Translations under genes and position numbers: made by a program
Origin: Pontiella agarivorans
Lineage (GTDB): Bacteria > Verrucomicrobiota > Kiritimatiellia > Kiritimatiellales > Pontiellaceae
Direction of reading: 5' to 3'
Assembly (NCBI RefSeq): GCF_034531395.1
Contig: NZ_JARVCO010000012.1
Span: 806,001-870,000, forward strand
DNA length: 64,000 bases
The notes under the pieces: generated by a model
What the model was told of the DNA's origin: nothing
Databases searched by the model: none
The model's input: the letters and a program-made list of their open reading frames with translations, nothing else
Part shown: positions 1 to 64,000 of the stretch, piece by piece
Numbering within the stretch: the first letter of the stretch is position 1
How the letters are laid out: the number at the start of each line of letters is the position of its first letter

Positions 1-657
1 TTTGACCAGCCAGCGCGGGCTTTCCGGAATGAAGAAAGCACAGATGAGAAATAAGATGCCGGGCAGGGCTTCAGCCATAAACATGGCCCGCCAGTTTTCA
101 TCGACAGCAAACTGTTTCCAGAAGCTGGATAAAGCGTTCGAATCTGCGTTGTTTTGTGCAAAATTAAAAATGCCCCAGTTGGCAAAAACGCACATGACGA
201 TACCGATGGTGATCGTGAGCTGGAAAAGGGTGACCATGCGGCCGCGGTGTTTTTCGGGAGAGACTTCGGAGATATAGAGCGGGCAGATCATGGTCGCCGC
301 GCCGATGCCGATCCCGCCCAGCAGGCGCGCCATGATCAGTTGGTCGGCACTGCCGGCGAGTCCGCTCCACATGGCCGAAATAAAGATCATGATAGAGGAA
401 ATCATGAGCGTGATTTTACGTCCAACTGCATCCGATACCGGGCCGGCTATGCCGGAGCCGACCGCACAGCCCCATAGCACACAGCTGACGAACCAGCCCA
501 GTTGCGCTTCAGTGAAGCTGAACTGTTTTTCGACCTGACTGGTTGTGCCCGAAACAACAACTGCATCATAACCGAAAAGAAGCCCGCCGCAGGCTGCGAC
601 CAGGCAGATGAACCAGAGATAGGCCATTGAGCCGCTACTCGTGCTGTTTGCTTCCAT
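1..657 (-). CDS. MFS sugar-porter transporter, C-terminus beyond window edge
   Basis: An incomplete frame runs from an ATG at 657 to the left edge, giving the first 219 residues. It is an inner-membrane sugar/proton symporter of the XylE type. Visible family motifs are the first-helix signature [14 protein letters not shown], the loop SDAVGRKI after helix 2, [12 protein letters not shown], the sugar-porter signature [15 protein letters not shown], and PESPRWLVK at the central loop. An AAGGA box lies about 10 bases before the ATG. It is the last visible gene of the minus-strand operon led by the glycyl radical enzyme, so it probably imports that pathway's substrate or a precursor. The specific sugar cannot be read from half a protein. 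Confidence 0.9.
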
Positions 658-804
658 GATACATAATCCTTCCAGATGTTTAAAAAATAGAACGGGTAAC
701 AAACAGTATCCAGAATGCGGTTAGGGTCCGCCATGGATAAAGTAACGGTTGAAATGGATAATTCCCCGACCGCATTTTCCGGTGAATGTTTTCGAACCTT
801 TCCG

Positions 805-1173
805 TCAGGAGAGACTTCTGGATATGCCAACAATAAAAATGCCGGTTACCGTCAGTCCGTAGCCTATCCCTTCAAGCGGCGGAAGTTCGGTCGGGGAGAG
901 CAGGGTTATTTTTCCGGAAGGGGCCCGGGCCTGCATTAAAACGGCGGAGAGCATGACCAGGACAATGATGCAGGACATAATGAGCCCAAGTGAAGCGCCC
1001 CGTACATCGGCCCAGCACATCAGATATTGCGCGGTGACGATGGTCAGCGCGATGCCGGCAATCCATCCTGCTGAAGGAAGAGCATGCACCAGTGCGAATT
1101 TCGCTTTTTTCAGGCAGATCACTGTTCCGACATTGGTAAACGCTGCGAGCAGTACAATTAAAACATTTTTCAT
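805..1173 (-). CDS. Small four-helix membrane protein of unknown function
   Basis: A 122-residue, strongly hydrophobic protein with four likely membrane helices (about residues 3-20, 34-52, 58-80 and 101-119). Its size and layout resemble small-multidrug-resistance or half-EamA transporters, but I see no diagnostic motif and do not assign a substrate. Its ATG overlaps the stop of the activase gene by 4 bases (ATGA), so translation is probably coupled. Lying between the activase and a sugar transporter, it is likely part of the same catabolic unit. Confidence 0.7.
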   Translation of the reverse strand: MKNVLIVLLAAFTNVGTVICLKKAKFALVHALPSAGWIAGIALTIVTAQYLMCWADVRGASLGLIMSCIIVLVMLSAVLMQARAPSGKITLLSPTELPPLEGIGYGLTVTGIFIVGISRSLS

Positions 1174-2081
1174 GTCATGCGTCCTTTTAAAACGATACAG
1201 GCCTTCTTTTCCGGTCCGAGGTTTGCAATGGCGGTTTGCAGCAGATCAGCGCCATGGTTGCGCGTGATCAGCGGTGTGTTTTCAAAAGGCCATCGTTTTT
1301 GCAGTCTTCGGTATTTATCCGTTGCGAGGTTGTTGAATGCACACAGTTCCCAGCGTTCAATCTGCTCCGACCAGTGTTCCTTCAGAAACCGGGCAATGGC
1401 TCTTATATTTGCTCTGCTGTCGGTGGCCCCGGGAATCAGCGGTGTGCGGATCCATAGTTTAAGTCCGGGGTGCTTCGCGGCATAAGCGCTGATTCTGCGG
1501 AAGTTTTCCAGCGTCTGCCGATTATCCCTTCCGGTCCATTGTTTGTGTAGATTCGGATTCATGATTTTCAGGTCGAAGAGCATCAGGTCGGTGTGGGGCA
1601 GGACCATGGCAACCGCGCGATCTGATGCTGCGCCGCAGGTATCGATTGCTGTGTGGAATCCGGCCTGTCTGCAGCGCTGAAGCAGGGCGGAAACAAAGAC
1701 GGGCTGCTGCAGCGGTTCGCCTCCACTGAAGGTGACACCGCCGTTTTCAAAAAAGTCGGCATCGCGTTGGATTTCGATGAAAAGCTGTTCTTCGGTCCTG
1801 GTCTGGCGCAGTTGTTTCAAGGCCTTGGATGGGCAGTCTTTCACGGTTTTCAGGTTGCCGTTCCAGTTTGAATGATGTGTTCGTTCTCCGGTCTCATTGA
1901 AGCAGAATCCACATCCGATGCACTTCGATTCATCGAGCCAGATTTCCTGTTCTGATGACTGGCTTTCGGGATTATGACACCACGCACAGCGCAACGGACA
2001 GCCTTTCATAAAGACTGTGGTGCGCAGTCCCGGGCCGTCGTGCGTCTGCATGCGTTTAATGCTGAAGGTATGGCCGGTCAC
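1170..2081 (-). CDS. Glycyl-radical enzyme activating enzyme (radical SAM)
   Basis: A 303-residue radical SAM activase that would install the glycyl radical on the enzyme encoded just upstream. The SAM cluster motif CPLRCAWC (CxxxCxxC) is near residue 30. An inserted ferredoxin-like segment CIGCGFC plus a later DCP Cys could hold one auxiliary cluster; many relatives of this family have two. The SAM-binding motif TFSGGEP is present. The start is a GTG overlapping the stop of the glycyl radical enzyme gene by 4 bases (GTGA), which implies coupled translation. It is a close relative of PflA-type activases, and the neighbour makes the partner clear. Confidence 0.93.
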   Translation of the reverse strand: MTGHTFSIKRMQTHDGPGLRTTVFMKGCPLRCAWCHNPESQSSEQEIWLDESKCIGCGFCFNETGERTHHSNWNGNLKTVKDCPSKALKQLRQTRTEEQLFIEIQRDADFFENGGVTFSGGEPLQQPVFVSALLQRCRQAGFHTAIDTCGAASDRAVAMVLPHTDLMLFDLKIMNPNLHKQWTGRDNRQTLENFRRISAYAAKHPGLKLWIRTPLIPGATDSRANIRAIARFLKEHWSEQIERWELCAFNNLATDKYRRLQKRWPFENTPLITRNHGADLLQTAIANLGPEKKACIVLKGRMT

Positions 2082-4396
2082 TGGAGCGATTCGTAGTTTG
2101 CGCGCTCGATGAACTCCTTCTGAAACTGGCGATCCATCTTGGTGAAGTGGGCGGAATAGCCGGTGACCTTAACGACGATATCGTCATATTTTTCATCCTC
2201 GGGATGTTCATAGGCCTTTTTCAGATCTTCGAGGTCAAAAATATTGAGATTGATTTGAACCCCGCCTTTTTTAAAGAAGGTTCGGGCAAACTGCTCGACG
2301 AGTTCGCCTCGGTTATTCTCTTCCGGAAAATAACTCGGGTGGAGTTCGACCTGAAAGGAGCCGCCCTGATATTTTGCAAAGTCGAGTTTGCAGAATGAGT
2401 TTGCTGTGGCGGTCATGCCCTTACGGTTTCGTTTATGCATCGGGTTCATTCCGTGTGCCAGCGGTTCGCTGCGTTTCCGGCCGTCCGGTGTGGCGCCGAG
2501 ATAGGGGCCCGCGACGGTGTGGCCCTGATACTGAAAAAGGGATACACGGAAATGACCGCCTTTGATACAGCGCTTGGATTCCATCGTTTCACGGATCTGT
2601 TCTGAAACCTGAACGGCCATGGCATCGACGTTATCCTCATCGTTTCCAAACTTTGGAAGGTTCAGCAGTACCTGACGCATAATTTCTTCGTTCTCACCGG
2701 TCCAGTCGGATGCACAGGCATCGCGCACCTGTTTGAGTGTGAATCTTTTCTGTTCAAAAACGGCGGTTTTGAGGGCATACATCGAATCAGCGACATTCGG
2801 AACGCCGAGAATGTTGACTGATGGATAGTTGTAGTCGACGGCATCGAAATCGGTCACATCGCGGCCTTTTTCAATGGGTCCGTGTGAAACCAATGAGGTG
2901 ATCATTTCCGGCCAGAGGCTGGCGTGATATTTGTAGGCTTCATTTTTAAACGCCACTAAGGCTTCGGCGGTTTGATCCACTTCTTCGCAATAGAGTGTCC
3001 AGAAGGCATCCCAATCCCTGATGTTCTGATCTATGGCTCGATCTATGGTCCGTTGCATCGGAGAAATGAGTACAATGCAGTTGACGTCCTGGTCCTGATA
3101 TTCGCGTCCCGGAATACAGTACCACTGGCATCCGCTATACGAGGTGTTCAGGGCATGGGCTTCGTTGAATCCGGTACGTAACTGGCTGGCCACCATTACG
3201 TCGGAATTGAGCAGTGCCGGAACACCGCAGCCATGGCGGCCGACAACATCGCATGCATAGTTGAAAAATGCCGGGTCCATGTCGGCGTGCCATTGGACGC
3301 CGAACTGATTGTAGCCGCCGACCATGTCGTAGGCTTCGAGTCCGATCCAGCTCATTTCACTGGTTGCATCGGAACCGTCTTCCTTTCGGCCGCCGTAGGA
3401 GAGATGCGGGCCGTATTTCAGGTACCACTCGCCCAGCAGTTCGCGGGCGCGTTCGCGGTTGATGCGACCTGCGGTTTTGTCTTTTTCGTAAAACGGCATG
3501 AGCAGCTGGTCGAAACGGCCGTAGCCGTTGCCATGTCCGTTGATGCGTTCCACAACCATGTAGAGCATAATCCACTGGAGGGCTTCGTGGTAGGTTCCGG
3601 GAGGGTCACAGACTATGTTTGAACAGTTTTGAGCAACAATTTCATAGGAGGTTTTGCGCTCCGGATCGGTTTCATATTCGGCGAGCTGAGCCGCTTTTTC
3701 GGCGTGGCGCTGTACGAAATCGATGACAGCCAAAACAATCTGTTCGCTGGCCGAGAGGTAGGTGGCGGATTTTTCGTTGCCGAAAGATTCGTGTTTATTG
3801 CGCGAGGTCCGGACTTTTTCAAGGAGTCCGCCCCATCCGAGTTTGAGACCGATCGAGAGATCGGGGCAGCAATGAGCCAGACTGAACCCGCCGGCACCCA
3901 GCGCACGGGCTTTCAAACCTAGTTCGGCGTGAGATTGGGGATATTTATAATAGCGCGCTTCATCGAGCTGCCAGTGAAATTCGCCAACGATCTGTTCGTA
4001 GGGATGAACTTCCGCTTCGGAGTGACGTAGAAAAAAGGCATAGTCTTCCGCCCAATTGGTGACGGTCGGTTCATAGCCTTTTACTTTGGAGGGCATTTGA
4101 TCGGCAAAAGGAAAAGGACCGCCGCCGTCAATGCGCGCGGTGTGGTCGCCAATGTTGATGCGTTCATCTTCGTCGGCGGCCTGTTCGCCGGTGGCCGCGG
4201 CGAAGGTTTCGGCTTTGCCCGACCAATGGTAGATTAAAAACTCAGCGTTGTCGCAGTAGATGTCCTTTTTATGATTTTTTGCCAGCCAGTCGCGGCGGTC
4301 GATTAACTTTTTGATACGGTTATTCGGTTTAAAGACGCTGTTGTGCAGGTCGGCGCTGTAGGTACGCTTTTCGGTTCTATAGTCAAAGGTTTGCAT
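2078..4396 (-). CDS. Glycyl radical enzyme, substrate unknown
   Basis: A 772-residue, oxygen-sensitive glycyl radical enzyme of the PFL superfamily. The C-terminal radical motif reads KVTGYSAHF, with the radical glycine at residue 746 (usual form RVxGYxxxF). The thiyl-radical cysteine is predicted at residue 423 in SYSGCQWYC. Dehydratases and decarboxylases of the family usually show GCVE here, and PFL has two adjacent Cys, so the GCQWYC context fits neither. An ATG also occurs at 4402, but the AGGAG box touches it; the ATG at 4396 has 7-base spacing and is preferred. It heads an operon with its activase, a membrane protein and an MFS transporter, and is divergent from an AraC regulator. A 15-bp TTCCA-N5-TGGAA palindrome lies in the gene at 2644-2658. 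A role in anaerobic sugar or polyol breakdown is inference. Confidence 0.92.
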   Translation of the reverse strand: MQTFDYRTEKRTYSADLHNSVFKPNNRIKKLIDRRDWLAKNHKKDIYCDNAEFLIYHWSGKAETFAAATGEQAADEDERINIGDHTARIDGGGPFPFADQMPSKVKGYEPTVTNWAEDYAFFLRHSEAEVHPYEQIVGEFHWQLDEARYYKYPQSHAELGLKARALGAGGFSLAHCCPDLSIGLKLGWGGLLEKVRTSRNKHESFGNEKSATYLSASEQIVLAVIDFVQRHAEKAAQLAEYETDPERKTSYEIVAQNCSNIVCDPPGTYHEALQWIMLYMVVERINGHGNGYGRFDQLLMPFYEKDKTAGRINRERARELLGEWYLKYGPHLSYGGRKEDGSDATSEMSWIGLEAYDMVGGYNQFGVQWHADMDPAFFNYACDVVGRHGCGVPALLNSDVMVASQLRTGFNEAHALNTSYSGCQWYCIPGREYQDQDVNCIVLISPMQRTIDRAIDQNIRDWDAFWTLYCEEVDQTAEALVAFKNEAYKYHASLWPEMITSLVSHGPIEKGRDVTDFDAVDYNYPSVNILGVPNVADSMYALKTAVFEQKRFTLKQVRDACASDWTGENEEIMRQVLLNLPKFGNDEDNVDAMAVQVSEQIRETMESKRCIKGGHFRVSLFQYQGHTVAGPYLGATPDGRKRSEPLAHGMNPMHKRNRKGMTATANSFCKLDFAKYQGGSFQVELHPSYFPEENNRGELVEQFARTFFKKGGVQINLNIFDLEDLKKAYEHPEDEKYDDIVVKVTGYSAHFTKMDRQFQKEFIERANYESLQ

Positions 4397-4488
4397 ATCC
4401 ATTCTCCTGATTGGTCCCTATGTTTTACCGTCCGGGAAATTAAATTCACCATGGACAAGCTGTTGAATAAGATGGATAATAACCCGAT
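4397..4488. promoter_or_regulatory. Divergent promoter region, AraC regulator / glycyl radical enzyme
   Basis: A 92-base intergenic stretch separates the divergent starts of the AraC-type regulator and the glycyl radical enzyme operon. It contains the AGGAG ribosome-binding site of the enzyme at 4404-4408 on the minus strand. Operators for the AraC protein are expected here by position, but I cannot define the boxes from one copy. Confidence 0.5.
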
Positions 4489-5460
4489 ATGATAGAGAAA
4501 ATGCCAGTGGCGTGTGAGGCGGAGGTGTTGCGGCTCCTTCGTGAAAACGGATTACAATGTGCGAAACTGTCCGATCTGTCGTTGCCGGACATCCGGCATG
4601 CGCAGCGCGGTGCTTTTCCGGATATGCGCATGGCACATCTTGCAGCCCATCTGCGGGATGAATTTCTGAGCCGGCCTCTCACAGAAGATCTGCTCTGTAC
4701 GCGGGTCGGTTTTCAGGGGCCGTCACCGGCCCATTATATTCCCCGGCCGGCAGGGAGTTATGATCACATTCTGATTTACTGTACGGAAGGCCGCGGCTGG
4801 CTGGACATCGATGAGCAGGTTCGTTCGGTTGAAAAGCACGAGGCCTTTCTGATTCCGGCACATATTCCGCATCGCTATGGCGCTGACCCAGAGCGGCCGT
4901 GGTCTAATTTCTGGGTACACTTTCAGGGGAGGCAGGCCGGTGCTTTTGCCCGGCAGATCGTTCCGGACCCCGGAAATCCGGTGATCCATCTGCCTCGGCA
5001 TCCTGAGATGATTGCCTGTATTGAGCAACTTTATCAGTTTATGAGCCGGGTGCACACCCATCAGACGCTGGTGGCGGCCGGCGGAGCTCTCAGTCAGCTG
5101 CTCGGGGTCATTCAATTGCATATGCATTCTTCAGAATTACGGTTGAGAACAGCGGATGAAAATCTTGATAAAACAGTGGAGTTTATGCACCGCAATCTAA
5201 GCCGTAAACTCGGTCTGAAAGAATTGGCCGGAATTGCCGGAATGAGTATGAATCATTACGGGGCGCTTTTCAGAAAGCGCTACAGCAGTACGCCGATTGA
5301 CTACTTCAACCGTCTGAAAATACAGCGGGCCTGCGAGCTGTTGGTTACGACCAACCTCCGGGTCGGTGAAGCGGGAGAGCAGCTGGGGTTTCCGGATCCT
5401 TATTATTTTTCCCGTCTATTTAAAAAAATCATGGGTGTGGCTCCGCGCGATTACCGGTAG
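4489..5460 (+). CDS. AraC-family transcriptional regulator with cupin sensor domain
   Basis: A 323-residue cytoplasmic regulator. The N-terminal part (about residues 60-190) looks like an AraC sugar-binding cupin, with YDHILIYCTEGRGWLDI and IPAHIPHRYG typical of the effector pocket. The C-terminal part (about 225-323) has two helix-turn-helix motifs, LGLKELAGIAGMSMNHYGALF and GEAGEQLGFPDPYYFSRLFKK, ending PRDYR as is usual. It is divergent from the glycyl radical enzyme operon and its end overlaps by 10 bases the convergent TIM-barrel gene. It probably senses a sugar and activates one or both neighbouring units. An alternative ATG is at 4501. Confidence 0.93.
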   Translation: MIEKMPVACEAEVLRLLRENGLQCAKLSDLSLPDIRHAQRGAFPDMRMAHLAAHLRDEFLSRPLTEDLLCTRVGFQGPSPAHYIPRPAGSYDHILIYCTEGRGWLDIDEQVRSVEKHEAFLIPAHIPHRYGADPERPWSNFWVHFQGRQAGAFARQIVPDPGNPVIHLPRHPEMIACIEQLYQFMSRVHTHQTLVAAGGALSQLLGVIQLHMHSSELRLRTADENLDKTVEFMHRNLSRKLGLKELAGIAGMSMNHYGALFRKRYSSTPIDYFNRLKIQRACELLVTTNLRVGEAGEQLGFPDPYYFSRLFKKIMGVAPRDYR

Positions 5461-6263
5461 CGTTCGCGCAGCAGTTTCATCATATACAGATTAATATCCC
5501 ACTGGTTGGAAATCGGCTGCTGGGTCAGGGGCAGCTGCTGGGTGTAGGGCCAGGGGCCGAATTCGCAGGTGATGGTCAGTTGCGCGGAACCTTTTTTCCG
5601 GTGCGTTTCTACAATACGGTCCCACCAGCCGAGAAAGCGTTCAACAACCGGCCCGTTTTCCGGAGCGCGTGGATCATTGATCTGCGGCCCCTGTTCGTGT
5701 CCGACGCGGGCATGGATGTGGTCTGTGCGGTTAATGGCTTCATTGATATGATTTTCCTGCCCTTCGAGCAGCGATTCCGATACGCAGCACCAGTGCGAGA
5801 AATCGGCCGTCAGCCGAAGGTCGGGCCGTTGTTTCAGGTAGTGAAAGGTCAGCAGGCCGTGATAGGGAAAACGTCCGCGGTGCGTTTCGTGTATAATCGG
5901 TACACCGGAAGCGGCGCGGATTTCCTGAGCAATATCGATGAGTTCAAGATTCTGCTCAACACGGAAGAAGTCCAGTCCGGTGTGGCAGTTCAGCAACTGC
6001 GGCCGGTAATCGGCAATGCGTTCAAGGTTTTCGCGGTAGTGTTTTTTATGTTCTTCAAAGTCGTGATGGCGTGTGCCGGAGTGCTGGGCAACATATTCAA
6101 GACCGTTTGCGTTCAGCTGGACAAGCTGGGCGTCGGCTTCATCGGCCTCAGCCGCAAGATTGAGCTCAATGCCATCGAACCCGGCATCAGCCACCTGTCG
6201 GCAGAAGGTGTTGAAATCGAGATGTTCAAAGCCCCAGTGCGGGGTGAAGAATTTGATTGTCAT
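5451..6263 (-). CDS. Sugar phosphate isomerase/epimerase-like TIM barrel protein
   Basis: A 270-residue protein of the xylose isomerase-like/AP endonuclease 2 superfamily. It starts TIKFFTPHWGFEHLDF, with metal-ligand-like elements IHETHRGR, DFSHWCCVSE, HIHARVGHEQGPQ and TCEFGPWPY spaced as in this metal-dependent TIM barrel family. The start at 6263 is chosen because its ATG overlaps the desaturase stop by 4 bases (ATGA) and the residues before it do not fit the fold. Relatives isomerise or dehydrate sugars and inositols (IolE, IolI, MocC). The pairing with a desaturase/oxygenase gene recalls mocC/mocD of rhizopine breakdown, but the substrate is unknown. Confidence 0.85.
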   Translation of the reverse strand: MTIKFFTPHWGFEHLDFNTFCRQVADAGFDGIELNLAAEADEADAQLVQLNANGLEYVAQHSGTRHHDFEEHKKHYRENLERIADYRPQLLNCHTGLDFFRVEQNLELIDIAQEIRAASGVPIIHETHRGRFPYHGLLTFHYLKQRPDLRLTADFSHWCCVSESLLEGQENHINEAINRTDHIHARVGHEQGPQINDPRAPENGPVVERFLGWWDRIVETHRKKGSAQLTITCEFGPWPYTQQLPLTQQPISNQWDINLYMMKLLRERYR

Positions 6264-7231
6264 AGGGTTTTCTCCGGGAGTTTCGGCGTGAAGCAATAGG
6301 TTGGATCCTTCTGCTGCTTCAGGACGGTTGAAATGATTTCGCGATAGGCGGCGAGCCAGCTGGAATAGGTTTCCGGCAACTGGGTTTTTATTTTTTCGTG
6401 GAGCTTTGGCAGGGCATGAAACGGAACGGCCGGAAACATGTGGTGTTCGATGTGATAGTTCATATTCCAGTAAAGAAAACGGGTGAGCGGATTAAGGTAG
6501 ACATCGCGCGTGCAGAGCCGATGATCGCGTACGTTTACTTCCATGCCGATATGCTGAATCAGATCCAGTGAGCGGCCGAGCGGGGCTCCGTAAAAGCGGG
6601 CAAAGATGGTGTAGACCGCCGGCAGCCAGCTGTTGAATATAAAACAGGATGCAATGATGAGGCTGTGCCCCAGCAGCCACCAACGGGAGCTCCAGATCAT
6701 TTTATTCCATTCATTTTTCGGGACGATGCTCCGGGTTTCCTTATCCAGGATGCCGAGCGCGTGACGGGCGATCGGGATCGGATTGAAGAGTCCGACTGCG
6801 ATAAATTTCGGCAGCATTTTCCACAGGGTGATGGTGCGCTGGATTTCAATTTCCGGATCGTCCTCTTCGTAATAGGTGAAGTTATGATGCTGCAGATGAC
6901 CGTAGCGGTTGTGCACCATTTCGACGCCATTGAAAAAAGAAGAAATCCAGCACCAGAACCCGTTGAGTTTTTTGTTTTTGAAGGGCGTGCCGTGAAAGGT
7001 TTCATGCATCATGTGGTTCCAGAAACAGTAAACTGTGCCATAGATGAAAAAGGCCGGGATCATCCAGACCGTTCCAATGGAAAAATACGCAGCCGTTCCG
7101 AGACCGATAAGCAGGGTCAGATAGAGTGCGGTGTGGATAATGCCGGCGATATCGCTCTTCCGCATCAGTTGTTTCAGTTCCTCCTTCGGTACGTCGCATT
7201 TGTACCAGCGCGGTTTGTCGGTTGCTTTCAT
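6260..7231 (-). CDS. Membrane fatty-acid-desaturase-family di-iron enzyme
   Basis: A 323-residue integral membrane protein with the three histidine clusters of the desaturase/hydroxylase superfamily: HMMHETFH, HLQHHNF and HIEHHMF. Hydrophobic stretches near residues 30-70 and 190-220 fit membrane anchors. These enzymes use a di-iron centre and O2 to desaturate or hydroxylate a substrate; MocD-like members act in O-demethylation of a methylated inositol amine. The start at 7231 is preferred over 7297 because GGGAGAG precedes it at good spacing. It is translationally coupled to the following TIM-barrel gene, so the substrate may be a sugar derivative rather than a lipid. That is inference; a lipid desaturase is equally possible. 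Confidence 0.87.
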   Translation of the reverse strand: MKATDKPRWYKCDVPKEELKQLMRKSDIAGIIHTALYLTLLIGLGTAAYFSIGTVWMIPAFFIYGTVYCFWNHMMHETFHGTPFKNKKLNGFWCWISSFFNGVEMVHNRYGHLQHHNFTYYEEDDPEIEIQRTITLWKMLPKFIAVGLFNPIPIARHALGILDKETRSIVPKNEWNKMIWSSRWWLLGHSLIIASCFIFNSWLPAVYTIFARFYGAPLGRSLDLIQHIGMEVNVRDHRLCTRDVYLNPLTRFLYWNMNYHIEHHMFPAVPFHALPKLHEKIKTQLPETYSSWLAAYREIISTVLKQQKDPTYCFTPKLPEKTL

Positions 7232-7333
7232 GATCTCTCCCGGATTTGTTATTGAGATGAAATATAGATAATCCGAAAGAGAATCCCATGGACGCAATCC
7301 TGCGATAGATGGACAATTGCACGGTTACATTTT

Positions 7334-7348
7334 TTCCAAAGGTTGGAA
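7334..7348. repeat. Dispersed palindrome TTCCA-N5-TGGAA, intergenic copy
   Basis: The site reads TTCCAAAGGTTGGAA, between the desaturase start and the lipoprotein end. It is one of ten exact-arm copies I count in the first 28 kb. Confidence 0.7.
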
Positions 7349-7399
7349 GAGTGGCTATTCGCAGGGCATCGGTGATGGAGGCAGATGGCGGTTAGGTAT

Positions 7400-7927
7400 T
7401 TATAGTTGAATATTTGCGGGGTCTTTAATTTCCTGAGGGACAGATCCATAGATGATTTTCTTGGTTTTCAGATCAACGACCCATAATGCCGGAGGACATA
7501 ATTTTCCCGTCAGCAGGGCTGGATGAAACATTAATTTATAATCGTGACCTGCCTGGGTGCAGAATGTGATTTTACCTAAATCGATATCGCTTTGTCCGTC
7601 TGTAGCATCATAGGTGATGACCCCGGTGCTGTTTGCTACTTCCCAAAGGGATTTGTCTAAATTGTGTCTGTAAAAGAGCTTTATTCGGGTCTGCCCGGGA
7701 AGCACATCGATTGTTTTTGGATAACCCTTGAATTCCGTTCCAATGGTTTTCCCGTTACATTCGGTTATCAATAAAAGTTCCATACGAGAGGGCATCCCCA
7801 TTTTTACATAACGAACAGCTTCAATTGTTGCAAGTTCACTGGAAGGTCGTTTCGGTCCGTCATAGGTTTGAGTTGTTCCGCATCCTATGAGGAAGAGAGG
7901 GGCTAAAAACAGAAAGGTTAATTTCAT
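7400..7927 (-). CDS. Hypothetical lipoprotein
   Basis: A 175-residue protein with a lipoprotein signal peptide. The lipobox is LIGC and the mature Cys is at residue 16, followed by GTTQTYDGPKRPSSE. Four further Cys are in the mature part (TECNG, TFCTQ, GKLCPP). I do not recognise a domain. It would be anchored in the envelope, probably the outer membrane. It stands alone on the minus strand, with an intergenic stretch on each side, in a run of envelope genes. Confidence 0.8.
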   Translation of the reverse strand: MKLTFLFLAPLFLIGCGTTQTYDGPKRPSSELATIEAVRYVKMGMPSRMELLLITECNGKTIGTEFKGYPKTIDVLPGQTRIKLFYRHNLDKSLWEVANSTGVITYDATDGQSDIDLGKITFCTQAGHDYKLMFHPALLTGKLCPPALWVVDLKTKKIIYGSVPQEIKDPANIQL

Positions 7928-8023
7928 TTTCGGTTCCTTGTATTTTCCTGTCTAACAGCGTGTTTAATTTGCGCAGGAAGAAGCTGTCAGTAAAGCCGAG
8001 AGTATCCGGTGTCCGTTGCGGTC

Positions 8024-8054
8024 TGAATCCGGAGAAACTAATTCTCCGGATTCA
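8024..8054. terminator. Strong inverted repeat, possible terminator
   Basis: A perfect 13-bp inverted repeat TGAATCCGGAGAA has a 5-base loop (ACTAA, 8037-8041). It lies downstream of the minus-strand outer-membrane protein gene that ends at 8111. There is no T-tract on the minus strand. The plus strand has TCTCTTTT after it, so termination is plausible but not certain. A protein-binding site is an alternative. Confidence 0.5.
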
Positions 8055-8110
8055 TCTCTTTTGAGGGTGATGACTTGTTCCTGTTCAGAGGGAATGGGGG
8101 GCTGCATTTT

Positions 8111-8740
8111 TTACATGCTGAAAACCAGGCCGAGGTTTGCAACGATATCCTCGGAGTCCAGGCTGTATGAGAGGCCGGCTTCCCCCATAAACCGTGCGGT
8201 GAACCAATAGCCGGCTGAAGCGGTGAAGGCGATGTCGTCTTCATTGTCGATATTGATATAATCACCGCGAATTCTGCATAAAATATTTTCCGAAGCTTCA
8301 ATTTCAATGCCGGCCCCCGCATTAAGACCGGTATCGGTTTCATGTTCTTCGGATCCCGCGATTTCGAGTTCTGAACGGACTGCGCCAACTCCGGCACTGA
8401 TGAATGGATTAACGGTTTCACGGGGGGAAAAATGATAAAGCAAACTTGCTCCGCCGGAAAGTGTTGTTGTATCGATATTGACTCCTGCGGTGTCTCCATC
8501 TGCCGTAAGATATGATCCTGTAATATTCAGATCGATATTGCTGTGCACGGCGATGTTTACAGCCCCTTCAAACCCATACCCGTATCCCAGGACATCGTCT
8601 GAAAAGTTATCGCCGAATTTGACCATGCCGAATGCCCCTCGAACATGGTTCGTTCCGAGTAAGGTCTTCGCGTTTGATGTCTGAGCGGTTATGGCCATTA
8701 CCATGATTGCTCCGAGAATTATGTTATTTGTTTTTTTCAT
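8111..8740 (-). CDS. Small outer-membrane beta-barrel protein
   Basis: A 209-residue protein with a signal peptide (MKKTNNIILGAIMVMAITAQTSNA) and a mature part of alternating amphipathic strands, such as VRGAFGMVKFGDNF, FISAGVGAVRSELEIAG, ASAGYWFTARFMGEAGLSYSL and a terminal VANLGLVFSM. This is the pattern of an OmpA/OmpW-sized porin-like barrel (outer_membrane_beta-barrel type). The frame is open upstream to 9001, but the signal peptide and a GAAAGA box put the start at 8740. Its role is unknown; structural or stress-related are common for the class. Confidence 0.85.
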   Translation of the reverse strand: MKKTNNIILGAIMVMAITAQTSNAKTLLGTNHVRGAFGMVKFGDNFSDDVLGYGYGFEGAVNIAVHSNIDLNITGSYLTADGDTAGVNIDTTTLSGGASLLYHFSPRETVNPFISAGVGAVRSELEIAGSEEHETDTGLNAGAGIEIEASENILCRIRGDYINIDNEDDIAFTASAGYWFTARFMGEAGLSYSLDSEDIVANLGLVFSM

Positions 8741-8990
8741 AGATCTTTCTTTTCTGTGCTTCAGTACCTGATTGCCATGCAGAGACAGTGTGTAGGGGGA
8801 TTCCACCTCATTGAATGTATTAGACTCCGGCAGCGTGTTTAATACATTCCTGATGTGCAACTGAGTGGCAATACGGGAATATTCCCTGATTCCACTGTTT
8901 CTGCTGATTGTTTGTGAACCGTAACGAATCTTTTCCGGTGGTGTAAAGAGTGATATGGGGGCGGAGTGCGGGCGTTGTGCTGCTATGCCG

Positions 8991-9794
8991 TTATACGGCA
9001 TTCCGTTTGCGGTGAAATCTGAATCCGAGGATCAGAATGATAGCACTTAGTATAAACGGCCAAATATTAAGCAGGGCTACAGCGAACCAAAGCAGATTGT
9101 TCCATCCGTTGCCGAACCCATTTTTGAAATATGCGCTGAATCCGGGGGAATCATCCAGATGAATATAATAGGTAATGTCCAGTGTACTCAAAATGATCCG
9201 GTCATCCAGTCGTTTGAGTTGTCCTTCGGCGCTTTCAATCTCTTCCCTTACGTTTGCGAGCTGTTCTTCGATGTTCAGTATATCGGTAACATCCCGGGCA
9301 TCGGAGAGCAGTTCCCGGTAACGCGTCTCGAGTTGCCTTTTTACAGAGAGTCTGGTTTCTATATCGAAATACTGATCGGTGACATCTTCAATTTCGATGA
9401 CGCGTTGATCGATGTGTTTTGCTCCTTTTGAAATGTCCGAAACCAGCGCATCAAAATGTTCTGCAGGCACCCGAATTTTGAGATCCTGATTGGATGTTTT
9501 TTTGTCGTAGCCGTAATAGAGCCTTTCTTTGGCGATGAATCCGTCATACCGCTTGACGGTGTTCTCAATTTCCCGGCGGGTTTTATCCAGATTATGGCAC
9601 TCGAATGAAAGGTCGCCGGTTTTGATCAGTTTCCGGTTTTCCGGTTGTATAATATCGATCGGTGTCGGGGGACAGAATCGTTTTTCTTCTTTAGCAATTG
9701 TCGAACTCGTGACGATCATTCCTTTCAGTCCAATAAGGAATGCCGGGATCAGGATGAGCAGGATAGAAAAGATGATCACGGTTTGTTTTTTCAT
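8991..9794 (-). CDS. DUF4349 membrane-anchored coiled-coil protein
   Basis: A 267-residue protein with an N-terminal membrane segment (about residues 7-27), an extracytoplasmic middle region and a C-terminal membrane segment (about 238-258) followed by a basic RFHRKRNAV end. The middle has LIKTGDLSFECHNLDKTRREIENTVKRYDGFI and IRVPAEHFDALVSDI, which are hallmarks of DUF4349. It is followed by a heptad-rich stretch (RLSVKRQLETRYRELL to QLKRLDD). Function is unknown. It lies just upstream of the beta-barrel gene on the same strand. Confidence 0.88.
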   Translation of the reverse strand: MKKQTVIIFSILLILIPAFLIGLKGMIVTSSTIAKEEKRFCPPTPIDIIQPENRKLIKTGDLSFECHNLDKTRREIENTVKRYDGFIAKERLYYGYDKKTSNQDLKIRVPAEHFDALVSDISKGAKHIDQRVIEIEDVTDQYFDIETRLSVKRQLETRYRELLSDARDVTDILNIEEQLANVREEIESAEGQLKRLDDRIILSTLDITYYIHLDDSPGFSAYFKNGFGNGWNNLLWFAVALLNIWPFILSAIILILGFRFHRKRNAV

Positions 9795-9908
9795 GGTCGT
9801 TCCTTTGCGGCTGGAGCGGGCATTGTTTCTAATGTTAAACGCATGCCGCCTTGTGTTTCTTTAATGAACTATCCGGCTGAAGATATTCAGCCTGTATTTT
9901 GAAAGAGC

Positions 9909-10571
9909 TTAAGGGGTTTTCGGGGGCAGAATGCGTACGGCATATTGGATGCTGAAGCGTTGGTTGTCCGGGTCTTTAAATTTATCCAGTGTTCCGAGTG
10001 AAACCCATTTGCCGAAGGACTGCTGAATTTCAGTATCGAGCTGTTTTTCTGAAAACACGGGCATGTGAACGGTTTGCTCTGCAATAGTCATCGGCTGGGA
10101 TCCTTTGAGCCGTTTGATCTTCAGGTCGATCTGATAGGTGATATGGTCAGCTTTGGTTTCAATGAGGTTCAGATCGATGGTGGTTCCCAGCGGATAGTTT
10201 TTTTTGATGAGTTTTATTTTTCCGTTTTTGAGGATGAAATTTTCGGTAAGCGAAACCGGTTTGGTTTCGTTGAGAGAGCAGGGGGTGTTCAGCCCGGTGC
10301 GGATGACAGGGTACTCAATAATGTGGGTTTCCGGATCTGAAAGCGTGTCTTCAATCTTATCGACAGTGTGGCCGAGAGAAAACAGGATGGATGTCCCCAG
10401 CTGTGTTTCATGATCGATGTTTCTAAAGGTGTAATGAGGGGGCTTTACGGAAACTTTCAGCTCAAGGATCTGAACGGTATATTTGTTTTCATGTGGGGCG
10501 GGGTTGGACGGAGGAGTTGAACAGCCGTTAATGATGAATGCCGCAAATAAAACCGAGATCCATTTTATCAT
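9909..10571 (-). CDS. Hypothetical lipoprotein with secretin-like repeat content
   Basis: A 220-residue protein with the lipobox INGC (Cys at residue 17) and then STPPSNPAPHENK. The mature part is beta-rich (KYTVQILELKVSVK, IDLNLIETKADHITYQIDLKIKRL) and ends FSIQYAVRILPPKTP. I do not recognise a family. The alternating strand pattern resembles small secretin-associated or pilotin-like periplasmic proteins, but there is no partner gene to support that. It lies on the minus strand upstream of the DUF4349 gene, about 114 bases away. Confidence 0.75.
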   Translation of the reverse strand: MIKWISVLFAAFIINGCSTPPSNPAPHENKYTVQILELKVSVKPPHYTFRNIDHETQLGTSILFSLGHTVDKIEDTLSDPETHIIEYPVIRTGLNTPCSLNETKPVSLTENFILKNGKIKLIKKNYPLGTTIDLNLIETKADHITYQIDLKIKRLKGSQPMTIAEQTVHMPVFSEKQLDTEIQQSFGKWVSLGTLDKFKDPDNQRFSIQYAVRILPPKTP

Positions 10572-10761
10572 ACTGATTCTCCTTTTTTGAAAGTCCGTTT
10601 ATCCGCTCAGCACTGAGAGGTCTGTTTTTTTGGATAATATAGATATCAATTAAAATTATCAGTCTTTGTTTTATGTGTAAAGAACGGCAGGCGGGTTTCA
10701 CCCGGGCCGGGCCGGAAGCTGTCGAACTGCCGGTTTTCGCCGAGCGTGGTGCATCGGGATT

Positions 10762-11592
10762 TTAGCGGAGTTTCATCTGGGCGAGGCAGGCTTTAAAGTC
10801 GCCGGGCAGGGGAGCGGTGGCACGGACGGGTTTGCCGGTTTTGGGATGGGGAAAAATGAGGCGGTAGGCGTGAAGCATCTGACGGGGCTGCTCTAATGAA
10901 AGTTCGTTGCCAGTTCCGGCATATTTTTTGTCGCCCATAACTGGGTAGCGTTTGTCGGCGAGGTGGCGGCGAATCTGGTGGGTGCGGCCGGTTTCGATAC
11001 GTAACTCGAGATAGGAGGCGTGCTTTTTGGAGTCGAGCGTTTTGACGAGGGTGGTGGACATGTAACCTTCGATGTCGGTACGGATTTCTTTCCAGCTGGA
11101 GGGAAAGTGACCGATGGTGACGGCGCGGTAAATTTTCATGATATCCCGGCCTTGAAACATGGGAATCATGGTTTCTTTGGCTTTTGCGGATTTAGCGAAG
11201 ATGACGCATCCGGAGGTTTCTTTGTCGAGCCGGTGGACGGCGACGATGTTCGGGTTCTTTTCCTGGACGCGCAGTTTGGCCTCGATGGAGTTGTCGTCGG
11301 CGTTGGTGACGAAGTAGGCGGGTTTGTTGACGATGAGGTAGTCGGCGTCTTCCCAGAGGATCGCGATTTTTTTGGCTTCGGGTTTTTTGAAGTCGCTGAC
11401 GAGGATTTCGATACGGTCGTCTTCGTGGACTTCATGTTTGCGGATCCAGACGCGTTTGCCGTTGACGAGGACTTTTTTGTCGTCGATGAGGGCCTGAGCG
11501 GCTTTTTTGGAAATGTCGAGCTGTTCAGCAATGAGAACGAAGAGACGTTTGCCTTCGTCGTTGTAATGTACGGTAAAGATCTGCTTTTTCAT
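10762..11592 (-). CDS. RluA-family pseudouridine synthase
   Basis: A 276-residue RNA-modifying enzyme. An N-terminal S4 RNA-binding domain (about residues 10-70, LFVLIAEQLDISKKAAQALIDDKKVLVNGKRV) is followed by the catalytic domain, with the signature VHRLDKETSG carrying the catalytic Asp and the later RTHQIRRHLA. It isomerises uridine to pseudouridine in rRNA or tRNA; the exact position cannot be told from sequence. A TTCCA-N5-TGGAA palindrome lies just upstream of its start. The plus strand here is full of open frames rich in Val/Phe/Gly, which are shadows. Confidence 0.95.
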   Translation of the reverse strand: MKKQIFTVHYNDEGKRLFVLIAEQLDISKKAAQALIDDKKVLVNGKRVWIRKHEVHEDDRIEILVSDFKKPEAKKIAILWEDADYLIVNKPAYFVTNADDNSIEAKLRVQEKNPNIVAVHRLDKETSGCVIFAKSAKAKETMIPMFQGRDIMKIYRAVTIGHFPSSWKEIRTDIEGYMSTTLVKTLDSKKHASYLELRIETGRTHQIRRHLADKRYPVMGDKKYAGTGNELSLEQPRQMLHAYRLIFPHPKTGKPVRATAPLPGDFKACLAQMKLR

Positions 11593-11625
11593 AATATGGT
11601 TCCTGAATTTGGGGGCGCATCATGT

Positions 11626-11640
11626 TTCCAATGGCTGGAA
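11626..11640. repeat. Dispersed palindrome TTCCA-N5-TGGAA, intergenic copy
   Basis: The site reads TTCCAATGGCTGGAA and is followed by ATTACAAG. The same palindrome-plus-ATTACAAG arrangement recurs at 12370, so these two copies bracket the spermidine-synthase-like gene. Confidence 0.75.
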
Positions 11641-11655
11641 ATTACAAGAGGCGCA

Positions 11656-12327
11656 CTACTTTTTCTGTGCGAGCCAGATGGTATGGCGGCGGCCTTTGGT
11701 CTTTCGGGCGCGTATGGTTTTTTCTTCGACTTTGAGTCCGGCGCCGCGGAGGCGTTTGGTGAATCCGGTGTCGGGCTCGGCTGACCAGACTCCGAGGATG
11801 CCGCCGTGTTTGAGTGCTTTGACGGCGGCTTTGATGCCGCCGGCGGTGTAGAGGCGGTCGTTGTCGGCGTGGGTGAGACCGTCGGGGCCGTTGTCGACAT
11901 CGAGCATGATGGCGTCAAAGACGTTGTCGGCGTTTCTGATGACGAGGGCGACATCGGATTCGTGCACGACGGTGCGGGGGTCGGCGAGGGGGTGGCCGGC
12001 GAGGTCGGCGAGGTGGGTTCGGTTCCAGCGGATGACGGCGGGGACGAGTTCGGCGATTTCGATTGTGGCGGCGGGATTGAGGGTGTCGAGTGCGGCGCGC
12101 AGTGTGAAGCCCATGCCGAGACCGCCGATGAGTACGCGCGGGTTTTCTGTGCGGGCGAGCGGTTCGCAGGCGAGCTCGGCGAGGGCATCTTCGGAGCCGT
12201 GCATGCGGCTGTTCATGAGCTCTTCGTTGTCGATGCTGATCGAATATTCAAAGGCGCGCTGGTAGAGTTTCATGTGACCGCCGTGGTTTGGTACGTCGGC
12301 TTCGTCTAATAATACCCAAGGATTCAT
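11656..12327 (-). CDS. Spermidine-synthase-like SAM-binding protein
   Basis: A class I methyltransferase-fold protein of 223 residues from the ATG at 12327 (239 from 12375). The nucleotide-binding loop reads VLIGGLGMGFTLRAAL, followed by an acidic end of strand 2 (IEIAELVPAVI) and DAIMLDVDNGPDGLTH at strand 4. This resembles the polyamine synthase family, but the N-terminal tetramerisation domain is short. Many such stand-alone proteins in bacteria have no known substrate. I prefer 12327 because MNPWVLLDEADVP matches the usual start of these proteins. The gene is flanked by two copies of the 15-bp palindrome. Confidence 0.82.
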   Translation of the reverse strand: MNPWVLLDEADVPNHGGHMKLYQRAFEYSISIDNEELMNSRMHGSEDALAELACEPLARTENPRVLIGGLGMGFTLRAALDTLNPAATIEIAELVPAVIRWNRTHLADLAGHPLADPRTVVHESDVALVIRNADNVFDAIMLDVDNGPDGLTHADNDRLYTAGGIKAAVKALKHGGILGVWSAEPDTGFTKRLRGAGLKVEEKTIRARKTKGRRHTIWLAQKK

Positions 12328-12369
12328 AGAGACCTGTTCGGTTGAAAGTGGAAAAGCGCGGGAGTGTGG

Positions 12370-12384
12370 TTCCAATGGGTGGAA
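12370..12384. repeat. Dispersed palindrome TTCCA-N5-TGGAA, intergenic copy
   Basis: The site reads TTCCAATGGGTGGAA followed by ATTACAAG, matching the copy at 11626 in both palindrome and flank. It lies in the divergent region between the spermidine-synthase-like gene and the TPR/ExbBD operon. Confidence 0.75.
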
Positions 12385-12768
12385 ATTACAAGTCCGGCTT
12401 TTTCAAGGGGTGGAAAATGCCATTATTGGTAAGGAGAAATGCTTTCGGCGGGCGTTTTAACGTGGGTCCGAATGAAGATTCTATGAATTATCATTTTTTT
12501 AAGAATATTTGTGTAAGTCGGCTGATGTCGCAGGGTTCGGGGATAAGAAAATCTGTTGAGCGTGTCCAAAATATGTTTTTTCCTAACTTAGACCTTTCTC
12601 CTGAAGTTTTTTTCACCTATATTTCGGCCTTATTTCTGGATACTCGAATCTCGAGCCCAGGTAGAGGGGTAAGACAGAATGTTTTATTGCCCGTTTTGGT
12701 GTTTCGGGGGGCGTCGGAAGGCGTTCCCGGACTTGAAAGAACGAGGAATCAGTTTGGGACTGTTTAAG
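12385..12768. other. Leader region of the TPR/ExbBD operon, no gene seen
   Basis: About 380 bases before the first TPR gene. A plus-strand frame is open here but has no signal peptide, no ribosome-binding site and no recognisable composition, so I do not call it. The operon promoter must lie here. The AT-rich stretch 12480-12600 is the likeliest place, but I cannot pick a convincing -35/-10 pair. Confidence 0.5.
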
Positions 12769-15700
12769 ATGCTAACGAAAAAAGCCGGACGTTTTTCTGT
12801 AATTCGTCAACTCGTACTCGCCATCGTCCTGTTGGGTTCTGCAACCTGTGCCTTTTCGGCAGAGGATGCACCCACTGCCGGTGAAATGCTGAAGTCAGCC
12901 ATGAAGGCGATGCAGGCCAAGCAATATGATGATGCGATCGACTGGATGTACCAGTACATCGGCGAAGTGGAGGCATCCAAGGCTCCGCGCGTCGTGGCCA
13001 TTGCTCAGGATACCCGATTCAAGCTGGCATCGATTCTTATTCAGAAGGACCGCTATGATGAAGCGGCAGCGGTTCTTCAGGATTATATTGATACTCCGCT
13101 GGCGGATAAGCCACGCCAGGCAATGAAAATGCTGGCGACGTGCTATTTTGACACTGAGGCCTATGAAGAGTGTGCGACCACGGTGACCAATGCGCTGTAT
13201 TACAATGAGAACCCGGTCCTGATCGCGACACGTACATCGGACGACGATGACGACGAAGAAGATTATTCCAAACAGAAAATCGAACCTGAAGATCCTTATA
13301 CTCAGGATGAACTGACGACCATGCATATGACGTTGGCGGAGTCCTATTTCAATATTGAAAAATATGAAGAATGTATTCCGGCCTACTCGTATGTGATTGA
13401 GCATACCGATGATGATCAGCGCAAAGGTTTTGCGATGATGCAGGTGATTAATGCGCTGATTGAAATTCCGGCATTTGACCGTATTCTGGAGTGGGTACCT
13501 CAGCTGTACCGCACTGAGGCTCGGTATGACATTCGTGTTAATCTGGCGCTGATGAATGCTGCTGCGGCTCTTTATGATGCTGCTGAATATGACTCCGCTT
13601 TGCCGCTGTATCGTATGATTATGCCGCGCGATGAGCTGGTAAAATATCAGGAGGGTAAGCTGCGTGATCTTCGCCTTGCGTATGATATGGCCCCGGAAGA
13701 AGGAGCTGAACTGACCGAAGCTGAGAAGCTTCTTTTCGGCGGAGGAGAAGAGGAAAAACCCGCAGATGGTGAAACGGCCGCCGTGGAAGAAAAAGAGGTG
13801 CCGAAGCCGATTCGTGAGTTAGAAGCCCTTATTGATGCCCTTAAAGCGTTACCGCCGTACGAACTGAATATTCAATATCGAATGGCCGATCTCTATAAAA
13901 CCGTTGAGCGGTATTGGGAAGCGCTGAAATTCTTTGAAACTGTGTATCGGGCGGATCCGACCACGGAAGTCGGTGAGCGCTGTGTTTATGAGCTGGTGGA
14001 TATGCTGCTGGAAAATCTCGATGAACTTGAAAGGGCCGAAGAGCTGGCCCATGAGCACATGGGTAAATACACCGAGGGTATGACCCCGCGGCAGCTGGCC
14101 TATATGCTGACAGGTTACTATCAGTCACATGATATGATGCCCCGTATCAAAACGCTGAAGCCCTATATTGATACCTTTGTGCGAACAAATGAAGAGACGA
14201 TCGTTAAGTATGATACTGAACTTTATTTTATGCAGGCGGTATCCGATCTGGTCGGTCAGAATTATGAGGAATCCGAAAAAGGCTTCAAATACGTGCTCGA
14301 TGAGTTTCCGAAATCTCATCAGGAGGCCAACTGTATCTACTGGTATGCGATGTCGCAGTTATTCCTGCAGAAATATGCCGATGCCCTGACCAATTTCGAT
14401 CGATATATCAGTATGTTTCCGTCTGAACAGTATGTGGACGAATGCTACTTCCAGGGGGGCGTATGTTTCTTTGGTCAGGAAATGTATGATAAAGCCAAAG
14501 AGCGGTTTACGCATGTAATTGAAACCTATCCGGATTCCTCCGTGTATCCGGAAGCCTGCAGCATGCGCGGTGACCTGCACGGTGCGTCTGATGAAGTTAA
14601 CGGTCTGGATCTCGCTATCGAAGATTACGAGCGGGCCTATGTCGCCTCTAAGAAGGTAAATCAGGCCACGTATGCGACGTTCCAGGCGGCGGAAGTCTAT
14701 GAAGCCGAAGAAAAATATGATGATATCCTGCGTGTGGTCGAACGCTATGAGCAGGACTGGAACGAAGAGGCCGATATTGCCAAGGCCCGGTTCTGGATCG
14801 GCAAAACGAAAATTCAACAGAAAAAATATGATGAAGCGGTGGACACCTACGTCGGAGCTATCGTCAAATACGGCGGAGACCTGCGTCAGGACGGTGTTGA
14901 CCAGATGATTAACGAACTGGTTAAAATTTCCCGCATCTATCTCGATATCGAGGCACAGGACAAGCTTATTGCCGAACTCGATGAGGCCCGCGATGCGGCA
15001 GAAAATGAAACCCTGCTGCTGCGTTTGAGAGTTACACTGGCCAAACTGCTCGAAACGGAGATGGAACTTGGGTCCGAACTTCTCGCTGAGCTTGAGAGTT
15101 TTGATAATGCGTCACCGCCGGTGCTTGCTTTGATCTGCGATGCTTCCTTCGAAAACAAGGATTATGATCGTGCTGAAGAGATCCTCCGTATCTTTATCAA
15201 TAAATTTGAGGATTCGGACTTCATGCGTGCCGCTTACAAGCTGCGGGCTTTCGGACAGTACGATGAAAAAGACTACGAGGGTACGCTGGCGACGATTAAT
15301 GATGCGCAGGCGCTTTACGGTACGGATTACGATGTGGCATGGGCGCAGTTGCTGAAAGCGCAGGTGCTGCTTGATGAGGGTGAAATTGAAGAGGCTCGTG
15401 AAGCCAATATGAGCATTCGTACGGTTCCTTCATGGCGGGGTGTACCGGTGGCGCAGGCTACATTCCAGCTCGGTGAGGTGGAGGAACTGGCAGGGAATCT
15501 GCCTAAAGCCTTCGGCTGGTACCAGCGCACCTATTTCCAGTACAAAGGGCATGCCGGGGGCTATTGGGCGGCAGAGGGCTACTTGGCCAGTGCACGTATC
15601 CTCAAAAAAATGGGTCGGGAAAACGACGTGCGTAATACCTACCGAGCGTTGTTGTTTGATCCTTATGTGAATACTTTACCGCAGGCCGATGTGGCTCGGG

Positions 15701-15870
15701 AGTATCTGGGGGCCACGGAAGTGGCCGAGATTGTGGCCTATATGGATGCGGGGAACACAACAAACATCACCATTGCTGTTGAAGCTGAAATGTCAGAGGG
15801 CGGGGACGATGAGCATAAAGCCTTTTCGTCCGATGCGGCAGCAGCGTCTTCCACTGAGGAGAGCGAATAA
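12769..15870 (+). CDS. Large periplasmic tetratricopeptide repeat protein
   Basis: A 1033-residue secreted protein made largely of TPR-type helical hairpins. A signal peptide (RQLVLAIVLLGSATCAFSA) follows the ATG at 12769, which is why I use it rather than the longer frame from 12679. TPR-like units recur throughout, for example KQYDDAIDWMYQYIGEVEAS, YDEAAAVLQDYIDT, KYADALTNFDRYISMFPSEQY, MYDKAKERFTHVIETYPDSSVYPEA and KYDEAVDTYVGAIVKYG. The BamD/YbgF style is clear. Two acidic low-complexity linkers occur (near residues 157-170 and 324-350). It overlaps the next gene by one base (TAATG) and leads an ExbB/ExbD operon, so it may be a periplasmic scaffold driven by, or organising, the proton-powered complex. 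Confidence 0.9.
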   Translation: MLTKKAGRFSVIRQLVLAIVLLGSATCAFSAEDAPTAGEMLKSAMKAMQAKQYDDAIDWMYQYIGEVEASKAPRVVAIAQDTRFKLASILIQKDRYDEAAAVLQDYIDTPLADKPRQAMKMLATCYFDTEAYEECATTVTNALYYNENPVLIATRTSDDDDDEEDYSKQKIEPEDPYTQDELTTMHMTLAESYFNIEKYEECIPAYSYVIEHTDDDQRKGFAMMQVINALIEIPAFDRILEWVPQLYRTEARYDIRVNLALMNAAAALYDAAEYDSALPLYRMIMPRDELVKYQEGKLRDLRLAYDMAPEEGAELTEAEKLLFGGGEEEKPADGETAAVEEKEVPKPIRELEALIDALKALPPYELNIQYRMADLYKTVERYWEALKFFETVYRADPTTEVGERCVYELVDMLLENLDELERAEELAHEHMGKYTEGMTPRQLAYMLTGYYQSHDMMPRIKTLKPYIDTFVRTNEETIVKYDTELYFMQAVSDLVGQNYEESEKGFKYVLDEFPKSHQEANCIYWYAMSQLFLQKYADALTNFDRYISMFPSEQYVDECYFQGGVCFFGQEMYDKAKERFTHVIETYPDSSVYPEACSMRGDLHGASDEVNGLDLAIEDYERAYVASKKVNQATYATFQAAEVYEAEEKYDDILRVVERYEQDWNEEADIAKARFWIGKTKIQQKKYDEAVDTYVGAIVKYGGDLRQDGVDQMINELVKISRIYLDIEAQDKLIAELDEARDAAENETLLLRLRVTLAKLLETEMELGSELLAELESFDNASPPVLALICDASFENKDYDRAEEILRIFINKFEDSDFMRAAYKLRAFGQYDEKDYEGTLATINDAQALYGTDYDVAWAQLLKAQVLLDEGEIEEAREANMSIRTVPSWRGVPVAQATFQLGEVEELAGNLPKAFGWYQRTYFQYKGHAGGYWAAEGYLASARILKKMGRENDVRNTYRALLFDPYVNTLPQADVAREYLGATEVAEIVAYMDAGNTTNITIAVEAEMSEGGDDEHKAFSSDAAAASSTEESE

Positions 15871-16991
15871 TGAAACGCGTTTTTTTGAGTCTTGTTGTAC
15901 TGGGTGCAGTTGCTGCAACAGCGCAGCAGAAGCAGGTGGAGGGTCCGGCTGGTACGCCGGCCCTGCTTGAAACTGCAAACGGGAAAAAAGCTAAGGTAAC
16001 GTTGCAAAAAATGGAAGCCGGTAACTTGACCTTTGTGGCCGGTTCAAGGTCAATGACGGTACCTGGCGATAAGATTAGCAGTCTGACTTTTTCCATGGGT
16101 AAAGAGGATTTCGACTTCTACCGTGAGCAGCAGGTCATCAGTGACGAACAGGTGAGTGAGGTCTTCAAACAGGAACACATTTCCACGGCGGATAAGCTCG
16201 ATCTGATTTTTAAAATGGTGCTCAAAAATATTGAGCAAAGCTACAATGACGGCGATTTCCAGAAGGTCATCGATGCGACCAGTTCAGTGATGGAGAAGTA
16301 TATTCAGTACATGCCGATCAAAAACAATATGCGTACGCCATTTGTATTAACGTACAATAGCTATAAGTCGCTCGGGGATTATGCAAATGCCACGCGTTAT
16401 GCTGAGATACTGGCGGCGATGGATAACGATGAAATGAAGCTGATGGGTCAGGTCGGCCTGGCCCAGATCGCTCTGGATCAGGGCAATGTCTCCGCTGCGG
16501 AAAAAATTAAAGGGGAACTTCCTGAAGATGCAGTTGCTGCGGACCTTTATCTGAAGGCAGCGATTCAACGTGCCAAGGGCGAACAAAAAGATGCCATTAT
16601 CACCGTTACACAGATTATTGAAGAATTTCCGAATGATGTTGAAATTCTTCCGGCCAGTGAACTGCTGGTGGCGTATTGTTATCTGGATATGACAGGAACC
16701 AACTCGGTGATCTCAACTAATTCAGCCATGAATACCGCGCGTCAGGTTAAAAATATGTATGCCGGTACGGCGGTGGCCGTCAATGCGGAAAAACTCTGGG
16801 CAGAACTTGGCGGTCGGGAAATTGAGGCCGAAGAGCAGGCGCTTAAAGCTGAGATGGAAGCCGCCAAGGTGGCTGCCGAAGAGGCTGCGAAAAAACGGAA
16901 AGCGGAGCAGAAGGCCCGGCGAGAAGCTGAAAAAGCGGCCAAAAAGGCTGATGCCGCGAATACGGATGTTAGTGAAACGACAGACAACTAA
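15870..16991 (+). CDS. Periplasmic TPR-like protein with charged C-terminal tail
   Basis: A 373-residue secreted protein. The signal peptide KRVFLSLVVLGAVAATAQQ is followed by a small beta-rich segment (KAKVTLQKMEAGNLTFVAG) and helical repeats (DLIFKMVLKNIEQSYNDGDF, ANATRYAEILAAMDNDEMK). The last 60 residues or so are an Ala/Lys/Glu-rich, probably coiled-coil tail (ALKAEMEAAKVAAEEAAKK) like the stalk of TolA, but with no TolA or TonB C-terminal domain after it. The start overlaps the preceding stop by one base. It is probably a partner of the large TPR protein. Confidence 0.85.
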   Translation: MKRVFLSLVVLGAVAATAQQKQVEGPAGTPALLETANGKKAKVTLQKMEAGNLTFVAGSRSMTVPGDKISSLTFSMGKEDFDFYREQQVISDEQVSEVFKQEHISTADKLDLIFKMVLKNIEQSYNDGDFQKVIDATSSVMEKYIQYMPIKNNMRTPFVLTYNSYKSLGDYANATRYAEILAAMDNDEMKLMGQVGLAQIALDQGNVSAAEKIKGELPEDAVAADLYLKAAIQRAKGEQKDAIITVTQIIEEFPNDVEILPASELLVAYCYLDMTGTNSVISTNSAMNTARQVKNMYAGTAVAVNAEKLWAELGGREIEAEEQALKAEMEAAKVAAEEAAKKRKAEQKARREAEKAAKKADAANTDVSETTDN

Positions 16992-17025
16992 AACGGAATC
17001 TGAATAAGGAAACGGAGGCAAGATA

Positions 17026-17796
17026 ATGAAAAAAAGACTCTTGATGGTGGCGCTGCTGGCTGTGGCTGGTGCTGCATTGGCTCAAGGTGATATTACGGAT
17101 GCTGCTGCGGCGCAGAAAACGGATTTGTGGACGCTGCTGAAGCAGGGTGGATGGGCGATGTTCCCGCTGGGCGCTTTTTCGTTCTTCATGGTGGCACTGA
17201 TTATTCAGAACTTTATTTCCCTGCGCCCAAAAACATTGCTGCACACGGAACAGATGCCGCAACTGCTGGAAATGATGCTTCAGAAAAAATGTAAAACGGC
17301 GCTGATCTACTGCCGTAAACATCCGTCCATGTTTACCAATACATTCGGTGCGGGTCTTGAGCGCTGTATGGATGGTGAAGAGGAAATCGATTTTGTTAAA
17401 GTAAAAGAGTCCGTTGAAGAAGCTTCGGTTGAACAGATGGCCAAACTCATGAAGCCGATCGACTATCTCTCGATCATCGGTGCTTCTTCTCCGATGCTGG
17501 GTCTGCTTGGTACGGTGTCCGGTATGATCAAAGCCTTCCATACCATGGGTTCGCAGGGTATGGGTAAACCAGAGCTGCTTGCCGCGAATATTGGTGAGGC
17601 TCTGATCACGACGGCCACCGGTCTGGTGATTGCGATTCCGTCGATGTTCTTTTTCTTCTTCTTTAAGAAAGGGTTTCAGAAGACGCTGGCGACCCTCGGT
17701 CGTAACATCGGCTATCTCTTTGACGCCCTGCAGACCGGAAAAGAACCGGTGAGCTTCATGGATCTCGAAACGCTGGAGAAAATGGAAGGCGAATAA
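17026..17796 (+). CDS. exbB: MotA/TolQ/ExbB family proton-channel protein
   Basis: A 256-residue inner-membrane protein. A cleavable-looking N-terminal segment (MKKRLLMVALLAVAGAALAQ) precedes three membrane helices: WAMFPLGAFSFFMVALIIQNF (about 43-63), IDYLSIIGASSPMLGLLGTVSGMIKAF (about 145-170) and ALITTATGLVIAIPSMFFFFFF (about 195-216). The motif LGLLGTVSGMIKAF is diagnostic of TolQ/ExbB. It forms a proton channel with ExbD and passes energy to the envelope. GGAGG 9 bases before the ATG supports the start. TolQ and ExbB cannot be told apart by sequence alone here. There is no TonB, TolA or Pal nearby. Confidence 0.93.
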   Translation: MKKRLLMVALLAVAGAALAQGDITDAAAAQKTDLWTLLKQGGWAMFPLGAFSFFMVALIIQNFISLRPKTLLHTEQMPQLLEMMLQKKCKTALIYCRKHPSMFTNTFGAGLERCMDGEEEIDFVKVKESVEEASVEQMAKLMKPIDYLSIIGASSPMLGLLGTVSGMIKAFHTMGSQGMGKPELLAANIGEALITTATGLVIAIPSMFFFFFFKKGFQKTLATLGRNIGYLFDALQTGKEPVSFMDLETLEKMEGE

Positions 17797-17821
17797 GCCT
17801 TCTGATTCTATCGTCTGATTT

Positions 17822-17836
17822 TTCCAACCCCTGGAA
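17822..17836. repeat. Dispersed palindrome TTCCA-N5-TGGAA inside operon
   Basis: The site reads TTCCAACCCCTGGAA, in the 54-base gap between exbB and the first exbD. It ends 14 bases before the exbD ATG, so the downstream ribosome-binding site abuts it. Confidence 0.7.
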
Positions 17837-17850
17837 GGTAGGGATCGGGT

Positions 17851-18258
17851 ATGAAACTCGTACAGAAAGAGACAGAAGATCTAGAGCTGGATATGTCGCC
17901 AATGATCGACATGGTGTTCCTGCTCCTGATTTTCTTCATCGTCGCCTCGCAGGTTATCGACGAAAAACCGAAAGTGGACATTCCGATGGCCGCCTACGGT
18001 AAAGTGCCGGAAGATACAACCGGTCGTCTGATGATCTCTGTGACCAAGGATGAAAAATATTTCATTGGTTCGGATCCGGAGCCGAAAGACATTGATCAGA
18101 TCAAGGAAACGATCGGTCAATGGATTGAAAGCGATCCCGAACTGCGCATCCTGATCCGCGCGGACGGTGATGTAAAATACAAGGTTAACGAAGAGATCAC
18201 CCTGGCCTGTGCCGAAGTCGGTGCACAGGATCTGATCTATTCGGTATTCGAGGAGTAG
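17851..18258 (+). CDS. exbD: ExbD/TolR family protein, first copy
   Basis: A 135-residue protein with one N-terminal membrane helix (LDMSPMIDMVFLLLIFFIVAS) that includes the conserved, proton-path Asp in MIDMVF, followed by a periplasmic domain (KVDIPMAAYGKVP to LIYSVFEE). It partners the ExbB protein. A second, diverged ExbD follows at once, so the complex may be heteromeric. Confidence 0.93.
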   Translation: MKLVQKETEDLELDMSPMIDMVFLLLIFFIVASQVIDEKPKVDIPMAAYGKVPEDTTGRLMISVTKDEKYFIGSDPEPKDIDQIKETIGQWIESDPELRILIRADGDVKYKVNEEITLACAEVGAQDLIYSVFEE

Positions 18259-18264
18259 GTAACC

Positions 18265-18699
18265 ATGGATTTAATGCAACATTATGAAGAAAGTCCGCTG
18301 AAGCTTGAAATTGCTTCGCTGATTGACGTGGTGTTCCTGCTGCTTATTTACTTCATGGTCACGGCTTCGCTGATCAAGAAAGAAGCCGATATCGGCTTCA
18401 TGCTCCCGGCCAATGTCGCCGTGGAGGATATGCAGGAAATTCCCGTTGAAGTTCTGATTGAAATCACTCGCGATGGAACCGTTCAGGTGGAAGGTATGCG
18501 CTTTTCTTACGACGATCGCGAACTGGAAGATCTGGTGGTACAGGTCGCTGGTCTGAAGGAAATTGCCGCATCACAGAATTCTCCGTTTTTCGTGAATGTG
18601 CTGCCTCATGCCGATGCGCTTCATCGTCGAATCATCGATGTCATGGATGCTTGTGCTGCTGCGGGGGTTAACAGTCTGACCTTCAGTAAATCGATGTAA
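18265..18699 (+). CDS. exbD: ExbD/TolR family protein, second copy
   Basis: A 144-residue paralogue of the preceding gene, 6 bases downstream. The membrane helix LEIASLIDVVFLLLIYFMVTAS keeps the conserved Asp (SLIDVVF). The periplasmic domain differs clearly (VEVLIEITRDGTVQVEGMRF). It is the last gene of the operon and is followed by a terminator. Confidence 0.93.
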   Translation: MDLMQHYEESPLKLEIASLIDVVFLLLIYFMVTASLIKKEADIGFMLPANVAVEDMQEIPVEVLIEITRDGTVQVEGMRFSYDDRELEDLVVQVAGLKEIAASQNSPFFVNVLPHADALHRRIIDVMDACAAAGVNSLTFSKSM

Positions 18700-18726
18700 C
18701 GTATAACAGGGTACGTTGTTGGAAGT

Positions 18727-18755
18727 CGCCCCGCGCTCACCGGGGCGGCTTTTTT
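18727..18755 (+). terminator. Rho-independent terminator of the TPR/ExbBD operon
   Basis: A 7-bp GC stem CGCCCCG / CGGGGCG with a 7-base loop is followed by GC and then a run of six T. It lies 27 bases after the last exbD stop. Confidence 0.92.
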
Positions 18756-19291
18756 ATGTATGTCCAGCAGCTCGCATTCACTTGAGGGAAAGATCCTTGT
18801 AGACCCGACAGGGAGTGTTTACATGTTGATGTAGTTTTCTGCGGCTCATTTTTTTTATGATTACACTCCTCAGATTTGGAGGCGGTAGACCAGGAATTCA
18901 TGATTCCGGTCAGCGATTGATCAGCCCGTAGTGGAGTCGATTGAAGTGCACAAGCCCGGTAGAGAGAGCGGAATTGAAGGGTACACTTAGTTTTAATTGA
19001 CCGGGAGCGGTTAAGACTGATTTTTCATGTTCATCGGGCTGAGGAAGATCGCGGAAATGCGGAATGTCGGGATCTATGTCACTATAAGAGGCGATTCAGG
19101 CGCACTGCAGGTCGTAACATCGATGTAATGGTTGCCTGCGACGATGGCAGGTGGCTATCTCTGATTTGCAGAATCAGAATTAATCAGTTTCGGATGGTTT
19201 AAGGTTTTATGCGCCAGAAAACTGTGGCGCGGACTTCCAATGCACGCGAATTTACGTACAATCTTCCTCTCAGTTTTAAACAGGAAATTTC
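18756..19291. other. Intergenic region before trpA, no gene seen
   Basis: A 536-base stretch with no credible coding frame on either strand. A short GCGCCA/TGGCGC hairpin with an 8-base loop lies at 19211-19230. I see no tryptophan-rich leader peptide and no terminator/antiterminator pair that would suggest attenuation. It may hold remains of a lost gene. Confidence 0.5.
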
Positions 19292-20098
19292 ATGAAAAAA
19301 ACCAGAATTGACCGCCGGTTCGCCGATCTTCGTAAGCAGGGTAAAAAGGGATTTGTATCCTATCTGTCTGCGGGGGATCCGAATCTCCAGGATACTGTAG
19401 ATATTGTTTTGCGCCTTGAAGATGCGGGAGTGGATGTGGTGGAGCTCGGTCTGCCGTTTTCGGATCCGCTGGCTGACGGACGTGTGAATCAGGAGGCCGC
19501 AACACGTGCGCTCGAGGCGGGGGCCACCTTTGAAGGCGTTTTGGAATGCATTGCGAATATCCGTGAACGCTCGGAAATTCCCATGATTTTTTATGCCTAT
19601 ATGAATCCGTTGCTGGCACGCGGGTTTGAGCAATCCATTGAAATGGCGGCTCAGTCCGGCATTGATGGATTCCTGCTGCTTGATCTCCCGCTGGAGGAAG
19701 CCAAACCTTATAAGGGGGCTCTGTCAAAAAATGCACTCAACGGGATCCAGCTGGTAACCCCGACAACGCCTGATGACCGTATTGGAAAAATTGTAAAGCA
19801 GGCGACTGGTTTCATCTATTGCGTATCGCGTGAAGGGGTGACCGGTGTGCAGGACTCCATTGCGGAAGGAGCCGGAGCGCTGGTAGAACGGATCAGAACT
19901 CATACTGATCTTCCGGTTGCACTTGGATTTGGAATCGGAACGCCGGATCAGGCGCGAGATGCCGCCGGACTGGCCGATGCTGTGGTGGTGGGCAGTGCCA
20001 TCGTAAATGCCTTTCACCATAATCCGCACACTGCTGAAGGCCGGGCTGATGCTGCCGCTTTTGTGAAAACGATGGTTGATGCGGTCAAAGAAGTTTAG
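19292..20098 (+). CDS. trpA: Tryptophan synthase alpha chain
   Basis: A 268-residue TIM barrel enzyme that cleaves indole-3-glycerol phosphate to indole and glyceraldehyde 3-phosphate, and works with TrpB. The catalytic Glu is in VELGLPFSDPLADG and the catalytic Asp lies in the same segment (FSDPLADG). The phosphate-binding loop region reads LPVALGFGIGTPDQAR. AGGAAA precedes the ATG. The usual trpB is not adjacent, so trp genes are probably scattered in this genome. Confidence 0.97.
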   Translation: MKKTRIDRRFADLRKQGKKGFVSYLSAGDPNLQDTVDIVLRLEDAGVDVVELGLPFSDPLADGRVNQEAATRALEAGATFEGVLECIANIRERSEIPMIFYAYMNPLLARGFEQSIEMAAQSGIDGFLLLDLPLEEAKPYKGALSKNALNGIQLVTPTTPDDRIGKIVKQATGFIYCVSREGVTGVQDSIAEGAGALVERIRTHTDLPVALGFGIGTPDQARDAAGLADAVVVGSAIVNAFHHNPHTAEGRADAAAFVKTMVDAVKEV

Positions 20099-20149
20099 TG
20101 CTCGATGCTTAAAACCTAGAATCTCAAACGAAAATAACCGGGGATTATT

Positions 20150-21232
20150 ATGGCAGGACGTTACGCAGTAATTATGGCAGGCGGAAAAGGGGAGCGTTTC
20201 TGGCCGCTCAGCACATCGAAACATCCGAAACAGCTGTTGGCACTGGTCGGCGACAAACCGTTGATTGCACAGGCTGTTGACCGGCTGGACGGGCTGGTTC
20301 CGCCGGAACATGTTTTTGTCGTAACGAATGCGGATTTGGTGGATGCCACGCGGGAAGCGGCTCCGTTGCTCCCGCCGGAAAATATTGTCGGAGAGCCGAT
20401 TGGCCGTGATACCGCCGCTGCGGTGGCCTGTGGCGGTGCGTTGGTGAAAGCCAAAGATGAAAACGGGGTTTTTGCGGTGCTCACTGCCGATCAGGTGATG
20501 GGCGATCTCGACATCTTTTCCAATACGCTTAAAGGCGGGATGGATCTTGCCGAAGCAAACGATATTCTGGTTACGATCGGAATTAAACCGACCTATGCTG
20601 CAACCGGTTTCGGTTATATTGAATCCGGCGCGGATTTTCAGGCTGCAGAGGGTGTGGCGTTTAAAAAGGCGGCGCGTTTCGTCGAAAAACCGGATGAAGA
20701 CACGGCGACTGAATATCTCGAAACCGGAAAGTTTTTCTGGAATTCAGGAATGTTTATCTGGTCTGTTCAGGCTCTGGAAAAAGCATTCGGTGCCCATTGC
20801 CCCGAAATGCTGGAGCTTATGAAGACGCTTACCGGCTATGCTGCTGATGGAAAAATTATTGAAGGTATGGAGGCCACGTATCCGGATCTCGGAAAAATTT
20901 CCGTCGATTATGCCCTCATGGAAAAAGCCGATAACATTGTCATGGCCTGCGGTACGTTCTACTGGGATGACGTCGGAGCCTGGCCGGCTCTTGAAAGTCA
21001 TTTTGATCAGGATGCAGCAGGCAACACACCGATCGGTACCGTTGAAACGCTCGATGCCGAAAACAACATTATCCTTTCGAAAGATCACCTGACTGCAGTG
21101 ATCGGGGTGAAGGATCTGATTGTTGTTCAGGCTGAAGGAGTAACACTCGTTTGCCCGAAAGACCGTGCTCAGGATATCAAAAAAATGGTGGTTTCCCTGC
21201 GCGAAAATGGATCGTACGACGCGTTGTTATAG
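20150..21232 (+). CDS. manC: Mannose-1-phosphate guanylyltransferase
   Basis: A 360-residue nucleotidyltransferase making GDP-mannose from mannose 1-phosphate and GTP. The N-terminal signature is VIMAGGKGERFWPLSTSKHPKQLL, with EPIGRDTAAAVACG and the FVEKPD and NSGMF motifs characteristic of ManC/CpsB. It is the short form without the C-terminal isomerase domain. GDP-mannose feeds LPS or exopolysaccharide. It lies 51 bases after trpA on the same strand and is convergent with the tRNA-Leu gene. Confidence 0.96.
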   Translation: MAGRYAVIMAGGKGERFWPLSTSKHPKQLLALVGDKPLIAQAVDRLDGLVPPEHVFVVTNADLVDATREAAPLLPPENIVGEPIGRDTAAAVACGGALVKAKDENGVFAVLTADQVMGDLDIFSNTLKGGMDLAEANDILVTIGIKPTYAATGFGYIESGADFQAAEGVAFKKAARFVEKPDEDTATEYLETGKFFWNSGMFIWSVQALEKAFGAHCPEMLELMKTLTGYAADGKIIEGMEATYPDLGKISVDYALMEKADNIVMACGTFYWDDVGAWPALESHFDQDAAGNTPIGTVETLDAENNIILSKDHLTAVIGVKDLIVVQAEGVTLVCPKDRAQDIKKMVVSLRENGSYDALL

Positions 21233-21250
21233 GGAAAGTCTGCAGGAAAA

Positions 21251-21335
21251 TGGTGCCGGGGGCGGGACTCGAACCCGCATGACCGAAGCCGGGGGATTTT
21301 GAATCCCCTGCGTCTACCAATTTCGCCACCCCGGC
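21251..21335 (-). tRNA. tRNA-Leu, anticodon CAA
   Basis: An 85-base tRNA including an encoded CCA. The acceptor stem is GCCGGGG/CCCCGGC, the D-arm is GCGAAATTGGTAGACGC, the anticodon stem GGGGA/TCCCC encloses the loop TTCAAAA (anticodon CAA, reads UUG), there is a long variable arm as in class II tRNAs, and the T-arm is CGGGTTCGAGTCCCG. It lies downstream of kdsB, tail-to-tail with manC. Confidence 0.97.
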
Positions 21336-21462
21336 GTGTGGTGGAAAGCCAAGGAAGATAGCAAACTGGCACGCGTTGGCAACTGATTTTAATGCTTCAA
21401 ATTTAAGTCTGAATTTCGCAGGCAAACCACGAGCCCTTGCGATGCATATTTCTGCATCGGCT

Positions 21463-22206
21463 TTATCGGGTCAGCAGAGCTTCAGCCTTCGGAATATCGT
21501 CCGGAACGTCAACACCGATGCCGAAGTCTTCGGTCTGAATCACCTTCATTCGGCAACCCATATTCAGGGCCCGGAGCTGTTCAAGTTTTTCCAGATTTTC
21601 CAGTTCGCACGGGGGCTCTGCAACCAGTTTAAGCAGATATTCACGACGGTAGGCATAGATGCCGATATGGCGCCAATAGATTCCAGCCATTGAAACGTCT
21701 TTCACTTCGCGGATGTGCGGAATGGCGGCGCGTGAGAAATAGAGCGCCTGACCATGCCGGTTGAAAATCGCTTTAACCACGGAGGGATCGGTAATCTGAG
21801 TGGCGTCGGTAATGGGCGTGGCGGCGGTGGCCATATCCCATTCGTTCGAAAGAATCTCCTCGGCCAGCTGGTCAATCAGTTTCGGGTCAATCAGCGGTTC
21901 GTCTCCCTGTACATTAATTACGGCATCGATTTCCAATGATTGGACCGCTTCAGCAATCCGGTCGGTGCCTGAAGGGTGGTCGGGACGGGTCATGGCTACC
22001 GTGACCTCCGGAAGGTCCAATGATTGGACGCAGTCTGCAATACGCTGATCATCGGTGGCTACGATGACGGCATCGAGTTTTTCTGCCTGCTTAACGCGTT
22101 CAACGACCCACTGAATCATGGGTTTACCGGAAATCAGCGCAAGGCTTTTACCCGGGAAACGGGTGGAGCCCCAGCGGGAGGGAATGACGCCGACAATTTT
22201 ATGCAT
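21463..22206 (-). CDS. kdsB: 3-deoxy-manno-octulosonate cytidylyltransferase
   Basis: A 247-residue enzyme that activates KDO to CMP-KDO for lipid A core assembly. Signatures are VIPSRWGSTRFPGKSLA, IVATDD, INVQGDEPLI and the C-terminal IGVDVPDDIPKAEAL. Its start overlaps the end of the upstream SDR gene by 8 bases. Two copies of the dispersed palindrome with one or both arms ending in C (21931-21945 and 22015-22029) sit inside it, both encoding Val-Gln-Ser-Leu-Glu/Asp in the same frame. Confidence 0.97.
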   Translation of the reverse strand: MHKIVGVIPSRWGSTRFPGKSLALISGKPMIQWVVERVKQAEKLDAVIVATDDQRIADCVQSLDLPEVTVAMTRPDHPSGTDRIAEAVQSLEIDAVINVQGDEPLIDPKLIDQLAEEILSNEWDMATAATPITDATQITDPSVVKAIFNRHGQALYFSRAAIPHIREVKDVSMAGIYWRHIGIYAYRREYLLKLVAEPPCELENLEKLEQLRALNMGCRMKVIQTEDFGIGVDVPDDIPKAEALLTR

Positions 22207-23083
22207 GATGGGTTCCTTTCAGGTAAGAACTGAGAATCCGCCCGATATTTTGGCTGAACGGTGTCTGCTGCAACTGAGTGCATGCCGCCAGCCGGCTGAG
22301 GTCCAGCCGGCAGTTTTTCGGCCGCGGAGCACCGGACGGGGGGTCGAGATTCGCTGAGATATGTTCGGTGTTCAGGTGCAGGGCTTCGCCCATGATCCTG
22401 AGCATTTCAAATTTGGTGAGGGCTTCGTTTCCGCTGAAGTGATAGATGCCGGAAGCCTTTCCAAGGGTTGGAAGTCCGTTCCGCAGCGTTGCGGCAATAT
22501 CACCGACGTAGGTCGGGAACCGGATGGCCCAGTGGTCTTCAGCAGCGGGGGCAGGATTCAGCAGTTTATACAGCATCAGCGTAACCGGGGATTCTTCGAT
22601 ATTTTCCACTTCTCCGTACAGAATCGGAACACGCAGAACGATGTGATCGGCCGAAGCGGAAAGGGTTGCCAGCTCGCCGTCGCGTTTGGTCTGTCCGTAA
22701 AAATTGAGCGGATTTGTTTCTGCATCCACCGCATAAGGCGGCTGGGTGCCGTCGAACACATAGTCCGTGGAAATATAAATCATTTTAGCGCCGAATTCTG
22801 CGGCACAAGTAGCGATTGTTCGTGTGGCATCCACATTTAACCGCTGTGTCAGATCCTGCCGGTTTTCACAGATGTCGGGTTTCCGTTCCGCTGCGGTGTG
22901 TATAATTAAATCGGGTTTTATCTGATCAAACGCAGCGCGAACGGCGAGGGCATCGGTCAGGTCAAGTTTGAGGTCGTTTCCCTGCGCCCGGCTCCAGGCG
23001 CAGGTGACGGGATCGAGGTCGGCAAAGGCTGTTGTGCAGGCACGGCCGAGCAGCCCGCTGGCTCCGGTGATCATGATGTTCAT
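22199..23083 (-). CDS. RmlD/MAT2B-like NAD(P)-dependent reductase
   Basis: A 294-residue extended SDR. The Rossmann motif is MITGASGLLGRAC and the catalytic YxxxK is NFYGQTKRDGE, with ISTDYVFDG before it as in dTDP-4-dehydrorhamnose reductase. The substrate-binding region is typical of RmlD and of MAT2B-type proteins, so the exact sugar is open. The frame continues upstream to 23380, but MNIMITGASG at 23083 is the natural start, 2 bases after the heptose kinase stop. It belongs to an LPS operon. A TTCCA-N5-TGGAA palindrome lies at 22459-22473. Confidence 0.87.
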   Translation of the reverse strand: MNIMITGASGLLGRACTTAFADLDPVTCAWSRAQGNDLKLDLTDALAVRAAFDQIKPDLIIHTAAERKPDICENRQDLTQRLNVDATRTIATCAAEFGAKMIYISTDYVFDGTQPPYAVDAETNPLNFYGQTKRDGELATLSASADHIVLRVPILYGEVENIEESPVTLMLYKLLNPAPAAEDHWAIRFPTYVGDIAATLRNGLPTLGKASGIYHFSGNEALTKFEMLRIMGEALHLNTEHISANLDPPSGAPRPKNCRLDLSRLAACTQLQQTPFSQNIGRILSSYLKGTHHA

Positions 23084-23085
23084 GC

Positions 23086-24105
23086 TTAAATCTCGTCGGC
23101 GTGTTTCTTCATGTAGCAAAACAGTTCCTGCTGTGTACAGGTGGCGGTGCCGAGTTTGCCGACGACTACACCGGCGGCAAAGTTGGAGAGCTCTGCGGCT
23201 TCGAGATAGGATGCTCCGCAGGCGAGGGCGAGGACATAGGTGGCGATTACCGTATCGCCGGCCCCGGAAACATCGAACACTTCGCGGGCGCGGGTGGGAA
23301 TGTGTTTCGCTTTCTCTCCCCGGTTCAGAAGCAGCATGCCGTGGGGCCCCAGCGTGATGAGGGTGTGCCGGGCTTTCCATTTTTCGTCGAGAATACGCCC
23401 GGTTTCGAGCAGTGCGTCATCTTCGAGCGGATTATCAGCCGGTTTGGTCTCTGTAACGCCGGCGGATCCGAAGGCTTCTTTCCGGTTGGGCGTTACCACG
23501 GATACGCCTTCCATTTTAAGGATGTGATCATCCTTGGGGTCATAACCGACCGGAATGCCTTTCTGTTGAGCGGCAGCCAATACGGTATCGACTACGTTCT
23601 GCTGAACGGAGCCTTTGCCGTAGTCTTCGATAATGACCCCGTCGGCATAGTTGATTTCTTTGATCATGTGCGAGCAGAACGCCTCCATTTCGGCGGCGGA
23701 AATGGACAGGTATTCCTCGCGATCCACCCGGACGACCTGCTGCTGCTCGGCCACGATACGGGTTTTTACGCAGGTGGGATGAACGGCATGTTCAATGACG
23801 GCATTCAGCAGTACCCCGTTTGCTGAAAGCTGTTTTTTAAGTTCTCCGCCTACGGCATCTCTTCCGATGATGCCGGCCATGGCGGCTGCGCCACCGAGGG
23901 CGAGGAGGTTGGAGGCCACATTGCAGGCGCCGCCGGGCATTGCCTTTTCGTGTGAAACATGAACCACGGGAACCGGGGCTTCGGGAGAAATTCTGGAGAC
24001 GGAACCATAAACGAATCGGTCCATCATCAGATCGCCCACCACGAGAATCCGTTTTTGAGATGCGCTGCTCAGCAGCTCTTTTGCACGCTCTACCGTAATT
24101 TTCAT
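23086..24105 (-). CDS. rfaE1: D-glycero-beta-D-manno-heptose-7-phosphate kinase (RfaE domain I)
   Basis: A 339-residue PfkB-family kinase for the ADP-heptose branch of LPS inner-core synthesis. The N-terminal LVVGDLMMDRFVYGSVSRISPEAPVPVV is diagnostic of the RfaE/HldE kinase domain, and the catalytic loop reads FDVSGAGDTVIATYVLAL. The nucleotidyltransferase domain found in bifunctional HldE is absent. The start at 24105 overlaps the DUF3108 stop by 4 bases (ATGA). Operon context with kdsB supports an LPS role. Confidence 0.94.
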   Translation of the reverse strand: MKITVERAKELLSSASQKRILVVGDLMMDRFVYGSVSRISPEAPVPVVHVSHEKAMPGGACNVASNLLALGGAAAMAGIIGRDAVGGELKKQLSANGVLLNAVIEHAVHPTCVKTRIVAEQQQVVRVDREEYLSISAAEMEAFCSHMIKEINYADGVIIEDYGKGSVQQNVVDTVLAAAQQKGIPVGYDPKDDHILKMEGVSVVTPNRKEAFGSAGVTETKPADNPLEDDALLETGRILDEKWKARHTLITLGPHGMLLLNRGEKAKHIPTRAREVFDVSGAGDTVIATYVLALACGASYLEAAELSNFAAGVVVGKLGTATCTQQELFCYMKKHADEI

Positions 24106-24881
24106 TCCTGTTCCTTCTCCTTCACCCAAAAATCGTCGCCCGGTCCTGAAACCTTCTGCAGCTTGACATTGATTTTGCCCACGGCCACTTTGGCCTGCAC
24201 CAACGTAACCATGCGCCGGTCAGCCTTGGAAACCCAAAAGAAGATTTTTCCTTCCCGCAGAAACAGGGCATCAAATTCAGCCACCGGTTCAAGTACGCTG
24301 CACTCCACTTTTCCATAGGTTGGAAGTTTTGCTTTTTTTTCTTTCAGAAAGCCGACCCCCATTTTATGAAGTTTTCCATCAACAAAAAGCGTATGGACGT
24401 TGGCGGTTAGATCGGCAATATCGGTTTGCCGCATCGAGTAAAGGAAGCTCATCACTTCCCGGGTGTCTGCAGCAATTTCCACCGTATTTGTCGTGTCTGC
24501 CAGCCGGTCGATATAGACCGCCGTTCGGTTCTCATGATCAAAATGGGTCTCATTGCTTTTTTTTCGGGAACCTTCATTCAGAATAATATCAAGGCGAACA
24601 GGCAGAGCGGTTTTGGGATCAATGAGCACTTCCGTAATGTCGTCCACTTTATAGATGTGGCTATAGGCCGCATACGTTTGGGTCACCATCCGGATCCGAA
24701 TCAACTCCCGGCCGTTTTCATTCGTGGTATCGGTTGTCGACTTCGACCACGCCAGCGGAATGCCCATCCAGGAAACCTTATACCCGGAAATTTCGCCGGG
24801 AACAAAACAGCTGGAAAAATCTTCGGCCCGAACCGAAAACGACAGAGCGAAGCAGAGCAGAACTGATGCGCAATACTTCAT
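24102..24881 (-). CDS. Secreted DUF3108 protein
   Basis: A 259-residue periplasmic protein with a signal peptide (MKYCASVLLCFALSFSVRA). The motifs GEISGYKVSWMGIPLAWSKS, SHIYKVDDITEVLIDPKTALPVRL and TREVMSFLYSMR are typical of DUF3108, a beta-rich family often found with LPS or envelope genes, of unknown function. It is 4 bases downstream of the deaminase and coupled to the heptose kinase. A TTCCA-N5-TGGAA palindrome lies at 24311-24325. Confidence 0.87.
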   Translation of the reverse strand: MKYCASVLLCFALSFSVRAEDFSSCFVPGEISGYKVSWMGIPLAWSKSTTDTTNENGRELIRIRMVTQTYAAYSHIYKVDDITEVLIDPKTALPVRLDIILNEGSRKKSNETHFDHENRTAVYIDRLADTTNTVEIAADTREVMSFLYSMRQTDIADLTANVHTLFVDGKLHKMGVGFLKEKKAKLPTYGKVECSVLEPVAEFDALFLREGKIFFWVSKADRRMVTLVQAKVAVGKINVKLQKVSGPGDDFWVKEKEQE

Positions 24882-24885
24882 GCCG

Positions 24886-25353
24886 TTATTTTCGTTTGAA
24901 TTGTCGGCAGATTACGCCTGCCGTGGCAAAAAGTTCACGCGACTGCGGACTGAAGCGATACTCCTCTTCGTAAATCACTTCCTTGATACCGGCGTTGATA
25001 ATCATTTTGGTGCAGAGCAGACAGGGGCTCAGTGTGCAGTAGAGCGATCCGTCGCGCACGCTGATGCCGTGATATGCCGCCTGCACAATGGCATTTTCCT
25101 CTGCATGGGCACAGATGCAGTCGCCCAGGTCCGAGCCCGACGGTGCATCCGAGCTGCAACGCGGACAGCCGCCTTCGAAACAGTTGGGGATGCCGCGCGG
25201 GGTGCCGTTGTAGCCGGTGGAGATAATCCGCCGGTCCCGGACAATTACAGCAGCGACTTTACGCCGGGAGCAATTTCCCCGTCGGGAAACCACATGCGCG
25301 ATGTCCATAAAATATTCGTCCCAGTCCGGCCGTTTCTGTTCTTCCTTTTTCAT
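24886..25353 (-). CDS. Deoxycytidylate deaminase (ComEB-like)
   Basis: A 155-residue zinc-dependent dCMP deaminase that provides dUMP for thymidylate synthesis. The zinc-site motifs are HAEENAI and SPCLLCTKM, and an additional Cys-rich insert (NCFEGGCPRC) matches the second structural zinc of ComEB/T4-type enzymes. The start at 25353 gives the usual length; the frame upstream to 25395 has no family match. It is the first gene of the LPS-related operon. Confidence 0.94.
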   Translation of the reverse strand: MKKEEQKRPDWDEYFMDIAHVVSRRGNCSRRKVAAVIVRDRRIISTGYNGTPRGIPNCFEGGCPRCSSDAPSGSDLGDCICAHAEENAIVQAAYHGISVRDGSLYCTLSPCLLCTKMIINAGIKEVIYEEEYRFSPQSRELFATAGVICRQFKRK

Positions 25354-25451
25354 CCGAAGAATGTACCGAATGGCAGGGACGTTCGACAAAGCCAATATTG
25401 GGTTAATAATTGCGGCGCAGACGGAGCCGTCTCTGAATTTAAATACCGCGG

Positions 25452-26285
25452 TTAGATCATCATTCGTCTGCGAATGAAAAAAGCAAATGCAGCAATAAAT
25501 CCGGCCAGGGTTAATGAACTTGGTTCGGGGATTGCGAGATCATTTATGGTTCCGGTGCTGCTGAGGGTTATGTTGTCCAAAGCATTAAAGGTTGCCTCGG
25601 CTCCCGGATTTTCCAAAGCCAGGAAGGGATACAGTGTGGTATTAAATTTCGAGGAGTCATGCGCTCCAGTGTTAAATCCGAGTTGCGTGTCTTTTTCCCC
25701 GTCATCATTCAGCGACCAGAATGAATAGGTGATGTCGTACGTTGTGTCCGCGGTTCGGGAAAGTGCAAGTCCGATTTCGTACCAGCCATAATCCGTCATG
25801 GAAATAGCGTTCCCCAAGCCTCCGCTGATCATACCGGATGAGCCACTGGAAAGTGTGTCACTTAGATGCGTGCCCCAGCTCCACATTCCCAGATCGCCAA
25901 GCAATCCTGAGGAGGGCATCCCGGATTGATCAGAGGGTGAGGTCGGATCGGTACAGAAACCGATTTTTACTCCTGAAGAACTTTTAATCCCAGCATCGTT
26001 GTCATGATATTGAAAAGCATAGGACAAAGAGAGACTTACTCCGACATCAATCGGATCGAATGAGAATTTAGTGTGCCATCCCTGAGTTCCGTCGCCGCTG
26101 GTGAAATCAATGGATCCCGATCCTCCGAGTCCGCCGTCACTTTGTTGTGACACGGGCGTTCCGGTATACGATGTTTGGAAATTATCGGTGAACTGGTTGG
26201 GCGAGTTCAGATCCAGCGTGAATATTTCGGAAAAGGAAGAGAGGCAGAAAAATAATAAAAAAGAGAATGTAATTACCGTTTTCAT
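25452..26285 (-). CDS. Secreted PEP-CTERM sorting-domain protein
   Basis: A 277-residue exported protein. The signal peptide KTVITFSFLLFFCLSSFS is followed by a beta-rich, glycine/serine-rich domain (SFDPIDVGVSLSLSYAFQYHD) and the C-terminal sorting signal IPEPSSLTLAGFIAAFAFFIRRR. This is the PEP motif, membrane helix and basic tail processed by an exosortase. The start at 26285 is preferred to 26291 because GGAGG abuts the first ATG and is 6 bases from the second. The implied exosortase is not in this window. It is a single-gene unit with an AT-rich upstream region. Confidence 0.9.
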   Translation of the reverse strand: MKTVITFSFLLFFCLSSFSEIFTLDLNSPNQFTDNFQTSYTGTPVSQQSDGGLGGSGSIDFTSGDGTQGWHTKFSFDPIDVGVSLSLSYAFQYHDNDAGIKSSSGVKIGFCTDPTSPSDQSGMPSSGLLGDLGMWSWGTHLSDTLSSGSSGMISGGLGNAISMTDYGWYEIGLALSRTADTTYDITYSFWSLNDDGEKDTQLGFNTGAHDSSKFNTTLYPFLALENPGAEATFNALDNITLSSTGTINDLAIPEPSSLTLAGFIAAFAFFIRRRMMI

Positions 26286-26513
26286 AAGCATCCTCCGATT
26301 TAAAATTCATAAAAAATAAATAGTTATAAAACAGTATGTAAAATAAATATATTATGTGGTTTTGCGCAGGTCGGGGGTAAAGTTAGCAGGCTGAATGCTG
26401 TCAGGTTGTTTGGTTTGAGTGAACATGGCATACCCGTCTTTTCTCCCAAGGGGGTATGGTATTCACACAAAATGCTCCTGTTGTGGTGCCGCCGGAACGT
26501 TTTTTTGCGGCAT

Positions 26514-27368
26514 TCAGAATATACTGAGAATGGCGGGGGTAACTTCGGCGAGGTTTTCCAGGGATTGGAAGTGTTCGGCGTTTTCTCCGATGGCGATCAG
26601 CGGGACGGGATTGCGGGTGTGGGCGCGGGTTGTGCGGTCTTCGATGTTGCCGTGGTCGGAGCAGAGCAGAAACAGCTGATTAGGGTGGTTTCCGAATGTT
26701 GCGGTAATGGGAAGAAATTTTTCGAGCGATTCCAGGCATTGGAAGGCCAGATCCGGACCGTCGGAATGGCCGGCGCGGTCGGTCATGAAATATTCATAGA
26801 GGGTGAAATCGTGTTCTGCGGCCACTGTGAGCAGATGGCCGGCGGCCTCTTCTTCGGAAATATGCGGGCCGTCGTACCCGCGTTCGTGCATCGTCCAGCG
26901 GGTGATGTCGTGGTTGACGGCTTTCCCATTCATCAGTTCTTCTTTATGGCGCACTTTTCCGTTGGCGGCGAGTGCCATAACGGTGGTGACGGATTGACGG
27001 CGCAGCGGAATGTTGAAGGGGTCGTCGATCCAGTAGGAATTGGCAAAGGTGGGGTCTTTGCCGAGTTTCCGAAGCTTGGAAAAAATATTCTCTTTTTCGA
27101 TCAGTTTTTTGAGGCGGGGCGGGGGGAAGCCTTCGATGTGACGTCCCATGGCTTCCGGTGCATTGACGCCGCAGAGGAGCGCAGTCTGGCCGGTGGCACT
27201 TTGCGGGATACCGTCGACGCCGAGGCACGCATCGATCGGAATGGCTGAATCGAGCAGGTTGGAAAGGTTTGGAAAACGGGAATCACGCAACGGATTTACG
27301 GCGGGATCGTCGGACCCGAGCCCGAAGCCGTCCACAAAGATAAATAGAATTTTTAAACCGTTGCTCAT
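26514..27368 (-). CDS. Alkaline-phosphatase-superfamily metalloenzyme, phosphoglycerate-mutase-like
   Basis: A 284-residue cytoplasmic protein. The N-terminal FIFVDGFGLGSDDPAVNPLR has the first metal-binding Asp, TGQTALLCGVNAPEAMGRHIEGFP resembles the Ser/Thr nucleophile region, and CSDHGNIEDRTTRAHTRNPVPLI holds the second metal site, as in cofactor-independent phosphoglycerate mutase. It is about half the length of that enzyme and lacks its inserted domain, so the substrate is uncertain. Two palindromes (26556-26570 and 26730-26744) fall inside it. Confidence 0.82.
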   Translation of the reverse strand: MSNGLKILFIFVDGFGLGSDDPAVNPLRDSRFPNLSNLLDSAIPIDACLGVDGIPQSATGQTALLCGVNAPEAMGRHIEGFPPPRLKKLIEKENIFSKLRKLGKDPTFANSYWIDDPFNIPLRRQSVTTVMALAANGKVRHKEELMNGKAVNHDITRWTMHERGYDGPHISEEEAAGHLLTVAAEHDFTLYEYFMTDRAGHSDGPDLAFQCLESLEKFLPITATFGNHPNQLFLLCSDHGNIEDRTTRAHTRNPVPLIAIGENAEHFQSLENLAEVTPAILSIF

Positions 27369-27387
27369 CGTGGGAGCGGAGGCTAAA

Positions 27388-27459
27388 CCACGGAATACAC
27401 TGAAGACACGGAAAAAATAGCAATTCAGGAACGTTCCGTGTATTCAGTGTGTTTCGTGG
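27388..27459. repeat. REP-like imperfect inverted repeat
   Basis: Two 26-bp arms (27388-27413 and 27434-27459) are complementary except at three positions, with a 20-base spacer. The core reads CCACGGAATACACTGAAGAC. The right arm ends just before the queG start. Similar CCACRGARTACACNGARNACAC repeats are common in many PVC and environmental genomes, so this is probably a mobile hairpin of REP type. Confidence 0.75.
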
Positions 27460-27467
27460 TGCTTAAA

Positions 27468-28502
27468 ATGGATTCAGAACACTTTACAGAATGGCTGCAG
27501 GAAACCGCACAGGATCTCGGTGCGTTTTCGGCGGCGTGTATCCGGATGGATAATCCGGTGCTGAGGCGGCGGATTGCTGAAAACAGTGCCTTGTACGAGG
27601 CGTGGCTGGCGTCGGGCAGGCAGGGGGAGATGGATTATCTGGAGCGTATGGCGGTCGATAAAGCCGATCCATGGAAGGCCTTTCCATTTGCAAAATCGGT
27701 GATTGTGCTGACGTTTACAAATAAGTGGGGGGATCCGTCGGCCACACATCCCTTTCCAATGCCTGGAAATGATGCGCTGCTGGGCTATATTTCGGCCTAT
27801 GCGAGGGAGCAGGATTATCATTCCACCGGACAGGCTATGCTCGGGGCGCTGAAGGAAAAACTGGGGGAAGATATTCAGGCGGAAGCTGCGGTCGATACGA
27901 AGGCAGTCTATGAGCGGTTGTTTGCCACTGTCGGGGGGCTGGGAATTCGTGGCGCGAATGATCTGCTGCGTGTGCCGACGCGGACCAATGTCCGCGTTTT
28001 TATCGGATGCCTTTTTGTGGATCGGGAGCTGCCGGAAGTGATTCGGGAGCCGAAAATGCCGTTTGCCTGTGATGACTGTCAGGCGTGTATTAAAAAATGC
28101 CCGACCGGGGCGATTCAGTTTGGCGAGCCGATCGATGCGCGACTTTGCATCAGTTATCTCACCATTGAGAAACGATCGGTTCTTAATTTTAAAGAAGCGG
28201 AAATGATGGAGGACTGGCTTTTCGGTTGTGACTGGTGCTCGGTGGTCTGCCCGCCGAAAGATAAGATCGATACGCGCATTCCGATTGACCTCGAGTGGTT
28301 GCTGAAAACATCCGCTGGTGAAATCCGCCGGTTGATTAAAGGCAATGCGGTCAGTTATGCCGGCGTAACACAACTGCGGAAAAATGCGGTGGCGATCCTT
28401 AAAAAGAAAAAGAGCAGTTCTCCGGGTGCTGAAGAACTACTCTCCTGGGTAAGTAAACACACAGGCAGCGAGCTGATTCGCTCTCAGCTCACTGCTTGGT
28501 GA
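27468..28502 (+). CDS. queG: Epoxyqueuosine reductase
   Basis: A 344-residue cobalamin- and Fe-S-dependent reductase for the last step of queuosine synthesis in tRNA. The two [4Fe-4S] motifs are CDDCQACIKKCPTGAIQ and CDWCSVVCP, and the N-terminal domain has RMAVDKADPWKAFPFAKSVIVL and GVDTK-like substrate-domain elements (EAAVDTKAVYERLFA). The start at 27468 is chosen because upstream in-frame residues fall in the repeat at 27388-27459. A TTCCA-N5-TGGAA palindrome lies at 27754-27768. Confidence 0.95.
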   Translation: MDSEHFTEWLQETAQDLGAFSAACIRMDNPVLRRRIAENSALYEAWLASGRQGEMDYLERMAVDKADPWKAFPFAKSVIVLTFTNKWGDPSATHPFPMPGNDALLGYISAYAREQDYHSTGQAMLGALKEKLGEDIQAEAAVDTKAVYERLFATVGGLGIRGANDLLRVPTRTNVRVFIGCLFVDRELPEVIREPKMPFACDDCQACIKKCPTGAIQFGEPIDARLCISYLTIEKRSVLNFKEAEMMEDWLFGCDWCSVVCPPKDKIDTRIPIDLEWLLKTSAGEIRRLIKGNAVSYAGVTQLRKNAVAILKKKKSSSPGAEELLSWVSKHTGSELIRSQLTAW

Positions 28503-28527
28503 GGAATTTGTGTAATAAAAAAGGTAA

Positions 28528-29198
28528 ATGCGTACATTGCTGATCATTCTGACTTGTGCCGGGCAGCGCCTGGTTGATTGCGTAAAACTGAAATGGTCAG
28601 AAGTTAATTTTCAAAAAAGGTCATTACGATGACCCCCGTAAAAACCGAGCGAAAAGGCAAAGAGGTCTTTATTCCATTACTTCCACAACTACAGGCTGAA
28701 CTTGATAGCATTGCACGCTATGATGATTACGTGTTGCCCGATCTCGTGGCCAGTTACAACAGGGATCGATCTGAAGTATCTCGCCGAATGAGAAAGGTGT
28801 TTGATGCTGCAGGGCTTGCGGCTCATAAAGATCTAAATTTGACTGGGCAGAAGGCCATTGTGGAGACCGGTGCCCATAGCCTCCGACACAGTTTTATTAC
28901 GATTGCTCGTTTAGCCGGTGTGCCAGACACGATCATTAAGCAGATTACCGCTCATCAAACTATTCAGATGACTGATCATTATGATCAAAGCTTTAATGAG
29001 GAAACGGTATCTAAATTAGCAGATGGGCTTCACATGCCTGAGCTATCAGGAGGAGGACGAATTCCTGTTCCTGCTTGGGTGATGGAGAAATTACGCGCAA
29101 TGAACTCTGATAACTGGGAGTCGATTCGTTGCGAACTAGTTGAGGGGATGACGGATCATAAAAAAAGTCAGGATCACCACCTCCGTCGAGTCCGTTGA
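28528..29198 (+). pseudogene. Tyrosine recombinase (integrase) remnant, frameshifted
   Basis: Catalytic-domain remains of a phage-type integrase. The frame from 28528 reads LLIILTCAGQRLVDCVKLKWSEVNFQK with the first active-site Arg. It must then shift at an A6 run (about 28612-28617) to the frame starting near 28617, which carries KVITMTPVKTERKGKEV, HSLRHSFITIARLAG (HxxR) and MTDHYDQ with the Tyr nucleophile. One missing A would explain the shift. The N-terminal arm-binding and core-binding domains are absent. It marks the left edge of the accessory island but is probably inactive. Confidence 0.85.
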
Positions 29199-29210
29199 TG
29201 GATATGAAGA

Positions 29211-29644
29211 GATGCTTAGCATTCATTGCGGCGGGAGCACTGAAATAGCCGGAGGCTTCCTGGTAGCTGCTGTTGGACGGAAAGGTCGGATTCGAAAATC
29301 TGGCTGGTTTCGATAGTGTCGTCAGTGGTGGTGTAGGACTGGAAGGTGATCTGGTCGCTGCTGGCATCGATCCATGCCGAGGCATCGCGTCATTTGTGGC
29401 TAAAGAAAACGCGTCGTTTTCGGCAACCGTATATCCGGTATGGTTGGCGGCTTCGCGTTCGGGGACATCGGTGATGATTGCATTTTGCGCGGAGGTTCCG
29501 GTCGGACGCTCCAACGGATGCGACCGGATTGTCTTCGAATCCGCCGTTCCGGATGCTGGTGTTGTGGACGCTATTGGAAGGATCTCCATCGACGTAGTCG
29601 ATCAGGACAAGGTTTGTTGTGGCATGGGGTTCTTTGTTCTCCAA
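29211..29644 (-). pseudogene. Decayed secreted carbohydrate-binding-type protein
   Basis: No intact gene is present, but all three minus-strand frames hold pieces typical of Verrucomicrobia-type secreted proteins. In order these are VLIDYVDGDPSNSVHNTSI, NHTGYTVAENDAFSLA, DASAWIDASSDQITF with YTTTDDTIETSQIF, and KHLFISINGLDGGGDPDFF. The frame changes several times, so the gene is broken by multiple indels. Its 3' end runs into the integrase remnant. The stretch 29645-29826 holds nothing I can name. Confidence 0.6.
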
Positions 29645-29826
29645 TTTCTCGGGCCATGTATTGCGAGGGGGAGTTGATGGGATTTATCAAAACTTTGTCG
29701 GGTGGGCATCTATCCGGCAACCCGGCCCTGCCTTAAGTTGCCTTCCAAAATGAGGTCACATTATCGCGAACCCATCGTTACCCGCGAAAGATATACTTTT
29801 ACGGGATAAGAGGTCGGATGTCGAAG

Positions 29827-30969
29827 TTAGCGAAACTGTTTTCGGTAAGCTGTCGGAGTCATACCGGTTGCCTTTTTAAAGGCATGCGACAGATAGTTGT
29901 AATTGGAGTATCCGGAGGCTTCGGCTATTTCCTGTATCGGTAGGTCTGTTTCTGCCAGCAGTTCCTGTGCTCTATTCATTCTCAATTTGCGAATTTCTTC
30001 GCTCGGGGTTCGCTTGTACGTTTTCACGAATCGGCGTTCAAGCGACCTACGGCACATGGGAATGATTCTGTCGAGCTGCTCCATGGGGTTTGGTTCGCAT
30101 GCATGGGCTTGAAGAAATTTCATGGCTTTCGCCAGGTCGGGATCTTCGACGGCGATGGTGTCAGTGGACTGCTGTTCCAAAATACCGAGAGGGGGAAGGT
30201 AGGTGTTGTCATTAGTAACTTTATCCCCTTGCATCATTCGGTGGAGCTGGGCTGCAGCCTGGTGGCCGATCTCTTCGGTAGGGGCAATCAGGCCCGACAA
30301 CGGCGGATAGCAGGAGTTACAGATGATCTTGTCGAAACGGCTGCTCAGAATGGCAATGTCGTGGGGTACCGAAATATCTTCCTCCCGGCAACAGTCGGCG
30401 ATCCAGGCGGCGCCGGTTACGCCACAGGAAAGAAGGCCGGTCGGTTTCGGGAGTTCATGCAACCAGGCAACTAACCTATCTTTCAGTTCACCGCGGTTTC
30501 CATAAATTTCGAAGAACTGGAAGGGAAGCTTGTAGGCAGCCACCGCCTGCTCAAAGGACTCGGTATATTTGATCGTCATGGGCGTACGTCTCGATCCCGC
30601 AAGAGCGATGCTGTGGAACCCCCGCTCAACAAAGAAATTTACGGCCATCTGCGTGCCAGCGGCATTGTCGGTCATCACGCTTGGTGCAAAAAGTCCGGGG
30701 GGCGGGGAGTCGTCGACATTCACGAAGGGAATGCCGGATTTTGATATCTCTTTGGCCAAGCTGTTGTTGGCGACACGGGCAATAATGCCGTCGCCTTTCC
30801 AGTCGAGAGGTATGTGTTCAAAAATACGCGGAGAGGCGCGTCGAAACCATATGTTCCATGGACCGGCCTCTTGGGCATAGGATATGATGCCGTTGACCAG
30901 GCTGCTGCACCACTCGTTTTCCGTATTCATGAGAATGGCAACCTGCGGGATGTGTTCCTCTTGTTTCAT
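29827..30969 (-). CDS. XylR-type regulator: LacI-like sensor plus AraC HTH
   Basis: A 380-residue regulator. Residues about 5-270 resemble the periplasmic-binding-protein-like domain of LacI/XylR (VAILMNTENEWCSSLVNGIISYAQEAG, DGIIARVANNSLAKEI, IPFVNVDDSPP). The C-terminal 100 residues carry an AraC HTH pair (RRSLERRFVKTYKRTPSEEIRKL; IQEIAEASGYSNYNYLSHAFKK). The frame is open to a TTG at 31005, but the ATG at 30969 gives the normal N-terminus. It is the only DNA-binding sugar sensor at the left of the island and has the 20-bp island motif 33 bases before its start, consistent with autoregulation. It is the best candidate to bind all copies of that motif. Confidence 0.93.
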   Translation of the reverse strand: MKQEEHIPQVAILMNTENEWCSSLVNGIISYAQEAGPWNIWFRRASPRIFEHIPLDWKGDGIIARVANNSLAKEISKSGIPFVNVDDSPPPGLFAPSVMTDNAAGTQMAVNFFVERGFHSIALAGSRRTPMTIKYTESFEQAVAAYKLPFQFFEIYGNRGELKDRLVAWLHELPKPTGLLSCGVTGAAWIADCCREEDISVPHDIAILSSRFDKIICNSCYPPLSGLIAPTEEIGHQAAAQLHRMMQGDKVTNDNTYLPPLGILEQQSTDTIAVEDPDLAKAMKFLQAHACEPNPMEQLDRIIPMCRRSLERRFVKTYKRTPSEEIRKLRMNRAQELLAETDLPIQEIAEASGYSNYNYLSHAFKKATGMTPTAYRKQFR

Positions 30970-31002
30970 GTTTCTAATATTCGTGAAAACCTGCGGTTTG
31001 AG

Positions 31003-31022
31003 CAAGGTACGGATGTTGTAGT
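31003..31022 (-). promoter_or_regulatory. Island motif copy 1, upstream of XylR-type gene
   Basis: On the minus strand it reads ACTACAACATCCGTACCTTG. It matches copies at 43787 and 45600 over 19 consecutive bases. It lies 33 bases before the regulator start, a usual place for autoregulation. Confidence 0.8.
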
Positions 31023-31180
31023 CCTGTCGGAAAATAACAAATCTTTGTTGGTTCGGCGTCTATCTGGAACTTTGATTCGATCGTTAACTGTCAGTACTTA
31101 TGCAAGGTGGACCAAGAGCTGAAAGACAGGCTTGATACGTCGAAATGTGATAATCGGCAATGCGGCAGAGGAGGGGCGCA

Positions 31181-31200
31181 ACTACAAAATCCGTACTTCG
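31181..31200 (+). promoter_or_regulatory. Island motif copy 2, upstream of fibronectin-type secreted protein
   Basis: It reads ACTACAAAATCCGTACTTCG, in the divergent region facing copy 1, 112 bases before the ATG at 31313. Confidence 0.8.
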
Positions 31201-31312
31201 CATTTTCATAGGTGTTCGAAATATATTGTCCAATGTGAGCCTGGAATAGATTCCTGGCTTGCTGAAAGATGGATAGGGATGATGAAACCACATAATTGAG
31301 GAGTTGAAGACG

Positions 31313-34300
31313 ATGATCAGAAAATCCGCAACAACCCTGCTTATAAGCATGGGTATATTATCAGCAACATGGGCGCAATTGCCTTACAGCACCGATTTTT
31401 CGACGGGATATACTGTCGGAAATGATTTGGCGGGCCAACAGGGCTGGGTAAAGGCTGCCGGAACGAATGCGTTCGATATCACTGCGGCCGGTACGGCCGA
31501 TTCGGCCCCTACACTGTTTGACGGGATTGATGCAGCAGTTTACCAAACCGTGTCGTCGGGCAATGCTATCGATGACCAATGGGACGGTGTGGTTGATTTC
31601 GCTGTGAGCAGAACCGATCCAGCCTTTGCGAATGGAGCCATTCTCGCCGTGGGGCTTTCCTCTAATAACGGCGGAAACTTGGCGGGAGCAGATGACGTAT
31701 ACGTGAATGTGTCGAGCGGATTTCCTGATCAACTTAAAGTAAGTATATCTGGAGGGGCGACAATAATTGATGTGGACTCGGCTTTTTGCGGCTGGGATGC
31801 GCCTGATCCGGGCATAGACCTGCAAACCGATACACTGCGCCTTGCCTATGCCATCCGCAAGACGCGCGACAGCGGTGTTTATAGCATGACATGCTCCTTG
31901 TCTAACCTGACGAGCGGCGCGGCGGTTGATGGAACAATCGCTTCGTTTGGGACATGCCAGACCGCCTACGATTCAGCCACCCTTCCATATCTGCTGATGC
32001 AACACGATGGCGGAGCAGGATATAACGGGAATACGAATCAGTTCGATGTTGCTGTGGACGAGCTCAGCCTTTCTCATTCGACCGGAAATCTTCCGACCCT
32101 CTATCCGACGGCTGTTTCTGCTATTCCCGATGATGGAACAGTGGATCTTGCATGGGGCGCAGTCGTTGAAGCACAGAGCTACGATATTCTACGCGATGAT
32201 GTCGTGATTGCATCAGGTATAACGACCAATGTTTACAACGATTCCGGTCTCTCGAATGGAACGGAGTATAAATATGTGGTTCGTTCAAAAGCCGCTGATG
32301 CGACGGATGCCGATTCGGCTCCGGTTTATGCAACGCCGGATACCGCTGCTATCAATGAAACCTTCCTTGACACTACATTTGATACGGCCGATGGCTATTC
32401 CGATGGAATCCTGGACGCGCAGTCTCGCTGGTTGGAAATCACTGCCGGTGCCGCAAATGCGTTCACGGTGGATGCAGATGGCAATGGTTATGCGCTATCC
32501 ACTGCCGGTGCCGCAGCCACGAATGGCGCAGGTGTCTACTGGTCTCGCGAATGCACCAACACGGCCGGTTCGGTATGGAGCGGCAGCATCGTGTTCACCG
32601 TAAATGCCAGCAACTCGCCTATGACTGAAAAGGTCGAAGGGGTCAATACCCAGCAGGTGGCCAACATCACAGGCAATCCCGAATGGGGGGGCGCGAGCGA
32701 CTTTTTCCGATTCGGTCTCAGTTCGGATGTTGATAATTCGGTGGTGATGCCGAACAATGGCGTCACTACCGCCATCATGAGCTGGTACACGGATACCGGC
32801 GACATCAGGTTTGGCATGAACTCAAGATTTATTGGCCAAAACGACATTCTTAATTTGTCGGCCGCTGAGCTGGGATGGGATCCCACCTGGGCCAACAGTA
32901 CGCCGAGTAATGAAGTGGATCTGGTTACCGATTCGATACAGCTCGATTACCGCATCCGCAAAGCGCTCGGTAACGACAGCTATACCGGCGAACTGATTGC
33001 GCACGTAGGCGGAAATAGCTATACGGGCAACGTGCAATATGCAGCAAATAAACCTGCTGCCCTTTGGGACTCGGATACCGCTCATTTTGTTATGGCATAC
33101 GGTGAAACTCAATGGGAGCCTACGACTCCGGATCTGCTCCAGGTTTCGGTGGATTCTGTTTCGGTTACTCACACCAATGCGAGTGAAACGCCCATATTTG
33201 CACCTGACGCTACAGGAGCTTCCGTCAGTGGTGCGCTTGAACTGACTGTAGTTTGCAAAACGAAAGGTGAAGAAGACCATGTTGATATCTACCGTTCAGA
33301 AGTCGACGGAACCAGCTATGTCAAGATTGCGTCGCTCACCAATGGAGTTGACTACACGGATGTAAGCAGCATCATATACGTCGATAATAGCGGTCTTAGT
33401 GACCTGCGGACCTACTTCTATGTGTTCAAAGCCAACTATGGAGGAACGGACTCAGAATTCTCCAATCAGGTCCTTAATCGGGCGCTTGACTTCGGTGTGG
33501 CCATGCGTATGGGCGCAACCGAGTTCGTTAGCTCCCATGTTAATTATTCTATTTCGCAGATAGAATCGAACGGGATTCTATTCGTAAGCGGAGCGGGGGT
33601 AGCAAGTCCGCTGGGCACAACTTCCTGGATCGATGATGCGGCTTATGATACGGGCGTGAGTGCGGTGCTTTGCGGAATCTACCAGATGGTAACGAACGGC
33701 AGCACAACCTCTCATATGCAGGTTCGTAATTATACTGGGTTGGATAAATTCCGCATGAATCCTAACGGTATGGATGGTGCATTCCTGCTGTGGTGCGAAG
33801 AGGTCGGCGGCGAATCTGTTGATGCCACGGCATCGGCAGTTGGAGCAACAATCAATGGTCATAAGACAGATGTATTCCGTCTGGCCATCCGGAATGGAAG
33901 CTCCTGGTATGCCAGCGAAACGTCAGGAAGTGATACAACCTTCAGTCTTTCCGATTTGACGGAGGAAAATTGGTATTCGGTGACACCGGGGGTATTGGGT
34001 GGTCCGTTGATGTCGCTGTCCGGTTCGCCTGTTGCCGGCAGTTCACTTGGTCTGACGGATATTAATGCGGTAGGTATATTCAGTGAGGATACTGGCGGTG
34101 GACATAAATACCTGGAAGGCGCTACGCTCACTCAGGGCTCTTCTCCAACGGTCTATATGCAATGGGCCGATTCAATGGGTATTTACAACGAAGACGCGGC
34201 CTTCACCAACGACTTTGATGGTGACGGTCTCGATAACGGTACTGAATGGGGACTGGGCGGAAACCCCGCCAATGCCAACAACCAGGGCATTACCGAGCGC

Positions 34301-34546
34301 TTTGGTGGAGCGGATGGTTTGGGGAACTTCCTCTACATCTATCCACGCCTAAAGAGTGTAAATCGTCCAACCTACACGGTTCTGGAAACGTCGAGCCTTA
34401 CAATCATCCCATTCTTTAACAATGAAGGCACGCATGCCATCAGTGCCGGTGGAGAATGGCCGGATAAGTCTGACTTCGAAGCTGTAACGAACGCGGTGCC
34501 GATGGATACGGATGCCAAGTTCTTCAAGGTCGAAGTCTCGGAATAA
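31313..34546 (+). CDS. Very large secreted protein with fibronectin-III-like domains
   Basis: A 1077-residue exported protein. The signal peptide is IRKSATTLLISMGILSATWA. Two long beta-rich segments (about residues 25-260 and 345-620) share the phrases TDTLRLAYAIRKTRDSG and TDSIQLDYRIRKALGND, so they are diverged repeats of one domain. Fibronectin-III-like units lie between and after them (TVDLAWGAVVEAQSYDILRD; LELTVVCKTKGEEDHVDIYRS). The C-terminal 130 residues form the calcium-repeat tail (NDFDGDGLDNGTEWGLGGNP ... KFFKVEVSE). No catalytic motif is recognised, so it may bind polysaccharide at the cell surface. GAGGAG 9 bases before the ATG at 31313 decides the start over a TTG at 31304. Confidence 0.85.
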   Translation: MIRKSATTLLISMGILSATWAQLPYSTDFSTGYTVGNDLAGQQGWVKAAGTNAFDITAAGTADSAPTLFDGIDAAVYQTVSSGNAIDDQWDGVVDFAVSRTDPAFANGAILAVGLSSNNGGNLAGADDVYVNVSSGFPDQLKVSISGGATIIDVDSAFCGWDAPDPGIDLQTDTLRLAYAIRKTRDSGVYSMTCSLSNLTSGAAVDGTIASFGTCQTAYDSATLPYLLMQHDGGAGYNGNTNQFDVAVDELSLSHSTGNLPTLYPTAVSAIPDDGTVDLAWGAVVEAQSYDILRDDVVIASGITTNVYNDSGLSNGTEYKYVVRSKAADATDADSAPVYATPDTAAINETFLDTTFDTADGYSDGILDAQSRWLEITAGAANAFTVDADGNGYALSTAGAAATNGAGVYWSRECTNTAGSVWSGSIVFTVNASNSPMTEKVEGVNTQQVANITGNPEWGGASDFFRFGLSSDVDNSVVMPNNGVTTAIMSWYTDTGDIRFGMNSRFIGQNDILNLSAAELGWDPTWANSTPSNEVDLVTDSIQLDYRIRKALGNDSYTGELIAHVGGNSYTGNVQYAANKPAALWDSDTAHFVMAYGETQWEPTTPDLLQVSVDSVSVTHTNASETPIFAPDATGASVSGALELTVVCKTKGEEDHVDIYRSEVDGTSYVKIASLTNGVDYTDVSSIIYVDNSGLSDLRTYFYVFKANYGGTDSEFSNQVLNRALDFGVAMRMGATEFVSSHVNYSISQIESNGILFVSGAGVASPLGTTSWIDDAAYDTGVSAVLCGIYQMVTNGSTTSHMQVRNYTGLDKFRMNPNGMDGAFLLWCEEVGGESVDATASAVGATINGHKTDVFRLAIRNGSSWYASETSGSDTTFSLSDLTEENWYSVTPGVLGGPLMSLSGSPVAGSSLGLTDINAVGIFSEDTGGGHKYLEGATLTQGSSPTVYMQWADSMGIYNEDAAFTNDFDGDGLDNGTEWGLGGNPANANNQGITERFGGADGLGNFLYIYPRLKSVNRPTYTVLETSSLTIIPFFNNEGTHAISAGGEWPDKSDFEAVTNAVPMDTDAKFFKVEVSE

Positions 34547-34564
34547 TCGTAAACCAAATGATGT

Positions 34565-34620
34565 GCCCCGGTTCACGGGGTGCATTCGGAAACACCCCGC
34601 TCTAATCCGGCGGGGTTTTT
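34565..34620 (+). terminator. Double-hairpin rho-independent terminator
   Basis: A first hairpin CCCCG/CGGGG (34566-34580) is followed by a second, ACCCCGC/GCGGGGT (34594-34616), ending in TTTTT. It separates the fibronectin-type gene from the GH82-like gene, so the latter needs its own promoter between 34621 and 34671. Confidence 0.88.
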
Positions 34621-34671
34621 CGGGTAAAAAATATTATCTGCATGAGGAAAGGTAGACGGAAAGAGGTATAT

Positions 34672-37600
34672 ATGAAGAGTGTAATAGGCGCAATTTCCTT
34701 GGGCTGGCTGGTGGGTTTGCAGACACAGGCAGCATTGATATCCGATGCGGATATGACGCTGTCTATGGCGGCTGATATTCGACATACTGATTTTGAGCAT
34801 GTCGGATTGGGATGGATGGAGGGAAGCTCAGCGGGGGCCTGGGTGACCAATGCATTCGATGGCCGGTCTGTGGTCTCGAAAACATCTGTTTCGCAAAATC
34901 AGGCACTGCATCAGTACAATCTTGTGACGGATGAAACAGGAGATCAGCTGACGTTCACTTTTGTGACGTATGCCAATGTCGCCGCCGACTATAATGTGTC
35001 CCTCTTCGGCTGGACGGGCAACACGAACGGCATGGCCGGAACGGATATGATTGCGCAGGACGCTCGCTATGCTCCGGGCAAACTCATCACCACAAACAAC
35101 CTCTCCGGCGTGGATTTGCTGGATGGCGAATCGGTGCCTTCCGGCTCCAAAACAGGAGCTAAACATTTCAATACAGTGGTTGGAGCCTGGCAGACCAACT
35201 CGATTACGGTGGATATGAGCACCTATGGAGTCGCCGCGGTTATTGATAATATGGATGACCTGGCGGTGTTTGGCATTGCGATTTCCGATGGGGCCGGTGC
35301 CTACGGGACGGGCGATCTTTATTTTGACAGTATTACGGTAACGATTGTCTCAAACACTCCTCCGCCTCCGGTTACTATGAACATGATCGGATTTTATAAC
35401 GCCGCGGCTGAGACGCACAATGTCGTCAAGAACCTGAAAACCGACTACGGTGCGGTCGGTGATACAAATATTAATGAAAGTGCTATTTTGCAGCAGGCGA
35501 TTGATGAGATATCTGCATTGCCGGGGGGGGGAGACCTGATTATTCCGCAGGATGACTATCTGTTCGGCGCCATTGCATTTAAATCGGATGTACACATCAA
35601 GATCGAAGGAGGAACGACCATTGAGCAGTATGTACCTCGCGTGGATCGTAATGCCGTAATTTTCAGTATGGGTGGAGGACTGCTTGAGCCGATCCACAAT
35701 GTCAGTATTCGCGGGATTCCGGCTGCCGGAGCCACCAATGACCGGTTTGCCGTGTTTCTTCGGGCGGCCGATAATGCGCGCAGTTTTCTGAATACGGGGA
35801 ATGTCAGGAATTTTTATATTGCGAATGTGGATGTACATGACGAATACACGACGCACTCCTGCATTAATCTGTTTTCCGATGGATATGATTGGGATACGGG
35901 CGGATACGCGGTAAGCGGTACGGTTGCTAACATCAGTTCGTACTATGGCCATTATGGATATGGAACGGTTCAGTGTCAGGCGGCAGATTCGGTCTTGTTT
36001 ACGAATCTGTATGGTTTGGGCGGTTGCACGCTCCGTGTGGAAACCGGTGCGCGTACCATGAACGAGCGGCAGTTCGGGGGGGCACATAATATTGTCGGAA
36101 AAGATATTTCCTGCGAAATCGGCAAGTCCGCCGTCATGCTGGGGCCGCATAATATGCAGAACGGTTTGGTGACGATTGAGGGGGTGTATGCAACGAACTG
36201 TGCTTTTGCTGCGACCCTGGGTGGCGGAGACACGATTGATACAAAAGATGTCACCAATCCGGATATCAGACCGGGCACTTTTGCGGCGGGGACTTCGATT
36301 ACCGATATCACCGCAGTGTATGGAACCAATGCCACGTTGAAGTGGCAGGAGACCTTGGAGATCCCTCCGGAACTGGAACATTTGCTGACCAGTGTGTCGC
36401 CGGATGGAGGAAAGAGTAAGTATGGGCCTGCGATTGCCACCGCTAAGTTTACGCCGGTTTATGAAGCCTATATGACGGGGGTAAAGGCGTATGGTTTTGA
36501 ATATACTCCACCGGTCCAGACGGCGGGGACTGCGGTGGGCGATGGGTATTCGGATGATCTGTTTTCGGCGGCAGAATATTTCACGAACTTGAACAGCTAT
36601 TTTTGGTCGGTAACGACGACCGGCGGGGGGACGAACTGGATTCATGGCAACAACGTGGTTGGTATTCTGGATACAACATCGGCGATGGGTAATCATCATG
36701 CTGTTAATTTCCAAGGGTTCACTCTGTCGGAAAATCCGGAGTTGGCAGGAAGTCTCGATTTGGAAGGTGGTCCCTTTCTAAGGGTCGGGTCAGAATTCCG
36801 GTATAAACATCAGGCGGGTGTCGTTTCGGGCAACCTGAACGAAGCGGCTTTCGGCTTGCTGCTCAGCACGGACAAAACGTCTGGTGCGGGCGACAACCGC
36901 TTTGTGCTGCTGGCGAACCGGGGCAGTGGAATCGGCTTGGCCGGAATGACCAACGGACTGATATCTCATGCTGATCTGGGCGTGGATCCGGTTGCCGGTG
37001 GATGGAGTGACCGGTTCCGGATGGAGTGGTATATCGAGGAAGGTATTTCCAACTACGAAGGCATCGTGTCGGTATATGACTACGAAGGAGGCTTGTTGTT
37101 CAAAAGCGACTGGATGGATCTCGGACTCACGAATGGGACGAAGGTTTATGCCGGATATACCACCGGTACAAACACTGTCGGAGGAACAGTATCATCCTTC
37201 AGCGGATTTGAGCAGGTGCAGCTGGACAACTTTAAGTTTGAACGCGGGCGAATTGATGCTGCTCCGGAATTCCGCGCCAACCCGATTTACACCATGAATG
37301 CCGTTGCCGATTGGGATTACACGGCATTCATCACGGCCGATGCATTTGATCTGAATGAGGATTCCATGACCTTTGAGAAGGTTTCGGGACCGGCCTGGCT
37401 GAATGTATCCACGAACGGAATGGTTTATGGAGTGCCGGGCACGAATGATATCGGGATGAACAGCTTTGCAGTGCAGGTCTACGGATCTGCGGGAACGAAT
37501 ACGACCGAGCTACTGATTGAGGTTGAGCCAGCGGGCGCCTGCTATAGCCTGCTATACCCGGAGGCAGATGCCTACATTGAGGGCGGCGGGGATTCCAACC

Positions 37601-38415
37601 AGAATTTTGGAATCCGCCCTGAGCTGGTGGTGCAGACGGGTAGTCTGGACAAATGGACGCGTAAGACCTTTATGCGGTTCGATCTGTCATCCATTACCAA
37701 CCCCTTGATTGGTCGCGTGATCCTCAGACTTAATGTCGGACACCACAATGGCGGAAGCCCGCTACATACCTTTACCCGGGTGGATGACGATAGTTGGGAG
37801 GAATACGACATTACGTGGAGTGACCAACCGGCAACAGGAGCGGTCATTACCACGGTTGTTTGTCTGGACACCGTTTGGTGGCAGGAAGTTGATCTTACCG
37901 ATGTAATAAAGGCTGAACGCGCTACCGATCAGTTGCTCTCCTTCAGCATGGTTTCCAGCGGTAGTGCCGTAACCTTTAATTCGCGGGAGACCGAAGAAGG
38001 GCATAGGCCGCAACTGGTGGTTTATTCCTATCCGAACTACTGGGCGCAGGTCGCTCAGGAGTCCGGCTTAAACCTGTCCGGCTCAGGGGATGAGGATCTG
38101 GATGGCGAGTCCGATCTCATGGAGTTTGCTCTCGGCGGGGACCCGATCAATTCGGCCGTACAGGGCAATCCGCCTCACATGGTGTTCAATCCCGACAATA
38201 GCGTAAGTTTTTTTAACTGGGAAAACACCAATGCCAATCTCGGCATCACCTATCTCAGCGAATGGACGGAAGATCTTGTGAACGGCACCTGGAGCAATGT
38301 GTGGGATTCAATAACAAACTGGCCTACAGATCCCGGTTATATCGAAGCTGAACGGCGCGTAGGCGGAAGTTCCGATGAACAGCTCTTTTTCCGTTTAAGG
38401 ATCACACAACCCTAA
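34672..38415 (+). CDS. Secreted GH82-like (iota-carrageenase-type) beta-helix enzyme, multidomain
   Basis: A 1247-residue exported protein. After the signal peptide (MKSVIGAISLGWLVGLQTQA) there is a beta-sandwich (about 25-230), then a right-handed beta-helix (about 245-620) with KTDYGAVGDTNINESAILQQ and FKSDVHIKIEGGTTIEQY. CTLRVETG, followed by AVMLGPHNMQNG, resembles the GH82 active-site region, where Glu and Asp lie two apart; here Glu457 is kept and Asp is Gly459. Then come a lectin-like domain (about 626-853), a putative Ig domain (about 864-951), a DNRLRE/CBM96-like domain (about 957-1119, EADAYIEGGGDSNQNFGI) and the calcium-repeat tail (DEDLDGESDLMEFALGGDP). An endo-acting carrageenase role is inferred; pectate-lyase-like alternatives exist. 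AGAGG precedes the ATG at 34672. Confidence 0.7.
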   Translation: MKSVIGAISLGWLVGLQTQAALISDADMTLSMAADIRHTDFEHVGLGWMEGSSAGAWVTNAFDGRSVVSKTSVSQNQALHQYNLVTDETGDQLTFTFVTYANVAADYNVSLFGWTGNTNGMAGTDMIAQDARYAPGKLITTNNLSGVDLLDGESVPSGSKTGAKHFNTVVGAWQTNSITVDMSTYGVAAVIDNMDDLAVFGIAISDGAGAYGTGDLYFDSITVTIVSNTPPPPVTMNMIGFYNAAAETHNVVKNLKTDYGAVGDTNINESAILQQAIDEISALPGGGDLIIPQDDYLFGAIAFKSDVHIKIEGGTTIEQYVPRVDRNAVIFSMGGGLLEPIHNVSIRGIPAAGATNDRFAVFLRAADNARSFLNTGNVRNFYIANVDVHDEYTTHSCINLFSDGYDWDTGGYAVSGTVANISSYYGHYGYGTVQCQAADSVLFTNLYGLGGCTLRVETGARTMNERQFGGAHNIVGKDISCEIGKSAVMLGPHNMQNGLVTIEGVYATNCAFAATLGGGDTIDTKDVTNPDIRPGTFAAGTSITDITAVYGTNATLKWQETLEIPPELEHLLTSVSPDGGKSKYGPAIATAKFTPVYEAYMTGVKAYGFEYTPPVQTAGTAVGDGYSDDLFSAAEYFTNLNSYFWSVTTTGGGTNWIHGNNVVGILDTTSAMGNHHAVNFQGFTLSENPELAGSLDLEGGPFLRVGSEFRYKHQAGVVSGNLNEAAFGLLLSTDKTSGAGDNRFVLLANRGSGIGLAGMTNGLISHADLGVDPVAGGWSDRFRMEWYIEEGISNYEGIVSVYDYEGGLLFKSDWMDLGLTNGTKVYAGYTTGTNTVGGTVSSFSGFEQVQLDNFKFERGRIDAAPEFRANPIYTMNAVADWDYTAFITADAFDLNEDSMTFEKVSGPAWLNVSTNGMVYGVPGTNDIGMNSFAVQVYGSAGTNTTELLIEVEPAGACYSLLYPEADAYIEGGGDSNQNFGIRPELVVQTGSLDKWTRKTFMRFDLSSITNPLIGRVILRLNVGHHNGGSPLHTFTRVDDDSWEEYDITWSDQPATGAVITTVVCLDTVWWQEVDLTDVIKAERATDQLLSFSMVSSGSAVTFNSRETEEGHRPQLVVYSYPNYWAQVAQESGLNLSGSGDEDLDGESDLMEFALGGDPINSAVQGNPPHMVFNPDNSVSFFNWENTNANLGITYLSEWTEDLVNGTWSNVWDSITNWPTDPGYIEAERRVGGSSDEQLFFRLRITQP

Positions 38416-38732
38416 TATGAGCGCACGAAACGTCTTGGTGTGCCGGCCCTGTCGGCGCAGTCCAAGGCGGGTTGTTCTTCCTTCGTCGAACCTGCTATGC
38501 GTTGTCATTTTTATGATCGGATGAAAAGTTGCATGGGTGTACATACAGCACTTCCTGTCGAGATTGATCGAGTGGTGGGGTATAATCCATGCGATGGGAA
38601 ATGTATGTATAACGGGCACTGAAGCCAGGTAGGCCCTGAAGAGGGATGTGAATGAACCGTTTTATCCAAGAGTACGAACTGAAAACAACCGTATGTTGTT
38701 GCAGTTGAATACAGGTTTAAGAGGGCAAATAA
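38416..38732. other. Intergenic region, probable gene remains
   Basis: About 317 bases without a credible gene. A short plus-strand frame contains CMGVHTALPVEIDRVVGYNPCDGKC, which looks protein-like but matches nothing I know. No terminator and no copy of the 20-bp motif are evident. Confidence 0.4.
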
Positions 38733-39006
38733 ATGAGGAATTTTAAGTTAATATTAATGCTGCTGGTCAGGAGCGATCTGTGGAAGCGCATCGGCTAAAG
38801 AACTGGTAGATTATTTTCTTCCTATGGAGCCGCAGGGTAAACTGATCGAAGAGGGTATTTGGGGAGATCCGAATGTGTTGCCCCGCGATATTGAAAACGG
38901 GTTGGAAGATGCAACACTGGAAAACTGGTGCTACTGGGATGGTCGCATCGTGAAGGATGATGAGGGGAAACTCCATATTTACGGAAGCCGGTGGATTCAT
39001 TCGTTC

Positions 39007-39036
39007 TGCGGTTTACCCCGATTTTAGGACCACTGG
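39007..39036 (+). repeat. IS3 left inverted repeat (IRL)
   Basis: It starts TGCGGTTTACCCCGATTTTA and continues to the ACCAC block. The partner is at 40358-40387. The outer TG matches the CA at the right end. Confidence 0.8.
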
Positions 39037-39084
39037 CTTAAGTGGAATCTGCGTCTTTAAAATGGTACGAAAGGACGTATGGAA

Positions 39085-39363
39085 ATGGGAAGAAAACGAA
39101 GGACATTTACGGACAAGTTTAAGGCCAAGGTGGCGTTCGAATCCATAAAGGGCGTGAAGACACTCAACGAATTGGCCTCGGAATATCAGGTTCATCCGAA
39201 CCAGATCTCGGATCGGAAAAGGCAGCTGCTTTCGAATGCGCCGGAGCTTTTTGCTTCGGGAAAAAAGGCACAGGCCAAAACGGAAGAGGAGCTGACGGCT
39301 CCACTTTACGAGGAGATCGGGCGGCTGAAGATGGACGTGAAGTGGCTCGAAAAAAAGCTATGA
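39085..39363 (+). CDS. IS3 OrfA, helix-turn-helix transposase subunit
   Basis: A 92-residue protein from the ATG at 39085 (an ATG at 39079 is too close to the AAGGA box). It has the IS3 OrfA helix-turn-helix, RTFTDKFKAKVAFESIKGVK and LNELASEYQVHPNQI, and a C-terminal leucine-zipper-like stretch (LYEEIGRLKMDVKWLEKKL) used for dimerisation. It binds the IS ends. The ribosome can shift to -1 at the A AAA AAG heptamer at 39351-39357, just before the stop, to make the OrfAB fusion transposase. Confidence 0.95.
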   Translation: MGRKRRTFTDKFKAKVAFESIKGVKTLNELASEYQVHPNQISDRKRQLLSNAPELFASGKKAQAKTEEELTAPLYEEIGRLKMDVKWLEKKL

Positions 39364-40205
39364 GCCTGCCGCTTTCAACCCGTCGGAGCTGGGTGGAGCC
39401 CTGCCCCGATTATTCAATCCGGCGACCGTGTCGGCTGGCAGGCGTTCCCCGGTCGGGGGTCTATTATGAACCCGCCCCGGAAACGGCAGAGAATCTCCTT
39501 CTGATGCGTTTGATCGATGAGCAGTATATGAAACATCCCGAGTTCGGTTCGCCCCGTATGACGGATTGGCTGCAGGATGAGGGACATGAAGTCAACCGCA
39601 AGCGTGTCGCCCGCCTGATGCGGCGCATGGGGCTTCAGGCGATCACGCCCGGCCCGCACACGAGCAAGCCGGCGACGGGGCACAAGATATATCCGTATCT
39701 ATTGAGCAATGTGGACATTGAGCGGGTGAACCAAGTCTGGAGTACGGACATCACCTATATCCCCATGCGCAACGGATACATGTATCTGACCGCCGTGATC
39801 GATTGGTTCAGCCGGTACGTTCTGGCCTGGGAGCTCTCGAATACAATGGAGAGTCTCTTCTGCATCGATGCTCTTGAGCATGCGTTGACCCAAGGGACAC
39901 CCGGCATTTTCAATACAGATCAAGGTTCTCAGTTTACCTCCCATGCCTTTACCGATGTCCTGCTCGGCCAGAACATCACGATCAGCATGGATGGCCGGGG
40001 ACGGGCGCTTGATAACGTATTCATCGAACGGCTGTGGTGGTCGGTAAAATACGAGAAGGTCTATCCGGCCTCCTACACTGACGGGTGGGAATTGCTCCAG
40101 GGACTCGACGGTTATTTCAACTATTACAACCACGAGAGGAAACACAGCGCTCTGGACAAACGAACACCGGCTGAGGTATTCAAGGAAGGAGTAGTCAGAA
40201 CATGA
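39342..40205 (+). CDS. IS3 OrfB, DDE integrase-domain transposase
   Basis: A 287-residue frame expressed as the OrfAB fusion by -1 frameshifting. The HTH_21 region (LIDEQYMKHPEFGSPRMTDWL) is followed by the rve integrase core, with the DDE triad visible as WSTDITYIP, NTDQGSQFTS and the Glu in IERLWWSVKYE. The C-terminal NYYNHERKHSALDKRTPAEVF is typical of IS3. The reading frame is intact, so the element may still be active. Confidence 0.96.
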   Translation: MARKKAMSLPLSTRRSWVEPCPDYSIRRPCRLAGVPRSGVYYEPAPETAENLLLMRLIDEQYMKHPEFGSPRMTDWLQDEGHEVNRKRVARLMRRMGLQAITPGPHTSKPATGHKIYPYLLSNVDIERVNQVWSTDITYIPMRNGYMYLTAVIDWFSRYVLAWELSNTMESLFCIDALEHALTQGTPGIFNTDQGSQFTSHAFTDVLLGQNITISMDGRGRALDNVFIERLWWSVKYEKVYPASYTDGWELLQGLDGYFNYYNHERKHSALDKRTPAEVFKEGVVRT

Positions 40206-40212
40206 TCACGAG

Positions 40213-40289
40213 TGATGCCGTCGCTGCGCTCCGCCCTTGGCCCTCCGGGCCACCCCTTCGGGGACGGGCTCCGCTTCGCGACGGCATCA
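40213..40289 (+). other. Highly structured non-coding tail inside the IS
   Basis: An outer 12-bp stem TGATGCCGTCGC / GCGACGGCATCA (40213-40224 with 40278-40289) encloses two hairpins: GGCCC-TCC-GGGCC (40239-40251) and CCCC-TTC-GGGG (40253-40263). It lies between the orfB stop and the right inverted repeat, a distance of about 180 bases. It may be a folded RNA, a transcription barrier or a transposase accessory site. Confidence 0.7.
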
Positions 40290-40357
40290 TAGAAGGGCGG
40301 CTCGTTGGCCGCTGGAACACGGAACAGGGACTGGCAGGTTCCACCTTAAATTCGCCG

Positions 40358-40387
40358 ATCCGTGGTCTAAGATTGGGGGCAGGCGCA
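40358..40387 (-). repeat. IS3 right inverted repeat (IRR)
   Basis: On the minus strand it starts TGCGCCTGCCCCCAATCTTA, then GACCAC. The right TTC duplication follows at 40388-40390. Confidence 0.8.
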
Positions 40388-40469
40388 TTCAGCCATAGGG
40401 GGGGGCATCGTTCTTCAGTGGAATTTGTTTCTCGAAAGATCTGCAGCCCATTTGTTAAATGGAATGTTA

Positions 40470-43106
40470 ATGAAATTCATACGGCATAAATCAATCTGGT
40501 TATTCATTGCATTGTTGCTGATGGGCACTGCGAGCGATGCGCGGCTTATTGCCCACTATGACTTTTCTGATGGGGATCTGCTTGATAATGAAGTCGGCCC
40601 GGAATACCGATTGGAGCAACGCAGCAAGGCAGCGGTGCTACCGGAAGTGATGCTGAATCGTGCATATGGGACGGCTGTGTTCTCGGGAGGGCTTGATTCG
40701 GTGTCCTGGCTGGAGTGCAAAGGGCCCGGCAGACTCGACGAATTCACTTTTTCTCTCTGGTTTCGAACGGATCAGGTTGATCAGCGAATAGATTATCTAA
40801 GCGTTGTCGGTTCGGGCGGAAAAAGGATGCGCGGTAGTTGGCAGGTTCACAGTGACACGCGTAGGCAGGGGAATCTGCGCTTCCGAAGCGGTGAGTCGTT
40901 GCAGTTGTATGATCTCGGTTCTGCGATAAAAAAACCGGGGATTTGGTATCATCTCTTGGTGCGGAAGAAACGTTCCGGAGCGGTGGAGTGCTATGTAACC
41001 CCCGAGAAAGGCGAAATGAAAAAGCCGGACCTGCAGCTGAACGATGCGGATATTGCACTGGACGATATAATTCTGGGCAGCGGCGGCATTCGGGGCACAG
41101 GTTATCGAATGGAACTGGCCAATGTCCGCATCTATGATACGGCAGACATCCCGGTAGATTCGCTCTTGGATGAAGGGCCTTGTGTCTTTGTGCCGGAAAA
41201 AAAACCAGGCTGGAATGTCGGGGAAATGCTGTCCCGGTTGAAAGCCGATGAGGATAAGCTTCTCAGCATGTTGTCGGAACTCCCCCTGCTGCAGGACACG
41301 CAGCAGTTGGATGCCTATGGATGTCATAGTAGTTTTCTGCCGGAACTCGATGAAGTGCCCGAGGAGCCGCGGTGGACGGTGTTTCTGGGCATGGAAGGAT
41401 CAAGGGCAAGGGAAATATATCTGATTCCTGCTGCCGATCGCCGCGATCCAGCCATGCCCGGTTATGGATTTCCTAAACGTTTCAGAATCATGGGGACTGA
41501 TTCGAGAGGGAAATCATTTGTTCTCTCTGACTGGTACGACCGGGATTTTCCTGATCCGGGGCGTCTTCCTGTACGTTTGATTATCCCGCATGGGAGATAT
41601 GTGGGCATTCAGATTGATGTTTTCAAGGGGCATAGCGAAGCCGGCAAAGAATTTTTTGCGCTTGACGAAGTGTTTATCCGTGGAGAGTCCAACCTTCTTC
41701 CGATACATTCCGTGCGGCTTTCTTCGAGTTTCGAAGTTCCGCCTTTCTGGAGTATAGAATATCTTCAGGATGGGAAAACCGGTATGGGGCTCCCGGTGCT
41801 CCCGGAACCGGATGAATCGATTCGGGACTTTGTGGTTCATTTCCCATCCAAACCTGATAAGGCGATTTCTCTGGAGCTGGATTTGGAGGAAAACCGAAGA
41901 GTAGGCGATATTATATTTTATCCTGCTCAGCCTCCGGAGGGCGCCGTGGTGCCCGGTTATGGATTCCCCGGATCAATAAAAATTGAATATATCCGTGACC
42001 GTGGAGAGGGGGTGCCCAGAACCGTTTTACGAGAACAATGGGTTAGGGATATGAAAAATCCGGGCAATAATGTAATTCGTGTGCGGCAGATTCCAAACCA
42101 TATACGCTGGGTTCGGTTCACGCTGGATAAGCTTCCGCATTATGAGGGAGATTATGTTCTTGGGTTCGGCGAAATAGCGATTACACGCGATCGGGTATCG
42201 ATGGGTACGGGCTGTGCGGTTAAGTCCGATCTGGATCTGTCTGAAACTAATCTGCTGCGGTTGACTGATGGCTTTGCCGGAGGCCGTCGTGTGATTCCTG
42301 TATTGCAGTGGCTCGATGGACTTTCGCTCCGCAGAGATCTTAACCTTTGGCTGAAGGCTAATGTGGCATTGCAGGAAAAGTTGACTGCCCGCGGGGATCA
42401 ATTCCGTCGTTTGGCTCTCAACGGAAGTTTGGTAACACTTGTGCTTATCCTGGCGGGTATCAGTCTCACCGGTCTGCTGTTACGCCGTCGGCAGACCTTC
42501 CTGTTCCGGCAGCGTGTGACTCAGGATCTGCACGATGATATCGGCAGCAAGATCGGGGCAATCTCGCTGGTTTCCACCTACCTGAAAAAGGCAACCCCCG
42601 AACCGGTCGCACAGGAGTGCGGGAATGATATTGATGAAATCGCAGCCGACATGAAGCAGGCGTTACGCGACGTACTTTGGTTTACGAGTAACAGGACGGA
42701 CCGTCTGGGCGAACTGGTCTGCAAGTTGAAGGAAATTGCGGAAAGTACATTGCCGGCAGAAATGCTGGAACTGAAGCATTCGCCTTTGCATCAGATTCCC
42801 GACAGGCCGATTCGTATTAAGATAAAGCGCGATGTGATGATGTTCTTCAAAGAAGCATTGAATAATGCGGTGAAACATGCCGGGGCTTCGGAAATAAACA
42901 TTTCCATACTTTGGAACCGGCCTCGGTTGGTTATCCGGATCCAGGATAACGGCGGCGGGTTTGATCCTGAACATATGGATGAAGGGAAGATGCATCTGGG
43001 ACTCGAAGGCATGAAGCGGCGGGCGAAGCGGATTCATGGCGATTTGGTGATCGAATCCGCTCCGGGCACCGGTACACTGGTTGAGCTTAAAATGAAGGTG
43101 AAATAA
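40470..43106 (+). CDS. Sensor histidine kinase with extracytoplasmic LamG-type sensor
   Basis: An 878-residue membrane kinase. Signal/anchor: MKFIRHKSIWLFIALLLMGTASDA. Residues about 25-235 form a concanavalin-like LamG sensor (LIAHYDFSDGDLLDNEVG, FTFSLWFRTDQ). Two further beta-sandwich repeats follow (about 290-410 and 430-590, each with PAMPGYGFPKRFRI or GAVVPGYGFPGSIKI). The membrane helix is near 652-670. The HisKA_3 phosphoacceptor is His688 in TQDLHDDIGSKIGAIS, and the ATPase domain shows NNAVKHAG and DNGGGFDP. It probably senses polysaccharide fragments and passes the signal to the response regulator, which overlaps by one base. The IS element ends 82 bases upstream, so its original promoter may have been displaced. 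Confidence 0.9.
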   Translation: MKFIRHKSIWLFIALLLMGTASDARLIAHYDFSDGDLLDNEVGPEYRLEQRSKAAVLPEVMLNRAYGTAVFSGGLDSVSWLECKGPGRLDEFTFSLWFRTDQVDQRIDYLSVVGSGGKRMRGSWQVHSDTRRQGNLRFRSGESLQLYDLGSAIKKPGIWYHLLVRKKRSGAVECYVTPEKGEMKKPDLQLNDADIALDDIILGSGGIRGTGYRMELANVRIYDTADIPVDSLLDEGPCVFVPEKKPGWNVGEMLSRLKADEDKLLSMLSELPLLQDTQQLDAYGCHSSFLPELDEVPEEPRWTVFLGMEGSRAREIYLIPAADRRDPAMPGYGFPKRFRIMGTDSRGKSFVLSDWYDRDFPDPGRLPVRLIIPHGRYVGIQIDVFKGHSEAGKEFFALDEVFIRGESNLLPIHSVRLSSSFEVPPFWSIEYLQDGKTGMGLPVLPEPDESIRDFVVHFPSKPDKAISLELDLEENRRVGDIIFYPAQPPEGAVVPGYGFPGSIKIEYIRDRGEGVPRTVLREQWVRDMKNPGNNVIRVRQIPNHIRWVRFTLDKLPHYEGDYVLGFGEIAITRDRVSMGTGCAVKSDLDLSETNLLRLTDGFAGGRRVIPVLQWLDGLSLRRDLNLWLKANVALQEKLTARGDQFRRLALNGSLVTLVLILAGISLTGLLLRRRQTFLFRQRVTQDLHDDIGSKIGAISLVSTYLKKATPEPVAQECGNDIDEIAADMKQALRDVLWFTSNRTDRLGELVCKLKEIAESTLPAEMLELKHSPLHQIPDRPIRIKIKRDVMMFFKEALNNAVKHAGASEINISILWNRPRLVIRIQDNGGGFDPEHMDEGKMHLGLEGMKRRAKRIHGDLVIESAPGTGTLVELKMKVK

Positions 43107-43744
43107 TGGGAAAAGCGAAAAAGACGGTCTGGATCATTGAAGATGAAGCGCACTTTCGCAATCATCTGGCCCGTTTGATTAATCTGGATGATGTGATCGA
43201 GTGCACTGCAAAGTTTGAGTCCTACGAGGAAGCCCTGCCCAGTATCGAAAGTGCAGCATATCCCGACCTGCTGTTGCTAGATCTGAACCTCCCGGGCATG
43301 CACGGGCTTGAGGTCATTCGGGAACTGACCGAGAAGCATCCCGATATTCATATTCTGGTGCTGACTGTTGATGAAAACCGGAAAACCGTTTTCGACGCTA
43401 TCTGTGCAGGAGCGGCCGGCTACCTCGTGAAAAACGACCCGTTCGATGATATTCTCAAGGGAATTCATCAGGTGATGGAAGGCGGGGCACCGCTCAGCAG
43501 TTCGATTGCCTCCTATGTGTTGCAGTACTTTAAGCCGAAACAACCGTTTGAAGAGCTGAATGAGCGTGAAGTCGAAATCCTGGAAATGCTGGCCAATGGC
43601 GATACCCGAAAGGAAATCGCCGCCAAACTTCATGTGGCTCCCACCACCGTCGATTATCATCTGCGCTCCATCTACGTAAAGCTGCAGGTCAACTCCGCTG
43701 CCGGCGCAGTGGCCAAAGCCCTGCGCGACCGCCTGATTGAATGA
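43106..43744 (+). CDS. NarL/LuxR-family response regulator
   Basis: A 212-residue regulator. The receiver domain (about 7-125) has the phosphorylated Asp59 in LLLLDLNLPGMHG and the conserved ED pair (IIEDE) near residue 12. The C-terminal LuxR-type HTH is LNEREVEILEMLANGDTRKEIAAKLHVAPTTVDYHLRSIYVKL. The start overlaps the kinase stop by one base (TAATG). It is expected to regulate the nearby glycosidase and sulfatase genes. Confidence 0.95.
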   Translation: MGKAKKTVWIIEDEAHFRNHLARLINLDDVIECTAKFESYEEALPSIESAAYPDLLLLDLNLPGMHGLEVIRELTEKHPDIHILVLTVDENRKTVFDAICAGAAGYLVKNDPFDDILKGIHQVMEGGAPLSSSIASYVLQYFKPKQPFEELNEREVEILEMLANGDTRKEIAAKLHVAPTTVDYHLRSIYVKLQVNSAAGAVAKALRDRLIE

Positions 43745-43786
43745 GATGCAACGTTTCCAATGTGCGGATTTCTGCTGACATTTGAG

Positions 43787-43806
43787 ACTACAACATCCGT
43801 ACCTTT
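43787..43806 (+). promoter_or_regulatory. Island motif copy 3
   Basis: It reads ACTACAACATCCGTACCTTT, identical over 20 bases to the copy at 45600. It lies upstream of a decayed DUF1080-like gene, 458 bases before the FGE-like gene. Confidence 0.78.
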
Positions 43807-43859
43807 GTCCTCATCCCCCTGGCTTTTATTATCTATCCCTTTTAGTGAATAGAGGGATT

Positions 43860-44040
43860 GATGATGCTGGATTAAATCAAAAAGCCCAGTTTGTCTTCGT
43901 TCATGTAAATGGTCTACTTGTTCGGGAAAACCGGGAGGTGACTCATCCGTCTCGCTCTCTAGGGGGTAAAGATGGCGCAGGGGGAACGTTGCTATTCAGG
44001 GCAGATCGCGGCCCAATTGCAATTCTGAGCTTCAGGGAGA
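43860..44040 (+). pseudogene. 3' remnant of a DUF1080-type (3-keto-disaccharide hydrolase) gene
   Basis: One frame reads KAQFVFVHVNGLLVRENREV, then HPSRSLGGKDGAGG and LLFRADRGPIAI. This resembles the C-terminal third of DUF1080 domains (usual pattern: YHNGVLIHDNVEV, then TRASLGGKEGPTGPLLLQGDHGPVAFRNI). The rest of the domain and a signal peptide are missing. Copies 3 and 4 of the island motif flank it, so this was probably a small transcription unit of the same regulon. Confidence 0.55.
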
Positions 44041-44059
44041 AGTCGTTTCCGGTCGGCAG

Positions 44060-44079
44060 ACTACAACATTCGTACTTTG
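44060..44079 (+). promoter_or_regulatory. Island motif copy 4, upstream of FGE-like gene
   Basis: It reads ACTACAACATTCGTACTTTG, 185 bases before the FGE-like gene start. Confidence 0.78.
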
Positions 44080-44264
44080 GAATTTATCGTTAGGTAAATT
44101 ATTTTCGTTCCCGGGCACACGAACGAATATCAATGATAGAGGTAAAGCTCTGCTGTTCCTTCTGTCGTATCAGAAAATTTGAGTGGATAGAGTCGCCTTC
44201 AAAAACGACTTATTCAGAGTGTATCTGAGCAGTTAAATAATGATCTAAAATCGGAGTGCGATAA

Positions 44265-45464
44265 ATGAAGGTGATGACAGGAGCAGCATTACTAATTACG
44301 TTTCTTTCCGTCGGGACCGGAGCTGATTCAATTCAGCATGGAGGAACGATGGTCAATATGACATTCGTAGACATCGGCCAAAGCAATGTCGGCGCAGATT
44401 CAACGGGCTATGGCACGGTGGATTACGCCTATCGCATGGGCAAGTATGAGGTGACCGCTTCGCAGTGGGCAACGGTGATCACGGCAGATCCCGATGTGGG
44501 GGATTCGGATGATGGGAGCGGTTCATTGCCCGTGCGTTCTGCGACCTGGAATGAAGCCGCCAAATTTGCAAACTGGTTGACGAGTGGTAACGCCTATGAA
44601 GGTGCCTATCAGTTTGATGGGAGCGGAGCTATGACCAATGTAAATCGCGAGGCGGCAGTTGCGGCTTACAGCAGGGTCTATGTGTTGCCGACCGAAGATG
44701 AGTGGTACAAAGCGGCCTATCTTAAGTCGGATGGAAGCGCATTCACTCTTTATCCCACCGGGGATTCGATACCGATCGAAAGGGCGGGGGGAGAAAATTA
44801 CAACAACAAAGATGGCCTATGGAATGTAGGGTCGGGGAGCGTTGAAAACAACGGTACATTCGATATGGGGGGCAACCAATGGGAATGGACGGAAAGTGCA
44901 TTTGATGGTGTGCTTGATGACATGAGTGAAAAACGGGTAATTAGAGGAGGAGAATATATTAATGATGCATACTATTTAAGTTCTGTGGCCCGCCTTGAAT
45001 ATCCTATAACAATAGGACAAGGATTTCGCATTGTGGCCATACCGATATTGACTGATTATCAGGTCTGGGCAGATTCGCAAGGCATATATATGAATGATGC
45101 GATCTGTACGAATGATTATGACGGTGATGGTTTAGACAATGTAACAGAATGGGGTTTTGGCGGAGACCCGAGGAATCCCAGTGATGCGACGGGAAGGCTG
45201 CCACGGTATATGGTTGGTGCGGATGGTAACTTTCTGATCATTCATCCCCGACCAAAGAACGGGCCGTACCCTAAATATAATATTTTTTCGGATACTGACT
45301 TGGTGAATACTCCCGGTTTCGAGCTGGAAAAACTAGGGAACTATGCAGTGACGCTTGGTGGGCAATGGGATTCGGGCAACTGGGCGAGTAACATTGAATC
45401 CGTGACCAATGTGTTTCCCTCTACCATGTCAACTAAGTTTTTCAAACTAAAGGTTAGTGAATAA
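44265..45464 (+). CDS. Secreted FGE-fold (SUMF1-like) protein with calcium-repeat tail
   Basis: A 399-residue exported protein. The signal peptide is KVMTGAALLITFLSVGTGADS. An FGE-sulfatase domain (about 25-265) follows, with MTFVDIGQSNVGADSTGYGTVDYAYRMGKYEVTASQWA, RVYVLPTEDEWYKAAY, GNQWEWTESAF and VIRGGEY ... GQGFRIVA. The cysteines that bind copper in true formylglycine-generating enzymes are absent from the RGGEYINDAYYLSSVARLEY segment, so sulfatase activation is unlikely. The last 130 residues are the shared calcium-repeat tail (NDYDGDGLDNVTEWGFGGDP ... KFFKLKVSE). It is a single-gene unit with motif copies upstream. Surface carbohydrate binding is a guess. Confidence 0.87.
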   Translation: MKVMTGAALLITFLSVGTGADSIQHGGTMVNMTFVDIGQSNVGADSTGYGTVDYAYRMGKYEVTASQWATVITADPDVGDSDDGSGSLPVRSATWNEAAKFANWLTSGNAYEGAYQFDGSGAMTNVNREAAVAAYSRVYVLPTEDEWYKAAYLKSDGSAFTLYPTGDSIPIERAGGENYNNKDGLWNVGSGSVENNGTFDMGGNQWEWTESAFDGVLDDMSEKRVIRGGEYINDAYYLSSVARLEYPITIGQGFRIVAIPILTDYQVWADSQGIYMNDAICTNDYDGDGLDNVTEWGFGGDPRNPSDATGRLPRYMVGADGNFLIIHPRPKNGPYPKYNIFSDTDLVNTPGFELEKLGNYAVTLGGQWDSGNWASNIESVTNVFPSTMSTKFFKLKVSE

Positions 45465-45599
45465 TCCTTTTCATGACTTGATGCACGCTAAGTGTGATTT
45501 CACCGTTGGGATTGCAGCACAAAGTGTTCTGGAGTGTGCCTGGCTCGGTCGACGCTTCTCGTTTGCAAAGAGCGGGTAGGGATTGCATCTGCCGGCATG

Positions 45600-45619
45600 A
45601 CTACAACATCCGTACCTTT
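45600..45619 (+). promoter_or_regulatory. Island motif copy 5, upstream of the main degradation operon
   Basis: It reads ACTACAACATCCGTACCTTT, 56 bases before the propeller protein that leads the five-gene operon. Confidence 0.82.
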
Positions 45620-45675
45620 GCAAATTTACTTGGTGCATCTAATTTCTTAATCGAATTATGCTAAAGGATGAGTGA

Positions 45676-48342
45676 ATGGGTAAATGTTTGGTCAAAGCAG
45701 TGTTGTTTCTTACGGTGTCGGCCGTTGTGGTATCCGCAAAAAGTTTTGTGACCGACGGCAATGCCATCCGGAAAATGACTCCGGGGATGATCAAATCGAC
45801 GCCGGTATTCTTTTTCGGAGAACTTGACGGCAGCGTTTCCTGCTATACTACGGACGGGAAGAAACTTTGGCGGAATGAAACCAAGTCGCCTGCCGTATTG
45901 TTTGAAATTGAGGTGGCGGATGTGGATGGCGATGGGCGTGATGATCTGCTGACGGCAAGCGGTGACGGATCCATCACCTGCTGGAATGCCAATGGTTCGC
46001 TTCGCTGGAAATACAGCGGGGACCGCAAAGTCCGTTTTAATGAAGTGGCGGTGTTAAAACGCGGAAAGGATATAAAGATTTTTGCGGGTGGTAACGACAA
46101 AGTCATCTATGTGCTGGACCGCGATGGAAACCTGATCACGAAGCACGGCGTTCCCGGTGCCATCCGCAAGCTGGAAATCGGTGACTTTAAGAAAAAGGGC
46201 GAGCCGCTCCTTTTTGTGATGACCATGCGGCACGACAAGTCCGGCTGGTTGACATTCGGGTTTCTCGATCCGGATCATCTAAAGAAGGACATGGGATCTT
46301 TATCATCAAGGAACAGAACTAAACGGTTATCGGGAATCATGACCGATCTACGGGTTCAGGATCTGGATCGTGACGGTTTGGATGATCTGTTGGTTTTTCT
46401 GAATAGCGGCCCGGTGTTGTCTGCGTTAAATGGAGAGTTTGAAGAGATTGCGGGTTTTGATCTCAGCGGCTACAAAAAAGTTGAGCGCGCTTCCCGCCAG
46501 CGCTATGCGCATTCGATCGGCACTTCTCTCTATCCTGCCAGAGACGAAATCCTGATCCAGTTTGGCCGCGCGTTTTATGTGCTCGACTCCAAGGGCAAGC
46601 TGTTGGAATGGAGCGGATCTAATTCCGCCCGTTTCCCGTTTGGTGATATTTGTATGCATCCGGCAACAAGGAAATTGTTTGGAGCGGGATCGGTCGGCGG
46701 AGATAACGGGGTTTATGAGTTTGACCTGACCCAATCCGAATGGTGGATGCAGCATGACCAATGGACTGGTCGGATGAGCGATGTTAAGGCAAATCTGGAA
46801 ACATTATATGAGCAGGTACTGTCTTTTGACCCACCCGAATATCAGTCACCGGCAAAGAAACCCTGGGTGATGGGCTATGGCGGTGCAATTCAGGAAGAAG
46901 TGGCAGCGCTGGATTTCAATGAGGTGGTTATAGCCGATGAGGAGATCTGGTCGGAGGATTATGATCGGTCAGATATCATTTCTGTAGTGGGAGAACAATA
47001 TGGAAACAGACGGGACAAGCGTAAGCCCTATCGCGATTCCCGTGCAGACCTCATTCGGAAGGCGCAGGATCTTGAGGCCCAAGGCGAGGCGTTTATTATC
47101 TGGGCAGGTCATGGTAGCGATCCGTTTTATGTATCTATTGGGACACTGGAAGCCATACTGGAGGCAGCGCCGAATACGTGTTTAGGATTTACCTATGCGG
47201 AGATGTCGAATACGGAAGATCCGCGCATTCATTATTTTATTGAGCATTATATGCCGAGACTGGCGAAAGCGTGTCGAAAGCAGGGTAAAGCCAAGCTCTA
47301 TTTCCGCTACAAGCAGACGTTTTGGGCAACGACGGTTCAGGCGCACCCATGGAATGAGCTGTTTCTTTCTGGAAAATATTCCGATCTTCTGGTGCCGGGG
47401 ACGGAAGATACCAACTCTACGACTCAGGAACTGAACCTGGCCGGTCGTGTGGGTATGTTTACCGCCGGCTGTGTTGATGATTTTGCTATGCGGCTAATTG
47501 ATGACAATCCGACGGGCTGGCGCCCGGTTGCGCCCGGCCGGCAGCGATCTATCTCTCCATGGTTGCGCAGCGGTGTGATTCGCGGAGCGTATGGTGCTCG
47601 ATTCGGTTTGCTGTGGAATTTTCACAGTGTGGATGGACCGGGGCTTGAACTGCTGATTGCGATGATGGGATCCGGCGTACTTCCGCTGATTGAAGATGCG
47701 GATGATCTGGCTTCCATCGGAGCCTATCATCTGATGAAAGAAGTACCCCATGATTTTCATATGCGGGAGCATCTCGGCCACACGATCGACGCCTATCTCG
47801 AAGAGGACTATGATGCGGTTCTCTCTGTGGTGAATGTACACTGGGGCGGCGCAAGTGTGCCGGGTTATGATTTCTCGAAAGCGCTGGGAGTGGACTACCG
47901 TTGGCTAAATTTCATGCCGAAACTTCCACATGGCATGGTGCCGATTGCTCCGCTCGATTATCAGAAACAGTTGCAACAGAATAGCACGCCTTACTTTGTG
48001 AGTAATGCAAGGAATGGCCTTGTTGGGGGGAAGGAGGTGTCTGCTGATACTTTCGGAACGACAATTTCAAAAACAGTAAAAGCTGGAGCGAAAAAACTGC
48101 CATTTCTGGTGAAGGGCGCATCCTGGAGCGCAATCAAACTGGATGAAAGTCACTATCGCATTGTGCTGGTGGATCCGCACTATATCGATCCGCGTGACTG
48201 CCCGAGCGAGATAACTGTTCAAAAAACGGGTCCTAAAGGTGCGGTCGATATCCTGTCGAAGGAGCAACTGGAAATCACTGACGGGAAGGTTGAACTGATC
48301 GTTCCGGCGGGATCTATGCGGTTTGTGGATATTCAATTTTAG
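45676..48342 (+). CDS. Secreted beta-propeller enzyme resembling lambda-carrageenase (GH150)
   Basis: An 888-residue exported protein. The signal peptide is VKAVLFLTVSAVVVSA. Residues about 30-360 form a PQQ/FG-GAP-like beta-propeller (GSVSCYTTDGKKLWRNE, VADVDGDGRDDLL, GSITCWNANGSLRWKY, DLDRDGLDDLLVFL). A large alpha/beta region follows (about 390-800: VMGYGGAIQEEVAALDFNEVVIADEEIW, IIWAGHGSDPFYVSIG, ADIWAFGL-like segments absent) and a short beta end (KVELIVPAGSMRFVDI). This two-part plan, its length and its setting match GH150 lambda-carrageenase as described for Pseudoalteromonas CglA. I recognise this by architecture, not by a catalytic motif, so it is tentative. It leads an operon with two sulfatases, GH2 and GH110. 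Confidence 0.55.
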   Translation: MGKCLVKAVLFLTVSAVVVSAKSFVTDGNAIRKMTPGMIKSTPVFFFGELDGSVSCYTTDGKKLWRNETKSPAVLFEIEVADVDGDGRDDLLTASGDGSITCWNANGSLRWKYSGDRKVRFNEVAVLKRGKDIKIFAGGNDKVIYVLDRDGNLITKHGVPGAIRKLEIGDFKKKGEPLLFVMTMRHDKSGWLTFGFLDPDHLKKDMGSLSSRNRTKRLSGIMTDLRVQDLDRDGLDDLLVFLNSGPVLSALNGEFEEIAGFDLSGYKKVERASRQRYAHSIGTSLYPARDEILIQFGRAFYVLDSKGKLLEWSGSNSARFPFGDICMHPATRKLFGAGSVGGDNGVYEFDLTQSEWWMQHDQWTGRMSDVKANLETLYEQVLSFDPPEYQSPAKKPWVMGYGGAIQEEVAALDFNEVVIADEEIWSEDYDRSDIISVVGEQYGNRRDKRKPYRDSRADLIRKAQDLEAQGEAFIIWAGHGSDPFYVSIGTLEAILEAAPNTCLGFTYAEMSNTEDPRIHYFIEHYMPRLAKACRKQGKAKLYFRYKQTFWATTVQAHPWNELFLSGKYSDLLVPGTEDTNSTTQELNLAGRVGMFTAGCVDDFAMRLIDDNPTGWRPVAPGRQRSISPWLRSGVIRGAYGARFGLLWNFHSVDGPGLELLIAMMGSGVLPLIEDADDLASIGAYHLMKEVPHDFHMREHLGHTIDAYLEEDYDAVLSVVNVHWGGASVPGYDFSKALGVDYRWLNFMPKLPHGMVPIAPLDYQKQLQQNSTPYFVSNARNGLVGGKEVSADTFGTTISKTVKAGAKKLPFLVKGASWSAIKLDESHYRIVLVDPHYIDPRDCPSEITVQKTGPKGAVDILSKEQLEITDGKVELIVPAGSMRFVDIQF

Positions 48343-48360
48343 AATAATGGAGAATAGAAA

Positions 48361-49845
48361 ATGAAAAGACGTGATTTTACGAAACTGGCAGCAACCACGA
48401 TGGTTGCAGCAACGGGGTCTACGCTCGCTGCGAAACAGACTAAGCCGAATCTGTTGATCTTTCAAACCGATGAGCACAACTTCCGCACACTGGGCTGCTA
48501 CAGGGATCTGATGTCCGAGGATCAGGCGTTTGTCTGGGGTAAGGGCGTAAAGGTGGATACGCCGCACATTGACTCGATAGCCAGAGACGGAGCGATTTGC
48601 GATCGGTATTATTCCTCATCACCGGTCTGTTCTCCGTCGCGCGCCTCTTTTGTTTCCGGTCTTTACCCGATTAATACCAACGTCTACAAAAACGGGATTC
48701 CCTTGAAGGAAGGCTTAGTGACCTTTGCTGAGGTTCTGAAGCAACAGGGCTATTCCACCTCCTACCTTGGTAAATGGCATTTGGAAGGAATCAAAGAAAA
48801 GCCTGGATTTGCACCGAAACGAAAATTCGGATTCGATGATAATCGTTATATGTGGGATGGCGGTCACTGGAAAAAAATGGGACTGAAGGAAGACGGATCG
48901 CCTTATGTGGCATCCATCGGAAGCAATGGAAAAGTGAACACGCGGGTGGACGGTGCGGATGAAAAATCGTTTACAACCGACTGGCTGGCGGATCGTACCA
49001 TGGAGATTATTGAGCGCGATCAGCACAAGCCATTCTGCATCATGTGTTCGATCCCTGATCCGCACACCCCCAATACGGTTCGTGCACCCTACGACACCAT
49101 GTTTAAAGATCTGCATTTCAAGAATCCGAAAACGATGGACTGGCCGCTGGAAAAAATGCCTAAATGGCATCGGGTCGGACAGAAAAATACCTGTCTCGAA
49201 ATCGATCAGGACAAGTTTCAGCAATATTTCGGGATGGTTAAATGCATCGACGACAATGTCGGCCGAGTTCTGGGAGACCTAAAGGCAAAGGGGCTGGATC
49301 AGAATACCATTGTAATCTTTACTTCGGATCATGGGGACATGCTTGGGGAGCATAAGCGTACGAACAAGAGTATGCCCTTCGAAGCATCCGCGCGCATTCC
49401 GTTTGTCATCCGTTATCCGAAAAAAATACGGCCGGGTAAAGTGATTCATACTGCTTATACGACGGTGGATTTTGCTCCGACGATTCTCGGCATGATGGGT
49501 ATTTCCGAAACCATTCCGAATGCTGAGGGAATCGATGGATCGTCTGCATTTTTAAGCAAGGAACTGGAGGTGAATGATGATCGCATCACGTATGTTACCA
49601 GTGCGCACCAAAATGCGGTGACGGCGGTTAACCAACGTTACAAGCTGGTGCTGACACCTATTGATGACCCCTGGCTGTTTGATCTGGAAAAGGATCCGGA
49701 TGAGCTGATCAATCAATATCCCAAGCCGGAATATAAGGAGATCGGCCAGCGGATGAAAACTGCGCTAATGAATGCAATGAAGCGCGCCAATGAACCGATG
49801 CTGGTGTCGCCGAAAAAACCTTTGATTGTTGAGACTCGCAGCTAG
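48361..49845 (+). CDS. Exported S1-family sulfatase, tandem copy 1
   Basis: A 494-residue sulfatase. The N-terminus MKRRDFTKLAATTMVAATGS is Tat-like (RRDF). The formylglycine motif is CSPSRAS with Cys90, to be converted to formylglycine. The metal-site start LLIFQTDEHNFRTLGCYR has TDEH rather than the common DD. Other motifs are TSYLGKWHLEG and FTSDHGDMLGEH. It should remove sulfate esters from oligosaccharides in the periplasm. It lies 18 bases after the propeller gene, and the next gene is its close paralogue. Confidence 0.95.
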   Translation: MKRRDFTKLAATTMVAATGSTLAAKQTKPNLLIFQTDEHNFRTLGCYRDLMSEDQAFVWGKGVKVDTPHIDSIARDGAICDRYYSSSPVCSPSRASFVSGLYPINTNVYKNGIPLKEGLVTFAEVLKQQGYSTSYLGKWHLEGIKEKPGFAPKRKFGFDDNRYMWDGGHWKKMGLKEDGSPYVASIGSNGKVNTRVDGADEKSFTTDWLADRTMEIIERDQHKPFCIMCSIPDPHTPNTVRAPYDTMFKDLHFKNPKTMDWPLEKMPKWHRVGQKNTCLEIDQDKFQQYFGMVKCIDDNVGRVLGDLKAKGLDQNTIVIFTSDHGDMLGEHKRTNKSMPFEASARIPFVIRYPKKIRPGKVIHTAYTTVDFAPTILGMMGISETIPNAEGIDGSSAFLSKELEVNDDRITYVTSAHQNAVTAVNQRYKLVLTPIDDPWLFDLEKDPDELINQYPKPEYKEIGQRMKTALMNAMKRANEPMLVSPKKPLIVETRS

Positions 49846-49854
49846 GAAAATTTC

Positions 49855-51321
49855 ATGAACAGACGTAGTTTTACAAAATGGGCTGCGGTCGGTTTAACGG
49901 CTGGAACCGGCAGTGTACTGGCGGATAAGCAGAAGCGACCGAATCTATTGGTCATTCATACCGACGAACATAACTTTCGCACACTCGGTTGCTACCGTGA
50001 GCAGTTGAGCGAAGACCAGGCTTTTGTTTGGGGCAAGGGTGTGAAGGTGGACACTCCGCATATTGACCGCATTGCGAATGAGGGCGCGATCTGCATGAAC
50101 TATTATGCAACGTCACCGGTTTGTTCTCCATCGCGCGCCTCGTTTATGTCCGGGCAGTATCCGATTAAGACAGGAACCTGGAAAAACAGCATTCCGATGA
50201 AGGATGAAGTGGTGACATTTGCAGAAGTGTTACGCCGGGAAGGATATGCCACTTCATATTTGGGCAAATGGCACTTGGATGGTAAAGGACATCCGCAGTT
50301 TGCTCCGCAGCGCAAATTTGGTTTCGAGGACAACCGCTTCATGTGGAACGGTGGCCATTGGAAAAAGATGGCGCAGAATGACGACGGTTCGCCCAGGGTC
50401 GGGGCAACAAACCACAAGGGTAAACCGACCGGCAAGTTGGACAATGCCGACGAAAAATCATTCACCACCGACTGGCTCGCTGATCGATCGCTCGAAATCC
50501 TGGAACGGGATCGTCATAAGCCATTCTGTCTGATGGTTTCGATTCCCGACCCGCATTCCCCCAATACCGTGCGAAAACCATACGATACCATGTTTGCGGA
50601 TCTCCCTTTCGAGCCGCCGCGTACCAGGAAAAGGATGCCAGCGGGCACGCTCCCGGGCTGGCGTTCATCGGAGAATAAGAATGGCGGCCAGGAGTTTGAT
50701 AAGCAAAAGATGAGCGGATACTTCGGTATGGTGAAGTGCATCGATGAGAATGTCGGGCGGCTTCTCCAGTTCCTGGACGAAAAGGGGATAGCTGACAATA
50801 CCATTGTGGTCTTTACCTCCGACCATGGTGACATGCTTTACGAGCACGACCAGGTGAACAAAGGGCAACCGTTTGATGGTTCTGCCCGCATCCCGTTCGT
50901 GATCCGCTATCCGAAAAAGATCAAGTCGGGCAAAGTCATTCACAAGGCGTATAATAATACTGATTTTGCGCCGACCATATTGGGCCTTATGGGTGCATCA
51001 TTCATTCCGAGTGCGCAGGGAGTTGATTGCTCTGAGGATTTGTTAAGCAAGGATCAAAAGATTTTCGATGACCGCATCTCCTATATGGCGGAGGCCAATG
51101 GTTTGTGGGTGGCAACGGTCAGTCGGAAACATAAGCTGATCTATTCCTCGAAAGGCGAACCCTTCCTGTTCGATCTTGAAAAGGATCCGGATGAGTTGAT
51201 TAATTTCTATGCCGATCCCGCGTATAAGACTGTTCTAAAAACTATGCACGAAGCCCTGGTGACAAGAATGACGATGGTCCAGGGGCCTGAGAGCAAAAAA
51301 ACGAAAGTTCCAGTGATTTAA
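49855..51321 (+). CDS. Exported S1-family sulfatase, tandem copy 2
   Basis: A 488-residue paralogue of the preceding sulfatase, with Cys90 again in CSPSRAS and the same GCYR, GKWHLDG and FTSDHGDMLYEH blocks. The N-terminus MNRRSFTKWAAVGLTAG is Tat-like. The two differ mainly at about 150-190 and near the C-terminus, so they may take different sulfation positions. It starts 9 bases after copy 1, so translation is probably coupled. Confidence 0.95.
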   Translation: MNRRSFTKWAAVGLTAGTGSVLADKQKRPNLLVIHTDEHNFRTLGCYREQLSEDQAFVWGKGVKVDTPHIDRIANEGAICMNYYATSPVCSPSRASFMSGQYPIKTGTWKNSIPMKDEVVTFAEVLRREGYATSYLGKWHLDGKGHPQFAPQRKFGFEDNRFMWNGGHWKKMAQNDDGSPRVGATNHKGKPTGKLDNADEKSFTTDWLADRSLEILERDRHKPFCLMVSIPDPHSPNTVRKPYDTMFADLPFEPPRTRKRMPAGTLPGWRSSENKNGGQEFDKQKMSGYFGMVKCIDENVGRLLQFLDEKGIADNTIVVFTSDHGDMLYEHDQVNKGQPFDGSARIPFVIRYPKKIKSGKVIHKAYNNTDFAPTILGLMGASFIPSAQGVDCSEDLLSKDQKIFDDRISYMAEANGLWVATVSRKHKLIYSSKGEPFLFDLEKDPDELINFYADPAYKTVLKTMHEALVTRMTMVQGPESKKTKVPVI

Positions 51322-51330
51322 GGAGATACA

Positions 51331-53910
51331 ATGAAGAAGTATTTATTTGAGGCTATCATTCTTTTAGTTACCTGTCATCAGGTGATGGCGGCGAAGCTGG
51401 GAATCAATGACGGATGGCTCTTTCAAAAGGGCGAGGTTGTCGGGGCGGAGGCCGTGGAGTTTGATTCCAGTGATTGGGAAGCGGTCGAGCTTCCGCATAC
51501 CTATAATCCATCGGGCTCGGAAGAGATCTACCGCGAGCAACAGGAAGCGGTTCAGTATGTGGGGCCTGCCTGGTATCGCAAAAACCTGTTTGTTGATCAG
51601 GCGCAGAAGGGAAAACGCCTGTTTCTCCGGTTCGATGCGGCCTATCTGCGATCCGATGTTTTCCTGAACGGTGAAAAGATCGGACGGCATGACGGTGGAT
51701 TTTCTGCATTCTGTTATGAAATCACCGGTCAGGTAAACTATGGAGCGGACAACGTCATCGCGGTTCGGGTAAATAATGAATTCAATGATGCCATTACTCC
51801 GCTGGGTGGCGGCTATCTTAAATTTGGCGGCATTACACGCCCGGTTTGGCTGATTGAAAAACCGCAGGTTTGTATTAGTCCGGTACACTATGCTTCCAGC
51901 GGTGTTTATTGCCGACAACTGGATGTCTCCCCGGAGAGAGCCGAACTCGAGATCGATACCGTGCTTAACGCTCCGGCAGGTGCAGGAGGTAAGTACAAAG
52001 TGGTTTGCACCATCAAGGATTCCTCCGGTACAGCTGTAGCAAAGGAAAGCAGGAACGTGAAGGTCAAGGCCGGCGAGCAGTGGACGGTAACTGTGCCCAT
52101 GGAGGTGATGAAGCCCAGCCTTTGGAATGGTCTTGAAAATCCGGCCCTTTATCAACTGAGCGTTGAGCTTCAGCTAAAGGGAAAAACCGTTGATCAGGTG
52201 GATGTAACGACTGGATTTAAGACGGTTGCAGTGGATCGGGATAAGGGATTTTTCCTGAATGGGAAATCCTATCCGCTGTATGGTTGTGCACAGCATCAGT
52301 ATTACCCGGGTGTCGGCTCGGCCATGCGTGCGGAACATTTTGAGCGTGATGCGGAAATCATGGAAGACCTGGGCATGAATGCGGTTCGTCTGTCTCACTA
52401 TCCGCACAGCGAATACCGGTTTGATCTTTGCGACAAAGCTGGGATTGTAGTCTTTACGGAAATGGCGCTGATCAACCTTTTCAACGGTTCTGAAGCTTAT
52501 ACGGCCAACTGTGAACAGCAGTTGAAGGAGATGATCTATCAACTCTATAATCATCCGTCTGTTGCCATTTGGGGACTGTATAACGAGTTGCGTAGTGATG
52601 AGTGGAAAGGGTTTAACGGTCTGGAATTTCTTGCGGGGCTAAACCGTACGGCCAAGGAAATCGATCCGGCTCGTTTGACCTGCGGGGTTAGCTGGAAGGC
52701 CGGGGAGCGCAACGATATTCCCGATATCAATGGATGGAACCGCTATCAGGGCTGGTATTGGAATGCGTATGAGGGGGGACCAAGCGACTTCAGCTGGATC
52801 GACACCATGCGGGATGAATTTCCGAACCGTAAACTGGGCATCACGGAATACGGTGCGGGTGCGGCCAGTAACCATTTTGATGAGCATCGACGGATTGCCC
52901 CTTACAATAAAGATCAATTTCACCCTCAGGACTTTTATAACTGGAGTCACGAGGAGCACTGGGCGGCAATGCAGCAACGTCCGTGGCTATGGGGTACCTT
53001 TATCTGGACGTTATCGGAATTTCTTGTTCCGAACTATGATCAGGGCCGTGCCACCTTCCTGCACGATAAGGGCTTGGTGGGCGAAGACCGCAAGCAGTTT
53101 AAAGACGCCTTCTTTTTCTACAAGGCCAACTGGAATCCGGAACCGATGCTTCATCTCTGCGACAAGCGATTTGATGTTCGCCTGCTGGATACCGCTGAAA
53201 TCACGGCCTATTCCAATCTGGATGAAGTAGAGCTGATCGTGAACGGAACGAGCATGGGTAAAATCACTGACGCTGAATATGGAATTCATCGCTGGAACAA
53301 GGTTCCGCTTAAGTCGGGCGAAAATAAAATCACCGTATCGTCCGGTACGTTTGCAGAAACCGCAGTCTGGCATCGGGTCACGGATATTCAAAACGATTCT
53401 GTACTCAAGGAAATTGTACCGAGCGGTTCGGAGTGGACGGTTTTCTTCAGCGACCTTATGCCGAAATATAAACGGGCCAAGGGCGTGAAAGGGATTCCCG
53501 GTGCAGACAGTGAAGTAAAGTATGCCGATCTGGATGCCATCTGGAAACAGGTGGATGAGGCCGGCACATCGCGTTTGCCGTTAATTGCGGATCAGAACTG
53601 GAAGGGCAAAGCGGCTTACCTGAAGAAAACGTTCAAGGTGGATGAGTCCGGCGTGAAAAATCCTTGTCTCTACCTGAAACAGACCGCGCGGCTTTCGCAG
53701 GCGAATCCGGGGCGGGTTGCCATCTCCATCGACGGTCGCAATGTGCTGACACTGGAGGAGGGCTGCGATGGATACCGCCTCATTCCTGTAGGTGAGCGCT
53801 GCGGGCAACTTACTCCGGGTATGCATACGATTACAGTGATTGCCGAGAAACCATTAAAGGGTGGCTTTGTGGATATTGGGCTGGTTGAGCATATCAGTCA
53901 AAAAAAGTAA
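51331..53910 (+). CDS. GH2-family glycoside hydrolase (beta-galactosidase-like)
   Basis: An 859-residue exported enzyme. The signal peptide is KKYLFEAIILLVTCHQVMA. The jelly-roll domain (about 20-185: DDW-type SSDWEAVELPHTYNP, AYLRSDVFLNGEKIGRHDGGFSAF) is followed by an Ig-like domain (about 190-290) and the TIM barrel (about 295-600), with the acid/base Glu in WGLYNELRSD and the nucleophile in GITEYGAG. C-terminal beta domains follow. Retaining beta-galactosidase activity on desulfated galactan is the likely role from context; beta-glucuronidase or mannosidase cannot be excluded. AAGGAG precedes the ATG at ideal spacing. Confidence 0.92.
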   Translation: MKKYLFEAIILLVTCHQVMAAKLGINDGWLFQKGEVVGAEAVEFDSSDWEAVELPHTYNPSGSEEIYREQQEAVQYVGPAWYRKNLFVDQAQKGKRLFLRFDAAYLRSDVFLNGEKIGRHDGGFSAFCYEITGQVNYGADNVIAVRVNNEFNDAITPLGGGYLKFGGITRPVWLIEKPQVCISPVHYASSGVYCRQLDVSPERAELEIDTVLNAPAGAGGKYKVVCTIKDSSGTAVAKESRNVKVKAGEQWTVTVPMEVMKPSLWNGLENPALYQLSVELQLKGKTVDQVDVTTGFKTVAVDRDKGFFLNGKSYPLYGCAQHQYYPGVGSAMRAEHFERDAEIMEDLGMNAVRLSHYPHSEYRFDLCDKAGIVVFTEMALINLFNGSEAYTANCEQQLKEMIYQLYNHPSVAIWGLYNELRSDEWKGFNGLEFLAGLNRTAKEIDPARLTCGVSWKAGERNDIPDINGWNRYQGWYWNAYEGGPSDFSWIDTMRDEFPNRKLGITEYGAGAASNHFDEHRRIAPYNKDQFHPQDFYNWSHEEHWAAMQQRPWLWGTFIWTLSEFLVPNYDQGRATFLHDKGLVGEDRKQFKDAFFFYKANWNPEPMLHLCDKRFDVRLLDTAEITAYSNLDEVELIVNGTSMGKITDAEYGIHRWNKVPLKSGENKITVSSGTFAETAVWHRVTDIQNDSVLKEIVPSGSEWTVFFSDLMPKYKRAKGVKGIPGADSEVKYADLDAIWKQVDEAGTSRLPLIADQNWKGKAAYLKKTFKVDESGVKNPCLYLKQTARLSQANPGRVAISIDGRNVLTLEEGCDGYRLIPVGERCGQLTPGMHTITVIAEKPLKGGFVDIGLVEHISQKK

Positions 53911-53923
53911 GAGGAAAAACGAG

Positions 53924-55744
53924 ATGAGAACTTTTTTCGGAGTCGGTTGTCTTCTGGTGATTTGCGCCGGAAGTGTATTGGCACGAACCGTTAATGTGGA
54001 AGATCACGGGATTGTACCAGGGCAGGATGTAACGTTTAAAGTGAATCAGCTTCTGGAAGAACTTCAGGGAGAAAAAGGGGTGACCCTTTATTTTCCTAAA
54101 GGGCGTTATGAGTTTAAACCGGAAAATGCAATCGAGAAATATAGAGCCGTGACCAACCACGACAACAGCCTGAAACGAATTGCTTTTCCATTGTATGGGT
54201 TTGAAGACTTTACCCTTGATGGCGGGGAATCCACGTTCCTGTTTTATGGACGTATCTGTCCGGTGATCGTCGAGAATTCAAAAAATATCATGCTGAAAAA
54301 TTTCAGTATTGACTGGGATACACCGTTTCATCACGAGCTGACCGTTGTTGAACGTGATGAAAAGAACAATACCTTCGTGGCAGAAGTCAGCCCGATGAAG
54401 CACGGCTTCAAAGTACAGGGCGGTAAACTGCTGCTGGGGCACTATGGTTGGGAAGATGAGCTGGGGCAGAATATTCCGTACGACCCGAAGACAGGTGCGC
54501 CTTATTGGGATACACGCAGGTATGGCCTGAAATACAGAGGGGCGAAGGCCGCCAACGTTGGAGAAAACAGAGTGCGGCTTCAGGACGCCACACGCCTTGC
54601 TCCTCCGCTGGGTGCCGTATTATGCGCTTGGGGGAACTCTCCGAACCGGTTGGCGCAGTCTATTCATCTGGGCAATTCTCTGAATACAACGATTGAGAAT
54701 GTAACGGTCTATGCCGGCGGTGGTATGGGACTGATTGCGGAACGATGCGAAAATATTCATCTCAATAAATTTGTTGTAACTTCAGCGGAAGGCCGAACAC
54801 TTTCTGCACGTGCGGATGCAACTCATTTTCTCGGCTGTAAGGGGCTCATTCATGTGGAAAACTGTCTGCTGGAGCATATGGGAGATGATGGAATCAATGT
54901 GCATGGTGCTTATGTGAAGGTCGTTGAGTACATGGGTGATAACACATTTCTCTGTGAAATCAGTCATCGACAACAGAAAGGGCTGATCTTCTGTGAACCG
55001 GGCGACAAGGTGATGCTTACGTCACGTAAAAATGTTCAGCCTCTTTATGAGTCGACCGTTACCGCTACTCGAATTCTGAATGAATCCCGCTTTTTGATGA
55101 CGGTGGATATGATGCCGGAAACGTATCCGGAAGGTCCGTTATCGTTTGAAAACCTGACCTGGTATCCGGACGTCATCATGAAAAAATGTATTGTGCGGGA
55201 AAACCGTGCCCGCAGTGTTCTGATTTCGACGAAAGGTAAAGTCCTGCTCGAAGATAACTGGTTTTCTTCTCAGATGCACGGAGTGCTGATCGAGGGAGAT
55301 AACAAGTCCTGGTATGAATCCGGCGGAGTTCGGGATGTGACGATCAATAACAATACATTTGTGAATCACGGGTATGGAAATGGGCAGGGTTACCCTCTCT
55401 ACGCCGCACCCATGCTGCTGCCGGAGCAGACGCTGGGCGACGACCAATATCACTGGAATATCCGGTTCACGAATAACAGGATCAAAAATTTTAACGGCCA
55501 TCTGGTACATGCGAAATCTGTTAAGAACCTGATCGTTGAAGAGAACACGGTAGAAGTCGATAATACGTATCCGAGCAGTTCCGGGCTGCCGGCAGTCGCT
55601 TTGGATTTCTGCAAAGATGTACGAGTGAAAAACAACAGTTTTGCCGGATTCGAATTCCCCATCCGAATAGAGAGCAAAGGCGGAACCACTGGATTGAAAG
55701 TTGAACATAATACCGGTCTCGATTCTGGTACGCTGAATAAATAA
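53924..55744 (+). CDS. GH110-family alpha-galactosidase-like exo-enzyme
   Basis: A 606-residue exported right-handed beta-helix protein. Its signal peptide is RTFFGVGCLLVICAGSVLA. The stretch SARADATHFLGCKGLIHVEN and CLLEHMGDDGINVHGAYVKV is characteristic of GH110, the inverting alpha-1,3-galactosidases, and DWDTPFHHELTV fits the family. Members act on alpha-1,3-linked galactose, including units from lambda-carrageenan. It is the last intact gene of the operon. The start at 53924 follows GAGGA and the signal peptide; the upstream frame from 53861 overlaps the GH2 gene. Confidence 0.87.
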   Translation: MRTFFGVGCLLVICAGSVLARTVNVEDHGIVPGQDVTFKVNQLLEELQGEKGVTLYFPKGRYEFKPENAIEKYRAVTNHDNSLKRIAFPLYGFEDFTLDGGESTFLFYGRICPVIVENSKNIMLKNFSIDWDTPFHHELTVVERDEKNNTFVAEVSPMKHGFKVQGGKLLLGHYGWEDELGQNIPYDPKTGAPYWDTRRYGLKYRGAKAANVGENRVRLQDATRLAPPLGAVLCAWGNSPNRLAQSIHLGNSLNTTIENVTVYAGGGMGLIAERCENIHLNKFVVTSAEGRTLSARADATHFLGCKGLIHVENCLLEHMGDDGINVHGAYVKVVEYMGDNTFLCEISHRQQKGLIFCEPGDKVMLTSRKNVQPLYESTVTATRILNESRFLMTVDMMPETYPEGPLSFENLTWYPDVIMKKCIVRENRARSVLISTKGKVLLEDNWFSSQMHGVLIEGDNKSWYESGGVRDVTINNNTFVNHGYGNGQGYPLYAAPMLLPEQTLGDDQYHWNIRFTNNRIKNFNGHLVHAKSVKNLIVEENTVEVDNTYPSSSGLPAVALDFCKDVRVKNNSFAGFEFPIRIESKGGTTGLKVEHNTGLDSGTLNK

Positions 55745-55770
55745 ATTACTCCCCCATGCTCGAACCGTAT

Positions 55771-56560
55771 AGGCGCATCTAGAGGGGAGATATCTTCATT
55801 GGTGAAAAGAAACTGGTGTACTCAGATCTGGTGAGTATCGATGTCCAGCTGCTTCCGCTTCGGGGTAAAGCACCTAAAGCGAATGTTGATATCTATTATA
55901 CCGTGGACGGGACAGAGCCGACGGCGGAGTCGACGCGTTATGCGGGCACATTTCCTGTAACGTTGGGCACTATGGTAAAAGCACTGGTCGTCCTCGACGG
56001 TCTGCCCGTATTGAATCTCGATGAGCGCTTTGCGGCGGGCGAAGGGTTTGTCTGGAAAAGCAGTGTGAAAGCATCCGAGATACCGGCCGGAGAGCAGGCT
56101 GAACGCGCAGTCTTTACGGGAGCTGTAAGGGAAGGGAAAGCACATGGCCGAATCTTTCGGGGAGAAGGTTATATTCGTTTTACAGGTGAGGCGGATGCTT
56201 CTGTTCAGTAGTGCGATGAAAACGACGGTCCCTCCGGTGCATCGGAACTGGTCATCCGTTATGGCGGAGTGGTGAAGGGTGAAAAGGGGCATCGCATTAA
56301 AGTGCTTGCAAATGGGCGGGTTTATAATACTTCACTGGTTCCCCGAGTTTCTGCTGTTGTTATCGCAGGCGCGGATTTGCTGGTGATGCCGTTGGCTCTG
56401 TTGGGACTGATGTACCTTTCGAGCCGCAAAGAACTTTTAGGGTAACACCGGCGGAATAAAGCCGGCTGGATTTCGCTTGCGCTGATCGCCTGCTTTTCAC
56501 TCTTCATGAGTTCGCAGTCATTACTGGGTTTGTTCAGCGATATTGCGGCGGTGGCGGGTA
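55771..56560 (+). pseudogene. Chimeric gene remains: glycosidase C-terminus and transporter-like helices
   Basis: The frame after a stop near 55775 reads EKKLVYSDLVSIDVQLLP and IYYTVDGTEPTAESTRYAG, like a CHB_HEX_C-type glycosidase C-terminal domain. It meets a TAG at 56209-56211, where DASVQ would be expected to continue into CDENDGPSGASELVIRYGG in the same frame. It then has hydrophobic segments (VSAVVIAGADLLVMPLALLGLMY and, after a TAA, ISLALIACFSLFMSS), with SSRKELLG as in the last helices of Nramp-type metal transporters. There is no start. This is decayed DNA, not a gene. Confidence 0.6.
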
Positions 56561-56584
56561 AATAATTTTGGCGGATCGGTTCGT

Positions 56585-56604
56585 ACTACAAGATCTATAT
56601 TTGG
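56585..56604 (+). promoter_or_regulatory. Degenerate island motif candidate
   Basis: ACTACAAGATCTATATTTGG shares the ACTACAA-AT start but departs from the consensus at several later positions. It lies 72 bases before the broken glycosidase gene, as the true copies do. It may be a decayed operator. Confidence 0.35.
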
Positions 56605-56676
56605 ATGGCGGGGCGGTCGTCTGATATTTTGAAGCATCTGACAGACGGGCCGCTTAACTTGAGAATAGAGGGATAT

Positions 56677-59297
56677 ATGAAACAAATTTTAAAAAAGATA
56701 ATTCTGGGCTGTCTGTTGCTTTGTAGCGTGGGATGTGCAAAAGAGGACGTTCGGATTGTTGTACCGGAAAATGCTGGTCCGATTGAACAGATTGCGGCGG
56801 CGGAACTAGCGGAGGCGCTGGGAGAGTTGTATCCGAAGAAGCGCTTTACGATTTCTTCGCGAGCAGGGTCTAGGCAGACGATTTTGTTAGCGGCGGACGG
56901 TTCTGGCGAAGCTGAAGGGTATGTGGTTTCTCATGATGGCAACACCGCGCGCATTATCGGAGCCGATCCGCAGGGCATGATGTATGCGTCTGCGGAATAT
57001 TGGAAAAGCTGGGCTACGGCCTGTTTATGAGCGGCGACGCGAAGCCGTTGTCGAAGTCGGGTGCGTTTAGTTTCGATGGCTGGGAGTTGGAAAACTATCC
57101 GACAACGCCGGTGCGTATCAGCTTTAACTGGCATAACTTTTTGTTCAGCTGCAGCACATGGGATCTTGAGGACTGGGAGGAGTGGATCGCGCAGTCGCAG
57201 AAGTCCGGATTCAATACGGTGATGGTGCATGCTTATGGCAATAACCCGATGTTTTCCTATGCATTTAATGGTCAGGAAAAACCGGTCGGCGAGTTGGCAT
57301 CGACACGTTCCGGGCGTGATTGGGCAGTCAATCATGTGAACGACGTACGCCTAATGCAGGGCAGTGAGCTGTTTGATCAGGACTTTTTCGGAAGCGAAGC
57401 GGTGGTGGACGAGAGCGGTTCGCAGTCGGAAACGGTGAAAGCAATGATGGGGAAGGCGTTTGAATATGCCGATCAACGCGGCGTGGATGTGAATATTGCG
57501 ATCGATATCGATATGCCACCATGCTTACCGCAGAATTTGATTACGACGTTGAATGAGGCTGATCGTTTCCTAATCGACTATGCAGGGCGTCCGCGAATGA
57601 AGGTGCCGGCGGCCAGGCTGTGGGTGGCTCGTCCGGATACGGCCGAAGGCTACACGTTTTATAAAGCACAGTGCGATGCTCTCTTAAAAGCGTATCCGCA
57701 GGTAGATATGATTACGTTGTGGCGTCGGGGTGACAAATCACCGTTATTGAATGTAAAGCTGGAGGAGTATCCGGCGAAGTGGCAGGCGGAATATAAAGCG
57801 TATGTAACGGAGCATCCCAAGGTCGCCAAACAGTTCCAGTCGGTCGGCTTGTTTGGTATTGCAAAGATGTATGCGGCTTGGAAGCGCGCACTGAAAGAGG
57901 CTGGGCGGGAAGATATTACGCTGGCGATGGGGAGCTGGAATGATAAATGGATACCAGTAGCGGTTGAATTTTTACCGCACGATACGCCACTGATTGCATT
58001 GGATTCACGCATTTTGCGCGGAACCGGATTCATGAACAGCTATGAACGACTGAAGGGGTTGGGGGATTTGATTGGACCCGAACGTTTTATTCCTGTGATC
58101 TGGTCGCACCACGATGATGGCGCGTATATCGGCTCACCGCTTGATTTTGTGCAGGATCTTTCAGCCCGCCTGCAGACTTGTATGGCCGGAGGTTTCGGGA
58201 TTATTCACTGGATGACGCACCCGCTTGATCCGTACTACACGGCGCATAGCCGTCAAACCTGGTCGGCCACGAAAAATGAATCACAGTCGGAATCGTGTGC
58301 TTTTGTCGCACGGAATTGGTTCGGCGCGGCGAATGAAACCGTAATGGGGGAATATCTCGATAAATGGGTCGACGGTATGCCGGCGTTTGCGCGTGAGACG
58401 GATGAATATTTTATCGGCCATGAAATCGGGCACGATCTGTCGAAGGTGAAATCGGGCTATGAAGAGCGGTTGGCTTTGCTGCAAAAGGCGAACGTTTCCG
58501 CAATGTCGGAGTCGCAGCGTAAGCAATATGCATTTTTTAAGGAGTACGAGCTGTTTGTGTTGGAAGTCTATCAGACGCTGGCTGGGTATGAGCAGGCGAC
58601 CAATGCATTGGCACAGGCGCAGTTCGATCAGGCGCGCGAAATCGTACGGGGTTTGAACCCGGAAAAGGTAGTCGCGGATTATGCGTCGGCGGTGAAAAAA
58701 TGCGGAGCGACGAAAGGCGAGATGGGGCTGCTGGTTTCTATGAATACGCGTTGGATTCCGCATTTTGTCCGCTTGCGCCAGCAGTTAGGGCTAGATGCGA
58801 TTCGCTATAACTTCGGTCCGACGGATCATGAACTCATGGCGCAGGCGCGCGGTCAATTGACGTTCCATTATGAGGCGGATAAAGCGGTCTGGCAGACGTT
58901 CGGAGCCGAAGAAACCGGTGCAGAAGTTTTTGAAACGTCAACAGATGGAGTCTTTCAATATGGAGTGATGAGTGATCAGCCAATGACACTGATGGTTTCG
59001 CCGATTCTTTCTTTTGGGTGCAGTCCGGCTACGACGGTGTTTGACGAGTTTAAGCCGGAACCCGTTTCGGCGGGTAATTATAAGCTGTCCTTGCTGTTTA
59101 ATACACCTGTCGATAGCGACATGCAGTTGGATGTACGAGTTGGCGGAAAATTAGTGGTCAGCGAGCACGTTTCTGTACAGCCGGAAGAGCCGCTGAAATG
59201 GGATGCGCCCGTGACGCTATCTGACTCCGAAATAGTAAGCGTCATATTGAATCCGGTTAAGGGCCATGCCGTTGTTTGTGGGTTGGTATTGAAGTAA
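56677..59297 (+). pseudogene. Secreted alpha-glucuronidase-like (GH67/GH115-type) gene with one frameshift
   Basis: A lipoprotein signal (KQILKKIILGCLLLCSVGC, Cys at residue 20) leads a GH67N-type domain (IRIVVPENAGPIEQIAAAELAEALGEL). The frame stops at 57028-57030 after MMYASAEYWKSWATACL. The -1 frame from about 57000 continues LEKLGYGLFMSGDA and runs 765 residues to 59297. Reading YASAEY-LEKLGYGLF needs one extra T at about 56999, so a single-base deletion splits one gene of about 870 codons. The second part holds HAYGNNPMFSYAFNG, ITLWRRGDKSPLL and WSHHDDGAYIGSP. Activity is not expected unless the frame is restored or the call is a sequencing error. Confidence 0.75.
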
Positions 59298-59353
59298 TGG
59301 GCGTTCCTCGTCTGTGCTTCCCGTAAAAAGGAGGCGAAACGCAGTTCATACCC

Positions 59354-59539
59354 ATCAAAAGTCTGGCAGGCGAGCCGTGCAAAATTCGGCCCGGCCTAAA
59401 TGGTAAGGTGAAGGTTTCCGGAGCACGCGATTTCTGCTAGAAGGTGCTACGATCGAAGGTGTTTCAATTGGACCTCAAGAAAAGAGAGGAAGCCATTTTA
59501 TGGAGTGGCGATCAGCCACCAGCCTGTGTGATTCGATAG
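59354..59539 (+). pseudogene. C-terminal remnant of a glycoside hydrolase (GH95-like)
   Basis: A frame reads IKSLAGEPCKIRPGLNGKV, then VSGARDFC, a stop, then VFQLDLKKREEAILWSGDQP. The pattern (EPCxIRxGLxGxVKVSG ... LDLKKGEEAxLYSGD) resembles the last beta-sandwich of GH95-type enzymes. It has no start and one internal stop. The neighbourhood from 59298 to 59606 has nothing else. Confidence 0.5.
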
Positions 59540-59606
59540 GGTTTCGCTTCTAAATAGATGCGTCTGTAGTGTGAATAATAACCGAAAGAGATGGGGCGAT
59601 GTTGAT

Positions 59607-60309
59607 ATGAGAATAGGGTATGTGGCTGTATTGGCAGCAAGTTTGATTTTGACCGGTGTTCAGGCATAGGGGTAGAGAAGCATCTGTTAATTTTGCCGGG
59701 GCTGTCGACTATGGAGAGACTGGATCCAAATCTTTCTTTCACGCCCACCGTGGAGGCGGAGTTCGGTGCCGCAAACGTGGCTGTGGTGTATGATGCGCAG
59801 GGCGGCCAGCCAATCCGGGAATGGTATAAGCAGTGGACGCCGTTGCAGGGGGATGAGCCGAAAGCGACGGGGAAATTGTATGCATCGTTTGATGCAAAAA
59901 GTGCGTCTGGCTATGGAAGAGAGAAGCTTTAATACGATGACCGTTGTCCGAATGCAGGGCGAGGCGGATGCCAAGGAACATGGCGAGGTATATGCGGCAA
60001 GTTTGATAGGTTTGTATGTGCTGTTGCAGGCAGACCCGGGCCGGGATGATGTTCGTTTTGTAATCGGTCGTTTGAGAGATCATGACTCGCAGGGCACAAA
60101 GTATCCCGCATTGGTCGATTGTACGACAGGCTCAGATGCAGGTGGCGGATTCAAATCCAGAGTTTGATTGGGTATCGTCGGATGACTTAAACGACGGCAT
60201 CAATGCCCGCGGGAAGATGATCAGGAATAATCTGCACTACTCCGTCGACGGGTATAGGGTGTTCGGCAAACGTTTAGCGGATAAGTCTATCGAATTGATA
60301 GGTAAGTAG
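59607..60309 (+). pseudogene. SGNH/sialate-acetylesterase-like gene, several frameshifts
   Basis: An ATG at 59607 gives a signal peptide (RIGYVAVLAASLILTGVQA), then a stop. Later frames give LLILPGLSTMERLDPNLSF, FGAANVAVVYDAQGGQPIREWYK, then TMTVVRMQGEADAKEHGEV, and in another frame WVSSDDLNDGINARGKMIRNNLHYSVDGYRVFG. This is the order of carbohydrate esterases of the DUF303/SASA type: GQSNME near the start (here degraded to GLSTME), then the QGEAD block, then the DGxH-like block. At least two frame changes and one stop are present, so it is dead. Confidence 0.75.
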
Positions 60310-60440
60310 CCGCATAAATAGCGCGATCTGTTGGAATGAAATGTCACGTGATCTGAGTCATATAACCGGCGCTTTACTCCAGCGGAATGCCTTTCTATAG
60401 AAATTAGGAAGGCAATAGAGGCATTTATTGTCTTGTTATT

Positions 60441-60460
60441 ACTACAATATCCGTACTTCG
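60441..60460 (+). promoter_or_regulatory. Island motif copy 6, upstream of the second sulfatase operon
   Basis: It reads ACTACAATATCCGTACTTCG, 131 bases before the sulfatase start at 60592. Confidence 0.8.
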
Positions 60461-60591
60461 CATCCTTTGGGGAGGGTGGCTATTCTCATGTTCTTTAGAT
60501 GGTCATGAATTGGAGTTATAAGACGCATTAATGATCTATAGCGTAGTCGTTGAGTTGATGATTACGGGTAATCGAAGGGAAGGGTTGATAG

Positions 60592-62007
60592 ATGAAAAAT
60601 AATAGTGTCGAAGTAGTCATGTTGTGTATGGCTTTATGCTGGAGCGTTAGTTCTGCGGAAAGCCGAAGTGAAGTTAAGGATGCTAAAGCGCCCCCCAACG
60701 TACTCTTTATCGCCGTGGATGACCTAAATGATTATCCAACCTATGCGGAGCGTTACCCGGATGCGATTACGCCCAATCTGGATCGGTTGGCGAAACAGGG
60801 GGTGGTTTTTGAAAAGGCGTATTGTCAGTGGCCCACCTGCGGCCCGTCGCGCAACAGCGTTATGTCCGGATTGCTGCCGACCACTGTGGCTGGGAAGGAA
60901 AAATGGGTGGATGAAGATCTGCAGAAGCGCACCCGGGAATTGGGGACCAAACTGGTGCATGAATATTTTTCCGAGCATGGTTATACAACGCTGGCCGTTG
61001 GGAAGCTGTGTCATGATCATGTCCCGGAAGGAAGCGTGGATGAAAGTGGCGGGCGTGGGTCTTTTACTGCGGGATTGGGTCGCATGTGTAAGAATTATGG
61101 CCCTGCGGGTACCAGCACCGATTGGTTTGCCGTCGATAAACCGGATGAAGAATTCCCTGACTACGAAGCAGCGAGCTGGGCGATTAATCAGCTTCAGAAA
61201 GAGCAAAAAAATCCATTTATGCTGATGGTCGGATTTATTCGTCCGCACGTTCCCTGGTATGTAAATAAGAAGTGGTTCGATCTCTATGATCCGGCTGAAC
61301 TTACCCTGCCTCCCTACAAGGCGGACGATTTAGATGATGTTCCGCCGGCTTCAGTAGCTGTAAATATTCACAAAAATATGCCGCGAACCCAGTGGGCGAT
61401 TGAGAACAACCAGTGGCGGAATATTCTGCATGCCTATCTGGCGTCGGTTAGTTTTATGGACCACCAGCTGGGCCGTATTCTGGATGCGCTGGAGGCGAGC
61501 CCGTACAAGGATAACACCGTTATTGTTCTATGGTCGGACCATGGCTATCACATGGGCGAAAAAAACAGTTTTCAGAAGCACTCCTTGTGGGATCGCGCCG
61601 GGCATGTTCCACTGTTGTTTGCCGGTACAGGCATTGAGAAAGAAAAAAGATGCGGCCGAGTGGTCAGCCTGCTGGATATCTACCCCACGCTGCTGGAGTT
61701 GTGCGGACTTCCGGAAAACCCGAAAAACGAAGGCCGAAGTTTGGTGCCGTTGCTGAATGATCCGAAAAGAGAATGGCCGTACCCGGCGCTGACAGCTTGG
61801 CGGGAAAACTGCTTTGCCCTTCAGGCAGAACGTTACCGCTACATGCGGTATAAAGATGGTTCTGAAGAGCTGTATGACCATCAGAATGATCCGAACGAAT
61901 GGACCAACCTTGCTGAAAATCCGGAATTTACCACCGTTAAGGTGGAGCTGCAGGCACAGCTGGATGCCCTTGAGATTAAGGGCGAAGTAACGAGGTGGGG
62001 AAAATAA
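60592..62007 (+). CDS. Exported S1-family sulfatase, iduronate-2-sulfatase-like
   Basis: A 471-residue sulfatase with a Sec-type signal peptide (VEVVMLCMALCWSVSSA). The formylglycine motif is CGPSRNS with Cys83, and the metal site is LFIAVDDLNDYP. GFIRPHVPWYVNKKWFDLYDP and LWSDHGYHMGEKNSFQKHSLWDRAGHVPLL are typical of the iduronate-2-sulfatase-like subgroup, which is broad and acts on many sulfated sugars. It leads an operon with a PhoD-like protein and another sulfatase (gaps of 15 and 12 bases). Confidence 0.95.
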   Translation: MKNNSVEVVMLCMALCWSVSSAESRSEVKDAKAPPNVLFIAVDDLNDYPTYAERYPDAITPNLDRLAKQGVVFEKAYCQWPTCGPSRNSVMSGLLPTTVAGKEKWVDEDLQKRTRELGTKLVHEYFSEHGYTTLAVGKLCHDHVPEGSVDESGGRGSFTAGLGRMCKNYGPAGTSTDWFAVDKPDEEFPDYEAASWAINQLQKEQKNPFMLMVGFIRPHVPWYVNKKWFDLYDPAELTLPPYKADDLDDVPPASVAVNIHKNMPRTQWAIENNQWRNILHAYLASVSFMDHQLGRILDALEASPYKDNTVIVLWSDHGYHMGEKNSFQKHSLWDRAGHVPLLFAGTGIEKEKRCGRVVSLLDIYPTLLELCGLPENPKNEGRSLVPLLNDPKREWPYPALTAWRENCFALQAERYRYMRYKDGSEELYDHQNDPNEWTNLAENPEFTTVKVELQAQLDALEIKGEVTRWGK

Positions 62008-62022
62008 TTTCAAGGGAGACGC

Positions 62023-63507
62023 ATGGTGAATAGAAAAAGTTTTATTGTAAGCATGGGCGGTGTTTCTGTGCTGGGAGCCTTGCCGGTATGGGCGAAAGGT
62101 ACGAGCACAAAACTGGACCATAAATTCCTGAAGGGGCCTGGGCTGGACGCGTCTATGGCCATCTTGAATTTGTGGGGAGAGGCAGCGCCCAATAAGCAGA
62201 AGATGTTGAGCCTTGCGTTTGCTTATTTAAACGAGGCGCCTGATGGTTCTTTTTCCGGACTGATGCAGCAACCGGAGTTTGTTGCACTGTGTCGTGCGTC
62301 TGGAATCACTCATTTGGGCGGGCCGATGCTGGGCGGCATTTCAGAAACCGGAGCCCGTGTCTGGATTCGAACGCTTAGACCTTCCAGCGTAAGTGTGGAA
62401 ATTAATGGAATGCGCTTTGGGCCGGTATCCAGCACGGAAGAGAGTGACTTGACGGCCGTCGTGGTTATTACGGGATTAAAACCGGGGAAGGAATATTCCT
62501 ATCGCGTGTTGATTGATGATCAGCCGATTCGTACCGACTCTAGCACTACGATTCGAACGGTGCCCGTCGATCACGCTGCCACCCGTATAGCCTTCGGAAG
62601 TTGCTGGCATCGGTGGGGCATTGGCCATCCTCAGATGGATGTGATTCGCTCTCGTAAACCGGTGGCTATGCTGATGATCGGTGATATCGCTCTGCAGGAT
62701 CGACTCGGACACTTAGGCTTGCAGCGTCATGATGTGCTGTTGAGAGATTTGGCTCCGCGCTGGCAACGGTTTGTATCGGAAATTCCGGGATTTGCATCCT
62801 GGGATGACCATGATTACGGAGCGAACGATCTCTCGGGCATCAGTCCAGAGTTCAGCGTTGAAGACCAGGCGAATACGCGGCGGGTGTTTACTCAGTCGTG
62901 GGTGAATCCTTCTTACGGAAGCGAATCAGACTCGCGTGGTATTTTTATGAGGACACGGATTGGTCCGGCGGACGTAATACTGACCGACAACCGGACCTTT
63001 AGGCGTGCAAAGAACGAGAAATATGCGTTTCTGGGCGAAGAGCAAATGGCGTGGCTCAAGGAACAGCTGCTCGACTGCAAAGGCCCCTTCATTATTCTTT
63101 CCTGTGGCACCATGTGGACCGATTTTGTTTCCAATGGAAAGGATTCGTGGGGAGCATTCGATCCTCAAGGGCGCGAGGAGCTTTTCAGCTTCATCGAAGA
63201 GCAGGGGATAAAAGGAGTGCTCTTAATCTCCGGAGATCGCCACGGTGCCCGCGGGTTCACCATTCCGCGCAAGAACGGATTTAAGTTTTACGAGTTCGGC
63301 GCGGCGAGTCTCGGCGGGCGAAGAGGTCCGCCGGCGACGAATCCGAATTGGACGACTCAGCTGTATGGCATTATGGGGAGATTTGCGTTCAGTGAATTCG
63401 AGTTCAATACCACGCTGCCCGATCCGGAAGTTACCTATCGGTTGCTCGATGAAGTTGGGAATCCGATCTATCGCCTCACATTGACCCGTAGCCAATTAAC
63501 CCCATAG
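62023..63507 (+). CDS. PhoD-like metallophosphoesterase
   Basis: A 494-residue exported phosphoesterase. N-terminus MVNRKSFIVSMGGVSVLGALPVWA is a signal with RK instead of RR. An Ig-like domain (about 115-185: GISETGARVWIRTLRPSSVSV) is followed by the PhoD catalytic domain with IAFGSCWHRWG, LMIGDIALQDRLG, SWDDHDYGANDL and ISGDRHGARGF. Known PhoD proteins are alkaline phosphatases or phosphodiesterases; relatives in sulfatase loci suggest ester cleavage of a sugar, but that is a guess. AAGGGAG precedes the ATG. Confidence 0.9.
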   Translation: MVNRKSFIVSMGGVSVLGALPVWAKGTSTKLDHKFLKGPGLDASMAILNLWGEAAPNKQKMLSLAFAYLNEAPDGSFSGLMQQPEFVALCRASGITHLGGPMLGGISETGARVWIRTLRPSSVSVEINGMRFGPVSSTEESDLTAVVVITGLKPGKEYSYRVLIDDQPIRTDSSTTIRTVPVDHAATRIAFGSCWHRWGIGHPQMDVIRSRKPVAMLMIGDIALQDRLGHLGLQRHDVLLRDLAPRWQRFVSEIPGFASWDDHDYGANDLSGISPEFSVEDQANTRRVFTQSWVNPSYGSESDSRGIFMRTRIGPADVILTDNRTFRRAKNEKYAFLGEEQMAWLKEQLLDCKGPFIILSCGTMWTDFVSNGKDSWGAFDPQGREELFSFIEEQGIKGVLLISGDRHGARGFTIPRKNGFKFYEFGAASLGGRRGPPATNPNWTTQLYGIMGRFAFSEFEFNTTLPDPEVTYRLLDEVGNPIYRLTLTRSQLTP

Positions 63508-63519
63508 CATAGAGTATTT

Positions 63520-64000
63520 ATGAAAAAGTTTTTTATCCGAGGTGTATTCGTAATTTTATTACTTATCGCAAGTTATACGGCGTTTGGTAAAGCGAATAAG
63601 CGTGCTGAAGGACGGCCTAATATTGTTCTCATCATGGTTGATGATATGGGGTATTCTGATATCGGCTGTTACGGGGGGGAAATCGAAACACCGAATCTCG
63701 ATCGCTTAGCGGCGAACGGCATTCGGTACTCTGAGTTCTATAATACCTCGAAGTGCAATACCTCACGTGAATCCCTGCTGATGGGCCGCTATGTGAACCG
63801 GGTCAGCGAGCATAAAAACTTCAGTTCCGGACCGACGCTTGGGGAACTGGCTCAACAGGCCGGGTACCGTACGCTTTGGGCGGGGAAAAATCACAACAGC
63901 ATTCGTCCGCCGGAGCGTGGGTTCGATCGGTTTTTCGGTATACAGGGGGGACTGTCTAACTTTTTCTGTCCGGCTCGAAAAACGGCGGATGGGCGTCCGG
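63520..64000 (+). CDS. S1-family sulfatase, C-terminus beyond window edge
   Basis: The first 160 residues of a sulfatase. The signal peptide is KKFFIRGVFVILLLIASYTAFG. The metal site is IVLIMVDDMGYSDIGCYGG. The formylglycine position is Cys79 in KCNTSRESLLMGRY, where the consensus CxPxR has Thr in place of Pro. TLWAGKNHN replaces the usual GKWH, and GFDRFFGIQGG follows. It is 12 bases after the PhoD-like gene, so it is cotranscribed. Confidence 0.9.
   Translation, partial: MKKFFIRGVFVILLLIASYTAFGKANKRAEGRPNIVLIMVDDMGYSDIGCYGGEIETPNLDRLAANGIRYSEFYNTSKCNTSRESLLMGRYVNRVSEHKNFSSGPTLGELAQQAGYRTLWAGKNHNSIRPPERGFDRFFGIQGGLSNFFCPARKTADGRP

Follow-up and report, generated by a model that had tools for sequence, protein, structure and literature searches.

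Does the long open reading frame at positions 45676-48342 (forward strand) of the 64,000-nucleotide stretch of Pontiella agarivorans DNA studied here (the window) encode a lambda-carrageenase, and if so, which galactan would it cut and with which partners? The first-pass annotation had raised the possibility of a distant member of family GH150. The frame is intact, starting with ATG and running for 888 aa with no internal stops, and its product begins with a hydrophobic leader in which residues 1 to about 21 look, by eye, like a signal peptide. In Pfam, the protein has the three domains of CglA, the founding lambda-carrageenase (GH150A) of P. carrageenovora, in the CglA order and all above their curated cut-offs. 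The N-terminal propeller, previously described as PQQ/FG-GAP-like, is recognized as such (Beta-prop_CGLA, PF25292, E=2.7e-22; FG-GAP_3, 1.1e-6), and is followed by the middle domain CGLA_M (PF25290, residues 429-765, 9.6e-55, 187 bits against a cut-off of 27) and the C-terminal domain CGLA_C (PF25291, residues 816-887, 7.8e-13). The profile comparison that had been proposed for the C-terminal region thus finds GH150 at the sequence level, and a region once said to have no familiar fold is covered by two curated domains. The CGLA_M model had no match in 14 control genomes, so that its match to the window protein lies far above chance. Because the three profiles occur in order and the protein aligns from end to end, at 44% identity, with the second GH150 protein of P. 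carrageenovora, sequence comparison supports the suspected membership in GH150.

The family has subtypes, and the position of the window protein among them bears on its likely activity. A P. carrageenovora plasmid carries two GH150 genes, with products of 942 aa and 899 aa; we take the former to be CglA, while the latter adjoins two GH110s, a GH2, and sulfatases, and PUL 8 of this species is reported to contain the second GH150 (PMC6262041). In P. distincta, GH150A and GH150B are 99% and 26% identical to CglA, respectively, and GH150B adjoins GH110B by locus tag; both enzymes act on lambda-carrageenan and on neither the kappa nor the iota form, and the products that GH150B releases are incompletely sulfated (PMC12549532). 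From gene order and the matching identity to CglA, we infer that P. distincta U2A GH150B corresponds to the 899-aa protein. In a tree of 45 GH150-like proteins, the window protein falls in the GH150B clade (n=9, support 1.0; members from Verrucomicrobiota, Flavobacteriaceae, and Gammaproteobacteria), apart from the CglA type (n=25, support 0.89), a third group (group III; n=5, 0.99), and a distant group (n=6, 1.0; about 19 to 25% identical to the window protein). The word "distant" in the original proposal is therefore apt with respect to CglA (25% identity) but not with respect to the GH150B type.

Profile searches found GH150 in 11 of 388 genomes sampled across the phylum, in 14 of 397 from the family to which Polaribacter belongs, and in 1 of 395 from the Psychrosphaera order. 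P. agarivorans itself has eight GH150 genes, two of the GH150B type (the window gene and a 65% identical paralogue on contig C2) and six of the CglA type, and two other genomes of the genus gave 8 and 11 CGLA_M matches, part of which fall on distant-group proteins or on fragments. A contig scan with a three-sequence alignment had returned only two relatives and undercounts the family; whole-genome HMM searches returned many more. A member from the PVC lineage had been expected to be notable. Since the GH150 and GH110 of Rhodopirellula sp. SWK7 have been known since 2018 (PMC6262041) and the 11 genomes of the phylum have matches, GH150 in this lineage is nothing new in itself, and in this genus it is multi-copy. 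The window protein is an addition to an already known enzyme family, in a somewhat variant operon.

Directly upstream of the 65% paralogue stands a tandem GH150B copy (C2:74779-75342; L050:8779-9342) that has lost its interior in frame; in its 188 codons the leader and first part of the propeller are fused to the C-terminal domain, about 700 residues being gone. Two CglA-type paralogues (L006 and L008) have N-terminal extensions and reach 1223 and 1279 aa; a 127-aa stretch of the 1257-aa, CBM96-containing protein at window positions 34642-38415 is 42% identical to the one in L006. The distant group includes four Pontiella proteins of 1281 to 1523 aa, about 20% identical to the window protein (L051:6478-10365, L052:8494-12423, L053:7814-11659, and L054:14046-18617), and its other two members, in L023 and L043, are about 910 to 925 aa long and 23 to 25% identical to it. 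These six keep K546, E577, D610, R616, and R631, D482 is mostly absent from them, and they are possibly a separate, uncharacterized family.

Residues conserved across the family include candidates for a role in catalysis. W65, Y277, W356, K546, E577, D610, R616, R631, and D833 are identical in 45 of 45 GH150-like proteins; GH150B, CglA, and group III share E509, E577, D610, and D732 without exception, and D482 is identical in the first two and present in three of five members of the third. The window protein retains every residue that does not vary between the CglA and GH150B groups, while others consistently distinguish the subtypes (for example, GH150B versus CglA: D578 versus E, S627-P628 versus N-H, H702 versus K). 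GH150 enzymes use an inverting mechanism. The GH150 literature that we found names no proven catalytic residues, one study describing only a deep cleft in GH150 models that contains a conserved patch (PMC12549532); removal of the propeller-like domain has been shown to lower activity and to lengthen the products (PMC11202985). AlphaFold models, run with three input sequences, reached a pLDDT of 49 for the full-length protein and 39 for the middle domain, which is too poor to place the active site. In the low-confidence full-length model, H479, E509, and E577 each lie at the end of a predicted strand or close to it, the strands following one another in a region of alternating strands and helices, an arrangement that might conceivably suit a barrel-type active site.

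The gene had been described as the head of an operon with sulfatases and a GH110, and this description holds, with the addition of a GH2 that had gone unmentioned. The order is GH150, S1a, S1b, GH2, and GH110, with gaps of 18, 9, 9, and 13 bp, and the 211 bp upstream of GH150 mark it as the leading gene. S1a (48361..49845, forward strand, 494 aa; PF00884, 1.6e-53) and S1b (49855..51321, forward strand, 488 aa) are 61% identical, and both have a twin-arginine-like leader and keep the CxPxR formylglycine motif as CSPSR at C90. For both, the best PDB match is 9ihk, "Sulfatase_S1_30A" (2e-142 and 1e-136, respectively), and we call them S1_30-like by this match rather than by SulfAtlas; a literature search on entry 9IHK found no paper. 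The one S1_30 sulfatase with a described context in the literature found belongs to a Zobellia PUL that carrageenan induces, although this PUL is believed to target a different sulfated galactan (PMC5698469). The third partner (51331..53910, forward strand, 859 aa) resembles beta-galactosidases, with Pfam GH2 domains and PDB matches to 5z1a/3cmg (3e-142). The last gene (53924..55744, forward strand) encodes a GH110 alpha-1,3-galactosidase whose best PDB match is P. distincta GH110A (9beh, 6e-86) and which likely starts at 53924 (MRTFFGVGC...) rather than at the GTG at 53861. Its triad is intact, D319, D342, and D343 (numbered from the 53861 frame) aligning with D321, D344, and D345 of PdGH110B (PMC7939477), and it is a clear orthologue of neither P. 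carrageenovora GH110. Operon structure, GH110 triad, and sulfatase motifs are thus read directly from the window, as are family and subtype membership. The operon genes have a GC content of 0.48 to 0.51, near the window mean of 0.51, and promoter and terminator scans gave no more signals than shuffled sequence. Elsewhere in the genome, a GH110 68.5% identical to that of the window adjoins a GH2 (C2:146001-166000, L072); a homologue (39%) of the histidine kinase described below lies nearby, GH150 is absent from these 20 kb, and this is likely a sister cluster of the window operon.

Other genes near the operon include possible regulators and a further sulfatase. A histidine kinase (LamG and HATPase domains) and a LuxR-type response regulator, identified by Pfam at 40425..43744 (forward strand), are possible regulators of the operon, and the kinase and the operon are closely preceded by an insertion-sequence transposase with an rve integrase core (39342-40205). 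The protein at 44265..45464 (forward strand, 399 aa) has a SUMF1/FGE-like domain (PF03781, 3.4e-19) and was considered as the maturase of the sulfatases; because it is missing the cysteine pair of true FGE, its sequence argues that it is probably not the maturase. It also resembles (47%) a 139-residue stretch of the 1080-aa protein at 31304-34546. Outside the tight operon, Pfam identifies a further sulfatase, S1c (60592..62007, forward strand, 471 aa), and homologues up to 65% identical to it occur near GH150B-type genes elsewhere. Between the operon and S1c, a 765-aa protein (57000-59297) had no Pfam or NCBIfam match; it has a TTG start, and a later start is probable.

Our results lead us to propose, with a probability of roughly 85%, that the window protein is a secreted GH150B endo-hydrolase of lambda-class carrageenan that leads a cycle of sulfatase, GH110, and GH2 action. 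By analogy with characterized relatives and from general knowledge of the families, which are our guide to the activity, the bond cut, inversion, the sulfate positions, and the order of the cycle, the enzyme would cut beta-1,4 linkages and release even-numbered neo-oligosaccharides. The propeller lobe at the N terminus and the middle domain would form between them the cleft that holds the substrate, and invariant acids of the middle domain would act by inversion, with E509, E577, and D610 as the leading candidates for the roles of general acid and base. The co-transcribed S1a and S1b would then strip sulfate from non-reducing-end sugars, GH110 would remove alpha-1,3-galactose, and GH2 would remove beta-1,4-galactose, in a repeating cycle. 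The GH2 and GH110 are only 26% and 33% identical to the lambda-PUL GH2 and GH110A of P. carrageenovora, and S1_30-like sulfatases take the place of S1_8 and S1_15, so that the true substrate may not be exactly the same.

The partner genes of the two subtypes speak to this last point. Clustered ORFs were compared within about 10 kb of 18 GH150B-type and 16 CglA-type genes; the Fisher p values are raw, with about 20 families tested and shared ancestry ignored. S1_30-like sulfatases occur at 9/18 GH150B versus 1/16 CglA loci (raw p=0.008), the former count including one fragment of 226 aa (L083) that lies where its stretch ends, and becoming 8/18 when counted more strictly. S1c-like sulfatases, including that of the window, occur at 9/18 versus 0/16 (raw p=0.001), and GH110A-like enzymes at 3/18 versus 9/16 (raw p=0.03). 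Within the Flavobacteriaceae, the corresponding numbers are 8/10 versus 1/10, 7/10 versus 0/10, and 0/10 versus 8/10. Each subtype tends to operate with its own set of genes, and the window operon is mixed, as its S1_30-like sulfatases stand together with a GH110. Given these different partners, the simplest reading is that the subtypes may handle differently sulfated lambda-class galactans. We consider it possible, though less likely than not, that the natural substrate of the window enzyme is a lambda-class galactan with another sulfate pattern (for example, without the 6-sulfate, or a hybrid region), to which S1a and S1b would be dedicated, while the six CglA-type enzymes would handle classical lambda-carrageenan. 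The incompletely sulfated products of P. distincta GH150B and the consistent residue differences between the subtypes agree with the locus counts in favoring this view. However, P. distincta GH150B does cut lambda-carrageenan, in P. carrageenovora and Psychrosphaera the GH150B gene has two GH110 neighbors while a close S1_30 homologue is absent, and the counts carry the limits given above. This view refines our explanation of the window protein as a lambda-class GH150B hydrolase and does not exclude it. The broader idea that GH150B together with S1_30-like and S1c-like sulfatases forms a second lambda-class route for another sulfation pattern, apart from the route of CglA, GH110A, and S1_8, is speculative and less likely than not.

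It is improbable that the activity was lost or changed after duplication, for example toward binding or toward a non-carrageenan galactan. A genome with eight paralogues leaves room for divergence, and the C2 copy next to the 65% paralogue has collapsed to a remnant; the window frame is nonetheless full length, keeps all the residues invariant between CglA and GH150B, and heads a coherent catabolic operon. We give practically no weight to the notion of a generic PQQ/FG-GAP propeller protein that resembles GH150 through its propeller only. While a PDB sequence search with the window protein matched propeller proteins only, at any strength, the search found no GH150 chain there to match; the strongest Pfam match lies outside the propeller, in the middle domain, the 44% identity spans the full length, and the Pfam result rules this notion out.

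If the window protein is a lambda-class GH150B hydrolase, a cultured anaerobic Kiritimatiellota strain is predicted to be able to ferment lambda-carrageenan, a substrate absent from the main text of the strain paper. According to that text, strain NLcol2 grows on agar and on a carrageenan, which we read as iota from the homologues named, and turns both into fermentation products; the text contains no test of lambda-carrageenan and no mention of GH150 or GH110, and its supplementary CAZyme table may list GH150 (PMC10880615). With a clean operon and eight GH150 paralogues, this single genome offers material for studying the specificity and catalytic residues of the family, and S1_30-like sulfatases gain a likely substrate class. 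The subtype-specific partner genes are the part most worth following; if the second route were real, two related sulfatases, a GH110, and a GH2 would suffice for a galactan with one sulfate per sugar, e.g., of the xi type.

Among known systems, the window operon can be compared with the characterized lambda-carrageenan cascade of P. distincta U2A, which comprises GH150, GH110, GH2, and S1_8/S1_15 sulfatases (PMC12549532). The GH150, GH110, GH2, and S1 sulfatase classes are all present in the window operon, but S1_8 and S1_15 are absent from it and S1_30-like enzymes are found instead, so that the operon is a variant of the published cascade. With P. distincta U2A GH150B and PUL 8 of P. carrageenovora, it shares the three-domain architecture, the clade, and GH110, GH2, and S1 neighbors, while PUL 8 differs in having two GH110s rather than one, a GH2 of low identity, and S1_8 rather than S1_30-like sulfatases. 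CglA has the same three Pfam domains and the same invariant acids and arginines but belongs to a different clade, and CglA-type loci have different partner genes. PULs combining GH150 with GH110 were also described in Rhodopirellula sp. SWK7 and Flavobacteriaceae bacterium S85, the latter with a GH2 as well (PMC6262041); the likeness is one of gene content, and their hosts are planctomycete or flavobacterial, SWK7 sharing the PVC lineage with Pontiella.
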